The position numbers and the translations under genes were made by a program. 64,000 bases of DNA from Macrotrachela quadricornifera (taxonomy: Eukaryota > Rotifera > Eurotatoria > Philodinida > Philodinidae). Numbering within the stretch: position 1 is the first letter of the stretch; the number at the start of each line of letters is the position of its first letter. Positions 1 through 64,000 of the stretch are shown piece after piece. Location of the stretch: NCBI GenBank assembly GCA_022393335.1, contig JAJEKB010020897.1, positions 584,550 to 648,549 of the forward strand, in the 5' to 3' direction. The notes beneath the pieces were generated by a model. That model was not told the DNA's origin, did no database searches, and worked only from the letters and a program-made list of their open reading frames with translations.

Positions 1-75
1 ATAATCATAAGGCACAGATATGGTGTACGGTGATTTGAAACCCATCCCAACGAGCTTTTCGTTCGAGTCAGCCAT
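1..75 (-). CDS. 5' end of an unknown gene, cut by the window edge
   Basis: On the minus strand an ATG at 75-73 opens a frame that stays open for 25 codons to the edge (MADSNEKLVGMGFKSPYTIS and on). The peptide is hydrophilic and has no recognised motif. About 100 bases separate it from the plus-strand ATG at 173, so the two could share a divergent promoter. With so little sequence no function can be given, and chance is possible. Confidence 0.3.
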   Translation of the reverse strand, partial: MADSNEKLVGMGFKSPYTISVPYDY

Positions 76-172
76 TTTGTATAAGTTTAAACTACGTGTT
101 TGTTAATGCAATCCTTTTTCTTACTGTACTGTCAACCGATTATATTTATGTTTTTCTTTTTGCTTCGTCAGC

Positions 173-1314
173 ATGAACAACAAAAATTCGTCATCATGTA
201 GCATAGCCACTCGTGGGGAAAGAACCAATTACAAAACAGCAGATAGTACACTGCTCTACAACTCTGATAGAGTGCGTCATCTATTGTTCTCTAAACTCCT
301 TTGCCATTTTGTTGACTCTGATAAGGATCATGTTCTAATGCTTACTGTATGTACTTAGATGAAGATCTGATACCATGAAACATTTTGCTCTTAAGATTTA
401 TCCATTTATCCATATCTATAGCCTATTTATTCTATCCAATTCATTACATAAAATTGAAACTATCTTTGTTACGATGTTATATTTATTCATAAATAAATTT
501 CATTATATCCGAGGCAGTGAAAGAGATACGATCTCGAATTAAAGAAACATTGATTTTATTTTCAAGCGATAATGTTACTAATCCACTGTCACAAATTTCG
601 TGGATCACGAAATTCACCGCTAGTAACTAATCGACCATGACTATAGGGTGTCCAGAAAGTCACTAGAGTTAGAAATATTTGAAAATTTCCATTACGGCTC
701 AACCAAACAGGCTCACTTTTTAATCAACGATAGAGGCATGTTCATACTCTAAATCCATACGGATAAGGTTAGTGAGAGCCTTAGTCAAATATCACTATCG
801 ACTTCGAAAAGAAAATTTTACTTTTGCACAGATAGAGAGAAAACATTATATAAGCTGGCGCAAAAGTTACTTTATCGAAAGGAAAATTGAATAATTCCAT
901 TATGGCTCAACCAAACCATCAGATTTTTTTTTACCAAGAGTAGAAACATGTTCACACTCCAAAACCATTCGAACAAGGTTCGTGGAAAGCCTTGTTAAGT
1001 GTATTTTTATTTTTCCTAATCTGTGAAAAGTAAAATTTTCTTATCGAAGTCGATAGTGATATTTAACTAAGGCTCTCAGTAATCTTATGGAGATTTTCAA
1101 ATTTTTTTAACTCTAGTGACTTTCTGGATACTCTATAGAGCACCTATTTTCATCGTCGAAACTTAGTGTGGGTGAGCGTAGGATAAATCTATTTTTAGGC
1201 GTGAAGAATGCACAAATACGAAAAGAAGTTGATGAGATCATACACAGTGAATTATTTACTGAAGAACACTATTATCGAATTTGCGAAAGACTTCATCTCG
1301 ACGAAAATAAATAG
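173..1314 (+). CDS. Small protein of unknown function, at least two exons
   Basis: The first exon begins at the ATG at 173 and runs to a donor at 347 (gtatgt) or 351 (gtactt). A terminal exon at 1199-1314 follows an AG acceptor and encodes a charged helix-like stretch (residues such as IRKEVDEIIHSELF) ending in TAG. With the donor at 351 the phases join in frame, giving about 98 residues. The ~850-base intron would then contain the foldback MITE at 642-1137, long compared with the usual 50-70-base introns here. Further exons in between cannot be excluded. I do not recognise the family. No signal peptide or membrane segment is visible. Confidence 0.4.
642..1137. mobile_element. Foldback MITE with ~30-bp terminal inverted repeats
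   Basis: Left end TATAGGGTGTCCAGAAAGTC and right end (reverse complement) TATAGAGTATCCAGAAAGTC match over about 30 bases with a few mismatches. TA is at both borders, as in Tc1/mariner-type insertions. Inside, the stretch around 790-830 is repeated inverted around 1025-1070, and a block beginning ATTCCATTA(C/T)GGCTCAACCA is repeated directly (about 690 and 897). There is no coding capacity, so it is a non-autonomous element. Superfamily assignment from the TA borders is inference. Confidence 0.75.
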
Positions 1315-2946
1315 ACAAAAAAACACATTTTTTATTGTGTTATTTTTCCCTATTCTTTTCTTTTTGCACTCTATCAGAACGATTTGTAAAACCATATGCT
1401 AGTTCTTTTTTATTGTTATTTGTTATCGTTTTTTTCGTTATATATATATATTCTTTTTTTATGTTTGAAGACACATATCTTTTTCACGGAGGAAAGACTG
1501 TCAGGGGCCGTTTCTGTAATTTTTCTTTTTCTTTTTTTTTCCATTATTAACATGATATCATACTGATATCTTATAATTACTTTCTTTGTGGTGTATTCGA
1601 TCGTTTTCTATTTCTCTTTCTCCTCCCTGTTTTCTTCTATATATATATAGGTGTTTCTTCTTGTATGGAGTTGTTGTATCCAGAAGTGAGGTATGATTCA
1701 TCTGCTCCATCTTCTCTTTTTATTGTTATTTTCTTTTTGTTTATCTGAATAAAGTCACACTTTATATTTAAATCATTCTTTTATTCGTTCTACTATCGCG
1801 TCCCTAATACTATGTATTTTATACCTCCATCTCCAAAAAAACGATCGAAAAAGTTTTCATCATTTTTTTGGAAAAGAGAAAAAAATCAATTTCCGAATTT
1901 CATTTCGAAACTTTGTATGAATATAGACTTTATCATGAATAGACTATGATTGAAGTTTCAGACCTTTTCGTGATTTTTATTCTACGATACGGCTATGTTA
2001 AAAACCTACTTTATATCACCCATATATATAGACAAAAATACCATACTCGTATATTCACTCTATTCCTCAGCCATCCCTTTTTAAAGAATAATTTTTGATA
2101 TTATGTATTGGTCACGATTGTTACTTGACGTTAATCAAATCATCTTCAAAGAATAACGAATATATTTAGTTCTGATATATCTATACATATATATTTTGCT
2201 TTAAATTGTTATCTTCACTGTGTATTAATATAAAAGTATAAATATTTTTTTTAGAGATTTAATAGTAAACTATTAAATAGGGAATAGTCAAGAACATCCT
2301 TTCAAAAAATGTCCTAGGACGATTTTGCCTTGCATTTCGTTTTTGGAAAAAATATTCCTACGAAAAATTTCCCTCTATAAAAAATATATCCTTTAAAAAT
2401 GTCTTCTATATAAAAAGTATTCTTTTAGTAAAATTTCAAAAATAGTGGGAATGACAATTTAGTCGTTTTATTTTTATTGGAATTTTTCGGCTAATTTTAA
2501 TAATCATTGATAGTTAACATAGTTTTTCGACTATTTAATGTTGTTTTTGTAATCGTTGGTTTAGGTGAAATTGATGATGAAAGATGATGATGTTTCATTA
2601 GTTAAAAATTTGTATAGATACGACCAATCATACTAGAACAATTTTTTTTCCTTACTTCATTGATTGCATTTTGAGATAAACCTCTGTGCAATTAGCAACT
2701 TCACAAGGAAGTGAAGGACATTTTTTTCGAGGACAAAATGCAAGGACATTCTGGACGTAATTCATTAAATATACATGTAAAATCATTTAAAGACTGAAGA
2801 ACAAAAAGGCAATAGAAATCGATTCTTATAGAATTAATATTGAGAAACTATGCAAATATTGGATTAAATAGTATCAAATATAAAATGAGAAAATGATATT
2901 GACAAGCTATTTCATTTTAACTAAGAAATATTCGAAATATACTAGC
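1315..2946. other. Intergenic, AT-rich
   Basis: About 1.6 kb with many pyrimidine runs (1320-1790) and short chance frames. AATAAA-like signals near 1749 could serve the gene ending at 1314. No gene or repeat can be supported. Confidence 0.6.
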
Positions 2947-3411
2947 ATGTTTGGCTCTTCTCATCTTATCTTCTTGATTGCTTTATTATGTGTTGTTGCT
3001 CATGGACAAATGAGTGTTGATGATTTAGCACGATGTATTATGTCTGAAGCATCGATTGGCAATATAGCTGAACAAATAGCGGTTGGTTTTGCTTGCCAAC
3101 GAAATCCGAATCATGCTAAAAATCAGGAGCCAACAGAAGAAATTATTCAATTAGCCTATGATATTTTGGCTGGTAATGTAAATGATCTAACTCAAGGAGC
3201 TAATCATTGGTATTCACCTATTTCAATGCTTGCAATTGATGAAAGTTCCCAATGCAAGGAACCCATTGGAACAGGTGTGATGGATTGTAGCGGTGGTTTC
3301 GAAAGTATTTGTAATGCAGGAGATAATTACAAACCCAGATGGGCCGTGGAAGACAAATTTATTGATATTCCAGACGTGCAAGATTGCTACTTCAGATTTT
3401 TTAAACTTTGA
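2947..3411 (+). CDS. Secreted SleB-like cell wall hydrolase
   Basis: A single-exon frame. The ATG at 2947 is preferred over 2893 because it places a clean signal peptide at the N-terminus (hydrophobic core residues 5-18, likely cleavage after Ala-His-Gly20). The mature ~134 residues resemble the Hydrolase_2/SleB family of bacterial peptidoglycan hydrolases. The block DLARCIMSEA (about 27-35) corresponds to the family's A-R-x-hydrophobic-x-x-E-A motif with the catalytic Glu at 34, followed by a helix ending AVGFACQRNP. The later DLTQGANHWYSP matches the D-x-T-x-G-A-x-x-(F/W) block. Several cysteines suggest a disulfide-bonded extracellular form. A likely role is digestion of bacterial walls in the gut or body fluid. 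The family is mainly bacterial, so transfer into this lineage is likely but not proven. No introns, in contrast to many neighbours. Confidence 0.75.
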   Translation: MFGSSHLIFLIALLCVVAHGQMSVDDLARCIMSEASIGNIAEQIAVGFACQRNPNHAKNQEPTEEIIQLAYDILAGNVNDLTQGANHWYSPISMLAIDESSQCKEPIGTGVMDCSGGFESICNAGDNYKPRWAVEDKFIDIPDVQDCYFRFFKL

Positions 3412-3837
3412 AGAACGTTCAGTTTATGTACCGATTTTTAACGTTTCTTGAATAATTTTCTTTTCTTCTTTGAAATAAAGGATTATACAGCGTCTAAATC
3501 CTGGGCTTAAAATGCTAAAATTTTGTCTGTCTATTCAAGCTAATTGGAAAATAACATTTCATAAACCAATGAAAACATACCGATAGTCATTAGGACACGA
3601 TTGACCAAAGCTTTTGAAAATCGACGAATTCGAATTTGTGATCACGTTTTTAGTATATGATATAAATGAATAAGTTTCTGATAGTTTAGAACACGATTTC
3701 TACGAGAAAGGACTAATCGAGTCTCTAGATAAGTGCTAATTGTAATATTAGATTCCAATCTTTTGCTTTTTCTTACTCTAGTATTCAATAGCTCCAATAT
3801 CATTTTCAATATTCGTGTACAGATTATGTACGAAGTA

Positions 3838-3935
3838 CAGTAAAACCTCCCTAAAGTGAACACTAATGGGACTGGTTAAAACATGTTCACTATAGGAGGT
3901 GTTCACTATATAGAGGTGTCATAGTGAATAAACTA
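3838..3935 (+). mobile_element. Terminal repeat of a pogo/Tigger-like transposon
   Basis: After a TA dinucleotide comes CAGTAAAACCTCCCTAAAGT, then an ACTAATGGGACTGG block and two copies of a GTTCACTATA(N)AGGGG-like motif. This arrangement (CAGT-AACCTC start, TTGGGAC-like core, repeated GTTC-TATA-GAGGT motifs) is typical of pogo/Tigger ends in the Tc1/mariner superfamily. The body and other end are not visible; the assembly gap begins 100 bases further on. Confidence 0.6.
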
Positions 3936-4035
3936 TTACATGTATACTGTGTATGATGAGTGATACATGTTGATGAGTACGCACATTTTTTGTTAGAATT
4001 TCCTCTGATTACTTAGTGCATAGAATAAAAAAAAA

Positions 4036-4435
4036 NNNNNNNNNNNNNNNNNNNNNNNNNNNNNNNNNNNNNNNNNNNNNNNNNNNNNNNNNNNNNNNNN
4101 NNNNNNNNNNNNNNNNNNNNNNNNNNNNNNNNNNNNNNNNNNNNNNNNNNNNNNNNNNNNNNNNNNNNNNNNNNNNNNNNNNNNNNNNNNNNNNNNNNNN
4201 NNNNNNNNNNNNNNNNNNNNNNNNNNNNNNNNNNNNNNNNNNNNNNNNNNNNNNNNNNNNNNNNNNNNNNNNNNNNNNNNNNNNNNNNNNNNNNNNNNNN
4301 NNNNNNNNNNNNNNNNNNNNNNNNNNNNNNNNNNNNNNNNNNNNNNNNNNNNNNNNNNNNNNNNNNNNNNNNNNNNNNNNNNNNNNNNNNNNNNNNNNNN
4401 NNNNNNNNNNNNNNNNNNNNNNNNNNNNNNNNNNN
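4036..4435. other. Assembly gap of exactly 400 N
   Basis: A run of 400 N. A second run of exactly 400 N occurs at 61935-62334, so both sizes are probably scaffolding conventions. Sequence joins across it are not reliable at base level. Confidence 0.98.
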
Positions 4436-4485
4436 AGTAATAATTATTTAGAATCGGCAATATGACGGTGCCTGTTTTTTTTTAC

Positions 4486-4496
4486 AATATATATAG
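4486..4496 (+). promoter_or_regulatory. Possible TATA box of the GST gene
   Basis: The tract CAATATATATAG lies about 75 bases before the ATG of the glutathione transferase, a plausible TATA position for a short leader. In DNA this AT-rich such tracts are common. Confidence 0.3.
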
Positions 4497-4566
4497 TCAA
4501 CACTATTGACGTATTTCTCATTTCTTCTCTTCGGTTGTTCGGTAAAACATACACGTACATACTACA

Positions 4567-5178
4567 ATGTCAACATACAAGCTATACTATTTCAATGCTC
4601 GAGGACGTGCAGAAATAGCTCGTCTTATTTTTGCCGCTGCTGGACAAGAATTCGAAGATATTCGATATGAAGGTAGTGAATGGCCATTGCATAAATCTGA
4701 AATGCCTTTGGGTCAAGTACCTGTTCTTGAAGTTGATGGAGTTATGCTACCACAATCGATGACAATCGCTCGTTTTCTTGCTAAACAATTTGGTCTCGTA
4801 GGTAAAGACAATCTTGAACAAGCTAAAGTCGATGCTGTTGTTGATACAAGCATTGATTTGGCTCTAAAAATTGTACCAATTTACTTTGAACAAGATGAAG
4901 CCAAGAAAACATCAAAAATGACGGAATTCTTTGCTGATGAATTGCCAAAACACTTGCGAAACTTTGAAACTCTAGCAAAGTTATATAGTAATGGAGGTCC
5001 ATTCTTTGTTGGAAATCATCTGACTTGGTGCGATTTAGAAGTATATGATATGTTGGATTTTATTCTTCAAATCAACAGTGACATTCTTCATGGTTATCCA
5101 TGGTTACAACATCATCGCCAAGAGGTCGAAAAACAACCAAAAATTGCTGCCTATCTCAAAAATCGACCAGCCAAATAA
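4567..5178 (+). CDS. Sigma-class glutathione S-transferase
   Basis: 203 residues, the normal length for a cytosolic sigma GST (prostaglandin D synthase-like). The thioredoxin-fold N-domain starts [20 protein letters not shown], with the catalytic Tyr in the YYF block that activates glutathione thiol, and the sigma-type RGRAE helix. QVPVLEVDG holds the cis-proline of the glutathione site, and [17 protein letters not shown] carries the conserved Gln-Ser pair that binds the gamma-glutamyl group. The all-helical C-domain (about 80-203) includes the [12 protein letters not shown] region with the folding-nucleus Asp. It is a single exon with no signal peptide, so cytosolic. It probably conjugates glutathione to electrophiles or isomerises prostaglandin-like substrates; the substrate cannot be told from sequence. 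Confidence 0.93.
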
Positions 5179-8100
5179 ATCTGAAAAAGAAATACTCAAC
5201 AGAATTATCGAATAATTCTGATATATTAGAAAATTTTTAATATCTACATGCCAGAAGAACAATTTGCATGCATATTTATAAAAATAAGACTGATATTAGT
5301 AGATTTTAGATTAGCTAAATATATTCCATTAATACATGCTCTTTTATTTAATCTTATAAATTAATAAAATCGTTTCTTACTCCATGATGCAATATCATTT
5401 TCTTTTGAAAACTTTCACCAAGTTTTTAAGATACTACCATTAGTTCTGTTTATTTAATTATTATTGAAATAATTAAGCTAATTGTGTATAAACCATTTTT
5501 CAAACACTTCTAATGTTTATTGACTATATCTCAATGATTGTCATTTCGACTTATTCCGCATTGATAGATGTAAGTGCAAGAAATTGATTGGTATTAAAAA
5601 AATGTATCACCTTTCACATGGAAAGAACAGTAAAAGTGACGAATCTTTTTATAGTGAATAAGAGTTAAGATTGTGAGTAGTATCAAAACATTCAATGTAA
5701 TAACAAATACTAAAATGGTTGTGTTAACCGTAATGATAATTTATATAACAACAACAGATGAGTATTCCAATAAAAAATATTGAAGTAACAATCATCATTA
5801 TTTTTATTACTAGCATAGTACTTTGTTCTTTAAGAGAAAATATCGTTTTTTCGAATAATAATAATTATTTAAATATTAAATTAAATAAGGATCTGAAATC
5901 AATCATTTCATAATACTATCTAAGATATAATGTGTTGGAACTTGAATCAATGAAATATATAAAATCTTAAGCGTCATATTAGATTAAACTTTACGAATAG
6001 TCTTTTTTCATTTTCAACTTGCTGAATTGATTGACTTTCTCGTTTAATGACTAGCGAATAGTAACGATCTACTTATGATTTATTAAAGGACTTAATCTTT
6101 ACTATATATATATATCTATATCCATGATTTGATCCATTGATATCTAATTGGTGATAACGATAAAACGACACATGCAGGCTTTTGTTGACATATTGAACTT
6201 TTACTTTTTCTTTTCTTCATTAAAACTAATTGATTCCAGTGCAGCAAATATTTTTTTGTCACAAAATAAAAATACTTCAAGGAAAAATCATATTGTATTT
6301 TGCTCGTTTGTAAAGAGGAATTGAACTAAAAACACAACTCTCATTTTTTTAGTAGCAAATATTCTATACTCAATCAATAGACTTTTGTTTTTTGAATGTT
6401 AATCATGTTATTGTTCTATTAAAAAATGTAATAGGCTTGGTAACGACAAACATATGAGATGAAATTATTCAGATGTTTGTAATTTCATACTAAGACACTA
6501 ATGATAGATCAACATTTTTGTGAAGTACAAAAGATTTGTTGAATGTCTTCATCCCATTTTTGTATTTAATACTCAATAATTATGAAAGCCAGTAAAATGT
6601 TCTTTCAAAAAAAGAAAAATAATTCAATCGTTTGTAATAGTTGAATAAAAAAAAGAGAAATATTTTACTGGGCTGTATTATTTGTTCTTTGATGTATTCG
6701 TAAGTGCAAACGATTGTTTGATCGAACATTGCAGTTGGGCAAGTATCAAAGGTTGCATCAACAAACATGAAAAATGTAAGTTGAACTCGACAGATAGATA
6801 ATAATAATAAACCAATTTCTTGTTTTTTATACAGAGGCGCAGCGTATCGAATATGAAAGAAGTGAATACGATATCTTCAACTACTAACAAGGCACAGGTA
6901 GCTAAGAAATTAGTCTCTTTGTATATAAGCGTAAAAGCAAAATAAGAACTAATTCTATTAATATGCCAATACTAGAGACAGACAGTACTTCAGAAAACTG
7001 ATTTACATAAATAGAAAAAAAAGTAACAGTGGTTTAGAATATTATGAGCAAGTTCTTTTACTTATTCTACTAACGTTATTTATATTCAGAACATACCTAA
7101 AATATTGTTTTTATTCTGATTCTCATTAATCGTTATTCCCACCCTGCTCTTCAGCTTTAAGATGCAGTCTAAAATTCGAACTTCTGTTTAAGAAAAAAGT
7201 TTCGTTCTTTTGCTATTAAAAAAACCTTTCATAAATTCAACATAAAATACCAGAAATATTTTTATAAATTCTAATTGATATAGATGAGTTCTTAATGGAA
7301 ATTTAAGATGAAATTAACTATTTACTGATAATATTCGATTCTAATCAACTTTCTATAATTAAAGGGGTGAGGGTGGGTGAGGGTGTGGATGAGGATACAG
7401 GTGTTGGCGAAAGCAAAGCAGAGAGTGAACTTTGATTTTGTTGTGGGCTTCATCCAGGCCCCGAAAGCAATTGTCTGGACAGCATCTTTGATGGAATCTG
7501 TAAAGAGTATCAAATATCTAACATTATAGTGTGTGCTTTTCTTTTCATTTTTCATATACTGATTATTATATAGAATAAACTTTCACCTATGAATACAAAA
7601 AATAAACTGACTCTTCATATAGCAAAAACCATTATTGACCATTAAAATATGTCATTTATATGGAATCTAACCAAATACTACTATAAATGTTGAAGTAATT
7701 ATGTGTATACAGTTTACCTAAACAAACATCATCCTCATTTATATTGTATTGGTTTGTTTTTCGTTTGAAAAGGAGGTGTAAACAAACGAAGAATAATAAC
7801 TACAGTATTTTAATACTACTATTTTTTAAAAATAATTTTAGTACTTTTTTGATTAATTCCATTCGTTGAAATTTCAGTACATCAAACTGTTTTGAATGCG
7901 TTTTTTTCGGGCTATATTTAGTATAATTCAAGATTGAACTTTGTATAACAGTTTGAATAAAAATTTATGTGAGTTTCCCCGCATTTCGAAAATTTTTAAT
8001 TAGTTTTAAGTATGAAATGTAATCACTACAGGTGATCAATATCTATTTGTACAAGTTTTATGTTAATTTTATGATTTTGAGAAATTTAAAAGTTTCATCT

Positions 8101-8489
8101 TCTTTACATGTGCGATTGCAATAAAACTAACGAATAACCATGTTAATGAGAAACACTAAGTGTAATAAATATGAAGAAAGCTGAAATTGTAATTACAAAG
8201 AAAATAATGCACTGTGATCTTCTCGTAAATGCAAAGAGTTTTGAAGCCAATTGCTCTCCTATGATTTGCACTATGAAGGAACGCTTTTAAATGTTCTCGA
8301 AATTCAATAAAGTTTGTAAGGACAAAATGCAACTAGGAGATTATTAGATTATGGTTTCATCCATGGAAAATTATGGTTGAAGACGATGAATAGAGTCACT
8401 TGTAGTTTTCCTATAAAAGGTGATAAATAGAAGAAATCAATGCTAATAGTATTAAGAAAAAACAAAAACATCTAAACAGAAAAAAAGTA
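5179..8489. other. Intergenic, 3.3 kb, no supported gene
   Basis: AT-rich DNA with short chance frames on both strands. The only compositional anomaly is a G-rich stretch at about 7361-7400 (repeated GGGTGAGGGTGG-like words) followed by a locally GC-richer segment to about 7480. No splice-compatible exon chain, RNA gene or terminal inverted repeat was found. Confidence 0.55.
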
Positions 8490-9330
8490 ATGAGAGTAAA
8501 ATTTTCAATGCTAAAATCTATACACTATTTTACTCCGATCTTTCTGAAAAGCAATGCAGGTGATGGCAGTAATTTTTTCAGCTCTAGAGTTGCTCAGCAA
8601 TTACCTAAATCAAATTTGAACATAAATGAAGAACACACTACTAAGACGAACTTGAAATTAGAGACCTGCGGGAACGATTTTTTCCCGTGATTTCCCGTCC
8701 CGTTTCCCGCGGGAACGGGAACGGGAATTCCCGTTGTAATTTTGAGAACGGGAACGCGGGAACGGGAACAGTATTATAAAATTGATGTTCCCGTAACGAA
8801 AATTATGTTTTCTTGTTTTTCATGTGTTCTGATATTTTCAAAATAGATTTTTATCTGTAATAACTAAATAACTATTTTACATATGATTAATGTAAAAAGG
8901 GACAAACAAGATTCACATAATAATATACTATGAACCAATGCTCAAAGTATGACGTCACTAGAAGCTAGTATATTCTGATAGCAGATTTTGTCAGACACAA
9001 TTGAGGAAATAAGAATAGGGATTTGGGAACGTTTGCGGGAGCGGGAATGTGGGAACGGGAACGCGGGAACGGGAATGCGGGATCGGGAAAGCGATAAAAT
9101 TGTACGGGAACGGGAAAGCGGGAACGGGAACTAAATCTTTTTTCTGCGGGAACGGGAGCGGGAAACGGGAACCGAAAAAAATCGTTTCCGCAGGACTCTA
9201 CTTGAAATACGTGAAGGTACCTCGATGGGACTTCAGAGACGAAGACATACATTGTGAACTTCAGAAAATTCAGAATACGTGGAATATAGCGAGGAAAGTA
9301 GCGTTTCCATCCATGATGAAATTGATATGA
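8490..9330 (+). pseudogene. Short unknown reading frame split by a hAT-type insertion
   Basis: A frame starting at the ATG at 8490 runs to 8658, is interrupted by the element at 8659-9200, and resumes in the same frame after the duplicated target site (from 9209) to a stop at 9328-9330. Taking out the element plus one target copy leaves about 97 codons uninterrupted. The downstream part reads like real protein (YVKVPRWDFRDEDIHCELQK). I do not recognise the family, and it may be only part of a larger, older exon. The frame continuity could be chance, at one in three. Confidence 0.3.
8651..9208. mobile_element. Non-autonomous hAT-type element with 8-bp target duplication
   Basis: The element (8659-9200, 542 bp) is flanked by perfect copies of CTTGAAAT (8651-8658 and 9201-9208). 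The ends are inverted repeats: left TAGAGACCTGCGGGAACGAT and right, reverse-complemented, TAGAGTCCTGCGGAAACGAT, followed by a T run. Both subterminal regions are packed with the hexamer GGGAAC in (C)GGGAACGGGAA tracts: pointing both ways on the left (8686-8770), and mainly forward on the right (9025-9170). An 8-bp target duplication, TAGAG-like ends and short subterminal repeats are hAT hallmarks. No transposase is inside. Confidence 0.88.
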
Positions 9331-10415
9331 AGAATAAACTGCAGAAGTATCGCGATGCAGTCTGGTCTTGAAGGTCATCCGTGAATTTACCTTTTTTCAA
9401 AAGTTGAAAGTTTTTCGACGTCGTCTTCTGCTCTATGGATCTGTATAAAAAAAGAGCAGACTGGTAGATCCTCGTCTTATACCAATTGTTAATATATCAA
9501 TTATTAATCTATGTAATGGTCTAAGATAAAAGAAAAACAAACACAAATGAATTATTCGAGAGAAAAAAATGAAAAACAAATGGTCATTTTCAAATCGAAA
9601 TAACTAAAAAAAGTCACATAGAAATAGAAAATAATAAACGACTAGCAGAATATATATCGTTAGAATCCTAGTAGCACGAGAATAATACATGTAAAATAAA
9701 TACTCTATCGTCTTCAAAAACAAATCGCAAAGAGAGAAAACATCTTATTAACCAGATCATATAAAAGAGGATTCCTTCTTATATCTTGCTCTTATAATGA
9801 AGAAGAAAATTCTTGCTCAAATCTAATTTATCGAGAGGGACAAGCCGTTAGACAATCAGATTCCGGAAAGAGTTTTCTCCACTATTGTAACGGCAAAGTA
9901 TAATGTTATCCATGCCGATCTTGGGATGTGGAAGTCCTTCTTTCATATATTAGGAAGCTAACTGTAAAGACAAAACATTATCTTGTTTTGGTCATATGAA
10001 AGAAGATTCCTACAAAGCTTCTGATCACAACGGTCAACACTATATTTCATCCTTCTAAAAGTGAGGAAAAATCTTGTTACAATCTGATAGGTCAACGAAA
10101 TACTGTATAACAAAGATTCTTTTGGTCGAAACATTATAAGCGAAGGCTGTTAAAACTTCAATTTCTTGTATTAGAATCGCTTCGGTGAGATAATCATACT
10201 CACAAATTTCCTTTTTCTTATCTATTATCCGGTAAAGTAATGCTAACTTCCCTTTCCTATCCCAATGACCAAAATCAGTAGAATCACTTAACAATCCCGG
10301 AATTTCGGCTCAAAAATACATTTCCTAAATATTTAACTAACAGAGACTTTATACGTATTTTATTGCACTGCCTAGGGTGAAGCACGATTATCAGCTATTA
10401 AAATAGACATAGACA
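9331..10415. other. Intergenic, small inverted repeats only
   Basis: Contains short hairpins, for example CTTCTTTCATAT near 9938 against ATATGAAAGAAG near 9985, enclosing an ACAAAACATTATCTTGTTTTGGT palindrome-like core. A minus frame at 10055-10294 has no recognisable features. No gene is supported. Confidence 0.45.
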
Positions 10416-13400
10416 ATGTACCATCCGTACCATCCACTATCAATAACAGGTTGGTCACTGCATCTTTTAATAAAATTTCAATTGTATCATTTGTACTTTT
10501 ATAGAAATGACAAAAAGGAAGAAAAAAAGAGAAAGATTAAACGCTCCACAATTTTCTTTATCATTTTGGGTGTCCTATTTGGATGTGGTATTATTGCAAC
10601 AGCCATTGCTGTACCTATTCGTCTTTCAGCCAACAGTGCTTCCACTACTCCGTCAACAACAACTGGTAAGTATAATATAAGACAATATGTAGAAAAATGT
10701 TACGATTACCTAACTCATCGAATAAACATTATCGAACTGATTGATTTAAAACTCACATTGATCCATGTTGGAGAAGTCGTTGGAAGAGTGTACATAACAG
10801 AATGACGGACAAATCACGTCATCTTCTTTATGAATTTTTACATAAAATATCAGACTACAAAACTGTACAAGCATAACTGAGTTGTTGAGCCAATAACGAA
10901 TGGAATTTCTCTAATCACTCCAAAAAAAGAACAGATCATCAGATCATTTTTCGAATATCGAATCATCACGCACCAGAACTTTACTATTGACAAAAATCGA
11001 CTACCCGTTTTGATAAATGTTCTAGTATGAATAGGCATTTTCTAAGCACCAATGATATTTATAGGTTTGGTCTTATCACAAGGATTCCATATGCATAAAA
11101 ATGATTCACTTCACTATCGAACCTCATTGCAAATATTATATAATTTTCAGTTTGTCAGGAACGATCGTTCTAAGGATATATATCAATCTTATTCTATCGA
11201 CATGAATTACACTACAAATTCGCATATTTTGTATATCATTATTTGATTGATTTAAATAGATTATATTAGACTGAGATATTAAATGAAATATTATCTTCTA
11301 CAACTAGATATAATTACACAATTTGAGTAGATCACGATTTTAGTTAGAAGAAAATAATCACTAATAAACATAGCATAAATTTTCCTAATCATCTCTTGAT
11401 ATTCTTAATGTATATATCTAATTAACTCATCAATGTCACATCCAACGTTATTGAAAAGTTATTTTCAGTAAAATCGAGAAAAATATAAAGCATATAATCA
11501 CCACTCAGACTGATGCAATGCCAAAAAAACCATCTCAGAATAAATTTCCTAAGAGAAACGTAAAAAGAATATGACGCTACTGAACTAACGTTGTTTTTCA
11601 TGCTATTTATTTTGCTATTCATTTATGCAATAATCCCAAAATCTTCCGTCTGCACTGTCTTCCTCTTATCTTCAAAAAACGATGAAATCCACCTCGATTG
11701 TAAACCCTCTGTTTACACATTAAAAACAAGCAAATATCTTCTACATAACATTCTTTAAATAATACACAGCTCCCTAAAATATTTTAGTTGCTTTACAACC
11801 ACTACAACTGATAGTCACAACGTCAAATCTATCTACAACTTCCGTAACAACTACATCGGCTACGACACAAACTTCAACAACTGCAGTAACTACAACAACT
11901 ACCTCGGAGATTACCACGACTACATCAGACACCACAACAACCACGACGACATCAGAAACAACAACAACCACATCACAAACAACCACAACCATGTCGGAAA
12001 CAACCACTAGCACATCCAAAACAACAACAACTACATCAGAGACAACAACAACTACATCGGAAACAACAACAACTACTTCAGAAACAACCACAACTACATC
12101 AGACACAACAACTACCACATCACAAACAACCACAACCATGTCGGAAACAACCACTACCACATCCGAAACAACAACAACTACATCAGAGACAACAACAACT
12201 ACTTCAGAGACTACCACAACCACATCAGAGACAACAACAACTACTTCAGAGACTACCACAACTACATCAGACACAACAACAACCACATCAGAGACAACAA
12301 CAACAACATCAGAGACTACGACAACTACAACAGAGACTACCACAACCACGTTTGAAACAACCACAACTACATCGGAAACAACTACGACGACATCAGAGAC
12401 AACAACAACTACATCAGACACAACAACAACTACATCAGAGACTAGCACAAGTACATCAGAGACAACAACTACCACGTCGGAAACAACAACCACCACATCA
12501 CAAACCACCAGTACCACATCCGAAACAACAACAACCACATCAGAGACAACAACGACTACATCGGAAACAACTACGACGACATCGGACACAACAACAACAT
12601 CAGAAACAACAACAACCACATCTGAGACAACAACTACCACATCAGAGACAACAACAACAACATCAGAAACAACAACAACCACATCAGAGACTACGACAAC
12701 TACATCAGATACAACAACAACTACATCAGAGACAACAACAACCACATCAGAAACGATAACAACCACATCGGACACAACGACAACTACATCAGAAACAACA
12801 ACAACCACGTCAGAAACAACCACTACTACATCTCAAACAACAACAACCACATCACGAACTTCTACAACTACATCGGAAACAAGTACAACAACATCACAAA
12901 CAACAACAACAACATCACAAACAACAACAACAACATCACAAACAACAACAACGACATCGCGAACTACTACAACTACATCGGAAACAACTACAACCACGTC
13001 ACAAACAACTACATCCACGTCACAAACAACAACAACCACGTCGCAAAGTACTACAACGACATCGAAGACTACCACGACCACATCACAAACTACCACAACT
13101 ACTTCACAGACTAGCACAACTACATCGCAAACAACTACGAGCACATCGCAAACCACTACAACTACGACAGAAACAACTTCAACTACCTCGAAAACATCAA
13201 CAACAAGTACATCAAGCAGTACTTCAACAGCTACAACCACGACAACAACGCCTATCCCACCAACTGCCGTCAGCAGTTTACCATCGTTTTGTAGTTGTGC
13301 CAATTTTAGCTTATCTTTGACAAATATCTTTTTTAGTACAGTTAATGTTACTTACCAATGGGAATCATCGATAATGGGTCAGAATGTTTGGGCTAACATT

Positions 13401-14784
13401 ACTGCACCGAGCACAGCGTCATCATTCACCGTATCATATCAAATAAATTCAACAGATTATCGATGTCGTATTATTGTTCGAGATTCAGCATTGCTAGTAT
13501 TCACATCAACTATTGTAACTGTTACGAATGCTTATTGTGCTCCACTTGTGGTTAGTTGTAGTGCCCAAGATCTCATAGATAATTTTATATTGGCAGGTGA
13601 ATCAGGTACTCAAATTAATAATTTGGCAACTGGTTGTGCTGCTAATAGTTATGATAACCGTACCTCACAATCAATCACTTTGTTTGAAAACAAGCTCTAT
13701 ACAGTTTTAGTATCAAGTCAATATGCTTCAAATCAACAATTTGCTATTTGGATTGATTTCAATCATAATTTTATATTCGAGTCATCTGAAAGAGTAGCAT
13801 ATCAATTATTAAATTCGACTTACAATACACCAGTGATTATAACCATTCCATCCATCAGTTCAGGAGGTAGACTTGGTACTCATCGTATGAGAGCAACAGT
13901 AGCCTATGCAAATACACCGAATCCTTGTGCTGCATCTATTACATATGGTGAAACACACGATTATACAGTGAATATTATAGCATATACACGTAAGTTCAAT
14001 TATCTTTCATAAATATTTAAACTAACAAAGGTATACGTGGCAACTGTTGATAGCACATGATATTTCTATTTCTTCCATTAGATAAATATACTGAAAAAGT
14101 GTGATTGAAGTGCATATAATCTATTTATATCTTTCATAATCTAATATACAAACAGAAAATTTTAATTACACTTACAAATGATTATCTAAATTTTGAGTTG
14201 TGCATCATAGTCGTAGATCTTGTAAAAGAAAGTTTGAAGTATTTGTTTTTTGGATGATCGTAAAAAATGTAATTACATAAGTTTGTGATCTATCTATTCT
14301 ACGAAAGAAAAAGATAATTAAATTGTTTCATCGATAAGCTTCTGTTAATCTATTAATTTATTGCTTGATTGTAGCAAATTATATAACATACTCGCAAAGC
14401 TTCACAGGTGGAGTAATTTCAACTAGTCAATGTTCAGCATGGTCAACTTTCGTTGCTCAGTTAACAGTTCGACCTTACACTTTATTAACACTTCGTGGTT
14501 CACGTGATACAGTTGGAGTAACAGTAACTGATCCATTTATCATAGGTAATCTTGCATTAGCATTAAGAACATCAACAGCATATGGACCAATGATATCGAA
14601 TTCTCTTCCATGGGCTGTTGGTTTATGTGGAGGTGGATATGAATTGAGTGCAAGTGGTGCAGTATGTCTTTGTGTAACAGGTTATAATGTACGACCCTGT
14701 ATTGGCAATTCAAATTGGGGTGGAACAAATGGTACAACTTGCAGTGCAGCAACTCAGACAATAACAGTGATATTTCAATATTAA
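10416..14784 (+). CDS. Type II membrane mucin with Thr/Ser repeat and GEVED domain
   Basis: Three exons, 10416-10665, 11788-13989 and 14375-14784, join in phase to about 953 residues. The N-terminal part has a basic stretch (KKEEKKRKIKR) followed by a hydrophobic segment (IFFIILGVLFGCGIIATAIA), giving a type II anchor with the bulk outside the cell. Next is a ~450-residue low-complexity region of S-(E/Q/D)-T-T-T-T-T heptads, a dense O-glycosylation substrate. After it come an Ig-like cysteine-containing segment (SFCSCANFSL onward, WESSIMGQNVWANI) and a GEVED-type domain (FAIWIDFNHNFIFESSERVA ... GETHDYTVNI). Exon 3 encodes a C-terminal beta-rich module ending in a small Cys cluster. A surface coat or adhesion role is inference. 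The first ~30 codons before the basic stretch are doubtful; the true first exon may lie further upstream. Confidence 0.75.
11900..13225 (+). repeat. Coding minisatellite, 21-bp unit (Ser-acidic/Gln-Thr5)
   Basis: About 60 imperfect copies of a 21-base unit, of the form ACATCAGAGACAACAACAAC, inside exon 2 of the mucin gene. The variable second residue is Glu or Asp in the first two-thirds and mostly Gln in the last third (after about 12830). Synonymous third-base variation shows the array is not freshly copied. Runs of valine in the opposite frame are its shadow. Confidence 0.95.
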
Positions 14785-16261
14785 TATTCCATTACATAGA
14801 ACTAAGACTTAATAAAGGATTTTATATAGTTTTTTAGTCTATTTTTATTTGTATTATTAACCTTCCTTTTAATCATATGTACATTGAATCTACAAAATTA
14901 ATTTTTCTTCTCATTATATTTTATTATTATTATTATTTGTAAATAAAATTAGAATAATCGAAGAAACGGAAAATGTAAAATTTTGTATAAATGCTCATGT
15001 ATTCTTTATTTAATAATCGTTGCATTTAATTGTATCTATAATATATTTTTTTTGATACAAATGCAGACTTATATCTTGTGTACTCTTCAATGCTTGTTTA
15101 GAATTATGTTGGTATGAAATCTCATAAACACTTAATTTTGGAATATTACAATCAATATAATCTTCTGTCTATTAAAACTTTGTAACTATTATCTCATGGT
15201 ATAATACAGAATTAAATCTTGACCAGCTGCCAATCGAAACATCAAATGTTTCGCAATCGATGAATATATCGCTATGATTTCAGGTATTATATGAAGACAA
15301 GACATATAATACGTACCAACACATAGTGAGTTATCATTAATTATAAATTGTAAACAAATGGGAGTATTGGCTGTAGCCATAGCAGTTTCTCAAGGATCGA
15401 GTGCGAATTATATGAATTAACTCATGACAAACTTTTATAAATTCCATTCATATCCATGCAAAGAGGTTTGAGATTTACAAATCGAACCTTTATAATCTCT
15501 AATTCTGATCATAGAAATGGAATTATATTCCGATCGATCAGCATAGATAGACATTAGTAAATTACACAAAATAACATAGGCAAGCATTATAGTGTTGAAA
15601 AATATGTTCGAATTGTCGAATAAGTAAATAGAACAAATCTGATGTAGAAGAATGCGACTTATATAAGGATGAAAAGAGCAGAATACATAAACAATCCAAT
15701 GAAAAGACTAATGATAAAAAAACCATAGAGAAAATAACGCACACGAATAGAGTTCCAAAATAACAGAGAATACATCCTATTCCGCAATCTTGAATAGTGT
15801 GAAATAAAGCGAGTGCTCAAATAACATGAAGAAAAACAAGATTAGACGAATATAATAAGTTGCTAAAAATAAATAAAAAGATTTTTTTTAGTAATAATAG
15901 AACAACATGAGTTACACAAGTGATTGTTATTTCATAGTGTTTTTTTATGATTGTTGGTCATAATAATGAAAGAAAGGAGATCTTTATGATAACATTGTTG
16001 TTTTATTGATGAATGTAAACCTATGTGTATAGTTTAGTGCAAGAAAATTTTGAATGTATTATTGGAAAAATCTTATTTTTCTTTGATTTCATCTCTTTTA
16101 TCTGCAATGAACATCTTCACATCTAAAAAGAAAATCTGTATTATATTCTCTTCATATATAAAAAAAAAGACTAATTCTTTTTTAGCAATCATTTTCATAT
16201 TTTTAATTGGTATATAAAAGAAAATTTTAATCATAAATGATATGTTAAAGTTTATATATTA
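14785..16261. other. Intergenic space between convergent genes
   Basis: The 3' sides of the mucin gene (plus) and xanthine dehydrogenase (minus) face each other here. AATAAA-like words at 14811 and 14942 may serve the mucin transcript. AT-rich, with only short chance frames; no gene or element seen. Confidence 0.5.
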
Positions 16262-19200
16262 TCAAAATGATCCTTTTGGTTGAGACGCTGCATTTTCATC
16301 CGAACATGCACGACGAGTAAATTCATCCATACAAGCTAAACGAAGTCGTTCAACAGTTGCTGGAGAATGAAGTGTAAAATAATCCGATAAACCTTGCTGT
16401 TCTCGATATGCCATACATGCTTGTTTTAAGGCAAAAAATGCTGAAGTACCAAGTAATAATGGTGGTTCACCAATACCTTTAGATGAATAAACAGCTCGAG
16501 GATTTAATGAATCGGATAGAAGTGAAACACGAAAATCAATTGGAACATCACCAAATGATGGAATTTTATATGTATCTGGTCCTCGAGTATATAATTCTCC
16601 TGGTTGAATCCATTTATTTTGTTTATTATCACCCCAAATAAGTTCTTCCATTGTATATAAACCAACTCCTTGCATAAAACCACCTTCAATTTGACCAATA
16701 TCAATTTGAGGATTAAGTGATATACCAACATCCTATAATTAAAATAGATTTATTATTATTTAATAATAAATTTAACATACCATAAGAATATCAACACGTA
16801 TAATATGCCAATCTCCTGTTAATACATCTAATTCAACTTCTGTTACTGCTGCACCTTGTGTAAAATAATTGTAATTAGCTCGATTTTGTGTAAAATCAAG
16901 ATCAAATATTTTAGGTCCTAGATAAAAACCACGTGCACAAAGATCAATACCAGAAAAATAAGCTTGTAAAATAAGATCTTTCCATGAAATATTAATATTA
17001 TTATCACTAATAACTGTATCTAATCGTTGACGAAGTTGTTCACAAGCATTTTTTACAGCCATTCCATTAAGATCTGATGAAACAGATCCACCTGTTGGAC
17101 TTGTATTATGTATTTTATCTGTTGCTGTTTCCTTAATTTGTATATCATCAATATTACAACCTAATATTTCAGCAGCTATTGATATCATTTTTGTATGTAA
17201 ACCTTGACCAAGTTCGACTCCTGCATGACTAACTACTACAGTACCATCTTTATAGATATGAACAAGAGCTCCGGCTTGATTGATATATCGATATAGAAAT
17301 CCAATACCAAATTTAACTGGTATCATTGATATACCACGTTTACGATAAGTATTATCATGATTAAATTTCTTTATATTAATTTGTCTTTGATTAAAATCAC
17401 TTGATTGAATAAGTTCATCCAAAATTCGAGGAACATTCCATAATTCTAAAACTTGTCCATAATGTGTTATATCTCCTTCTTTAAATAAATTAAGACGACG
17501 AATAGTAAGTGGATCACATTTAAGATATGTAGCAATATGTTCAATAATTGTTTCACATGCTAACATTACTTGTGGTCCACCAAAACCACGAAAAGCTAAA
17601 ATAAATTATATATAGTCTTTATTTAAATATCTTTTTTTTTTAAATAACAGACCAGTATTTGATGGAAGATGTGTTTTACATACACGACCGCGGATTTTCA
17701 TATTGGGAAATTGATAACTATTACCCATATGAAGCATACCCAATTGCATTACAGCTTCTGATGCATCCAATGTTGAGCCGGCATTGCTAAACATTTGAAT
17801 ATCAAGTCCTAGAAAACGACCTTCATTAGTAAATGCTATTTTATATTTTATTTTATATGGATGACGATGTCCAGTTATAGATATATCGGTATGACGATCA
17901 AGATTAAGACGAACAGGACAATTAACTTTATTAGCAGCTACTGCAATAGCCAAACATAAAGGAAAACTATAATATTGAAAATTTTTCTATATATTATATT
18001 TCATAGAAAAAAAATATTTGACTTACGATCTTGTTTCTTTTCCACCAAATGCCCCACCAACTCGTTTGACATGACATGTTATTTGATTAACATTTCGTCC
18101 AAGTACTAATGCAGTTAATTCTTGAATTGTAGATGGACTTTGTGTTCCAACATATACTGTTACTTCTTTATCATCATTAGATGGTATAACCATACAAGAA
18201 TTTGTTTCCATATAAAAATGTTCTTGACCACCAATATAAAATGTTTCTTCTAATATATGTTCAGGATCAATAAAAGATTTTTCAATATCACCTTTTTCAA
18301 GACATAATTCATCACCAAAATAAGATTGATGATTAATAGCATCTTCAATTGTTAATATTAATGGAGATAATAATTCATAATCAATTTTAATAAGATTAGC
18401 AGCTAATTGTGCTGCATGTTCAGTTTCACCAATAACAACACCAATTATTGCACCAATACAAAGTGCTATTGATGATACAAATACTTCTTCATCTGGTAAT
18501 ACACCAAGCATTTTATTCGAACCGGGTACATCGAGATAATTAACAAATGATACAAAACCAGGAACTTTTGAAGCAGCTTCAATATCTATTATTATATTAT
18601 TTTAATGAGATGTATCAAAATAATAAAAAAAGAAAATATCTTACTAATATCTTTAATTCGAGCATTTGGTTTTGTACTAAGAACAAGTGCAGCATGAAGT
18701 GTATTAACTAATGATGGCATATCATCGACATAGATAGCTTCACCAGTTGCATGTAAATAAGCTGATCGATGTGGTAATGAACTGCCAACAATTTTTTGTG
18801 TTTGTGGTCGTTCAGGTATTGTTTGTTGTGCATGAGATATTGGTCGATGATAAGAAAGTATACTTGTATCAATTAATGATTGACGTAATTCATGACATAC
18901 ATATGAATAAAATTTAAAAAGAAATGATTGAATTAATGTTCGTCTAAAATATATTGATAAAATAAAAAACAGAACATCTATAAAATATACTTACTTCAAT
19001 TCAACTTGTCCACCTGGACTTAATTCATCTAGTGGCATTTCATTGAGAAGTAATTCATATGTTTGATTAATTGTTTCTTTTGTCCATAATAATCCAATTA
19101 ATTGTTTTTGAGTATTTTTTGCAACAATTGTTTTTGATGACATTCCACTAAATGAAAAACAAGTTGAAATTATTTTCCATTGATTATTATTTAAATTCGA

Positions 19201-20618
19201 TTGTTCAAGTTCAACTTGAAATCCAGCACTAACAATTCCTCTTGAATCATCTCGACGACGTGCTTGTTTATATGATTGAAGAAAATATTTATTTGATGAT
19301 TTTGGAATAGGTATATGAATAGCAATAAGAACTTCATTATCTGCCATTGATACACGATAATTACCAAGAAAAAAATCGCATAATGATATATATCGTGCTT
19401 CGATATTATTAGCACAATGTAATTCAATTGTAGCATCAGCAGCTAATAATACTGGATTTATATCAGAACTAAATTAATAAAAGAAAAATGAAATATTATA
19501 AAGATTTTTTGAATTCTATTTACATAGGTGAAGCAGCAATTATATTTCCACCAATTGAAGCAACATTTCGTATTTGTGTTGATGCAAAATATTTCATTTG
19601 ATTAAGTAAAACTTGACAAAAATTATTATCATTACTCCATTCAATTAATTTTGATTTTAAACGTGTAAATGTAACACCAGCTCCAATATATATCGAATTA
19701 TTAGTTCGTTTTATTTCTTGTAATTCATTAATATGTGTAATTGATATAAGACGAGGATAATAAATTTGTTGAAATTTTCTTTCGATTTGTACTGTTGTAT
19801 TACCAAAAATAAGTTTTGATTGATTACCTGGATATGTATGACGAAGTTCAAGTAATTCATTAATTGATATTGGACGATACCATTCAATTGAATTACCTTT
19901 TATATGTATTGATTGAGGAATATAATCTTGAAGTTTTAAAGGAAATTCAATTTGATTAAATGGTAATGAATTTTTTTCAATATATGAAAAACATTTATCA
20001 TATGTAGTTGATGTTGTTAATGATGATTTATTATAAGAAATTTTATCTATATCATTTGCAAATGTTTTTGCCGCATCAAGAATTGGACGATATCCAGTAC
20101 ATCGACAAAGATTTCCATCAAAAGCTTCTTCAATATCTTGCATTGTTGGTAATAAATTATTTTTTGATGTAAGAGTACCATATAGAGACATAACCATACC
20201 TGGTGTACAAAATCCACATTGTGATCCAGATAATTCAGCAAGACGTGTTTGAGTTGGATGAAGATTTGATTTGTTTACTGAACCTATTCCTTCAACAGTG
20301 ATTACATGACATCCATCAACAGAACATAAAGGTGCTAAACAAGCATTTATTGTACGATGTTCGATTTCATTAGATGTTTTATCAATACATCTTGATATAA
20401 TAACTGTACATGCTCCACAACCACCTTCTCCGCAACCTAATTTTGAACCAGTTAATCTTAATTCTAGTTATAACGTATGAAAAAAAAACATGTCATTTTG
20501 TGAATATTGAATATTCATAAAACTTACTATTTCTTAAATACCAAAGAAGAGTCCATTCGGGTTCAATATTACGTTCAATTATTTCTTTACCATTTACATA
20601 AAAAGAGAGATAATTCAT
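16262..20618 (-). CDS. XDH: Xanthine dehydrogenase/oxidase, complete, eight exons
   Basis: Exons 20618-20528, 20463-19524, 19468-18995, 18943-18645, 18585-18027, 17966-17653, 17595-16781 and 16732-16262 join in phase to 1320 residues, the usual length for eukaryotic XDH. The 2Fe-2S N-domain has Cys41, 46, 49 and 72. The second cluster has Cys113, 116, 150 and 152 (QCGFC and LCRCTGYRP). The FAD domain includes [16 protein letters not shown]. The molybdopterin domain has [22 protein letters not shown] (the substrate-orienting Arg), a GQGLHTKM block and [12 protein letters not shown] (the catalytic Glu). It oxidises hypoxanthine and xanthine to urate in the cytosol or peroxisome. The retained Glu/Arg pair favours XDH over aldehyde oxidase. 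All introns are 44-66 bases except intron 3/4-type spaces of similar size. No lesion seen. Confidence 0.95.
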
Positions 20619-23475
20619 CGCTACAATGTGATACCTTAAATAATGTCTTTGTGTTAGTAATATGAAGATAGATATATGTATGTTCTTACAAATATTAAAG
20701 ATAAAACAAATGAAGAATTGAAGAAAATGATATCAGTATATTTTTATCATAAATAACAATGACCAGGCAACTCAATGGGTAATATACATGTGTATATTTT
20801 TCATTCTTTATACTGTGTTCTTATCAAATAGTAGAGATATATATGGTTGAAAATGTTTTTTTAATTCGAATCTGTATAATTTCTTTTCCGAGGATTTCGA
20901 TCATAGCCTTACTAAATATGATCTATTTCAAATTGCAGTAATTTTAGTTTTTCGGGAATCAGTCTTAGTTCTGTTGAGATTCATTGATGAAAATCATTCG
21001 TTTAATGATGAACTAAGATTTTCTAGAGCATTTGTTCTTATTTGCATTCATTTCTACTATACTAAACAAAAGGATCCATTAAGTCAAGTTGTATTGATGA
21101 AACATGATTAGGAAGACAATCAAAGTAAACAAATCATCCTCAATCAATTACACAATAATTATAAAAGAAAAAGCGGAAAGGATTAAAATCACAACACGAT
21201 ATAGCACTGCATATCTTATAAATAATCTGAAAACTAACGTATTAGATATATAAAAAGGAAAAGAAGAAAAAACAGATTAATTATTAAACGTATTATAGTT
21301 TTCGTTATATTATATAGAAGATATACGGATAAACCTAATACTAGTTTAGAAGTGATTTTAGTATAAAACAAACATTTAACAAATATTGGCTCTAAAATAA
21401 TTTTAATGGTCATATAGTAGAGAGTCCAGAAGGCACACTAATATCTATCCAAAAAAAAAGATGGCGGCGAATATTTTTGCAGTAACTCAAGAATGAAACG
21501 AACTAGAGACCTGTGGTTTTCACCATTAGACTTCAAACATTATTGGGCACATAACCATGCTAAATTTGATTGGTCCACTTGCTGGCTTGGTTGGTAGGGC
21601 AAAGTGCCCTCTTGTGATCCACACAAGGTCGATCTCTCTCTCCATCACGTATCTTTATAGAGTTATAAGAGCCTCACAGAGACCACCGATTTCGAGTAAT
21701 AGACACATGAACGGTCAGAAATATATCGCGATAGGAGCAATTCATCATGCTGATTCTAGAGACGATAATAGATTTTTTTTAATTTAAGGGTGGGGTGAGG
21801 GTGCTTGGAAACTTCTTCTTATAGGCTTATCCAACTCTTGACCTCTAAACTTTGATCTTTGATTTGACACAGACATACACTCATTGAGCATCACAACTAT
21901 ATATAGATTTATAATCCTATAAAACAGCTCAAAAAATGAATCCATTTCTTTTAATAATTGTTTAAATTTTTTTCTATTGCGCATCTGTCCGAACGAGTTA
22001 TGATTTTTGCGAGCAATTGTCCTAGCACGTAACTATCCACCTGAGCAAGTGTTGACCTGCAATTGTCCTTATGCACAACTATCTTGCTTTAGATTTTATG
22101 ATTTATTTAGGTCGAGATGCCTTTAAAATAAAATGTTATTAGCATTTCGACATATTTAATGTGTGGTTAGCTAAAACGTCTTTATCAATACTTATCTCTT
22201 ATACTTATACAGCAAACAAGACCACCTATGTTAGTTGATGTTGAAGGTAAAAAAAACCATTCGTGGTGGCAAGCAAGATAAACAGCCTTGAAAAGAATAT
22301 GACCGTGTGTGAATACATTTTCTTCGTGTCGTAATATTTGCAAACGCTTGTAACTGAGTTAAAACGAGATAATTACGTTAACCTTGATAAATATGTGGCT
22401 ATATAAAGTGACAACTACTGTTTAAAAAGTATCACTTCTTACTTAAACTACAACTAGTTGTTTCACCTCCAATTATCAAATAGGTATATATATGAAGGAT
22501 ACTATCCTATTTTGACTTAATATTAATATATATCTAACATTTTTTATAAGGCAAATATCTTTGCATACTCTTTAATCACTCACTATCAGTTGTATTTTCA
22601 TAAAACTTTGAATACATATTAAACCTATGAAGTTGTGTTCATAAACGTTTTTCTAGTCTCCACATCTTGCTATTCAAACATTTTCTAGAATCAACGCATC
22701 GAATGGTGTTCTGTTGCATGCAAATTTTTCTTTTGATTTATTTTATGCTATTGCCTTCAGAATTATTTTATTTCGAATGAAAAAAAAAACTTCTTATGTG
22801 TTCCTTCTCTTTACTATCCGATACCAAAACCTTAAAAATTTACATCAACAAGGAGATCTCCTTTCCCACACTAAAAAAATACATTTCTTTTCATTCTTTA
22901 GTTCCTGGAAAAGTTATATTTCGAAAAAAGTGAAGATTAGACTAATCGGGCTGAAGTTTTTTTTATCAGTACTTTGGTACTATTCAAGTGAGTTTTTTTT
23001 CGTTCCTGTACAGTTTAGCAGCTTTTATTAATCATGATGTATAAAAATGATATTTTGTAAAATACAAAAAGATCTATTCGAACTGAGACTAATTACAGAA
23101 AGATTTTTAACTGGAAAAAGTGAAGTATTGATTTTTGTGAGGAAAAAAAGCTTTTGTTCACTTTTAGCCCTTATAACTCTCTAAAGAAGACATCTGACAA
23201 TTGGTTTTTTTTTATTTTCATCAAGATCTATCTACTCTGAGAGTTTCATCAATTTTCGTCTGGCCATTTCGTAGAAACATGGAAAATTAGGGAAGAGGTT
23301 CCTTCAATACATAAGTAATACACGAACAAATAAAAAGAGCTAAAGTTTTCTGAAATAAAGCATATTGACAAACATGTTCAACACACATTCAATATTTTAT
23401 ATATATATATAGATTCAAGAGAACTAAAAGGAGAATTTCTTTATTTTTATAGGTTTTGTCATATCAAGTAGGACA
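20619..23475. other. Intergenic, 2.9 kb, with a compositionally distinct patch
   Basis: Mostly AT-rich and featureless. The patch at about 21420-21860 is GC-richer, begins near AGAGTCCAGAAGGCACACTA, includes two adjacent perfect hairpins (listed separately) and ends in a G-rich tract (AAGGGTGGGGTGAGGGTGC, 21786-21804). That tract resembles the one at 7361-7400. It may be an old, unclassified insertion. No coding potential. Confidence 0.4.
21596..21627 (+). other. Two adjacent perfect hairpins, tRNA-like context
   Basis: AGGGCA-AAG-TGCCCT (21596-21610) is followed at once by CTTGTG-ATCCA-CACAAG (21611-21627). The preceding GGCTTGGTTGGTAGGGCA resembles a tRNA D-arm and the next bases (GGTCGATCTC) a T-arm remnant, as in tRNA-derived SINEs or decayed tRNA genes. 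There is no acceptor stem that I can pair, so this is not called a tRNA. Confidence 0.3.
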
Positions 23476-24720
23476 ATGACTTCACATACAGAAGATTCAC
23501 GTATGAAATTTCTATCGTCTCTTATCTATAATTTTTTGCTTTATTTTATTTCAAGAATTAGAAGTTGAAATGATGGTACTTAGCGATGATGATCGAACTA
23601 CGGGAACTGTTTACAAAACACAATCATCAAAACGACCGTGAGTATAACTTCGATATGATCTAGGATGACAGTAAGGCACATATTCTCTTATGGAAACAAA
23701 ATGAAATTTTTTCAAATGAAAAAAATTTTCTTATAAATAAGACAGATCTATCTATTCTCTGAATTCATACAATATGTTTCTCGAAAGCCCGTCAGAAAAC
23801 ATATCGGTGACGGCGTCTATAGATGCAGCAAATATTTAGGTTAGTTTATTTATTTTAAATAGAAATAAATGGAAAGGTGAGTTTCGCCGGCTGGGTATTG
23901 GTTTTTTATTGATGATACTTCTTGCAACCTTGGCCGTTTTCGCCATTTGGAAATTATCAATTAATAATCGAAAATTCGCCAGCACAATCAACAATAAAGA
24001 AGGTTAGTTTTGAGCTTTGGTTCGATGGTCAACACTCTCTAAATATATATGTAGATACTCAAGAGATTGCCTTCAATATCGCATTTACCACAAACTATAC
24101 TCCAAAGAACAAATATCAATCAATGGTCATAAAAAATATTGATCGTATCATTAATCAAGTATGATATTCATGCAATAGTTTGTATCGTTCATCTGTTTTC
24201 TTCTAGCTTCCTTTGAAATTAGAAGGACAAAAAATTCAAGTTATCAAGGCGTTTTTTCACACTGATTCTCAATCCAAAGAGCTTCATCAGTAAATACTCT
24301 TTTTTCATACGATTTTCTTACCTATGTTTCGATTTCAATTAAGGACGGCGTGTGAAGAACCATTGCCAGGAAATACTCTTCATATAGATATGATTGTTTC
24401 TTATTCACGTAAATGTACTAATCGAAAAAAATATATGTGCAAGATGCAAGTTCTAGAAGAATTAGATAATATATTTAGTCAAATGGGAACCATTTCTGTC
24501 AAACTTCAATTTGATGATAATCGTTTCGAAAGTATTCGTATTAAAATGTGCAGTATCGCAGAAACAACAGGTAAGTCAGAAAGCATTACTTCATAAGTAT
24601 TACATTATTAATCATTGACAAACGGAAGAAAAAAAAAGAAAAGTAATGGTAACATAAGAACAAAAGGATAGCCTAAATTTCACTAATTGATGAAAATCAG
24701 AGTCCTCGAAGAAAAACTAG
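23476..24720 (+). CDS. Single-pass membrane protein of unknown function
   Basis: Likely exons are 23476-23500, 23556-23637, 23863-about 24002, about 24003-24158, 24207-24289, 24344-24570 and 24701-24720, with good GT/AG signals and matching phases except at the third-fourth junction. The short acidic cytoplasmic N-terminus (MTSHTEDS...) leads to a basic stop-transfer (KWKGEFRR) and a membrane segment (LGIGFLLMILLATLAVFAIW), so type II. The outer part reads SFELWFDGQHSLNIYVDTQE, then a domain with Cys residues, and ends ESSKKN-stop. Around 23930-24005 the frame of the membrane segment does not run into the frame of the outer part. Either a short intron was missed or there is a one-base lesion or sequencing error. 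Family not recognised. Confidence 0.55.
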
Positions 24721-27700
24721 AAGAGAAAGAAATGGCAATCATAATAGGTACAAAAATTTCAAAAAAAAAACAGTCACTTTCTTTCATTAGACTCCTAGAT
24801 TTTTCGCATTCTTTCTATTGATGATGGAGTAACACAAGATTTTAAAAATAAAAATTATTTTTTTTTCTTTGGAATTATTAGAATTGCATTGTTATCAACA
24901 ACGATAAAAACAAATGAAAGTCATTTAATATATATTATTTGTATAGTTTGTAGAAAAAGGAAACAACAGTGGCATTGCAATGTATAGGGATAAAAATTTA
25001 AATTCATCACCTTGAAAAACGTCATTAAATTCAATTTATAGGGGTTTTGTAGAAATTCACTAAAACTTAAAGATAAAGGGTGATGTAGAATTCATGATTC
25101 TATCCGGATACTAAAGATTTCTATAATGAAAGGCGTAGTTCTTACTTGAATTTAGAATCAAAAGACACACTAAAAAATGACTTTTGATACATCCTGCTAG
25201 CTCATATAGTAAGAAAGATATAAGATTAGAAATATGTCTCACAGAAAGGAAGATTTAACTTTAAGTCTTGTAAAGCAAAAACAAGAAAACAATTGACTAA
25301 CGAGAGAAGCACTCTAACTGTTCATTGTCGTTTGATTCTATCTTTTCCATATATATATATCACGATGAAATATGAAAAAGCTTAAGAGAGATCAGACTAA
25401 TGTCGTTTCCTTCCTAAAATATTGACAATTTGGTCTAAATTCTGTATTAAAATCACATGTTTAATTTTCGAGCTGAAATTTCCACCATAAAATATTGTTT
25501 ATATCAAAATTGGTACTAAAATATTCAGGGTTTTTGAAAAAATAAAACGTTTGAATTACGTATCAACTGCTGATATGAATAACATCTTATGCTGGAAATT
25601 TCAGTTCGAAAATCAAAAGTATGATTTTAATATAGAATTTGGACTTTTATTAGGAATTAGACTGAAAGATCAATATTTCAATAAGGAAGCATCATTAACC
25701 TGAACTATCTTAAACTTTCTTTTTCTTACATACTTCATTGAGATGTATGTATGAACAAAAGATAGGCTCAAATGATGTTAGAAAGTTGGGGTACTTTTGT
25801 CGTAACACGTAAGAAAATTAGAGCATTTATTCAATTAAGTCATAATAGTATAAAACGACCAATTGCCATGCTACCTATGATCATTGTTTTCATAATGGCG
25901 GGAGATATTAGAAATTTTAAGTTCGAAAAAGTGTTAATGTAATGATTCTGCTCCTTATTTTAATTCATAGAAATGAAATTTGAATTTCCTCAATATTAAT
26001 GATCTTTCCGACAATTTAACGAGAATCAACATTCGGATTTAATCTGATAAACATGTGTTGTGTTTTCTTAAGTTACATGGTATACTAATCATAATTACTT
26101 TAGTCAATTTGATTTTCTTTATCTATAACAATTAATTTCAAATAAAGATTTGACATTAGAGTTCTACTAGCTTATTTTGTGTGAAAAAACTTGTACAAAT
26201 ATATATATAATATTCAAGAATGTTATTACCTTAGAAATTCTGAAAGCTCTTTTTTAAGATGAACGAAATATTTTCATCAACATTTTATGAAACAAATTTT
26301 ACTATGCAATAATGTGAGTTTTTATAAGAAACAAATACATAATAATGAATCTTGGATGAAGAATACTCCTGGCGGTTAATTCGAAGTAGAGTATTGCAAC
26401 CTGCTATCGGGCACTCGTACAGGCAAAATGGATGAGAGTACGCATTAGAAGCGGATAAGAAGTAGGGGTACTCTACATACCCTATTTTACCTATTTTGGT
26501 AACACAGAAACATTTGTAGCTCATTACAGTTACTTAATTTCCTCTACTATCAACTGATGTTTTAATTAAAATGAAATATTTTTTCAATATAAGGTATATC
26601 ACTATTATGAAAACTATTTAAGTTAAGCAATTGGTACAATATTGTTGATGGAATACAATCATTCTTTTGTTTACTTAGTTTTGGTTTGAACTCTTTTTTT
26701 GTACATGGCGAATTTCACTCTCACAATTTTGACAGAGTTTAGCACGTATTTTGATTTTCCCATGGCTTATTTTTTGTTCTTTCTATTAGATCCGACTGAT
26801 ACATAATAACTATGAAGTCTCGTCTAGAAATATGTAATATTAATCTTTGCTTAGAATTGAAGAAATAAGTTAGGGTAAAGTTGTTTGACGATCTTTATCT
26901 ACAAACATAATGTATCAATTAAATTGAAATTAAGCAGTAATCTATATACGAGATGAGTTAAAAAGCCAAAATACTTCTTGCTTCTTCACACACATAGGTC
27001 TTATCCATTATTTCAGTAATACTATATTAATAGAATAAACTTTTTAATTACTTATTATAAAATATATTCGACTGAGCACTTTCTAGAATGTGAAACGTTT
27101 TATTGTAAATAAATAATAGTTTGAAGATGACAATGATTTCATACAGTTACTATTATATGAAAAGAAAATTGTTCTTTTTTTTATGCAAAGCACATCTGTA
27201 ATACCGATTTATTCCTTGTTTAAACGAGCTCTTGTCAACTTCAGTAAACATAAACATTTATTCGGAGAACATACATAAAAAATATCGTTTCTAAAGTTGC
27301 GATATGTGTGCGAAAGTATTTTTTGGCAGAAAAATGGGCATTTAGTCTAATCAATAATACAGCAAAGTTAAAAATAATATTATTTTTCTTCAAAAACAAG
27401 GGAAATTGAGTACCTGAACAATCTATCTCATTCTGAAAAAAAAATACTGCACCATTTGAAAATTAACATACGAAAACCTTGACAAGTAATGGACGCATAG
27501 GAGTCGAATATGTCTAAAGTATTTTTGTATCGATATAAAAACTTATACTCGCGCAGTACTGTAATTTAAAATCTAATTTGCAGTTTCAGATTGCAGAAAG
27601 TCGTATCAGAAAATATTTAGAACATATTATTTTCTATTTGCAATGACTAACAATAATAGGAATAGAATTACTATCACAAAATTTAAACATCTATCTATCT

Positions 27701-27810
27701 TCCAACAAACAGCTCAGTAAATCTATAAAACGAATGCTATTTATCAGTAAAAGAACCATGATAGTGGAAGAATAAAAAGCTTCAATAAACTATTTTTAGT
27801 TTCTACATCG
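24721..27810. other. Intergenic, 3.1 kb, holding one foldback element
   Basis: Apart from the MITE at 25381-25714 this is AT-rich DNA. A minus frame at 26285-26524 (79 codons, cysteine-containing, GC-richer than its surroundings) might be an exon or a transposon relic but has no recognisable motif. The last 60 bases before 27811 include an acceptor-like TTTTTAG at 27794-27800, so the phosphatase gene may have a short upstream exon here. Confidence 0.45.
25381..25714. mobile_element. Foldback MITE, 334 bp, long imperfect arms
   Basis: The left arm (from CTTAAGAGAGATCAGACTAA at 25381) pairs with the reverse complement of the right arm ending at 25714 over roughly 150 bases with a small central spacer near 25545. 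For example TAAATTCTGTATTAAAATCA at 25436 matches the reverse complement of the segment near 25625-25645. The arms differ by scattered substitutions and small indels, so it is an old insertion. No coding capacity; borders are approximate and no target duplication was resolved. Confidence 0.7.
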
Positions 27811-30800
27811 ATGGATAAGTCACCTCCAATTACCGATGATACAATAATGAGTGATCCTTCTCTAATCTCAAAATATTGGTCTAATTTACGTCCATATGCT
27901 GATAATCCTGCGAATTTTTTTGGTGTACTTGATACTGGTTTACCGAAGGGTTGTCAAATTGAGCAGGCTCATGTCTTACACCGACATGCTAAACGTTATC
28001 CAGTCTTACCTGAATTTCATTACATGGAAACACTTGAGAAAAAAGTAAATCAAATGCGTGATAAATTCACAGGTCCATTATCATTTATGAACACATGGAC
28101 ACTTCGACTTGGAGAAGGCTTATTATTAGGACAAGGATTAAGTGACGAATATGAATCAGGTGCAAACTTTTGGGCTAGATATGGACGTCTTTTATACAAT
28201 GCTCCAGCAGGTCAACCCATATACAGTGATGTTGGTCAAAAAAAACCATTCTTTAGATGTAATGATGTAAAACGTATCTACGATAGTGCTCGTTTATGGG
28301 CTGAAGGATTTTTTGGCTCAGAAAATACAACAAATAAATATACACTTTTAGTAATGCCACGTTCTAATCCAAATAATACATTAGGAAGTTACGCTTCTTG
28401 TAATAACTTTGCTAAAGCTTCTCCACCATTTAATGATTATTCAAATGTCTATAGTATACCTCTTCCATATTTCTTAACCAATGCATCAATTCGTCTTTCA
28501 TCTTATACTTCATCAAAATTAAATTTTACATTTGAAGATCTCTTTGGAATGCAAGCATTATGTGTTTATGAATATGTTGCATTAGGTTCTAGTGATTTTT
28601 GTTCATTATTTACATTAAGTGAATGGCAAGGATTTAACTATGTCCTTGATTTATTCTTGTATGATGGTTTTTCATTTGGACAACCTGGAGGTAGAGCTCT
28701 TGGAATTGGTTATGTGCAAGAATTATTTGCACGATTAAAGAATGAACATATCACTGTAAGTCATTCAAGTGTTAATACTACACTTTCTTCATCTCCCAAT
28801 ACATTTCCTTTAAATCAACCATTTTATATGGATATGGCTCATGATGTTACTATTATTGGTGCACTTACAGCATTATCATTAGATTATTTTCGTCGAAATT
28901 TATCAATGACTGAATTTCCTACTCCAGAAGATCGACATTTTCGTGGTTCATATGTAACCCCATTTGCTGCTCGTTTAATTACAGAAAAAATTGGTTGTGT
29001 TTCACCCAATCCAATTCCGACCAATTTTACATCTACTCAATACACAACAATACAGTATGGATATTTACGAGAATCTGCTACATATAAATTTATTAGAATG
29101 AGACTAAATAATGCTATTTTACCATTAAATACTATTCGAGGTGGTCTTTGTAATATTACCAGTAGAACAGATGGTCTCTGTCCATTAGAAAGTTTCCTAG
29201 CAACTCAAGCCGATGCTAATCGTCGAGCAAATTATGAAGTACTTTGCTTTGGTTCATACAATATCACCAATAATACGTTTAATGGAGATGGAACATTTTT
29301 TCCAAGCTCGGTTACATTGACCCCTGCACCATCACCAAAAACCGACGATATAATAATAAATAATATTCCTTTGATATCACAATATTGGGCCAATATGCGG
29401 CCTTATACAGATAATCCTGCGAACTTTTTCGGTGTCCATGATACTGGTTTACCGAAGGGCTGTCAAATTGAGCAAGCTCATGTGTTACATCGACATGCTA
29501 AACGTTATCCAGTCAACCCTGAACATCCTTACATGGAAGCACTTGAGAAAAAAGTAAATGGAATACGTAGTAAATTCACAGGTCCATTATCATTCATGAA
29601 TACATGGACACTTCGACTTGGAGAAGGCTCATTATTGTCACAAGGATTAAGTGATGAATATGAATCAGGTGTAAAATTTTGGGCTACATATGGACGAATT
29701 TTATTCAATGCTTCCGTAGGTCAAACTACATACAACGAAATTGGTCAGAAAAAGCTACTCTTTAGAAGTAATGATGTAGGACGTATCTATGACAGTGCTC
29801 GCTTATGGGCTGAAGGATTTTTTGGCTCAAAAAATACAACAAATAAATATACACTTTTGGTAATGCCACGTTCTAATCGAAACAATACATTAGCAAGTTA
29901 TGGTTCTTGTACCAACTTTGACATTAACTTTGCAAAAGGTCGTCTACCACTCGGCGGTCTTATGAGCCTCTATAGCATACCTCTTCCATATTTCTTATCA
30001 AAAACATCAATTCGTCTTTCCTCCTATACTTCAGGAGCACTTAATTTTACTCTTGAGGATACATATGCTATGCTATCATTATGTTTGTATGAATATATTG
30101 CATTAGGTTCAAGTGATTTTTGTTCATTATTTACATTAAGTGAATGGCAAGGATTTAACTATGTCAATGATTTATTTTTGTATAATGCTCATTCATTTGG
30201 ACAACCTACAGGCAGGGCTCTTGGTATTGGTTATTTGGAAGAATTAATTGCACGATTAAAAAATGAATATATTACTGTAAGTCATTCAAGTATTAATACT
30301 ACACTTGATTCATCTCCCAATACATTTCCTTTAAATCAACCATTTTATATGGATATGGCTCATGATTTCAATATTTATAATTTAATTACAGCATTATCAT
30401 TAGATTATTTTCGTCGAAATTTATCAATGACTGAATTTCCTACTCCAGAAGATCGAAACTTTCGAGCATCATATTTGACTCCATTTGCTGCTCGTTTAAT
30501 TACAGAAAAAATTGGTTGCATTTCATCTAATCCAATTGCAACAAATTCTACATCTACTCAATATACACCAACACAATATGGTTACTCACCAAAATCTGCT
30601 ACATATAAATTTATTAGAATAAGACTAAATAATGCTATTTTACCATTAAATACTATTCGAGGTGGTCTTTGTAATATTACCGGTAGAACAGATGGTCTTT
30701 GTCCATTAGAAAAATTTCTAGCAAGTCAAGCTGATGCTAGTCGTCGAGCAAATTATGAAGTTGTTTGCTTTGGTTCATACAACATCACTAATAATACGTT

Positions 30801-30843
30801 TAATGGAGACGGAACATACTTTCCAGGTTCAAAGTTTACGTGA
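27811..30843 (+). CDS. Tandem-duplicated histidine acid phosphatase (phytase-like)
   Basis: One uninterrupted frame of 1010 residues made of two ~500-residue copies of a histidine acid phosphatase domain. Copy 1 carries the catalytic RHAKRYP (Arg58-His59) with the preceding GLPKGCQIEQAHVLH, and the proton-donor motif MAHD (His344-Asp345). Copy 2 repeats both (Arg561-His562; His851-Asp852), offset about 503-507 residues. Both therefore look competent. The block YW-x-x-(L/M)RPY-x-DNPANFFGV-x-DTGLPKGCQ resembles fungal phytases and acid phosphatases more than animal MINPP1. Many N-x-S/T sites suggest secretion, yet no signal peptide follows the ATG at 27811; an upstream exon after an acceptor at about 27800 may supply it. 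Likely role is releasing phosphate from phytate or other phosphomonoesters. Fungal transfer is inferred. Confidence 0.87.
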   Translation: MDKSPPITDDTIMSDPSLISKYWSNLRPYADNPANFFGVLDTGLPKGCQIEQAHVLHRHAKRYPVLPEFHYMETLEKKVNQMRDKFTGPLSFMNTWTLRLGEGLLLGQGLSDEYESGANFWARYGRLLYNAPAGQPIYSDVGQKKPFFRCNDVKRIYDSARLWAEGFFGSENTTNKYTLLVMPRSNPNNTLGSYASCNNFAKASPPFNDYSNVYSIPLPYFLTNASIRLSSYTSSKLNFTFEDLFGMQALCVYEYVALGSSDFCSLFTLSEWQGFNYVLDLFLYDGFSFGQPGGRALGIGYVQELFARLKNEHITVSHSSVNTTLSSSPNTFPLNQPFYMDMAHDVTIIGALTALSLDYFRRNLSMTEFPTPEDRHFRGSYVTPFAARLITEKIGCVSPNPIPTNFTSTQYTTIQYGYLRESATYKFIRMRLNNAILPLNTIRGGLCNITSRTDGLCPLESFLATQADANRRANYEVLCFGSYNITNNTFNGDGTFFPSSVTLTPAPSPKTDDIIINNIPLISQYWANMRPYTDNPANFFGVHDTGLPKGCQIEQAHVLHRHAKRYPVNPEHPYMEALEKKVNGIRSKFTGPLSFMNTWTLRLGEGSLLSQGLSDEYESGVKFWATYGRILFNASVGQTTYNEIGQKKLLFRSNDVGRIYDSARLWAEGFFGSKNTTNKYTLLVMPRSNRNNTLASYGSCTNFDINFAKGRLPLGGLMSLYSIPLPYFLSKTSIRLSSYTSGALNFTLEDTYAMLSLCLYEYIALGSSDFCSLFTLSEWQGFNYVNDLFLYNAHSFGQPTGRALGIGYLEELIARLKNEYITVSHSSINTTLDSSPNTFPLNQPFYMDMAHDFNIYNLITALSLDYFRRNLSMTEFPTPEDRNFRASYLTPFAARLITEKIGCISSNPIATNSTSTQYTPTQYGYSPKSATYKFIRIRLNNAILPLNTIRGGLCNITGRTDGLCPLEKFLASQADASRRANYEVVCFGSYNITNNTFNGDGTYFPGSKFT

Positions 30844-33530
30844 TTTTATTGATTTTTAGAGACACTACACTTATTTTGTCATTTTTTCTGCATTAGAAAC
30901 ATATACTTCGATGATGGGATTTTAGAAGGAATCAAGTAGTTTTTGTAATTTTTTTTTCTTTTAGAAGTTAATAAACTATCCTTATTCTTCTTATAATTAA
31001 AATGTAACTGAATCATAGCGAACCTCCAAAACATATTTCATCATAACAAAAATTTTCCTTATATTTTGACTAAAGACGGAATCAAAGAGAAATAGATTAC
31101 GATGAGAGTCATTTGTGTTTGTATTCTTCTTTCGGTAGTCTTGGAAAAATAGTGTTTATCTTTTTAATATAAAACAAAATATCGAAAAGTTCATAACAAT
31201 GATTTGGTTATAACTAATATTTAACGTTGTATATTTAAGTTGGAGTTGACTATTACATCCAATACGATTCGGACAATTAATAGATACTTTGAAAGATTAG
31301 ATAATAAAGAAAAATTTTACATTTATATGCCGTTCATGTTAGGATTATTTCATTAAGTCAAATATTTCCAATCCACTAGATTGTAAAACATCTTTTTTGT
31401 TCTAAAAAAAAGAATTCATAACTTCTTTCTATAAAGACTAACTAATTCTTAATGAACAGCAAGCATTGTTAGAAGATCTATTCATAATTAACGCGGATGA
31501 CGAGTTCATAACAGAAGTGAATTACAAAATATGAAATTTCTATGTATAACACAATAGGCTCATTTACTAGAACTGGAAAGAATAAATAGATGATCAATAT
31601 AATATTTATATAAATTCCATACAGGATCTATAGATATTGAATAGAGAATCCGTTTATGTTTTATATAGAATGTATCAAGTTCTACTTAAGCCTACTAAAG
31701 TGTACCGGAGTTTATCAGTAACTATGTTTTTGTCCTCATTCTCACTTCTATGATGGCAGATCCTAATAGATATTTGTACACTCCGATGCACTATTTAATA
31801 AAAGTAATAGAAACTGAATTATTCAGAAATTCATTAGTTTTCAATTACTTTGTAATTTATTTTTGGCATGAAATGCGAGTCTTTTTTTTATATGTTTACT
31901 TAAAAGAGAATTTATTGGCATTTAGTATAAAATGATTCCAAATTGTATAATTTATCGGTGCTGAGACATTTGCAAATTATGTAATGTTACAAGTATTTTC
32001 ACTTACCGACGTTTTATTATGATTATTAACTAGTTTTTCCATATGGAATGTTAGTATTTGGTTTGAATCTCTTTAGCGTTGATTCACTTTAGTAGCTAAG
32101 GCACGAACGATAGTAAATCATACAGAAGCCAATAAGTTCTGTATACCAGAACCAATATATAGGATCAAAATTCAATAATATTTGAGAAAAAACAAAATAT
32201 TCATCATCTTCCATAGAGATAAGCTTTTAAAAACAAATCTGTATTGATCGTCAAGATACATATTGTAGACATAAAACTAGGTCATCTATTGCTGAAATCT
32301 GAGAAGACTAAGTAGGAAGAAAATAAAGATAGATTTTCGACGATTACATGGCTAGTAATTCATGTCATGAAGTAAACCCCTTATGAATTATACACCATTG
32401 AATAAAGCTTATCTTGAGGGTGAATAGGTTAATCGACTCAGTTAACGAAACGAGTGTTTTTGAAAAAAACTGAATCAATTGCTAACATCCTTTATGTATG
32501 AATTTTTCTCAATATGCGCTTTTCTTTGGTATTCATTAGAGAAATTTATATAAGTTAGCTACATTTTCAATTTTCTCTTTGTTGATTTTTTTTTGTGTTA
32601 TAGGAGCAACGTTCGTTCATGAATCAGTACTATCCACACGATTGTCTTGCATTGAAATAAAAACATAATCTTGCTATTACAAGTGATACATTTTATTTTA
32701 TGCATTTAGTTTAAATAATATCCGATCTATATCTCAATTTATTTAAAAAAAATTGTTAACTGAAAGATTTTTTATTTATTTATTAGTAATGAGTATTTCA
32801 AAAGGAATGTACTACATTCTTATCTTTCTTTCTCTACAAAATGGTATATTTTCTATTAATATAAGTAATATTCAAATAAATAGTTCAAAATAAACATTTC
32901 TTTTAAAATAGATTTTTATCAAAATCTTTATGATTTTATGTTTCAATTCTTCAGTAAGATTATTTTTTAATATTGTGTAGATTATCGATTGATTGGTTAA
33001 CGGACAGTTTTGGAGCGATTTGAATCACATAGGCCAAAGCAAAAGTTTTCATTCCAGTGGGACCCTAGACTAAAGAATTACTTTTGAAGGCTGAGTTTTT
33101 ACCAGTTACTTATATTAGATACGCTTTGACCATTATTTTGGTATATTTGCAAATGCCTAGTTATTTATAAAAAAGAAACCCATATGAAAGAAATTCTTTT
33201 CATCTTCAGGCGTTCGTCAATATACGAGCATTGTCAATGATATGAAGCATAATTATAAGAAAAAAAAAGAATATCGTTGTGTTTCGTTCGTTCGTTACCA
33301 TTTATTTCTTTTTCTCTTTATTTTAATGTTTTTCGTATCAATTACACGAAGCTTATGAATAATAATAGCATAATAATATAATGCGTAGAAGAAAAAATTG
33401 CCAAAAAAACAAGAGAAATGACACAAACATAATTTATTTTTTTTCCATTTCTAAACAGGTTATACTGATTTAACGTATCATTTTGATATCATATATAATT
33501 TAGATCACTTACTTACGGGGCATATCAGGA
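30844..33530. other. Intergenic, 2.7 kb, no supported gene
   Basis: AT-rich sequence with poly-T runs and several AATAAA words just after the phosphatase stop (30969 onward). The frame at 31750-31935 lacks protein-like composition. No inverted or tandem repeat of note. Confidence 0.5.
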
Positions 33531-34450
33531 ATGAAGAAATCCTCAGTCATTGCTTCAGTAGCACAATCTGACAATACACTCATCAAACAGCATTCGCCTA
33601 CATATCTTCGTATTGCTCAACATTTCCTTCTTATATGGTTGGACTCAAACATTAATGAATTAAACGATAATTATCGTAACTCGATCATTCAACTAAGACG
33701 TATTGTTAATACTGTCGAAGTTTTTACCGATGTTGATCAATGTATCGATTTTCTCACTGAAATTCAGGACGAAAAAGTATTCATGATCATAGCTGGCACT
33801 CTCGATCAATTTATAGTGCCTCTCATTCATGATGTATATCAGCTAGATTCGATCTGTATATTTTGTGAAAATAAGACAATCCACGAACAATGGGCGAAAG
33901 GTTGGGCAAAAGTGAAAAATGTTTTCACTCAAATTAATTCTATTTTTGAATTACTTGAGCAAGCCGCACGACAATGTGATCAAAATTCTATCTCAATGAG
34001 TATTATACCGTCGAGTGATACATATATTAGAAATTTTAAACAACTCGATCCATCATTCATGTATACGCAATTACTTAAAGATGTCGTTTTCGAATTCGAA
34101 TATAATGAAATCATCTTAAAGGCTTTCACCACCTATTGTCGCGATCAATACGCTGAAAACAGACATGAATTGAATACTATTGATAAATTCGAGCAGGAAT
34201 ATGAATTTCATTCACCAATATGGTGGTATAGTTATGCAACTTTTCTCTATTCCATGCTCAATCGAGCTTTGCGCCTTCAAGAACTTGATACAATCCTTAT
34301 GATGGGCTTTTTTATTCGAGCTTTACATCAACAAATTGCACAACTGCATTCAGAACAATTGAATGATTATTCTACACAGCTATGTACTGTTTATCGTGGC
34401 CAAGGTGTGTCAAATACTGAATTTGAGAAAATAAGAAAAAGTCCAGCACT
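33531..34450 (+). pseudogene. 5' part of an ART-TPR gene, cut by a transposon
   Basis: About 307 host codons (the frame itself stops at 34463, a few codons inside the transposon). The N-terminal ~210 residues are an alpha/beta domain (LRIAQHFLLIWLDSNINELN ... CIFCENKTIHEQWAKGWAKV) that precedes the catalytic domain in the rotifer-type ADP-ribosyltransferase-TPR proteins. The start of the ART domain follows, with TVYRGQGVSN carrying the Arg (residue 289) of the R-S-E triad that binds NAD. The frame then ends within the terminal inverted repeat. The continuation of the same protein lies 9.8 kb away at 44232. The conserved Ser-containing strand expected between the two parts is in neither piece, so about 15-20 codons are missing. 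Function before disruption: probably protein mono-ADP-ribosylation; the target is unknown. Confidence 0.85.
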
Positions 34451-34850
34451 TGCAAAATTCTAACCCAGCAGAATTCAGAATTTTATTATTTATCACTTCT
34501 TACATCGTTGCTGCTCTGAATTCTGCTGAAAATTAGAATTCTACTTTCAATACATATAAAAATATATTCAAGTCGATGAGATGCATTGAAATTCTGTTTG
34601 CTTTTTAGAATTCTATTTAAAATTCTGCTGTAAAATTTGAATTCTTCGCAGAATTCAGAATTTTGTTATTTGTCATTTTTTATATCGTTACAGTTCTAAA
34701 TTCTGCTGAAAATTAGAATTCTAATTTTAATACATATATAAATGTATTCAAGTCGATACGATGTATTGAAATTCTGTTCGAATATTAGAATTCTTTAAGA
34801 CTTCGCTGGTTCTTTAAAATATTGCAGAAAAATTAGAATTCTTATCAGAT
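34451..34850. repeat. Left subterminal repeats of the KDZ element
   Basis: Two copies of a ~185-190-base unit in tandem, starting about 34463 and 34650. Each contains GCAGAATTCAGAATTTT..., AAAATTAGAATTCTA and TATTCAAGTCGAT blocks. The palindrome AGAATTCT recurs many times. Such arrays are usually transposase binding sites; here that is inference. Confidence 0.75.
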
Positions 34851-35717
34851 TTTGTTTTGGTGTATATAACCATACCTTTATATGTCTGTGTATATAATGA
34901 TTTGGAATTTCACTCAAACTTGGCATTTGATTATAATTTTGTTCAATAATTTATTAAATCAGATCGGCGTTAAAATTATAAAATAACGTTTGATCGTTTT
35001 CAGCCTTTACCTCTGCTTGTAATTATAAAAATATCGACAGAATTCTATAGAATTCTATTTAAAAACAGTAATACATGAAAGATCAATATTGTATTCCATG
35101 TTTTGTCGAAACCGATTTTATTTATTTAAATTTTAAATAAAATTATGCCTTTATCGAGGTGATTATATTGCACATACAAGATAAATGATATATAATTTCA
35201 GCAGAATTTTCTCTCCTTTCAAATTTGATTTAAGACTTTGTTTCAAACATTACAATAGTTTGTGCAAATGATTTATTAATTATGTTATGAATATCAAATA
35301 TTAGATTCTCTTTCGAACTTTTATATAATCAACAAATTTTGAAGAAAAAATATCGCATGGTATTAAAGCTGAATCTAAACTTTATTTTCTTATCGCTTGA
35401 AAAAAGGAAAACAATCTAACACACGCCGCATTCGGGGTATATGTATCACAAATAAACATGCGAACGAAAAAAAGAAACGAAGAGAGAAAGAAAAACAGGG
35501 AGAAATATATCATATACTGTTGTTAATACAATTCTTCTGTAGTATATAGAAAAGAATATTTATTAGTCATTGTATGTTTATAGTTTAAAGTTGGAGGCTA
35601 ATTTCCATTTTATTCATATTATGATGAGAGGATAAATCGTGTGTAAAATGGTGTACATTAAAGATTTCATTATTTAAAGAATAATTTTATAGTTATTTAT
35701 TTTATAGATTATTCATT
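34851..35717. other. Non-coding left part of the transposon
   Basis: AT-rich sequence between the subterminal repeats and the first internal gene. It should contain the promoter of that gene, but no distinct element can be picked out. A purine-rich stretch lies at 35461-35505. Confidence 0.4.
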
Positions 35718-38447
35718 ATGTCTGTTGTAAACTTTAAATTTATTTACAAAAATGTATTACGTGCTGCTGAATTATCGATTCCGATAAACATCATATTGAG
35801 TGATGGTTTAGTCAATATTATTGAATCTTGGCAGCCAGTACTTTGTATTAATTCTTTATATAGTGCTATTGCATTGTTTAATATCATCGCAACAACATTA
35901 GAATTTAGTTCCGTAGCACGCTTATCTGATGATCGACTGAATATACCATTAAATTTTTATAATATGGTTATTGCAAGAAGCTGTACTACAATAACGATTA
36001 CGAGTGATATTAACTCTAATTCTTATTTTATTTCTTTTTAGCATACGGCAAAAGCGACATTACAAAGTTAATTCGAGGTGTTCTTGATTCTATTTGCATT
36101 GCTAAAGGACAAACTATGGACTTATATCTGGACGAATTTACACGAGCTGGCCTAATTAATTGCCTCGACAAATGCACAAAAATATACATGACCGACGAAG
36201 CGGACATAACATTCGTGGAAGCAGGTTTATTTAATGGTTTTCCAAAGTCATCGCCGGAAACCAACTGTCGATGTATATTTCTATCTGTTGTAATATTAAA
36301 TTAAAATGTATTTATTGTTGTTTTCAGCACTTGTCATGATTTTATTCGACCGGATGTTGTCCCCTTATATCCGGCGATTAGCAAAACAATTGGTGGTGGT
36401 TGAAAAAAGCAAGCTGAATCTTTTGGTATTTAGATATTGCATTTGATCCGATAAAATTAGATACATATATTTTTTTTTAATTTTAGGGTCTATCTACTGG
36501 GGAGTTGATGGCAACAATTGTCTGTCGATTCAAGTCTGGTGGATCCTGGGATCCGATGATCAGCAGATTCTGTTGGTGGGTATTAGATGGTCCACCAATA
36601 TTAGAACCGGTGATAGAACCACTTTTAGATCGTTCGATTCCATCTATCGAACAATTTTGTTTTGCATGCAGTATGATTAATAATTGTTGTTTTAAATATG
36701 ATGATAATGCTTGGTTACGCATTGTCGAATGGGGAAATTCTATGAGAAAAAGAAGTATGTCGTATTTTTTTAAAACAAATATGTTGTATTATATTGTGTT
36801 TTTGCAGGCTATGATAACAGAGAGAATGAATTATTATCAGCCTTATTTGGAAAATCAGTTCAACACGTGCATAGATATGCTGCTTTCATACAAACCATGG
36901 AATTTGGTTATAATATATGTTCAGTTTATCTTGAACGTTTCAAGGAATTTCCATTATCTGGAACTATTGATAAAGATTTTATCGATCGTGTTAAACAAAT
37001 ATTTAGTGAATTATTTTTTGATCAAGCTGATGTTAATAATCAGCATCGTCGGTTTAAAATTTGTGATGAAGTTGTTCTTCGTGCTATTGATCTGGTTTCG
37101 GGTTTGCTACAACAAATGAAAATATTGATGGATGATAGTAACGCACCAATTTGGAATGGAAGTCAAACGAAATCAATAGTCGTATTACCTATTAATAACG
37201 AGCAAAATTTTGATAATGGAAAAAATACGAAAAAACAAATTTATGGTATGCATAATTACATGTTTAATATACTTATCCTTATTTTTGTGTTTTAGTTGAA
37301 TATGTATCTATCGAGAAGTTGGAACGTATTGCTGTTGAAATTTTACTTTTTCCGAGTTTATGTTTTATTGAAACTCAATTGCACAACAACAACTCTTTTA
37401 TCCATAATGTATCAAAAAATGATCGTGGTGTAGTTTTGAAACATTTAATAAAATGTGAACTCCTTTTATGTGTTGAAAAAGGAATTAAAACTAGCAGAAA
37501 ATATACCGCAGTTTATATAAAACAGTTACCAGCTTGCGATGCTGATGGAAATATTGATTCGGATCAAAAATTGTTGTTTGAAGAAAAATTAAAGGCATTT
37601 GCAAATTATAATTCAAAATTGAACATCGAAAAATATTTAAATAGCAATAATTCCATTTCTCTTGGTGGTACTGGTGTTGTTACCAATGAATTAGTGCAAA
37701 TTTTGTCAATGGTTGAATACATGAAGATAGATTTAAGTCCATTATACAATTTAAAATCAGGTAAAATTATTTATTATTTTTCTATAATGCTTTTTGCTGA
37801 TTTATTTTTAGGTAGAATAAAACAATCAGATACGAATAATAAAAATGAAGTAATACATGAAAAATTTACATGTATGTTATATGTACACGAACTATTATGA
37901 ATACATTTTATTTTTCTTCATGATATAGGTGATTCTCATATTATAACCTCATCTGATGAGATGGTATTGATAGATGGTGTAGTTGATGATGCAAGCATTT
38001 TTGATGATGTCATCAATGAAGCTGCAGTGAATGAAAAAGAAATAAATTTTATACTCAATTCTGAATTCGATAGTAATTTATATATATTTTTTTTTAAAGT
38101 TGTCATATATCTATTTTATAGATTTCGTTGTTATTGATGGTGAAATTAATACTAATGAAAAAGTAAATGATTTAGTGAATGATGTGGTCAATAATGAAGC
38201 TGTAGCTAATATTAGTACAACAATCGTGGAATTACCGATGATTGAAAATGATAAAGCTGAGAATTCAAACAACAAACAAAAAAAAAGAAAAAATACTGAA
38301 GCACAATCAGGTGTAGAGTCGAAAGGAGATTCTGATATGGCATTTTGGTCTCCACCAGCATGGCGTTTACGATCCAAAAAACGTTATAATAAAGCCACTA
38401 AAAATCGAACTACTGCTTGTGATAAGAACAATCGAAACAAGAAGTAA
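35718..38447 (+). CDS. Transposon-borne P-loop ATPase-like protein (DUF3987-like)
   Basis: Nine exons: 35718-35982, 36042-36266, 36328-36425, 36487-36754, 36808-37245, 37296-37760, 37812-37871, 37929-38072 and 38122-38447. They join in phase without a stop to 762 residues. The second exon begins SYGKSDITKLIRG, a Walker A-like GKS/T, followed ~45 residues later by TKIYMTDEAD, a hydrophobic strand ending in Asp-Glu like Walker B. A KSGGSWDPMISR block follows, then helices (HVHRYAAFIQTMEFGY). This order resembles the DUF3987 family of helicase/primase-associated P-loop proteins. The C-terminus is acidic, then strongly basic (KKRKNTE ... RSKKRYNKATKNR), a likely nuclear signal. The donor after exon 2 (GTCGAT) is weak. 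A DNA-dependent ATPase helping transposition is inference. Confidence 0.65.
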
Positions 38448-38794
38448 ATAAGTGTTTCATTTGATTATATCATCATGTTTCTTTATTGTTATGCAGCTTG
38501 TTTCATGATTTTTCTAGTCGTATTTTCACTAACATAAATAGTTTATTTGATTAGCCTTTTAAATGATGGTTATTGATATATTTCATTTTTGCTTTTGTTA
38601 TTTTAGATTTTTTATAATCTATGTATATATCTTTATGTTCAAGATGAAAGAATACTTTGATCTTTAGTTTATATATTGTTATATTTGTTCTTAAGTGGGC
38701 TCTTCATAATGAAGAATTGGAAATTTTTGGATATTTTAATACAATATTTATTTTGGTAATATGTTTTAGATAATTGGCGTTAGTAACTTATTTT

Positions 38795-40562
38795 ATGGAG
38801 CTGTTAAATGAAGGCAGTATTGGGGTAGGCTTCTAATTTATAATGTATTTTGAAATTATTTTTGCATGATTTATTTAGAAAATATTGCGTGGCGAGGAAT
38901 TAAATTTTCCTATTGTATTACTAGTAGAGGTATTAAATAATCTGTCATTTTTATACATATTAAGAAAGTGATATTATATAGGAAATATCTATTTTGTACG
39001 TTACTGATGATGGTAATGGTGAATATGGTATGCCGAATGTCCGTTTGCGTTTATCGGATTCAATCGATTCTTTCTTCGGTAAGTCTTATTATCTAATATG
39101 CAATTGTTTATATTTATTTTTCTATCAGGGTTTGTATGTAAGACGAATTTGGTGAACCAGCTGACACCAGGAACTTTAGTTTGTATCGAAGCTCTCAATG
39201 TGGAATCATTAGATGGAAATAAGTGTGTATTTTTATTACCATTTTTGATAACTCTCATTTAGAGTAATATTTTGAAGAATTTTGTGCAAAATCGATAAAA
39301 TGAATATCGTTCATGATAAAAAAAATGATATTGATACACAAGATAGTTGCATGCCAATTGCTTTGGGCAAGAATGAATTGATCAGTTGCGTTATGGGAGA
39401 AGAACTTGTATTAATTCGTTTAGCAGATGTTGATCTTGGAACTGGCAAAAAGTAAATATTTGGAATTTTAATAATTTGCATGCTTTGCTCGTTATAAACA
39501 TTGATTTTAACATATTAAAAACTGTTTTGCTTTCATATAGGAATATCATTCGTGGACGAGTTATATCGAAGAGTTCTGTGCGAACATATGATTTAGATCA
39601 ACATAAATTGTTTTATTTTGATATCATGGATGAGTCAGGTACCTTACGTGTAAAAGCGTTTGATCGACAATGTGATCACTTATTCCAAAGTGTCTGTATT
39701 GGAGAAGTAAAATATACTATTTTATAAGATTTTTTTTATAAACGAATGTTATTTTGATTTAATGTAGATGATAGAATTATCGAAATTCTATGTGGTTGTT
39801 GCAAACAAAAAGTACAATCGGCTGAATAGTGACTACGAGATAGTTGTGCAAGAATATACGAAATTTTTAGTTATACGTGATGTTGCACCAATATCTGTTC
39901 GTCCGGTGTTTCAATTCCATTTATTGAAAGATATAGAGTTATTGCAGATCGATGGTCTTTATGGTTAGTAGAATAATTATGTTGAGAATGTCGAAATATA
40001 AAATTTTCCAATTTGATCTATAGATGTAATTGGTATTATCAAAAGTGTTAGTCCTATTGCAGTGGTTCACCAGCGAACAACTTGCAAGCCACTTTCTATT
40101 GTACGTTTACTACTGTTCGATTCAACTGGAAATATTGAAGTCAGCTTATGGAATGATAAGGTACGAATATCAATTAAAGTTTTGACATTATTGGTAGTGT
40201 AAATAATTAAATTACTAAGTTATATTATATAGTCAAAATTTTATTTTGTATTTTGTTATGTAGGCAACAAATTTTATGGGACGAAAAAATGATATTCTCG
40301 CTGTCAAAGATTTTCGACTACGTCTTTATCATGGTGAGTGTTTATAAGAGTGAAATTATATTTATTTTGGTGTTATATTTTCAGATAAGTATTCTTTGAA
40401 TAGTGTGATGGACAGTGACTTGTTTTTAAATCCATCATGTGAAGAAGCAGATAAACTTAGATCTTTAATTGCCACTTCAGCAGTAGCCAATGATGAGATT
40501 CAAAGTAAGTTGTTAAGTCTTTTTTTACGGAATTATTTTTCAGTTAATTTATTTTAGATTAA
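38795..40562 (+). CDS. Transposon-borne RPA70-like ssDNA-binding protein
   Basis: The short first exon MELLNEGSIG and the next (KILRGEELNFPIVLLVE, then NVRLRLSDSIDSFFG and LTPGTLVCIEALNV) match the N-terminal OB fold of replication protein A large subunit. The exon from 39541 (IIRGRVISKSSVRTYDLDQH ... FYFDIMDESGTLRVKAFDRQ) is DBD-A. Exons at 40023-40333 (DVIGIIKSVSPIAVVHQR, IVRLLLFDSTGNIEVSLWND, ILAVKDFRLRLYH) are DBD-B. The frame stops at 40560-40562, so the zinc-ribbon DBD-C, needed in RPA1 for trimerisation, is absent. Introns are 40-110 bases. One junction (about 39222-39300, between the N-domain and DBD-A) leaves a TGA in frame under the simplest model, so there may be a missed splice site or a lesion. 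Probable role: coating single strands during element replication or integration. Confidence 0.75.
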
Positions 40563-40736
40563 AGTATACAACACCATATTATGACGCATTTATTGACAGT
40601 TATTGGAACATTTTAAGTAACTGTTTAAAAAATTTCTATTTCACTGTTATTGTTTTTTGTTTTGATGCGTTCATATATTTCATTCTTTTTATATTATAAG
40701 TGTTGTCCTTGTTTTCTTTTTAGATTTTTATAGTGA

Positions 40737-41381
40737 ATGTTTTACACTATATTTATGGGTCAGAAGATATCTTCCGATGAATATTTGGTGCATTCGATGA
40801 AGAAAATGCGTTTAACCAATTCTAATGCTGAACCTATTAAAGAAAAAGATTCTGTTGTCGTTGCAATTTTAGACATTCCATCACCATCATCACCAATTCG
40901 AAAATCAGCAGGTGGTGAATATGATATCATGAAACGTGCAGTTAATGCTCCATTTGAGAATGATATTATTTCAGGATTCTATGATGAAAATAAAAATACA
41001 ACGACAATCCATGATATTAGATCTGCTGATACTTTGACTAAATTAATTTACGATACACCAATTCTTGATGGTAAATAGAATCTCTTTACTTTTGAATTAT
41101 TTTCAATCCTACTTTGAATAGATAAATCATCATCGCCGATTATCCTATTCAATGATGAAACCGCTCGTTTTGATGCTAGCTATACTGATGAAGAACTAAT
41201 ATCATTTATGTTATTGCACGAAAAAACATCAATGATAAAACCAAGTAATATTAAATATAAACTGAAAAATAGCTTTCATAATGAAAAGCATTCCAGAGTT
41301 GATCATGCAGTAAATTTTAAGCATCTTAAATATTTAGAACCATCTGATGAAGAAATTATTAAACATTTTAAAAGTTTATAA
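40737..41381 (+). CDS. Small transposon-encoded protein, unknown
   Basis: Two exons, 40737-41070 and 41122-41381, join in phase to 197 residues. The 50-base intron has GTAAAT...AATAG ends. The protein is hydrophilic, Ser/Asp/Lys-rich, without recognisable domain. It lies between the RPA-like gene and the transposase. It may be a separate accessory protein or the spliced N-terminal part of the transposase, whose first exon lacks a good ATG. Confidence 0.5.
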
Positions 41382-41416
41382 ATATTTTAGATTATATGTA
41401 TAGTTTTAATTGGTAA

Positions 41417-43615
41417 TTGAAGCTCGTTTATGTTATTGAACTCATCAAAATAGAATCACGTACTAGTTTGGAAGAAATTGCTGTTATCTCTTATCAATTA
41501 AAGTATTTTACTGTTGCTGAATTATTTTTTATTTTACATGAAAATGCAAGGTGGTCTGCTTTGGATGTCAATCGGATTAAAAAAATTACTGATGGTTTTC
41601 GGTATAAATATGGTGCGAATCATACTTATGAACAAATTGAAACAGTTATTAAACTATTGGGCAATACATATTTGCAAACGTTACCTATGCAAAATGAAAT
41701 GTCTTTATTACATGTGTCGTATAGTAAATTGCTTGATCCTGTTATTGAACCATTTTCATTTGTTTGTTATTTATGTAAAAAATCATTAGATAAACTTAAT
41801 ACAAAACAGCGTTCAATAAAAATCTACTGTGCAAATGGATCTGTGGTTTCAGGTATAAATTTAGAAATGCTTCATAATTTTGTACCGCTATACAAAATTT
41901 CATTCTATTTTTAGGTAGCATGATGATTCTTGTATGCACTCATAAGGATAGTATCATACATCGGAAATCATCTGTAGTTCGTATGCTTTCAAACTTTGTT
42001 CATTATGAAAATAAACATTTATATTCACATGAAAGTATTTATTATGGATCGTATGTGTATGTAGGTGGAGATGTTGCAATTGAAAGAGCTGTTGTCGACA
42101 GATTTACTGTTGAGTTAATTCATACTGGATTACCTATTCATGGTTTAGTCAATAGTTTGAACCAAGAAGCTTTCAATAACGGACATTTACAAACAAGTGA
42201 AGTCGATGAACATATATTAAGCAATATTTTATATCGATTTCTTTATATTCAACTGTATCTTAGCATGAAAAATTCGCATGTCTCTACACCTGCCCGTCTT
42301 GCTGAGTATGACGAATGGGCTTGGAAAGAATTTCCTCGAGTTTTATCGTGTTTTACCTATTTATGGATGAATCACAAGGATATAATAGGACCATGTAATG
42401 ATCAATGTTCAAAATGTCTCGTAATAGACGGACACCAAAAATGTCGTAGACGAATTTGTGGTTTCAAGGATGTACGAATTGATACAGAAGAGATGAATCA
42501 AATAGTTATTGGATGCTGTCGTACTCCTATTTCCAAAAGTAGATATTGTGAAATGCATAAGGACTCTATTCCAGATTGTGGTACTGTTCTGGAAGAGCAA
42601 ACTAATGCAGTTAGGAAGTCATTAAAACGAATGAAATTATCATTAAGACAAGAAAAACTGAAGAAAAATGATAAATTAAATGCTACAAATTGCAGAACAA
42701 GAAGAGAAAAAAATGACAACTACATTAAAAAATGTAATCGGTCGTTTGGCCTTATTGCTCTAATATACAATTGTAAAATTATAACAAGTTTCAGCGAATT
42801 ATTTCGTTCAGAAACTATAAAAGAAATTATTAATTTATTTTGTGCGTGTATTAGAGGTATGCATCATTATAATAATGAATGATTTATTTGTATAATGAGT
42901 AATTGTATACTTTTTTAGTGTCCAGCCGCCTAGCACCTACATTAGTTTATGACGACGGATGTCACTTGGTGCAATACATACGAAATCATATTGGACGTGA
43001 TTTACATCGTACAACTGCTTCAGAGCTGCTTGCATCTACACCTATTAGTGTAGATAGAATGCACTTTAAGAACCACGTGGGCCGTTTTTGTCGATCAGAA
43101 ATGAATCCTGATAAAAACAGATGTAAGAAAAGTTTTTCTTTTTTTCATATATGCTTATATATGATATTTATATTATTATCAGTATTAGATAACATAAATA
43201 CGGAGGCAGCTGAACAATGCTTTTCGTGGTTACGGAAGTATGCGTCCATTATTTCGAATATGAATTGGCTTCGAGCGCCTATATTCATAATAATATTATT
43301 CAATTTGAAAAATTTATCGTACGTACGACGCAAACCATCAGATACGTTTGCTGTAGTGAGTATTACTGAATTTAATAAAAAATATACTTTATCGATTAAA
43401 ACACATTTTTTTCTATTATTTAGTATCATTCAGTGCCAAACGTATCAAATTTTTCATTATGTCATTCTGCCGATGCAATAATTCAAGACAACAAAATAAA
43501 TAAACAAATGATTTTCAATACTCCCATAAATAACGATCGCAATTTTGAACCTTTCGATCTTCCACTCTCAACCACAGAATGGAGCAAAAAAGTTCGCGAA
43601 TTAAAGCACAGCTGA
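41417..43615 (+). CDS. KDZ-type transposase with cysteine clusters, five exons
   Basis: Exons about 41417-41852, 41915-42856, 42919-43122, 43183-43355 and 43424-43615 join in phase. The N-terminal region has a FVCYLCKKSLDKL ... YCANGS cluster (CxC5-like). The middle has CNDQCSKCLVIDGHQKCRRR-IC ... GCCRTPISKSRYCEMH, matching the CxC6-type cluster known from KDZ transposases. The C-terminal part LVYDDGCHLVQYIRNHIGRD, then FKNHVGRFC and NTEAAEQCFSWLRKYASIIS is the KDZ core, with candidate catalytic Asp and Glu. No ATG fits the first exon (a stop lies directly upstream), so the true start must be in an earlier exon. DNA-cutting and joining activity on the element ends is inferred from family. Confidence 0.82.
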
Positions 43616-44231
43616 GAACAAATCTACATTTTCCATCAATTTAATATTCATTTGTCATCGCCATCTGATCAATACTCTCTTATGGCTACAAATATATTCA
43701 TGACATTCTTTTTACAAGATAAGCATTGTAACCAGAGATTTAAAAAAAATAAAACTATACATATGATGGAAAGGTGCACTAATATAAATTCATTCTACAA
43801 TGAGAAAACATGTTGTATTAAAATTCTGTTTATTTTTTAGAATTCTATTTAAAATTCTGCTGCAAAATTTAAATTCNNNNNNNNNNTTCTTAGCAGAATT
43901 TAATTTCGCTTGGTTATGTGTAGATATATTTAAATTCATGTGTTGAATTAAAATTCTGCTTATTTTTTAGAATTCTATTTAAAATTCTGCTGTAAAACTT
44001 AAATTCTTAGCAGAATTTTATTTTGTTAGATTATATATTGGTATATTAAGTTCATATGATGAATTAAATTTCTGTTTGCTTCTTAGAATTTTATAAAAAA
44101 TCGTGTTTGTATTTTAAAATTCTATTAAAATTCTGCTGTAGAATTAGAATTCTTAGCAGAAGTGAGAACAATTATGGTATAAAGAATGATAAGTTACAAA
44201 ATTCTAAGTTCTGCTGGATAAGAATTTTGCA
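43616..44231. repeat. Right subterminal repeats of the KDZ element
   Basis: From about 43815 the sequence is built of a ~130-140-base unit containing AATTCTG(T/C)TTATTTTTTAG, AATTCTATTTAAAATTCTGC and TTCTTAGCAGAATTT. Two good copies and one or two decayed ones precede the terminal repeat at about 44175-44231. A 10-N gap (43877-43886) sits in the first copy. The motifs are the same as on the left flank, so they belong to the element. Confidence 0.75.
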
Positions 44232-46189
44232 GGCCCTCTGCAGACAGTAATGGACGCAATCCTGATTTAATAGGAATTCTCTTTAAAATAACTATTAATC
44301 CATCAGTGACGTTGGTTCCTTTTGCTTTTCTTGATAATGTCAGTTATTACAAGGACTCAGAGAAGGAAATTCTTTTTTCAATGCATACTGTTTTTCGTAT
44401 TGATACAATCAAACCATTAGACAACAATGGTCAACTATGGCAAATAGAACTCACACTGATAAGTGAAAATGATCCACAACTTAGTGCTCTTACTCAACTC
44501 ATTCATAACGAAACAAGAGAACTCCCAGCAATACATCGATTGGGTGTATTAATGATTAAACTAGGCCAGGTTTACAAGGCCGAAGAAATATTCAGGATAC
44601 TGCTTGAGCAAGCATCTGATGACGGTGAAAAAACATATCTTTACTATCAACTAGGATGGAGTAAGCATGAACAGGGCAATTATGTTGAAGCAATTTCATT
44701 TTACGAAAAATCACTTGAATTCTGTCAAAGAACATTTAAACCAGATCATCCATTTTTGTTGATACTCTACAATAGTATTGGTCACGTATATGACAATATG
44801 GGTGAATACTCACAAGCGCTTCTATTTTACGAAAAAATACTTGAAAACCATCAAAAAATTCCTTTTCCTAATCATTCTGATTTAGCTAGTTTCTATAACA
44901 ATATCGGACATGTATACGAAAATATGGGAGAGTGCTTGAAAGCTCTTTCGTTTTATGAAAAAGCACTTGAAATTCGTCAAAGAATTCTTCTTCCCAATCA
45001 TCCCGATTTGGCTACTTCTTACAACAACACAGGAGTTATGTACACGAAAATGGGCAAGTACGAAAAAGCACTTTTGTTTTATGAAAAATCACTTGAAATC
45101 CGTCAAAAAACTCTCCCTCCAAATCATCCTAGTATAGCTATATCTTATAACAATATCGGCAGTACATATGAAGACATGAACGAGTATTCGAAAGCACTTT
45201 CGTTTTATGAAAAAGCGCTCGACATTCGTCAAAATACATTAACTTCAAATCATCCCGATATGGCTATTTCCTACAACAACATGGGTCATGTATGTGACAA
45301 TTTAGGTCAATATGCAGAAGCACTTTCGTTTTATGAGAAAGCACTTGAAATCAAACGAAATGCTCTTCCTCCAAACTATCCTGCTTTGGCCACTTCTTAC
45401 CACAATATTGGAGCCACCTACAAGAACATGAGAGAATACTCCAAGGCGCTATTGTTTTACGAAAAAGCACTTGAAATTCGTCAAAAAACTCTTCCTGCAA
45501 ATTATCCAGATTTGACTCAATCATACGACAGCATTGGCACGATATTTCATGGAATGGGTGAATACGAAAAAGCACTTTTATTCTACAAAAAATCACTGGA
45601 AATCTATCAGAAAACACTCGCACCTGATCATCCTGATTTGGCTATTTTCTATAATAACATTGGTCAAGTATATTATAATACAGGTGAATACGTGAAAGCA
45701 CTTTCGTCCTACAAAATATCACTTGAAATCCTTCAAAAAAATCTTTCTCCAAATCATTCGGATTTAGCTACTATCTATAGCAACATAGGGCAGACGTGTG
45801 ATCAAATGGGCGACTATTCCAAAGCACTTTTATTTTATGAACAATCTATTGAAATTCGTCAAAAAATACTTCCTTCAAATCATTCCGATTTGGCTGTTTC
45901 TCACAACAATATTGGTCACGTGTATTACAGCATGGGCGAGTACTCGAAAGCTATTTCCTTTTATGAAAAAGCACTTGAAATTTGCCACAATGCGCTTTCA
46001 CCAGATCATTTAATACTGGCTATTTGCTACAATAATATTGGCTTAGTGTATTACAGTATGGGAGAACATTCGAAAGCGCTTTCATTTTATGAACAAGCTG
46101 TTGAAATTGGACAAAGTTCGTTAACTCCGAATCATTATCTTCATGAATTATGTAGAAAAGATCTTGAATATCTTAAAGCGAATATGTAA
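44232..46189 (+). pseudogene. 3' part of the split ART-TPR gene: ART end and 12 TPRs
   Basis: The host frame is open from the transposon border (PSADSNGRNPDLIGILFKIT) to a stop at 46187-46189; no ATG stands at its beginning. The first ~60 residues finish the ART fold, with the E-x-E-type motif SEKEILFSMHT that holds the catalytic Glu. After a linker come twelve 42-residue repeats of the kinesin-light-chain type (Y-N-N-I-G-x-x-Y-x-x-M-G-E-Y-x-K-A-L-x-F-Y-E-K-A-L-E-I), residues about 110-620 of the GTG-initiated frame at 44306. All repeats are intact and well matched to each other, so the disruption is recent or this half is still translated from an internal or transposon promoter. The TPR part would bind partner proteins. 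Confidence 0.85.
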
Positions 46190-47442
46190 ATAACTGCATA
46201 TAAATAAATATTCTACTGAAAACAAACTTTCACTCCTCTTCAAGTATCGTATAAACATCGAAACAAACGCATTGTATTGCTGGAAAATAATCGACCAATT
46301 CGGCCTATCACTACACGGAAGTTTTGTGCTAACTGATCTTTTACTCAAAAAAATTTTCATTCAGATAATGTAAGCGAGTACTACTGTTAGGTACTATATT
46401 TGCCGTCTTGAAGGAAATTTTACATGTTGAGAAGAAAGAAAAATACGTAAAAAGTATTTTGTAGATAGATTTGATTGTTATTCGAGAATATGACTGGAAG
46501 AAATGAAAACGAGTTCTATCGATGTACATTGAGAAAATATTCTGAAGTAGTTAGTTGTCAACGCTGAAGATTGTGTTCGTCGGCTAAAATGCATATCTGA
46601 AACCGTTTAAATGCTAGATTCACAAGCACATAACAAAAACCAAAGTTTCACATATTGAAAATTCAATACATTGCAATTGTTCACTTTCAAATTAGCTGAT
46701 TCAGAACACGTCGTAGAAGAAAAATCTCAATTTCTTGTGAAATCAGACAGCAAATAGTTTAGTAATTTCAATAAAAATATCCGAATCAACTTGTGATTAT
46801 TTTGCGAGAAACTCCTAGTTTTTGATAATATCTTATGAAATAACGATATTTTCATTATGTTTTTATTTATAAAATAACTAAAAATATACATAGAATTTGT
46901 ATATTCATAATATTAAAAGCACATTGTTTCAAAGATGGTGTGTGCAAATACTTGATTCCATCTCTGATAGACGTCCTTTAATCTTAGTTACATGCTAATG
47001 AAAATCGCAAATCGATAGATTGAAATGCATTAAAAATATTTAAAAAACATTAAAGTTCATCTATGTCTAGTGCCAACATCGGTTGAGAGTTTCACTGTTT
47101 TTTTTCTTCATATTCATATCTGTTCTTTTCTTATCTGTGTGCATTACAATTTAACTTAGTATAAAATATAATTTAATTGTAATTTGCTCTTGTTCTTTTC
47201 TGCAATACTTGACATTTTTCATGTTGATATTTCGTTTTGTCGACATTTTACCATTTTTCTTCTTTGATATATAAATTTTTGATTGACAATCGACAAGCAC
47301 ATTTACGGCATCCTTTAGTCATTTAAACAGTTAACCTTTCATCATATAATAGAATCAAGAATTACAGTGAATGGTAATAGAATAAAAGTGATTGACAGTG
47401 AATCATCATCAAAAAGAGTATTTTCCTTGAATTTTTATGATG
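46190..47442. other. Intergenic, 1.25 kb
   Basis: AT-rich. An AATAAA-like word at 46203 follows the TPR stop. Minus frames at 46148-46529 overlap low-information sequence and are not supported. Confidence 0.5.
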
Positions 47443-47866
47443 TTACTGACATATCGAAGAGCAACAGATGTTAGCCGATGCAATCTTTTGAGTTCTATCT
47501 AAAAGGATAGATCGAGATCGAATAAATGTCGAAAGACGGTGATAGTATGTTTTACTAATACCCATAACTTTTCGATCCTGATAAAGCCCAAATATCTTCA
47601 AAATTTTTAAACAACGTATACTATATACTAAATAGAGAATAATGAGTGTGTATGAAAGCATTGTAATTGTACCTGTTCTGATCAAACCAGTTTAAATAGA
47701 CAGTCAGAGTGAGTATGTATTTGAATAGTATCTTATTCTCATAGTCGCTCTCAACCAAAATCACATATTTGTCAAGATCCCTAGAAAAGATCGGTAGAAA
47801 ATCTAAATCCTTTGCACTAAAATTATTATCGTTTCCGAGCACGCGTCTGAAAGTCATTTGAATCAT
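47443..47866 (-). CDS. Small two-exon protein of unknown function
   Basis: Exons 47866-47673 and 47620-47443 are joined across a 52-base intron (GTACAA...TATAG, phase 2), giving about 123 residues. The sequence is mixed hydrophobic and basic (FRRVLGNDNNFSAKDLDFLP; RSRSILLDRTQKIASANICC) without a signal peptide. I do not recognise a domain. The phase-consistent intron with good signals is the main support. It is divergent from the potassium transporter gene starting at 48033, so the two could share a promoter region. Confidence 0.45.
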
Positions 47867-48032
47867 TAAATAGTCTTAGCCTTCTTCACCGAGTTACAAA
47901 TAAATATTATGTAAGCTCTCTGTTTTTCTATCAACTTTCTTACAAAAAACTATCTTCATTTAGCACCATTATTGATGAATTAATACATAAATTTGTTTAT
48001 ATCTGTATTTATAGAGCTCAACAATACAATCG

Positions 48033-50203
48033 ATGCCAGTATCAACACGAGATTTACAAAGGAAGAGACGCGTTTCGCGTTTGGCTATTGAAGCACTCGC
48101 AGCAATTACCGAAGATTTAGATGCTTTCGGTATAGACAATACTACTTTAAATAATGCATCATTCCATGAAAGATGTAGTTCTGCTTACTCAACAATTTCA
48201 GCAGTGACAACACCTAACATATCTCGTATAGTCGAATCGCCAGTAGTACATAGAAATATTTCAAAATCGAAAACGCCTCTATTTGGAAGATATCGTTGGA
48301 AAATGAGTCACTATTTCTACATTCATCTTATAGCTTTTATTTTCAATGGACTTTTTGGTGGTCTCATTATTTTTTTAATTGAAAATTATTCATCATCACG
48401 TAATACATACATGGTCGTAACGTATCTTGATGCTTGGTTTACAGCTGTCTCAACCATATGTAGTTGTGGCTTGACTACCATAGATTTTGCTCAACTTTCT
48501 CATGCATCACATCTTGTTATGATGGGATTTGCATTCATATCAGGCTTTGCTATTAGTACATTGCCAGCATTAGCCATTAAAGCTAAAATTCACAAATCTA
48601 CTCATAATAGAAATGTTGATAATGATAATGAAAAATATGATGAATCAGAAATGTCAGATCTTCAGTATGAACAAAATTTACCATCATATATTCGTACTGA
48701 ACTAGCACGATTACCAACACCAGAAAAATTGCGTTATCAAGCATATATTATGTGTATTATTCTCATACTAAGTCTCTATTTCATTATTTATATTACTGGT
48801 TTCCTGAGTATTGGAATATGGCTTCAAACACATAACAGTCCAGAATACTTATTGCAAGATAATATTACTCTCAGCCCATGGTATGTATCAGGTATGCTAA
48901 CACTTTTCAGTTTCAATCAAAATGGTTTAACACCTTTCTCAACAAGTTTAATACGCTATGCTGATGATATTTTTCTCAATATAGTAATAATTTTGGTAAT
49001 TTATACTTTGATTTGCATGTATTATCATATTTTTATAATGATCTACTTGGTTTTTTTTTCTAGTTAGTTATAAGTGGTTCATCATTCTTTCCAATTATTC
49101 TACGTAATTTCGTTTTTTTATTACGTCGTCTTGCTCCTTGGCATCGCAAAGTCATTTTCGAGTATATCCTTTTAAATAATCATCATCTATCAACTCTTTT
49201 ATATCCTACATTACAAACTCGTATCTATTTTTTTGTCACCATCATATTATATTCAATAGCTATAAATATTTCACTCATACTCGATCTGAACAGCAAAGAC
49301 TTACAACAATATAGTCCTAGTATACGATTTATGATATTCGTTTTTCAAGCAATAAATCTACGATTTTGTGGTTTTCAAACATTCGATATCAGTTTATTTT
49401 CAACAGCAACATTACTCGTCTATTTATTATTGATGGCTACTAAACCACAAATGTTGTGTGCATTAGATGAATCACCATTTGAAATTTATTGGTTGACGTT
49501 AGAAGCTCAAGCAGAAGCTAATGATGAAACGAATGTATCGAAATCCATACCATGCAAGTTGCAACGTGCAATGTCAATCGTACCGGGAGCAAATGGTGAT
49601 GTTTCACTCTTCAGTCAAATGCAACAATTTTTACGTCGACAAAGTGTTACTACGAAAAATCTCGCAAGAAAAGAATTTTCACGAAACTTAAGTGATGAGA
49701 GAATTTCGAAATATTCAAAACGTCTTAAAACTTTACGTTTACGTTTATTTCTTATTCATTTTATTCGAGCATTATTTAAACATGCATTTAATTTTTTTGT
49801 ATTGACACGAACTTGGTTGTTTGTCTTTATTTTTCTTATTTGTGCTATAGAATATCATCGAATGGCACCAATCGATCCACATATAACACTTTTAAAAATT
49901 ATCTTCGAAACTATTTCTGCATTTGGTGGTGTTGGCATGTCATTAGGTTATCCAGATAAGGCAACAAGTTTTGCATCTGTTCTCTCGATTGCAAGTAAAA
50001 TTTTACTTATTGTAACTATGCTCATGGGTCGACATCGTGGTTTATTAGCATCAATGAAAGATCAAGAAGTAATTGAATATAGTGCTACTAAAATATTGAC
50101 TCGTCAACGTGAAGAATACATACTTCGATATCAAAAGTCTAAAATGCGTGAAAATAGCGTCGTCAATGAAAATGATAATGACTCATTGATTGTACATTTC
50201 TAG
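48033..50203 (+). CDS. TrkH/HKT-type potassium transporter
   Basis: Exons 48033-48995 and 49064-50203, with a 68-base intron in phase 0, give 700 residues. The protein shows the fourfold membrane-pore-membrane plan of the Trk/HKT superfamily. Pore-loop filters are at about 48448-48490 (STICSCGLTTID), 48910-48945 (FNQNGLTPFSTS), 49352-49390 (INLRFCGFQTFD) and 49905-49950 (ISAFGGVGMSLGYPD), each with the filter glycine. Two long hydrophilic loops (around 48590-48710 and 49500-49720) are as in fungal Trk proteins. It would carry K+ (or Na+/K+) across the plasma membrane. Animals in general lack this family, so the gene probably came from a fungus, plant or bacterium, although it now has an intron and local base composition. 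Frame intact. Confidence 0.88.
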
Positions 50204-51239
50204 AAAGGAATAAAAGAGATTGCGTAAAAATTTTTTCAAAAACATAGAAGTCAGTGGATGAACGTGTGTGATCTTCACTGGCAAGATTTTATAATAGATT
50301 TTTACTATAGGTTAACTCTCATTTGTGAACATAAAGAAAATGGAGATTGGAAGTTAATAAAGCTTTAGTTTCACAATTTCGTTCCAATTTTTCAGGTTTT
50401 CAAATCTCATAAGTTCATATCCAAATCGAATTAAAACATCTCTGTTTGAAAAAAAAATTTCTAGGTAAAATTGTTGTAATTTATTAATGGCGTAAGCTAT
50501 TAATCAACATAACTTTTCAATTAAGCAAAGCTATTGAAAAAAAGAGAATCATATTATGTTGATCCAGTTGTGTTTAAAGACTGTTAACATTTTATTTTAC
50601 ACTCACTAAACACGTGCCCAATTATCGGTACAATGATTACTGTAACAAAGTGGGTTTATATCATATTCAGCACCAAATCGTCTACAAATTTCGTTTTTAG
50701 TTAACTTAGAATGAATTATTGATAGAACTGAAGCGCATTCTGTTGCATAGATCATCAGTAATACTGGCAATCGTTCGAAGACTAATAGCGTTCATACCAA
50801 ACTATACATCATTAACGCTGAAAAAGAATGGCAAATAGGTATTTTCGAATATATTAAAGAATAATAACATGAATGTTGTATATTGTATTGTTCTTGTTAT
50901 TATCATTTTCATTCAAATGAAATAACTGTTTGTTGACGATAAAAATCAACTAAAAGAATTGATATAAACTATAATTTATGACAAACTGAAGTGATGAAAC
51001 AAATATTATGCACTAAACTTTTTGTTTTTCGTTCTTAAAAATAGAGTGTATAAGTAGTGCTAAAAAGATCATTTAATCTTTTCCTACCGGATATTATCAT
51101 TTGCCAACACTGAATCAATATTTTGGGAAACGTTTGCTTATGATGACGATATTTATATATTGATTTCATAATTTGATAATTACGATCATACATTTCAAAG
51201 TGTGTTGAGCATTCAAAAGATGAAGAAAATTGTCTTTCT
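50204..51239. other. Intergenic, about 1 kb
   Basis: AT-rich 3' flank of the transporter gene (possible polyadenylation signal AATAAA at 50208). No gene supported. Confidence 0.5.
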
Positions 51240-51546
51240 GACAAGGGAAGGTTTCCAGATGTTATTCTCGGATTTCAATGAAACTTATGCGAATTTGTTA
51301 GATCAAGTATACCTATCACTGCGTTAGTAAAAAAATTATAGTCAAATCTAACACATGGTTTGATATATATATATATATTAAACCATATGTCTCAATCTTT
51401 TGAATAATGAATTGGCTATAATTTTTTTTATTAACGCAGTGATAGCCGCTAATTGTTTCATATCTGTGATAGGCATACTTGATCTAACAAATCCATTTAA
51501 GTTTCATTGAAATTTGTGGTTAACATCTAGGGACTTTCCCTTGTAA
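51240..51546. mobile_element. Foldback MITE, ~307 bp, ~130-150-bp arms
   Basis: The left arm (GACAAGGGAAGGTTTCCAGA at 51240 onward; AATTTGTTAGATCAAGTATA near 51293) pairs with the right arm reverse-complemented (ACAAGGGAAAGTCCCTAGAT; AAATGGATTTGTTAGATCAA). The centre is an AT microsatellite near 51365-51380. Both arms also carry CTATCACTGCGTTA. Old, with several indels; no coding capacity. Confidence 0.8.
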
Positions 51547-52009
51547 GGCCAAGTTGGATAAGAGAGCAAACACCGGACAAATTGTTGATATCTACACCAT
51601 TCGAATGCTGATGTATTTCTACAAACAAATAATCCATCTTTTTTATTATTTCTTTTTAATTATTGAATCTTAGAGTGTGTCGAATTCTCTTCAACATCTC
51701 ATGACAACAAAGACACCACTGAAAAAAACATCTTTGTAAATCACCTTCTGAAGCATACTGTTATCGTCGTTGCTCTAATTGTAAAAATATAACAGCATCT
51801 GATATTATTGCCAATAATGTTGTTTTGAAGCTTGAAAAATCGGCGCCATGGTCTATATGGAAAATAGAGGACTACATTACAAACTTTTACATGTGACCAA
51901 TTCATTGCGAATTCCATTATAAGGAATTGGTAATCAATAGTCAAACTTCATCACACATAGTTTTTATACGCATGAATAACGTGATTATATTGCACTGATA
52001 AAGGAAAAA
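51547..52009. other. Intergenic, possibly the decayed upstream part of the transposase relic
   Basis: Sequence around 51660-51780 contains broken protein-like stretches in the plus direction (for example codons reading HDNKDTTEKNIF) but has several stops. No intact feature. Confidence 0.35.
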
Positions 52010-52720
52010 TTGAGTTTTACTACATATGCGGTGTTGCAGATGGATTTGACACGAAATGTTATCTCTATGAGTGAACAAGAAATTCAATCTGCGTATTATT
52101 CATGCCAACAGGCGGCTCTTTTTACTATTTACATAGAAATTGGCAGTGAACATCGAAACATGGCTATAATTTGGGATCATCTTACACATGATACCAAATT
52201 TATCTATTGGAGTCAAAAAGTCCTTGTGGAATTTCTTAAACAAAAATTTATCAGTATATGCAAAATCAATTATGTGTCAGCCGGAGCAACAAGGCATTTC
52301 AAAAGTATATATTTCAAACTACATATAATTCAGACCCTTTCTATATTACTAGATCGATAGAATCTCTACAATGTAGCACATCATTATGCAGACTTCGATA
52401 TTCCGATATCATGAACCTTTAGTATCATTGTGCATGGAAAGGATCCATGTGGTGATCCGAGTACCGTTGTTAAATCAATAGTGGCATACATGTTTCATTT
52501 TTCATACCAAAAGAGTTCTTCGAATGGTATCTTGAAAGAAACGATCACATGCTGGTCGCGAGACATCGCATATCTGGAATTCGTGATCTGCATTAATTTG
52601 ATGCAGATATCGATGGATTCGGTTTTTACCGTCGCATTTCACAATCCAATATTACTAGTACTCATAAGTTTCAAATTCATTTTCTTATTCAATCGACTAT
52701 GAGCAGAATATTAACAATAT
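52010..52720 (+). pseudogene. Decayed DNA transposase
   Basis: The frame 52010-52360 (SCQQAALFTIYIEIGSEHRN, DHLTHDTKFIYWSQKVLVEF, NYVSAGATRHFKS) and, in another frame from 52430, HGKDPCGDPSTVVKS recall a transposase type common in invertebrate genomes. Its core reads V-S-D-G-A-x-x-H-F-K followed later by H-G-K-x-x-C-D-G. Here the catalytic-region Asp is changed (SAGA instead of SDGA), at least one frameshift lies near 52330-52430, and the second motif is corrupted. It is a dead relic. The superfamily is not certain. Confidence 0.55.
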
Positions 52721-54907
52721 CCAATTCCACCAACGACATATTCATCATCAGTGAAGATTACGTTGATTTTCAACTTGTACAAACTCATTCATCTGATCCT
52801 AATATTTTATTATTGAATGTTTCATATGTTGACCCTCTTATGCTTGTTTCAGCTTTTAGCTGCATTAAATCACCATATTTACGCAACAATCATTAGCACC
52901 CTTAATTGAAAATACAATGCAACGAAGCAATGATGACATTTACATTAGTTCTCAACAATTTTTTTTATCTATCATTTATGATTTTTTTATTACTCTTGTA
53001 ATCAAACTATACAAGATCGAGAACGTATAGTAGATAAAAGTGTCTTTTTTCACAAGAATTCACCGACACAATAAAATATATCGTTAGTTTTTAAAGAAAA
53101 GAAGCGCCGATATTTAATGAATCTTTTATAATTATTTTCTTTAAAACCAATAACAAGTAAAGAACTGATGAGTACATCGTGTGAAGCAAATTTTGCTCTA
53201 TTGAATCGATTATATTATTATTAGTATAGAAAATCTAATATTTCAGTTAAGTCACAATCAGTTTTCTTATTCATTCTTTCTTTCATATGTGTTATAGAAG
53301 TCATACAAACGTAATCTGAATATGTTAGTATTTCATATCCTGTTCGTATGTTCACTGCTACATAATCGAAATTCACTATATAATGGTAATATAAGGTACT
53401 CTTGACATTCTCCGCTTTCAAGATGATAGTTGAAAAGAAAACAAACTAGTGCATGTTATAGCGCAAATTTTGCTCTACTCGAACTAGCAATATCGTATTA
53501 CTTCATATAGTGAAGAAAGCAATCCCCAAAAAAATCATGAGTGTTCTATTAATCTCTACAGATTTTGATATAGTTTCTCACGAGGCATCAGAATAGGTCA
53601 TTGGTGTGATGATCCGAGTGCTAAATGACAACATATCATCAATTTTTCGGTACTGCTCCGACCTTAGTTTTTGCAAAAAAACGCAAAAATGTAGTAAATG
53701 TATTTTGCCTATACCTTAATGGAAATACGATAGCATTTTAAAAATTTTACCATCGAAATAATCTTCATGAAAAGTTCTACAAAACCTGAAAGTTTCACTA
53801 CATTTAAACGAGATTGGCAGATTGACTTCCCATGAACATACCCATAAACACTTAAGCTGTCTAATGAGATCCTTAAGCAAGTTCGAAATTGCAATTATGA
53901 TGTGGTCTCTGACTGAACCGATTGACAGCAAACTTATTTATTAGTTTTTGATTTTTCTAATTTGTTAAATATTAATCATAGTTATTGTACTAATTAATAA
54001 TTACCATTCAGAAACAGTAACATCATTAAGATTAAGGCATATATTTAACGATACAGTCATACAAAAGTAATTGATATTAAAGCTATAATGCTTCTCATGC
54101 ATATATTACAAAATGTGTTCCATAAAATATCTTCTTGACTTTTTTTCTTATTTTTACTTTTTGAATAGATTCTTTGTTTCTGTTTTTTATCTTCTCTATT
54201 CTTCACCTATGCTTTCAGATAAACTTTGGTTCTTATCTTTCATATTCAGCTCCCATAATTTAGAACAAAAAAAAATCGATAATACAATGCATATTGGGAT
54301 AATTTTACTCATGCGATATCTAGCGATACTGTTTCTTCCTAAATAGATATTTGTACTTATGCATCTGATTCTTCGTGAACCTTTTATACTAGTACTTGCC
54401 ACTTGATAAGAAATTTCAATAATTGCAAAAAAGATTTTGTTTCATGGTAATTTATCTCGTCCTCATTATTTTGATTCCTTTGAATTGAAATGTGACCATC
54501 TGATGAACCTCTTTGCTGAGATGCTATGTTAATACTATGATATTTCTATTCATCCTCACATCTCCATATAACAGAGGGCTTCGATTATAAAATAAGATAA
54601 ATATATGGGTTGTAAGAAGATGAAATATTAAAGGTGTTCGTGCATTTTCAACATCGGTTGATAACGTAGCTATTTTTTATTTTTTATTTTTTTGATATCA
54701 ACAACACAAAATGAAAAAAGAACAACAACTATAAGATAATATTTAATAATATTAATAAAAAAAAAGGTATGAAATATGGTAGTGAATCGTGTTGATTACC
54801 CTGGTCATTTTGATCGAGTTGAGATCAATCATATCTTTCACAAGAATCTGATTTATTTGGTCTTTATCTCAGAATACCAAATACAATGTATTTGATGAAT
54901 CTTTTAG
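52721..54907. other. Intergenic, 2.2 kb
   Basis: Only weak frames (52699-52896 plus; 53709-53931 minus) without recognisable motifs; part may be further transposon debris. Poly-T runs and AT-rich spacers elsewhere. Confidence 0.4.
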
Positions 54908-56579
54908 ATGACTCATCTTTGGCACTTATATTGCGTATTACTACTATTTTTTACAATACTCGCTAATGGAAATGTTAGACTTGAAACTCAAAAAGGAATT
55001 ATATATGGTAGACAAACTCAATCTTCAGTTGAATACCTTGGGTAAAAGGAAATTTCTCAAATTAATGACATTTTAAGATTTATTTAGAATTCCGTATGCA
55101 AATGTAATTCGTTGGAAGCCACCTATTGATCTTGCATCAAAAACATTTCTAAACGGTTCATTTCATGCAACATCTTTTGGCCCTTGCTGTCCACAACCAA
55201 AAACTGCTGATTATATTCCTGAACAAGATGAACAATGTCTTTATCTAAATATCTATAAACCAATAGTTCCATCAAATCATTCTTTGTTACCCGTATTTGT
55301 TTGGATTCATGGTGGTGCCCATAATCATGGATGTTCATCACAAAGTATTCCATTACTATTTAATGGTACTAATATGATTGCTCATTCACCAGTAGATCAG
55401 CCAGTGATTATTATTACATTGAATTATCGATTAGGTGTATTAGCAGATATGTATCTAAAAGAATTAATTGAAGAAAATCCTGAAGAATGGCCAACAGCAG
55501 GAAATTATATGTATTTAGATATGTTATCTGCATTACGTTGGATAAAACAAAACATTCGCGACTATGGAGGTGATGCAAGTAATGTTTCATTATTTGGACA
55601 AAGTGCTGGTGGTCTTTCTGTAATTGATCTTGGTGGAGTCAAAGGATCAGCTAATCTTTATCGTACAGCAATAAGTGAGTCAGGTTTGGGATCACCTGGA
55701 ACTTATTCATCTTATCATAATATAAGTGATGCACTGAATTATTCCAATTCAGTTGTTCAACGATTGCATTGTACAAATGATGATAAACAAAAAGTTCTTT
55801 CATGTTTACGTAATTGTTCTATTCCAGAATTAATTCGAGTATATGGTTCTCGATATACAAGACCAATCATCGATAATTATTTTTTTCCATTATATCCACC
55901 ATTAGCAATTCAAAAAGGAACATACAATAATATAAGCCTTATAATGGGTAATAATGAATATGAACAACAAATATGTTTTCAACAACCATTTATGGATTAT
56001 AATAAAGCTATTGCATTATTAACTTCATCTATAGGACAAAAATGGTTACCATTTATTATAGACTATTATCATTTAAATAGTTGTTCATCAAATCCAAATG
56101 CGAATAGCAGTCGTTGCTGTGATATTGTTCGTTCAATATTAATGGATAAAATATTTGATTGTGATATTCGTCGATTATTCAATACTTTTTATTCACAATA
56201 TAACAATACTAAATTATATTCATATCATTTAAATTGTTATCCTGAATGTCCAATAGTTCCATATAAAGGTATATGTAGACATTCATCCGAACTTCCATTT
56301 GTATTTGGAACTGTTAGTGATGCTGATTCACAGAAAGAATTTAAATGTACTTGGAACAATCAGACACGTATATTTTCGAATAAAATTATTTCACATTGGA
56401 TCAATATTGCTACAATAGGAAGACCATTGAGTCAGTGGTTAAATTATGATCCATCTAATCCAAAATATTTTTATATAACACCTGACGAAGATTTTTCATC
56501 GATGACATGGAATAGAAATTGCTCGTTTTTTGATGAAATTGAAAAAGAAGGCGTTTTAGAAACATTTGGAAATTCTTAA
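54908..56579 (+). CDS. Secreted carboxylesterase (type B, cholinesterase-like)
   Basis: Exons 54908-55041 and 55088-56579 with a 46-base intron (phase 2) give 541 residues. The N-terminus MTHLWHLYCVLLLFFTILAN is a signal peptide, a feature lost if the start is put at 55284. Alpha/beta-hydrolase motifs are present: IPYANVIRWKPP, the DEQCLYLNIY block, the oxyanion-hole segment WIHGGAHNHG, the nucleophile elbow FGQSAGG (Ser217), and the catalytic His in GICRHSSELPFVFGT (His443). The acid residue is probably in the LIMGNNEYEQ strand. Cysteines at the family's disulfide positions and multiple N-x-S/T sites fit an extracellular enzyme. Substrate not deducible; it lacks an evident membrane anchor, so an esterase rather than a neuroligin. 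Confidence 0.9.
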
Positions 56580-59500
56580 ATAAAAATATACATATATATA
56601 TATATATATAATAAAAGGAAAAGTATAATAATCCTTTAAAGAGTTTGAAAAGCGTAACCGTGTACAGGATTTACTGCCGTGGGATTTACTGCCGTAAACA
56701 ATTTTTATAACGCGCCTTGTTTCAAAAAACAATTAATTAAAAATCTTGTTTCAAAATAGAGTTAATTAAAATAATTCGCTTCCCCCCCCCCCCCCCCCCC
56801 TCTCTGCTCTCTTTAAAGATGTAAGAGATTTTCAAAAAGGAGAAATATATTGAATATTTGTTGAATTCTTATTTTAGTGCGACACCGTATATTTTATAAT
56901 AGAAAAAAAAATTTGAATTTTATTTTGTTTTATACGGTACAGTATTCTTGTAAAGAATGAATTTTTATATTTGAGTGATGAATTGCGTTTTTAACGTTAA
57001 TCGATAAAAAGAATGAAATGAATTGATTCTTATTATGTGGATATATGCATGTTTATTGTATGAATTTTACTGTACTAAATGAATGAAATCGTTTTATAAA
57101 TTTATCAAATTTAATACTTTATGATAAATGTCATCTTTCGAAATGCAACGCAAAAAAATAGATATAGTGGATCTATTTTGTGATCGATTCTCAATTCAAA
57201 AATATAGTATTTGTTATAAAAACAATGTCGTATTTGAAATTACATAAATCAATATTTGTTGTTCATATGAATAAAAAAACACTAATTATAAAGAAAAAGA
57301 ATTGGATTGATATAAAATGAGTTTTCACAAATTGATTTATCAATTTTATGCAAGATTATGCTGCAATATGTTGATCAATATAATTTGAGAAATGAATGCA
57401 TGTATTATGTCAAATAAAATTATTTTAAAAAAAGCGATATGTTAGAAGAAAAAAATGTCAACTAAAATCTATACAAATTATAGGAGTTTATATTTATGCA
57501 AAACAGATTAGATAGGATATTAATTTTCTTGAAACAAATTCTTTAATAAAAATAATTGTATATCATAATATAGTAAGAAAAAAAATATTAATATGAATGC
57601 TGAATGATTTGTTTCAGTTTGAAATTGTTCAATTATTAATACGATGTTCTTATATCTTTTAAACAAAAAAAATGTATATTCGATCTTACCGTTTGTTTAC
57701 ATATATCCCTTTGCATATGTATTGTATTATGCATTTATTAGTTTGTCTCTCTCTTTTTTCTTTTTAAATTGATGATAAATATACTTTCAATGTTTCTACT
57801 TCACTACAAGAGTTATAGAAATCTATGACTAATTCTTAATAAAATGAAAACTGATATATTTACTGATTAATAAAAAATTAAATATATAAAAAGAGAATAT
57901 TATGTTAAAGATGATGTTCATCAACAGATCGATTATTATTAGAGCTTTCAGATGATATTGATAATCTTCGTTATGTTTAGAAATTTTTCTCTAGAAAATG
58001 AAAAAACTATATTTGATTTTTTTTCCGTTTTTTTCTTAAAGCTTTTAGTATTATTATATTAACATCTTTGTTTCTTATAAATAAAATAATGTCATGCATT
58101 TGAGACAACTTAATATTCCTCTATTAAGTTCATTAATTGGTAAATGCTATACAATTAATAATAGTGTTCAACGATTATTCTGTATATTTTTTAAGCTGGT
58201 TTTAAGAATAAAAAAAAATAGCATTAAAAATAAAATACACATTAATATTTAAAAATAAAAGAATCTATTTTATATAAGTAATATTAATATAAAAGAAGTC
58301 TATATCTATTTTTCGTATGTAAAATATACTAATTTTATTAGTAATGTTCGATCCTACTAAAGTCTTTCAAATGTAGAAGTATGAATTTTGCGCGATTTCG
58401 AAATTTCAACAGAATTAAAAAAATGATAAAAATATGATGTCAAGAAGACTTATAAGTCGACCAGGATAAGGTTCATATTGCAATGACATCATGAAATAAT
58501 CAAGTGAATCAGTATAGAACAATATTATACATACTTTTTTTAACAAGCTCGTATGATTGATCAAAGCACTGCTAGCCTTAAAGTAAGAATAAACTACGTT
58601 AAGGTTTCATGGTTTGGTGGTATATTTATTGAAATGATATTTATGTAAATAGCTTAATAAAATAGAGCATTATTTATTTAAAATGAATTTATTCTGTGTT
58701 TCAGCTAGTCAAGCATTTATTACAATAGCTAGTAGACGATTTTCTATCGTTCCATGACAGCACTATAATATATGTTAATATTGAGCAATCGACATATACG
58801 TGTATAAAAGATACATATATAGTTCTTGATAAAATCAGTAAAAAATAATAAAATCTGAATATATCATTAGAGAGATAAAGATTAACAACTTAAATAAATA
58901 CTAATTCATTCAATAGCAGCTTTCCTCCTTGACGGTACATTAATAAAAACACTGAGAAAAAAAACTTAATATCAATTGTATAATTACTTATTTATTTATT
59001 TTTTCAATAATTGTAATCCTCATATTATAAATAAGATAGTGACGACTTTTCTAAACGATTATTCATTAATCTATTAATACTATATTTTTGTTTTGTTTAT
59101 CCTTCATGTAGAAAATTTCTTTGTTTCTTTTTTGAATATACTTCATCTATTTTTTATAATTTTTATTATTATTGTTATAACCTCCATGATACTCGCATTC
59201 AAACTCTATAATAGACGATTAAAATTTCTCCAATTTCTTAGGATAAGATTGAAAATCATTTAAAGAAATCAAGCATTATTGAATATACGTTTATAGATAT
59301 CAATATAGGTTTCAAGAAATATATCACGTTGTTTTGCAACAGCATTTTAAAAGAAAAATATTTCTTAATAAGCATTTGGAAAAGATATTAATATTAGTAG
59401 AACACATAATATTATATGAATGTTCAAAAAATGAAACATACTGAGTTTAGTTTTGATATCATGTGTTTTACAAAAAAAATCTATTTAAAGACAATAAGAT

Positions 59501-60080
59501 TTTACATCAACTTTTTTTTCGTCCTTGTAACTAATATTAGACGATAGATTATCAAACAATATTGAGAATTATTATAATTCATATATTCTATTATAATAAT
59601 CTTAAGTACTATACTGCTTTATAAAAAAAAGGCACTAAATTATTAATCTATTCAACAAATAGCCATATTCATAATAATATTTTTTAATGAATATACATTT
59701 GTATATACATAATATAATATAATATTTGAATTAAAAAAAACATCTCAATGTCCAGCATGTTCCATTCGAGAATGGAATACATGTATGTATATTTGCTATG
59801 AATAATCATATCTAGATCAATTATCTCATCAAATAATTTAAACAATTTCAATATAATAAAAATATTTAAAACATTATTAAAATCAATCAATATTTTTTTT
59901 TGTTATTTTAAATAATATGAACAAAAAATAAAAATAAAGAAAAACATTATTTAGATTAATCTTATATATAAAATCAATAAACTTCCTCTATGAACTTCTG
60001 TATCATACCGTTTCAATTAGTTTGAATGTATATTTAATTTATATTCAGAAAAAAATTAATAGATTTATCAGTTTATTACT
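56580..60080. other. Intergenic, 3.5 kb, very AT-rich
   Basis: Contains an AT microsatellite at about 56590-56611 just after the esterase stop and a poly-C tract at 56782-56800. From 57000 to 60080 the GC content drops further and there is no protein-like frame, repeat array or inverted repeat I can support. Confidence 0.5.
56782..56800. repeat. Poly-C run of 19 followed by CT-rich stretch
   Basis: Nineteen consecutive C, then TCTCTGCTCTC. In a genome of this composition such a run is exceptional. Its length in the assembly may be unreliable. The opposite strand would be poly-G, capable of quadruplex structure. Confidence 0.9.
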
Positions 60081-60640
60081 TTATTCAATTTTCAAATATT
60101 GAAAATAACGGAGTCCTGCACCTTTCAAAAATTTGTCCTGACTAATCTGATTCTTTTCTAATTTATCCCATAAACGACATAATGATTCTTCAGCTATTCG
60201 AATTTTTTTTTTCGTCGTTTTGGTGCAGCTGCTCCTGCTTCATGTCTTTGTCTTTCATCTGATGCTAACAATTGTTCATGTTTGAACATATCAATGCACA
60301 TGTAAATATCATTATGAGGGTTCGTAGATCTTTTGTTCCATCTATTATGACGTTCTTCAAGATAATTAATTGTACGAGGATTAAGATTTCGATAGTGATT
60401 ATACATTGTTGATGTAAATCTACTATTAATACCATATGTTTTATTATGATATTCTAAAAATAAATCGATTTCTTTTTCATATAACAATGGTTTCGTTGAA
60501 TGTAGATATTAAATTGCTTCGGCCATATCGATTTCTGGTAATAGTGCAATTTCTGCAAAACTTCTGAACCAAATACGTAAAGATTCATCCTGTTGAAAAG
60601 TTGTTTTTAACTTCAAATTCATGAAGTTCCGAAAAATTGC
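60081..60640 (-). pseudogene. C-terminal part of a decayed MULE-like transposase
   Basis: After an acceptor-like TATATAG near 60665 the minus strand reads GCLFHYRKAIFRNFMNLKLK, RSFAEIALLPEIDMAEAI, then a TAA in frame. It then continues without offset (YLHSTKPLLYEKEIDLFLEY ... NPRTINYLEERHNRWNKRST ... DIYMCIDMFKHEQ). This is the conserved tail of MULE-type transposases (G-C-x-F-H-x-x-x-A-I; R-T-N-N-x-x-E-x-x-H). The N-N and E-G-W-H residues are altered, a stop codon interrupts at about 60510, and an A-run near 60206-60215 shifts the frame before the final RIAEESLCRLWDKLEKNQ to a stop at 60081. Three lesions show a dead copy. Upstream exons toward 60960 are unreadable. Confidence 0.65.
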
Positions 60641-61539
60641 TTTTCTATAATGAAAAAGACATCCTTTTACCTATATAAAATATTTAAAGAAAATAATGTT
60701 AAACTATTACAAAATTATAAAATTTTGCGTTTTAGTTTACTCTATTCTTATGGATTATATTTACAAAAATCGTATTTCATTTATAAATACTTAGTTTATT
60801 TGTTTTTCTTAAATAAGTTATTATCAATTCTTTCTAAAATTCGATTAATGAAATAGTTTGAGAAAAGAAATAATTGAAAATGATTTTCGTATATAAATAA
60901 ATTCTAAATAATTGAATTTTTATCTTACTTTAAAACGTGGATAATGTTTATCAAATATATTTTTTTACTGCAACTTCGAAGTCATAAACTCCTAATTTAC
61001 TTCTTACAATCTTTAATCATAAAGCCCACTTATCTTTTATACTTGTTCCTTCTTCGCTTCAACCATTTCCTTTTTCTTACCCTTCTATTTATATATTTTA
61101 ATGTATATTTATACATTTTTTTTGTAAAATTAATGAATTCAATATATTAGTTCATCAGTATTATGAATTTTCTAATTAACAATAACAAACCAATTTAATC
61201 AATGGCGCGCTTGTCTTTCGTCTCGTAAACTATAACTATTGATCTTTATATCAATAGTTTGTATATAAAAAAAAATATATTAAAAATTTAAAATGCAAAT
61301 CTCGCATGTGTACAATTAATGATTATCAATGAAAATTGGTAAGTTATATGATTTATAGTTAAGATAAGTTAATGATCACAAAATACCATTGAGACGAATG
61401 AGTAATATAATACAGTACTAATTTCAATTTACTGAAATTACGCACCTTGTAAATTGCTGGATTCAATATATTGAATAACAAATCATCCGGGAAACATTAG
61501 AAATGGAAATCCACTTATTAAGCAAAACTAAAAAAAGTA
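60641..61539. other. Intergenic; probably includes unrecognisable upstream relic of the MULE
   Basis: On the minus strand a short stretch DKHYPRFK followed by a donor-like GTAAGA near 60930-60955 may be a remnant exon. The rest is AT-rich with no supported feature. Confidence 0.35.
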
Positions 61540-61934
61540 CATAAGCCATAGTTACACTTCAACGCACTTTTACGAACGTTTCACATGAAAACTAAACTTT
61601 TGACATACATTAAGTGTTTTCTTCATTCATAAAGCTCATTACGAACTATAGTTAAAATTCAATACACTTTTACAAACATTTGATATAGAAAATAAATCTT
61701 TGACATAGAATAGATATTTTTTATTTATAACTTTCATTACGAACTATAGTTAGAAATCAAGCGACTTTTACAAACATTTGACATAGAAAGTAAATCGTTG
61801 ACATAGAATAAGTGTTTTTTTTATTCATAAAGTTCATTACGAACTATAGTTAAAATTCAATACACTTTTACAAACATTTGATACAGGAAATAAATCTTTG
61901 ACATAGAATAGATATTTTTTATTTATAACGTTCA
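61540..61934. repeat. Satellite with ~99-bp unit and alternating subtypes
   Basis: Four tandem copies of a 98-100-base unit containing TTACGAACTATAGTTA, ACTTTTACAAACATTTGA and CTTTGACATAGAATA. The marker GAACTATAGTTA falls at 61643, 61741 and 61841. Units 1 and 3 share AAGTGTTTT...TTCATAAAG, whereas units 2 and 4 share GATATTTTTTATTTATAAC, so the working repeat is a ~200-base dimer. The array runs straight into the 400-N gap, and its true length is unknown. Confidence 0.9.
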
Positions 61935-62334
61935 NNNNNNNNNNNNNNNNNNNNNNNNNNNNNNNNNNNNNNNNNNNNNNNNNNNNNNNNNNNNNNNNNN
62001 NNNNNNNNNNNNNNNNNNNNNNNNNNNNNNNNNNNNNNNNNNNNNNNNNNNNNNNNNNNNNNNNNNNNNNNNNNNNNNNNNNNNNNNNNNNNNNNNNNNN
62101 NNNNNNNNNNNNNNNNNNNNNNNNNNNNNNNNNNNNNNNNNNNNNNNNNNNNNNNNNNNNNNNNNNNNNNNNNNNNNNNNNNNNNNNNNNNNNNNNNNNN
62201 NNNNNNNNNNNNNNNNNNNNNNNNNNNNNNNNNNNNNNNNNNNNNNNNNNNNNNNNNNNNNNNNNNNNNNNNNNNNNNNNNNNNNNNNNNNNNNNNNNNN
62301 NNNNNNNNNNNNNNNNNNNNNNNNNNNNNNNNNN
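61935..62334. other. Assembly gap of exactly 400 N inside or next to the satellite
   Basis: The left edge cuts the satellite in mid-unit; the right flank at 62335 does not show the repeat. The assembler probably collapsed or failed on the array. Confidence 0.95.
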
Positions 62335-63158
62335 AATGGTACCAGCTGATTTTCAATGAAAATAGTTCTTATCGAAATTTTATTATTATAAGATCAACTG
62401 AATAGTGATCAAATAGGACAAAAAGATAGAGTAAACGACGCTCTATCTATTCATAAAAAAATAAAACTTTTCCAAGCGAACTATACGAAAATACAATATC
62501 ACCCTCACTACTTTTGGATTGCCCTAAGTATTTATTTCAGTCCTCATTGACTACAGAAAATGACTGGAGGAGTTTTGTTGTCACTCAATTTCTGGCTGAT
62601 TGGAGATTTTCTGTTGCAAGTCTCTAATGGAAAGAGCCAAATACGATGCATTTCTTTTCATTCGTTACGCTGGTTGTCACATAGCCACATGAAATGTAAG
62701 AGAAATGGAAAGTGACAGTCGAAAAATAGGATTGACTATGAGAAAGTCTATTATCTTCAGATATTGTACTTTTTTGTGAAGCCTAGATATCTTAAAAATT
62801 GTCACCGGATGAATTACAGAATAGCTTCCAGACAATGTACGATTGAAAACTGATAAGTTCAAGTTTTAAAATTCTTTATTCTTTTGTGCGATAGTTATGC
62901 AGAAAAGCACGGAATACATGCTGTACAATGCTGCTACAAAAATAGCAAAGAAGTGTTGTTTAGTTTTGGAATTGATAGATATACTTCTTTGATTTTTTAG
63001 GTGTATGGCTCCAGAAAAAATACTAAAAATAAAAACCAAGGAGAAACACTCAAATTCTACAGCGAGTGGGAATCATAGTTCTTCTGACAATCGATTACAT
63101 TTTATTTTATATTTAGTTTCGAAGTAGATCTGAGATGAACATAGCATACAGGCAGCGC
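62335..63158. other. Intergenic, no supported gene
   Basis: Sequence of somewhat higher GC than the preceding 5 kb. Short frames on both strands lack protein-like composition. The stretch 63080-63158 is the 3' flank of the minus-strand gene, with an AAATATAAAATAAAATG tract that could hold its polyadenylation signal. Confidence 0.4.
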
Positions 63159-63881
63159 TTACGGCCTGTCGACGTTATTGTTAAGATGCATCGTGTCGAG
63201 CACGTGTTCAGCATTGCAAGGATTATGCAAATACGGACGTGACTCCAACGCGAGACAAATCTCATCGATAGTGAAACGAATAGAGTTGAAGTTTATTTCG
63301 GTCATCATCTCCTTAACAACACAATGAAACGTAAGCTCGAACTTAGCAGTGTCGGTGATAGTATCCTTGAAACGAAGAAACGACATATGGACAATATCGG
63401 GTATAAAGATAGGCGTAGGCACAGGTTCTCCTTCGTCGATACATAAGTGTTGAATTGACTCACGAAGACGCTTCAGTTCGCCGAGTTCATCACAAAATTC
63501 GAAGTAGGCTGCAGCGGACGATAGCCGAATAGCATCCATTGAAAGAACGATCGGTTTGGAATTATGCTTAGTCTTCAGAGCGGTGAAATGTCGTTGCCAA
63601 TACGCTCGACAATCATTGGGCAATGGTGGTTGAGCTTTTTTGAAATTGATCAATAAAGCGATGGTAATGTGAAGATAATCAAGTGGATAGAAATAGACGG
63701 CACATTGCTCATTAGCATCAAGTGCAGCATAAAAGCGTGAGATCAATCGATGGTAGAAATCGGCGAAAACCAACGGCTTTGGTTGATGAAAGAGAGCACA
63801 TATGGCAAGACCGTAAACTGGAATTTCATCAACATCAGAACGTATGAGCTGTTGAACGGCAGGATCGGCGACAAAATTCAT
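63159..63881 (-). CDS. 2H phosphoesterase-like protein
   Basis: 240 residues from the ATG at 63881; stop at 63159-63161. Two H-x-(T/S) motifs flanked by hydrophobic strands, YPLDYLHITIALL (His71, Thr73) and IPDIVHMSFLRF (His165, Ser167), lie 94 residues apart. That is the signature and spacing of the 2H phosphoesterase superfamily (LigT, CPDase, AKAP7-like). These enzymes act on 2',3'-cyclic phosphates or 2'-5' linkages in RNA. No signal peptide or membrane segment; probably cytosolic or nuclear. GC content and codon choice (many G/C-ending codons) stand out from every other gene in the window, which may mean high expression, a different genomic isochore or foreign origin. The substrate is not deducible. 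Single exon. Confidence 0.65.
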   Translation of the reverse strand: MNFVADPAVQQLIRSDVDEIPVYGLAICALFHQPKPLVFADFYHRLISRFYAALDANEQCAVYFYPLDYLHITIALLINFKKAQPPLPNDCRAYWQRHFTALKTKHNSKPIVLSMDAIRLSSAAAYFEFCDELGELKRLRESIQHLCIDEGEPVPTPIFIPDIVHMSFLRFKDTITDTAKFELTFHCVVKEMMTEINFNSIRFTIDEICLALESRPYLHNPCNAEHVLDTMHLNNNVDRP

Positions 63882-64000
63882 TATAATGGTGAAATTTTAT
63901 GGGCTAAGAATACAGACTAAGTTGATGTGAAGGAAATCGGAGAGTAACAAATGAACGATGAAGAGCGGAAAGAAAATTCAGTGTAGTAAATAGAGAACAG

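What the first reader, a model, noticed from the sequence alone, without database searches (positions are those of the whole stretch)
34451..44231. KDZ-type transposon that carries an RPA-like protein and a P-loop ATPase
Between matching terminal inverted repeats lie four same-strand genes: DUF3987-like ATPase, RPA70-like OB-fold protein, a small unknown, and a transposase with CxC clusters and KDZ core. A cut-and-paste transposase alone does not need an ssDNA-coating protein plus a helicase/primase-type ATPase. The combination suggests a replicative or strand-displacement step, comparable to RPA carried by some Helitrons. I know of no description of this gene set in an animal KDZ element, but could not search.
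Basis: partly seen in the sequence, partly recalled or inferred. Interest (0 to 1): 0.93.

Follow-up and report, generated by a model that had tools for sequence, protein, structure and literature searches.

The report
Rotifer transposon carrying replication-type genes
A family of jumping genes in bdelloid rotifers carries, beside the enzyme that moves it, a protein that looks made to coat single-stranded DNA and an ATP-driven helicase-like protein; these extra genes have been kept in place by selection, which suggests that the element brings its own help for handling DNA when it jumps.

Summary
The element spans 34444-44238 (9,795 bp; 101-bp inverted ends, 74/101 matching), seven bases longer at each end than reported. 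It encodes four intron-rich same-strand genes: DUF3987-type P-loop ATPase (764 aa), RPA70-like protein (379 aa, DBD-A/B with the DNA-stacking aromatics, no DBD-C), a 191-aa unknown, and a KDZ transposase. It interrupts a host gene whose other allele is empty and open; 67 bp of target are missing. A second four-gene copy (C4716, layout partly inferred) carries a perfect 8-bp target duplication, as does one short derivative; seven of nine copies with both ends do not. Parts of the gene order recur in C4660 (ATPase-RPA), C4178 (RPA-P3-transposase, a deep clade) and Rotaria gene predictions. dN/dS between the two four-gene copies is about 0.17 to 0.20 for ATPase, RPA and transposase. So the accessory genes belong to the element and are not a one-time capture. 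Most likely they unwind and coat single strands during transposition or its repair; a replicative step is possible but not shown. KDZ elements with passenger genes are known; the answered literature searches found none with RPA. New variant of a known kind.

The parts
34444..44238 (+). whole element, 9795 bp
   Evidence: termini fixed by comparison with other copies; empty allele on C4427
34444..34544 (+). left terminal inverted repeat, starts CAGCACTTGCAAAATTCTAA
44138..44238 (-). right terminal inverted repeat, ends TTTTGCAGGCCCTC
34468..34794 (.). subterminal tandem repeat, 180-bp period, 1.8 copies (left)
43887..44101 (.). subterminal tandem repeat, 116-bp period, 1.8 copies (right); a 10-N gap lies just before it at 43877-43886
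35718..38447 (+). ATPase gene, 9 exons, 764 aa, DUF3987; Walker A ARSSYGKS, Walker B-like MTDEAD
38795..40562 (+). RPA70-like gene, 11 exons (fifth exon starts 39278), 379 aa; DBD-A and DBD-B OB folds, no DBD-C; likeness of its start to the RPA70 N-terminal domain is not significant
40755..41381 (+). small protein P3, 2 exons, 191 aa, no Pfam family; found between RPA and transposase in C4716 and C4178 too
41417..43615 (+). KDZ transposase, 5 exons, 648 aa; no ATG near the 5' end; candidate catalytic residues D317, D471/D472, E538
33504..34443 (+). 5' part of the interrupted host gene (ADP-ribosyltransferase/TPR type; the name is recalled)
44239..46189 (+). 3' part of the interrupted host gene; the empty allele C4427 has 67 bp more between the two parts

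Best explanation
A DNA transposon of the KDZ superfamily, of a bdelloid lineage that has stably carried an RPA70-like single-strand-binding protein and a DUF3987-type P-loop ATPase beside its transposase. Mechanism proposed: the KDZ transposase, probably an RNase H-like DDE enzyme, recognises the ends and subterminal repeats, cuts and joins them with an 8-bp stagger. The ATPase unwinds DNA at the ends or on the transposition intermediate and the RPA-like protein coats the exposed strand, so that gap filling, or a limited copying of the element, can finish without waiting for host RPA. Shown: element, ends, 8-bp duplications in two copies, empty allele, gene set in several copies, purifying selection on all four genes, conserved motifs. 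Inferred: DDE chemistry, unwinding, strand coating, and that they act in transposition.
For: Two four-gene copies (window; C4716) in the same order (the C4716 layout is partly inferred). C4716 has CTGTAGTG on both sides and a 1.6-kb derivative (C4948) has TTATTTTT on both sides. ATPase then RPA in C4660; RPA, P3, transposase on one strand in C4178, whose transposase is, of the relatives compared, closest to Adineta P0020 of a deep clade. Other species, as fused gene predictions: R. socialis P0009 = RPA + P3 + a transposase 60% identical to the window's, R. magnacalcarata P0005 = DUF3987 + RPA, P0018 = ATPase C-terminus + KDZ. dN/dS window against C4716: ATPase 0.17 (first 588 residues), RPA 0.20, transposase 0.20, P3 0.35, at dS 1.16 to 1.61. 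RPA matches human RPA70 DBD-A/B at E 2.5e-26; three of the four stacking-aromatic columns are kept in every copy that could be read there, the fourth in 4 of 5. Walker A is complete in 3 of 4 copies. Phage DNA-helicase family phrog_2373 matches 2 of 8 ATPase relatives, best E 5.1e-6. The top three structural matches of a relative's transposase model are transposases (ISCth4 twice, TnsB).
Confidence: 0.5

Rival explanations
1. The ATPase is a target-choice or transposase-activating partner (as MuB, TnsC or IstB act with their DDE transposases; recalled), and the RPA-like protein is a decoy that competes with host RPA or blunts DNA-damage signalling. Transposition itself is plain cut-and-paste.
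For: Ends with 8-bp duplications in two copies; TnsB is among the structural neighbours; the RPA-like protein lacks the trimerising DBD-C, as a decoy might; KDZ elements in fungi carry genes that handle the host (TET/JBP; passages of PMC12730594).
Against: The phage-library matches of DUF3987 relatives lean to helicase and primase families, not to MuB-type AAA+ proteins; ssDNA-stacking aromatics are kept, which a mere decoy would not need.
Confidence: 0.27
2. Replicative element: the transposase works copy-out/paste-in, with the ATPase as replicative helicase and the RPA-like protein as its ssDNA-binding partner.
For: Best structural neighbour of the transposase is ISCth4, an IS256-family enzyme known for copy-out/paste-in (recalled); the window copy has exact ends with 67 bp of target deleted and no duplication; 7 of 9 copies with both ends lack a duplication.
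Confidence: 0.2
3. Host genes caught once, or a misassembly of unrelated genes between two transposon ends.
For: The window copy alone could not exclude it; the right part holds a 10-N gap; a lone decayed RPA copy exists on C834.
Against: Same order, whole or in part, in C4716, C4660, C4178 and in Rotaria proteins; like intron numbers and similar dN/dS across the genes; empty allele.
Confidence: 0.02

Closest known systems
Zisupton and Dileera (KDZ superfamily DNA transposons; fish, fungi, nematodes, algae)
   Same: KDZ-type transposase, 8-bp target duplications, inverted ends (Zisupton), many introns, large size
   Different: In the passages read, accessory genes are TET/JBP dioxygenases in fungi (PMC12730594) and mostly genes of unknown function in Ectocarpus (PMC12477816); none named there is RPA or DUF3987. 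Pfam KDZ match just below the curated cut-off.
Kyakuja (KDZ)
   Same: transposase superfamily
   Different: 7-bp duplications, 5'-CA..TG-3' termini, no inverted repeats in the families described (passage of PMC12730594); here 8 bp and 101-bp inverted repeats
Helitrons that carry RPA-like genes (recalled)
   Same: a eukaryotic transposon that brings an RPA70-like protein
   Different: Helitrons use a Rep/helicase protein, have no inverted ends and make no target duplication (recalled); here KDZ transposase, inverted ends, 8-bp duplications
RPA70 (RPA1) of eukaryotes
   Same: DBD-A and DBD-B with aromatic ssDNA contacts
   Different: no DBD-C trimerisation domain; 379 aa against 616 aa; N-terminal likeness not significant
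Tn7/Mu/IS21-type transposase plus ATPase pairs (recalled)
   Same: DDE transposase encoded with an ATPase partner
   Different: ATPase here is DUF3987, with helicase/primase-family matches

Membership tests
KDZ superfamily | KDZ transposase domain (PF18758) | tested here: met
   E 2.2e-5, 24.7 bits, just under the cut-off of 26.6; 4 of 19 relatives match at E <= 0.01, best 1.6e-6
KDZ superfamily | KDZ-associated cysteine cluster | tested here: inconclusive
   CxC5 in 1 of 19 relatives (P0012, E 8.7e-5, under cut-off); no CxC hit in the window protein
KDZ superfamily | terminal inverted repeats (Zisupton) | tested here: met
   74 of 101 bases; score 76 against maximum 39 of 500 random pairs
KDZ superfamily | 8-bp target duplication (Zisupton, Dileera) | tested here: met
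   8 of 8 in C4716 and C4948; the other 7 of 9 copies examined, the window included, have none
KDZ superfamily | RNase H-like DDE catalytic core | tested here: inconclusive
Zisupton, Dileera or Kyakuja subgroup | position in a KDZ tree | not tested
Helitron | Rep/helicase protein | tested here: not met
   no such Pfam match in the four proteins
Helitron | no inverted ends, no target duplication | tested here: not met
   inverted ends and 8-bp duplications in two copies
RPA70 | DBD-A/DBD-B OB folds with ssDNA aromatics | tested here: met
   E 2.5e-26 to human RPA70 198-418; aromatic columns F/Y/W/Y (human residue numbers recalled)
RPA70 | DBD-C | tested here: not met
DUF3987 ATPase | Pfam DUF3987 profile | tested here: met
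   26.7 bits, cut-off 27; relative P0005 28.1 bits
DUF3987 ATPase | Walker A and B | tested here: met
   ARSSYGKS and (M/I)TDEAD in the window, C4716 and C3047
replicative helicase | helicase fold or activity | tested here: inconclusive
   phrog_2373 DNA helicase in 2 of 8 relatives; structure model unusable

The most novel reading that the evidence does not exclude
Bdelloid KDZ elements are semi-autonomous in replication: a DDE transposase works with its own helicase-type ATPase and its own RPA-like protein in a copy-out or strand-displacing transposition, a replication kit not described in a KDZ element in the papers that I could search. Target deletions with exact ends, as at the window site, would be by-products of it.
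Probability: 0.22. Interest if true: 0.88.

Novelty: new variant of a known kind. Interest (0 to 1): 0.7.

Why it matters
DDE transposons are held to leave strand handling and gap repair to the host (recalled). A lineage that has kept, under purifying selection, its own ssDNA-binding protein and a helicase-type ATPase makes it testable whether eukaryotic cut-and-paste elements can bring their own replication or repair step. Bdelloids, which repair massive DNA breakage after drying (recalled), are an apt host for that. The gene set also gives a marker for annotating low-copy elements, which repeat finders are said to miss in bdelloids (passage of PMC5718144).

Tried and rejected
RPA as a broken gene: my first splice model had an in-frame stop, read as X; a better acceptor removes it, and with that model the C4716 copy aligns without a frameshift.

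Single capture or misassembly: rejected (see rivals). Joining P3 and transposase into one protein: four splice options keep the frame open but none has, in my judgement, a good acceptor; left open.

ATPase structure: model pLDDT 30, discarded, no fold search made with it. Foldseek of the transposase model: nothing at E <= 0.001. Sequence search of solved structures with the transposase and ATPase profiles: nothing at E <= 1. Rfam on five loci of the C4716 segment: nothing at gathering score.

Rows not counted: loci with one end at a contig edge or running into N (C5402/C5403, C2575, C3385, C1669), one end only (C4769, C4660), C4465/C4675 (same flanks in both, degenerate right end), and places listed that I did not fetch.

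Not answered: empty-site tests for three short derivatives, genome-wide searches with the transposase, ATPase and RPA proteins (many tries, latest) and with the left-end pattern. So copy numbers are lower bounds, and whether C4178 has the ATPase is unknown. Paper searches timed out; answered ones are 9, 40, 41, 133 and 136.

Full report
What is there. The window lies in a 450-Mb assembly of 5,695 contigs. Between 34444 and 44238 lies a 9,795-bp element with 101-bp inverted ends. With GT-AG introns of 49 to 103 bases removed it encodes, on one strand, an ATPase of 764 aa in 9 exons, an RPA70-like protein of 379 aa in 11 exons, a protein of 191 aa in 2 exons and a KDZ transposase of 648 aa in 5 exons. 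These are models; no transcript data were at hand.

Ends and insertion site. Nine loci examined have both ends. Two have a perfect 8-bp direct repeat at the exact boundary: CTGTAGTG at C4716 and TTATTTTT at C4948. The other seven match at 1 to 3 of 8 positions; shifted controls reach at most 6. Eight bp is what Zisupton and Dileera make (passage of PMC12730594). The window copy has none. Its host gene has an empty allele on C4427 (97% and 91% identical on the two sides) with an open frame through the site; that allele holds 67 bp which the window lacks, exactly between the element's ends. So the insertion, or a later event at one end, removed 67 bp of target.

Is the gene set part of the element? 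Yes. The C4716 copy has all four genes: transposase, P3 and RPA open in frame, and an ATPase with a stop, a frameshift and a nested insertion. The stretch 4447044-4492196 that holds it is circularly permuted: its two ends are the two halves of the element, each ending in the same nested element (218 bp, 99% identical, inverted), with at least 11 kb of N below and 21 kb above (4472401-4474099 was not fetched; N may be gaps or withheld sequence). The order is therefore inferred from the matching duplications and the complementary halves; a collapsed tandem duplication or a circle would give this picture. C4660 has a left end, the ATPase, then RPA, then a break. C4178 has RPA, P3 and transposase on one strand: RPA 159 of 359 identical with one frameshift, 3.1 kb not fetched between P3 and transposase, and the transposase nearest to Adineta P0020 (54%, against 41% to the window's). 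On C834 only RPA was found in 30 kb. Outside this genome, gene predictions that run neighbours together show the same links: R. socialis P0009 (RPA, P3, transposase in order), R. magnacalcarata P0005 (DUF3987, RPA) and P0018 (ATPase C-terminus, KDZ; E 2e-12). P0018 and P0020 lie in a group well split from the window's clade in an unrooted FastTree, so the association with ATPase and with RPA is older than that split, or was gained more than once.

Selection. Between the window and C4716 copies dN and dS are 0.28 and 1.61 for ATPase (residues 1-588), 0.25 and 1.24 for RPA, 0.23 and 1.16 for transposase, 0.41 and 1.18 for P3 (Nei-Gojobori). ATPase and RPA are as constrained as the transposase. 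Synonymous sites are near saturation, so the ratios are rough. Other copies are decaying: RPA on C834 has 2 stops and 3 frameshifts; ATPase on C3047 has a stop and a frameshift, and on C4660 3 stops and 2 frameshifts.

Mechanism. Steps shown: ends, duplications in two copies, empty allele, conserved gene set, selection. Steps inferred: DDE cutting and joining; ATPase unwinding; RPA-like coating; use in gap repair or copying. I put 0.5 on assistance in strand handling, 0.2 on a truly replicative mode, its bolder form, and 0.27 on regulation or target choice.

Known or new. KDZ elements are known to be large and to carry passenger genes: TET/JBP in fungi (PMC12730594, passages), mostly genes of unknown function in the giant elements of Ectocarpus (PMC12477816, passages). 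The Pristionchus paper on Zisupton does not hold the words accessory or helicase in its main text (PMC9297572, term count and passages). A review that treats bdelloids names Zisupton/KDZ only as an example of new superfamilies (PMC5718144, passages). Papers with KDZ + replication protein A + transposase: 0; Zisupton + RPA as whole words: 0; none of the 20 listed of 24 papers with at least two of KDZ, DUF3987 and transposon holds KDZ and DUF3987 together; of 12 papers with at least three of bdelloid, transposon, replication protein A, KDZ and Zisupton, only PMC5718144 holds bdelloid and KDZ. The library holds only openly licensed papers, and Repbase was not searched. So: new variant of a known kind.

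Other members. Short derivatives with both ends (1,606 and 1,283 bp, and four of 208 to 210 bp) suggest that the ends were mobilised in trans; of these only the 1,606-bp one has the duplication.

Noticed in passing
G000:C4716:4447044-4492196 (L009, L010, L032, L035, L044): A 45-kb stretch whose two ends are the two halves of one transposon insertion (8-bp duplication CTGTAGTG on both inner flanks), bordered by long N runs: looks like a collapsed tandem duplication of about 33 kb of host DNA plus the element, or a circle.
   Followed up: partly
L009 and L010 at the ends of that stretch; L011 about 4106-4378: A nested element with inverted ends of at least 218 bp (99% alike) sits in the ATPase C-terminal part of the C4716 copy; a G-rich insert lies in the same part of the C4660 copy.
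   Followed up: no
L021 (C1314) and L024 (C4286): Two 208-bp derivatives share more than 30 bp of left flank, including a splice-donor-like GTAAGT, but differ on the right.
   Followed up: no
window 11778-14012: Threonine-rich repeat ORF, 744 aa, built on about 60 copies of a 21-bp unit.
   Followed up: no
window 27751-30843: One open frame of 1,030 aa that holds two like halves (acid-phosphatase-like; name recalled): a tandem duplication in one frame.
   Followed up: no
P0006 (R. magnacalcarata): Gene prediction that fuses a protein with C2H2-like fingers to the DUF3987 ATPase: perhaps a second kind of carrier, or a nested element.
   Followed up: no
P0027 (labelled Sphagnum troendelagicum): A KDZ protein of the bdelloid group in a moss assembly, perhaps rotifer contamination.
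   Followed up: no
G000, host gene of the insertion: The interrupted gene belongs to a large family: 40 and 126 matches to its two flanks, the window itself included and some places counted several times; only 40 candidates were scored each time.
   Followed up: no
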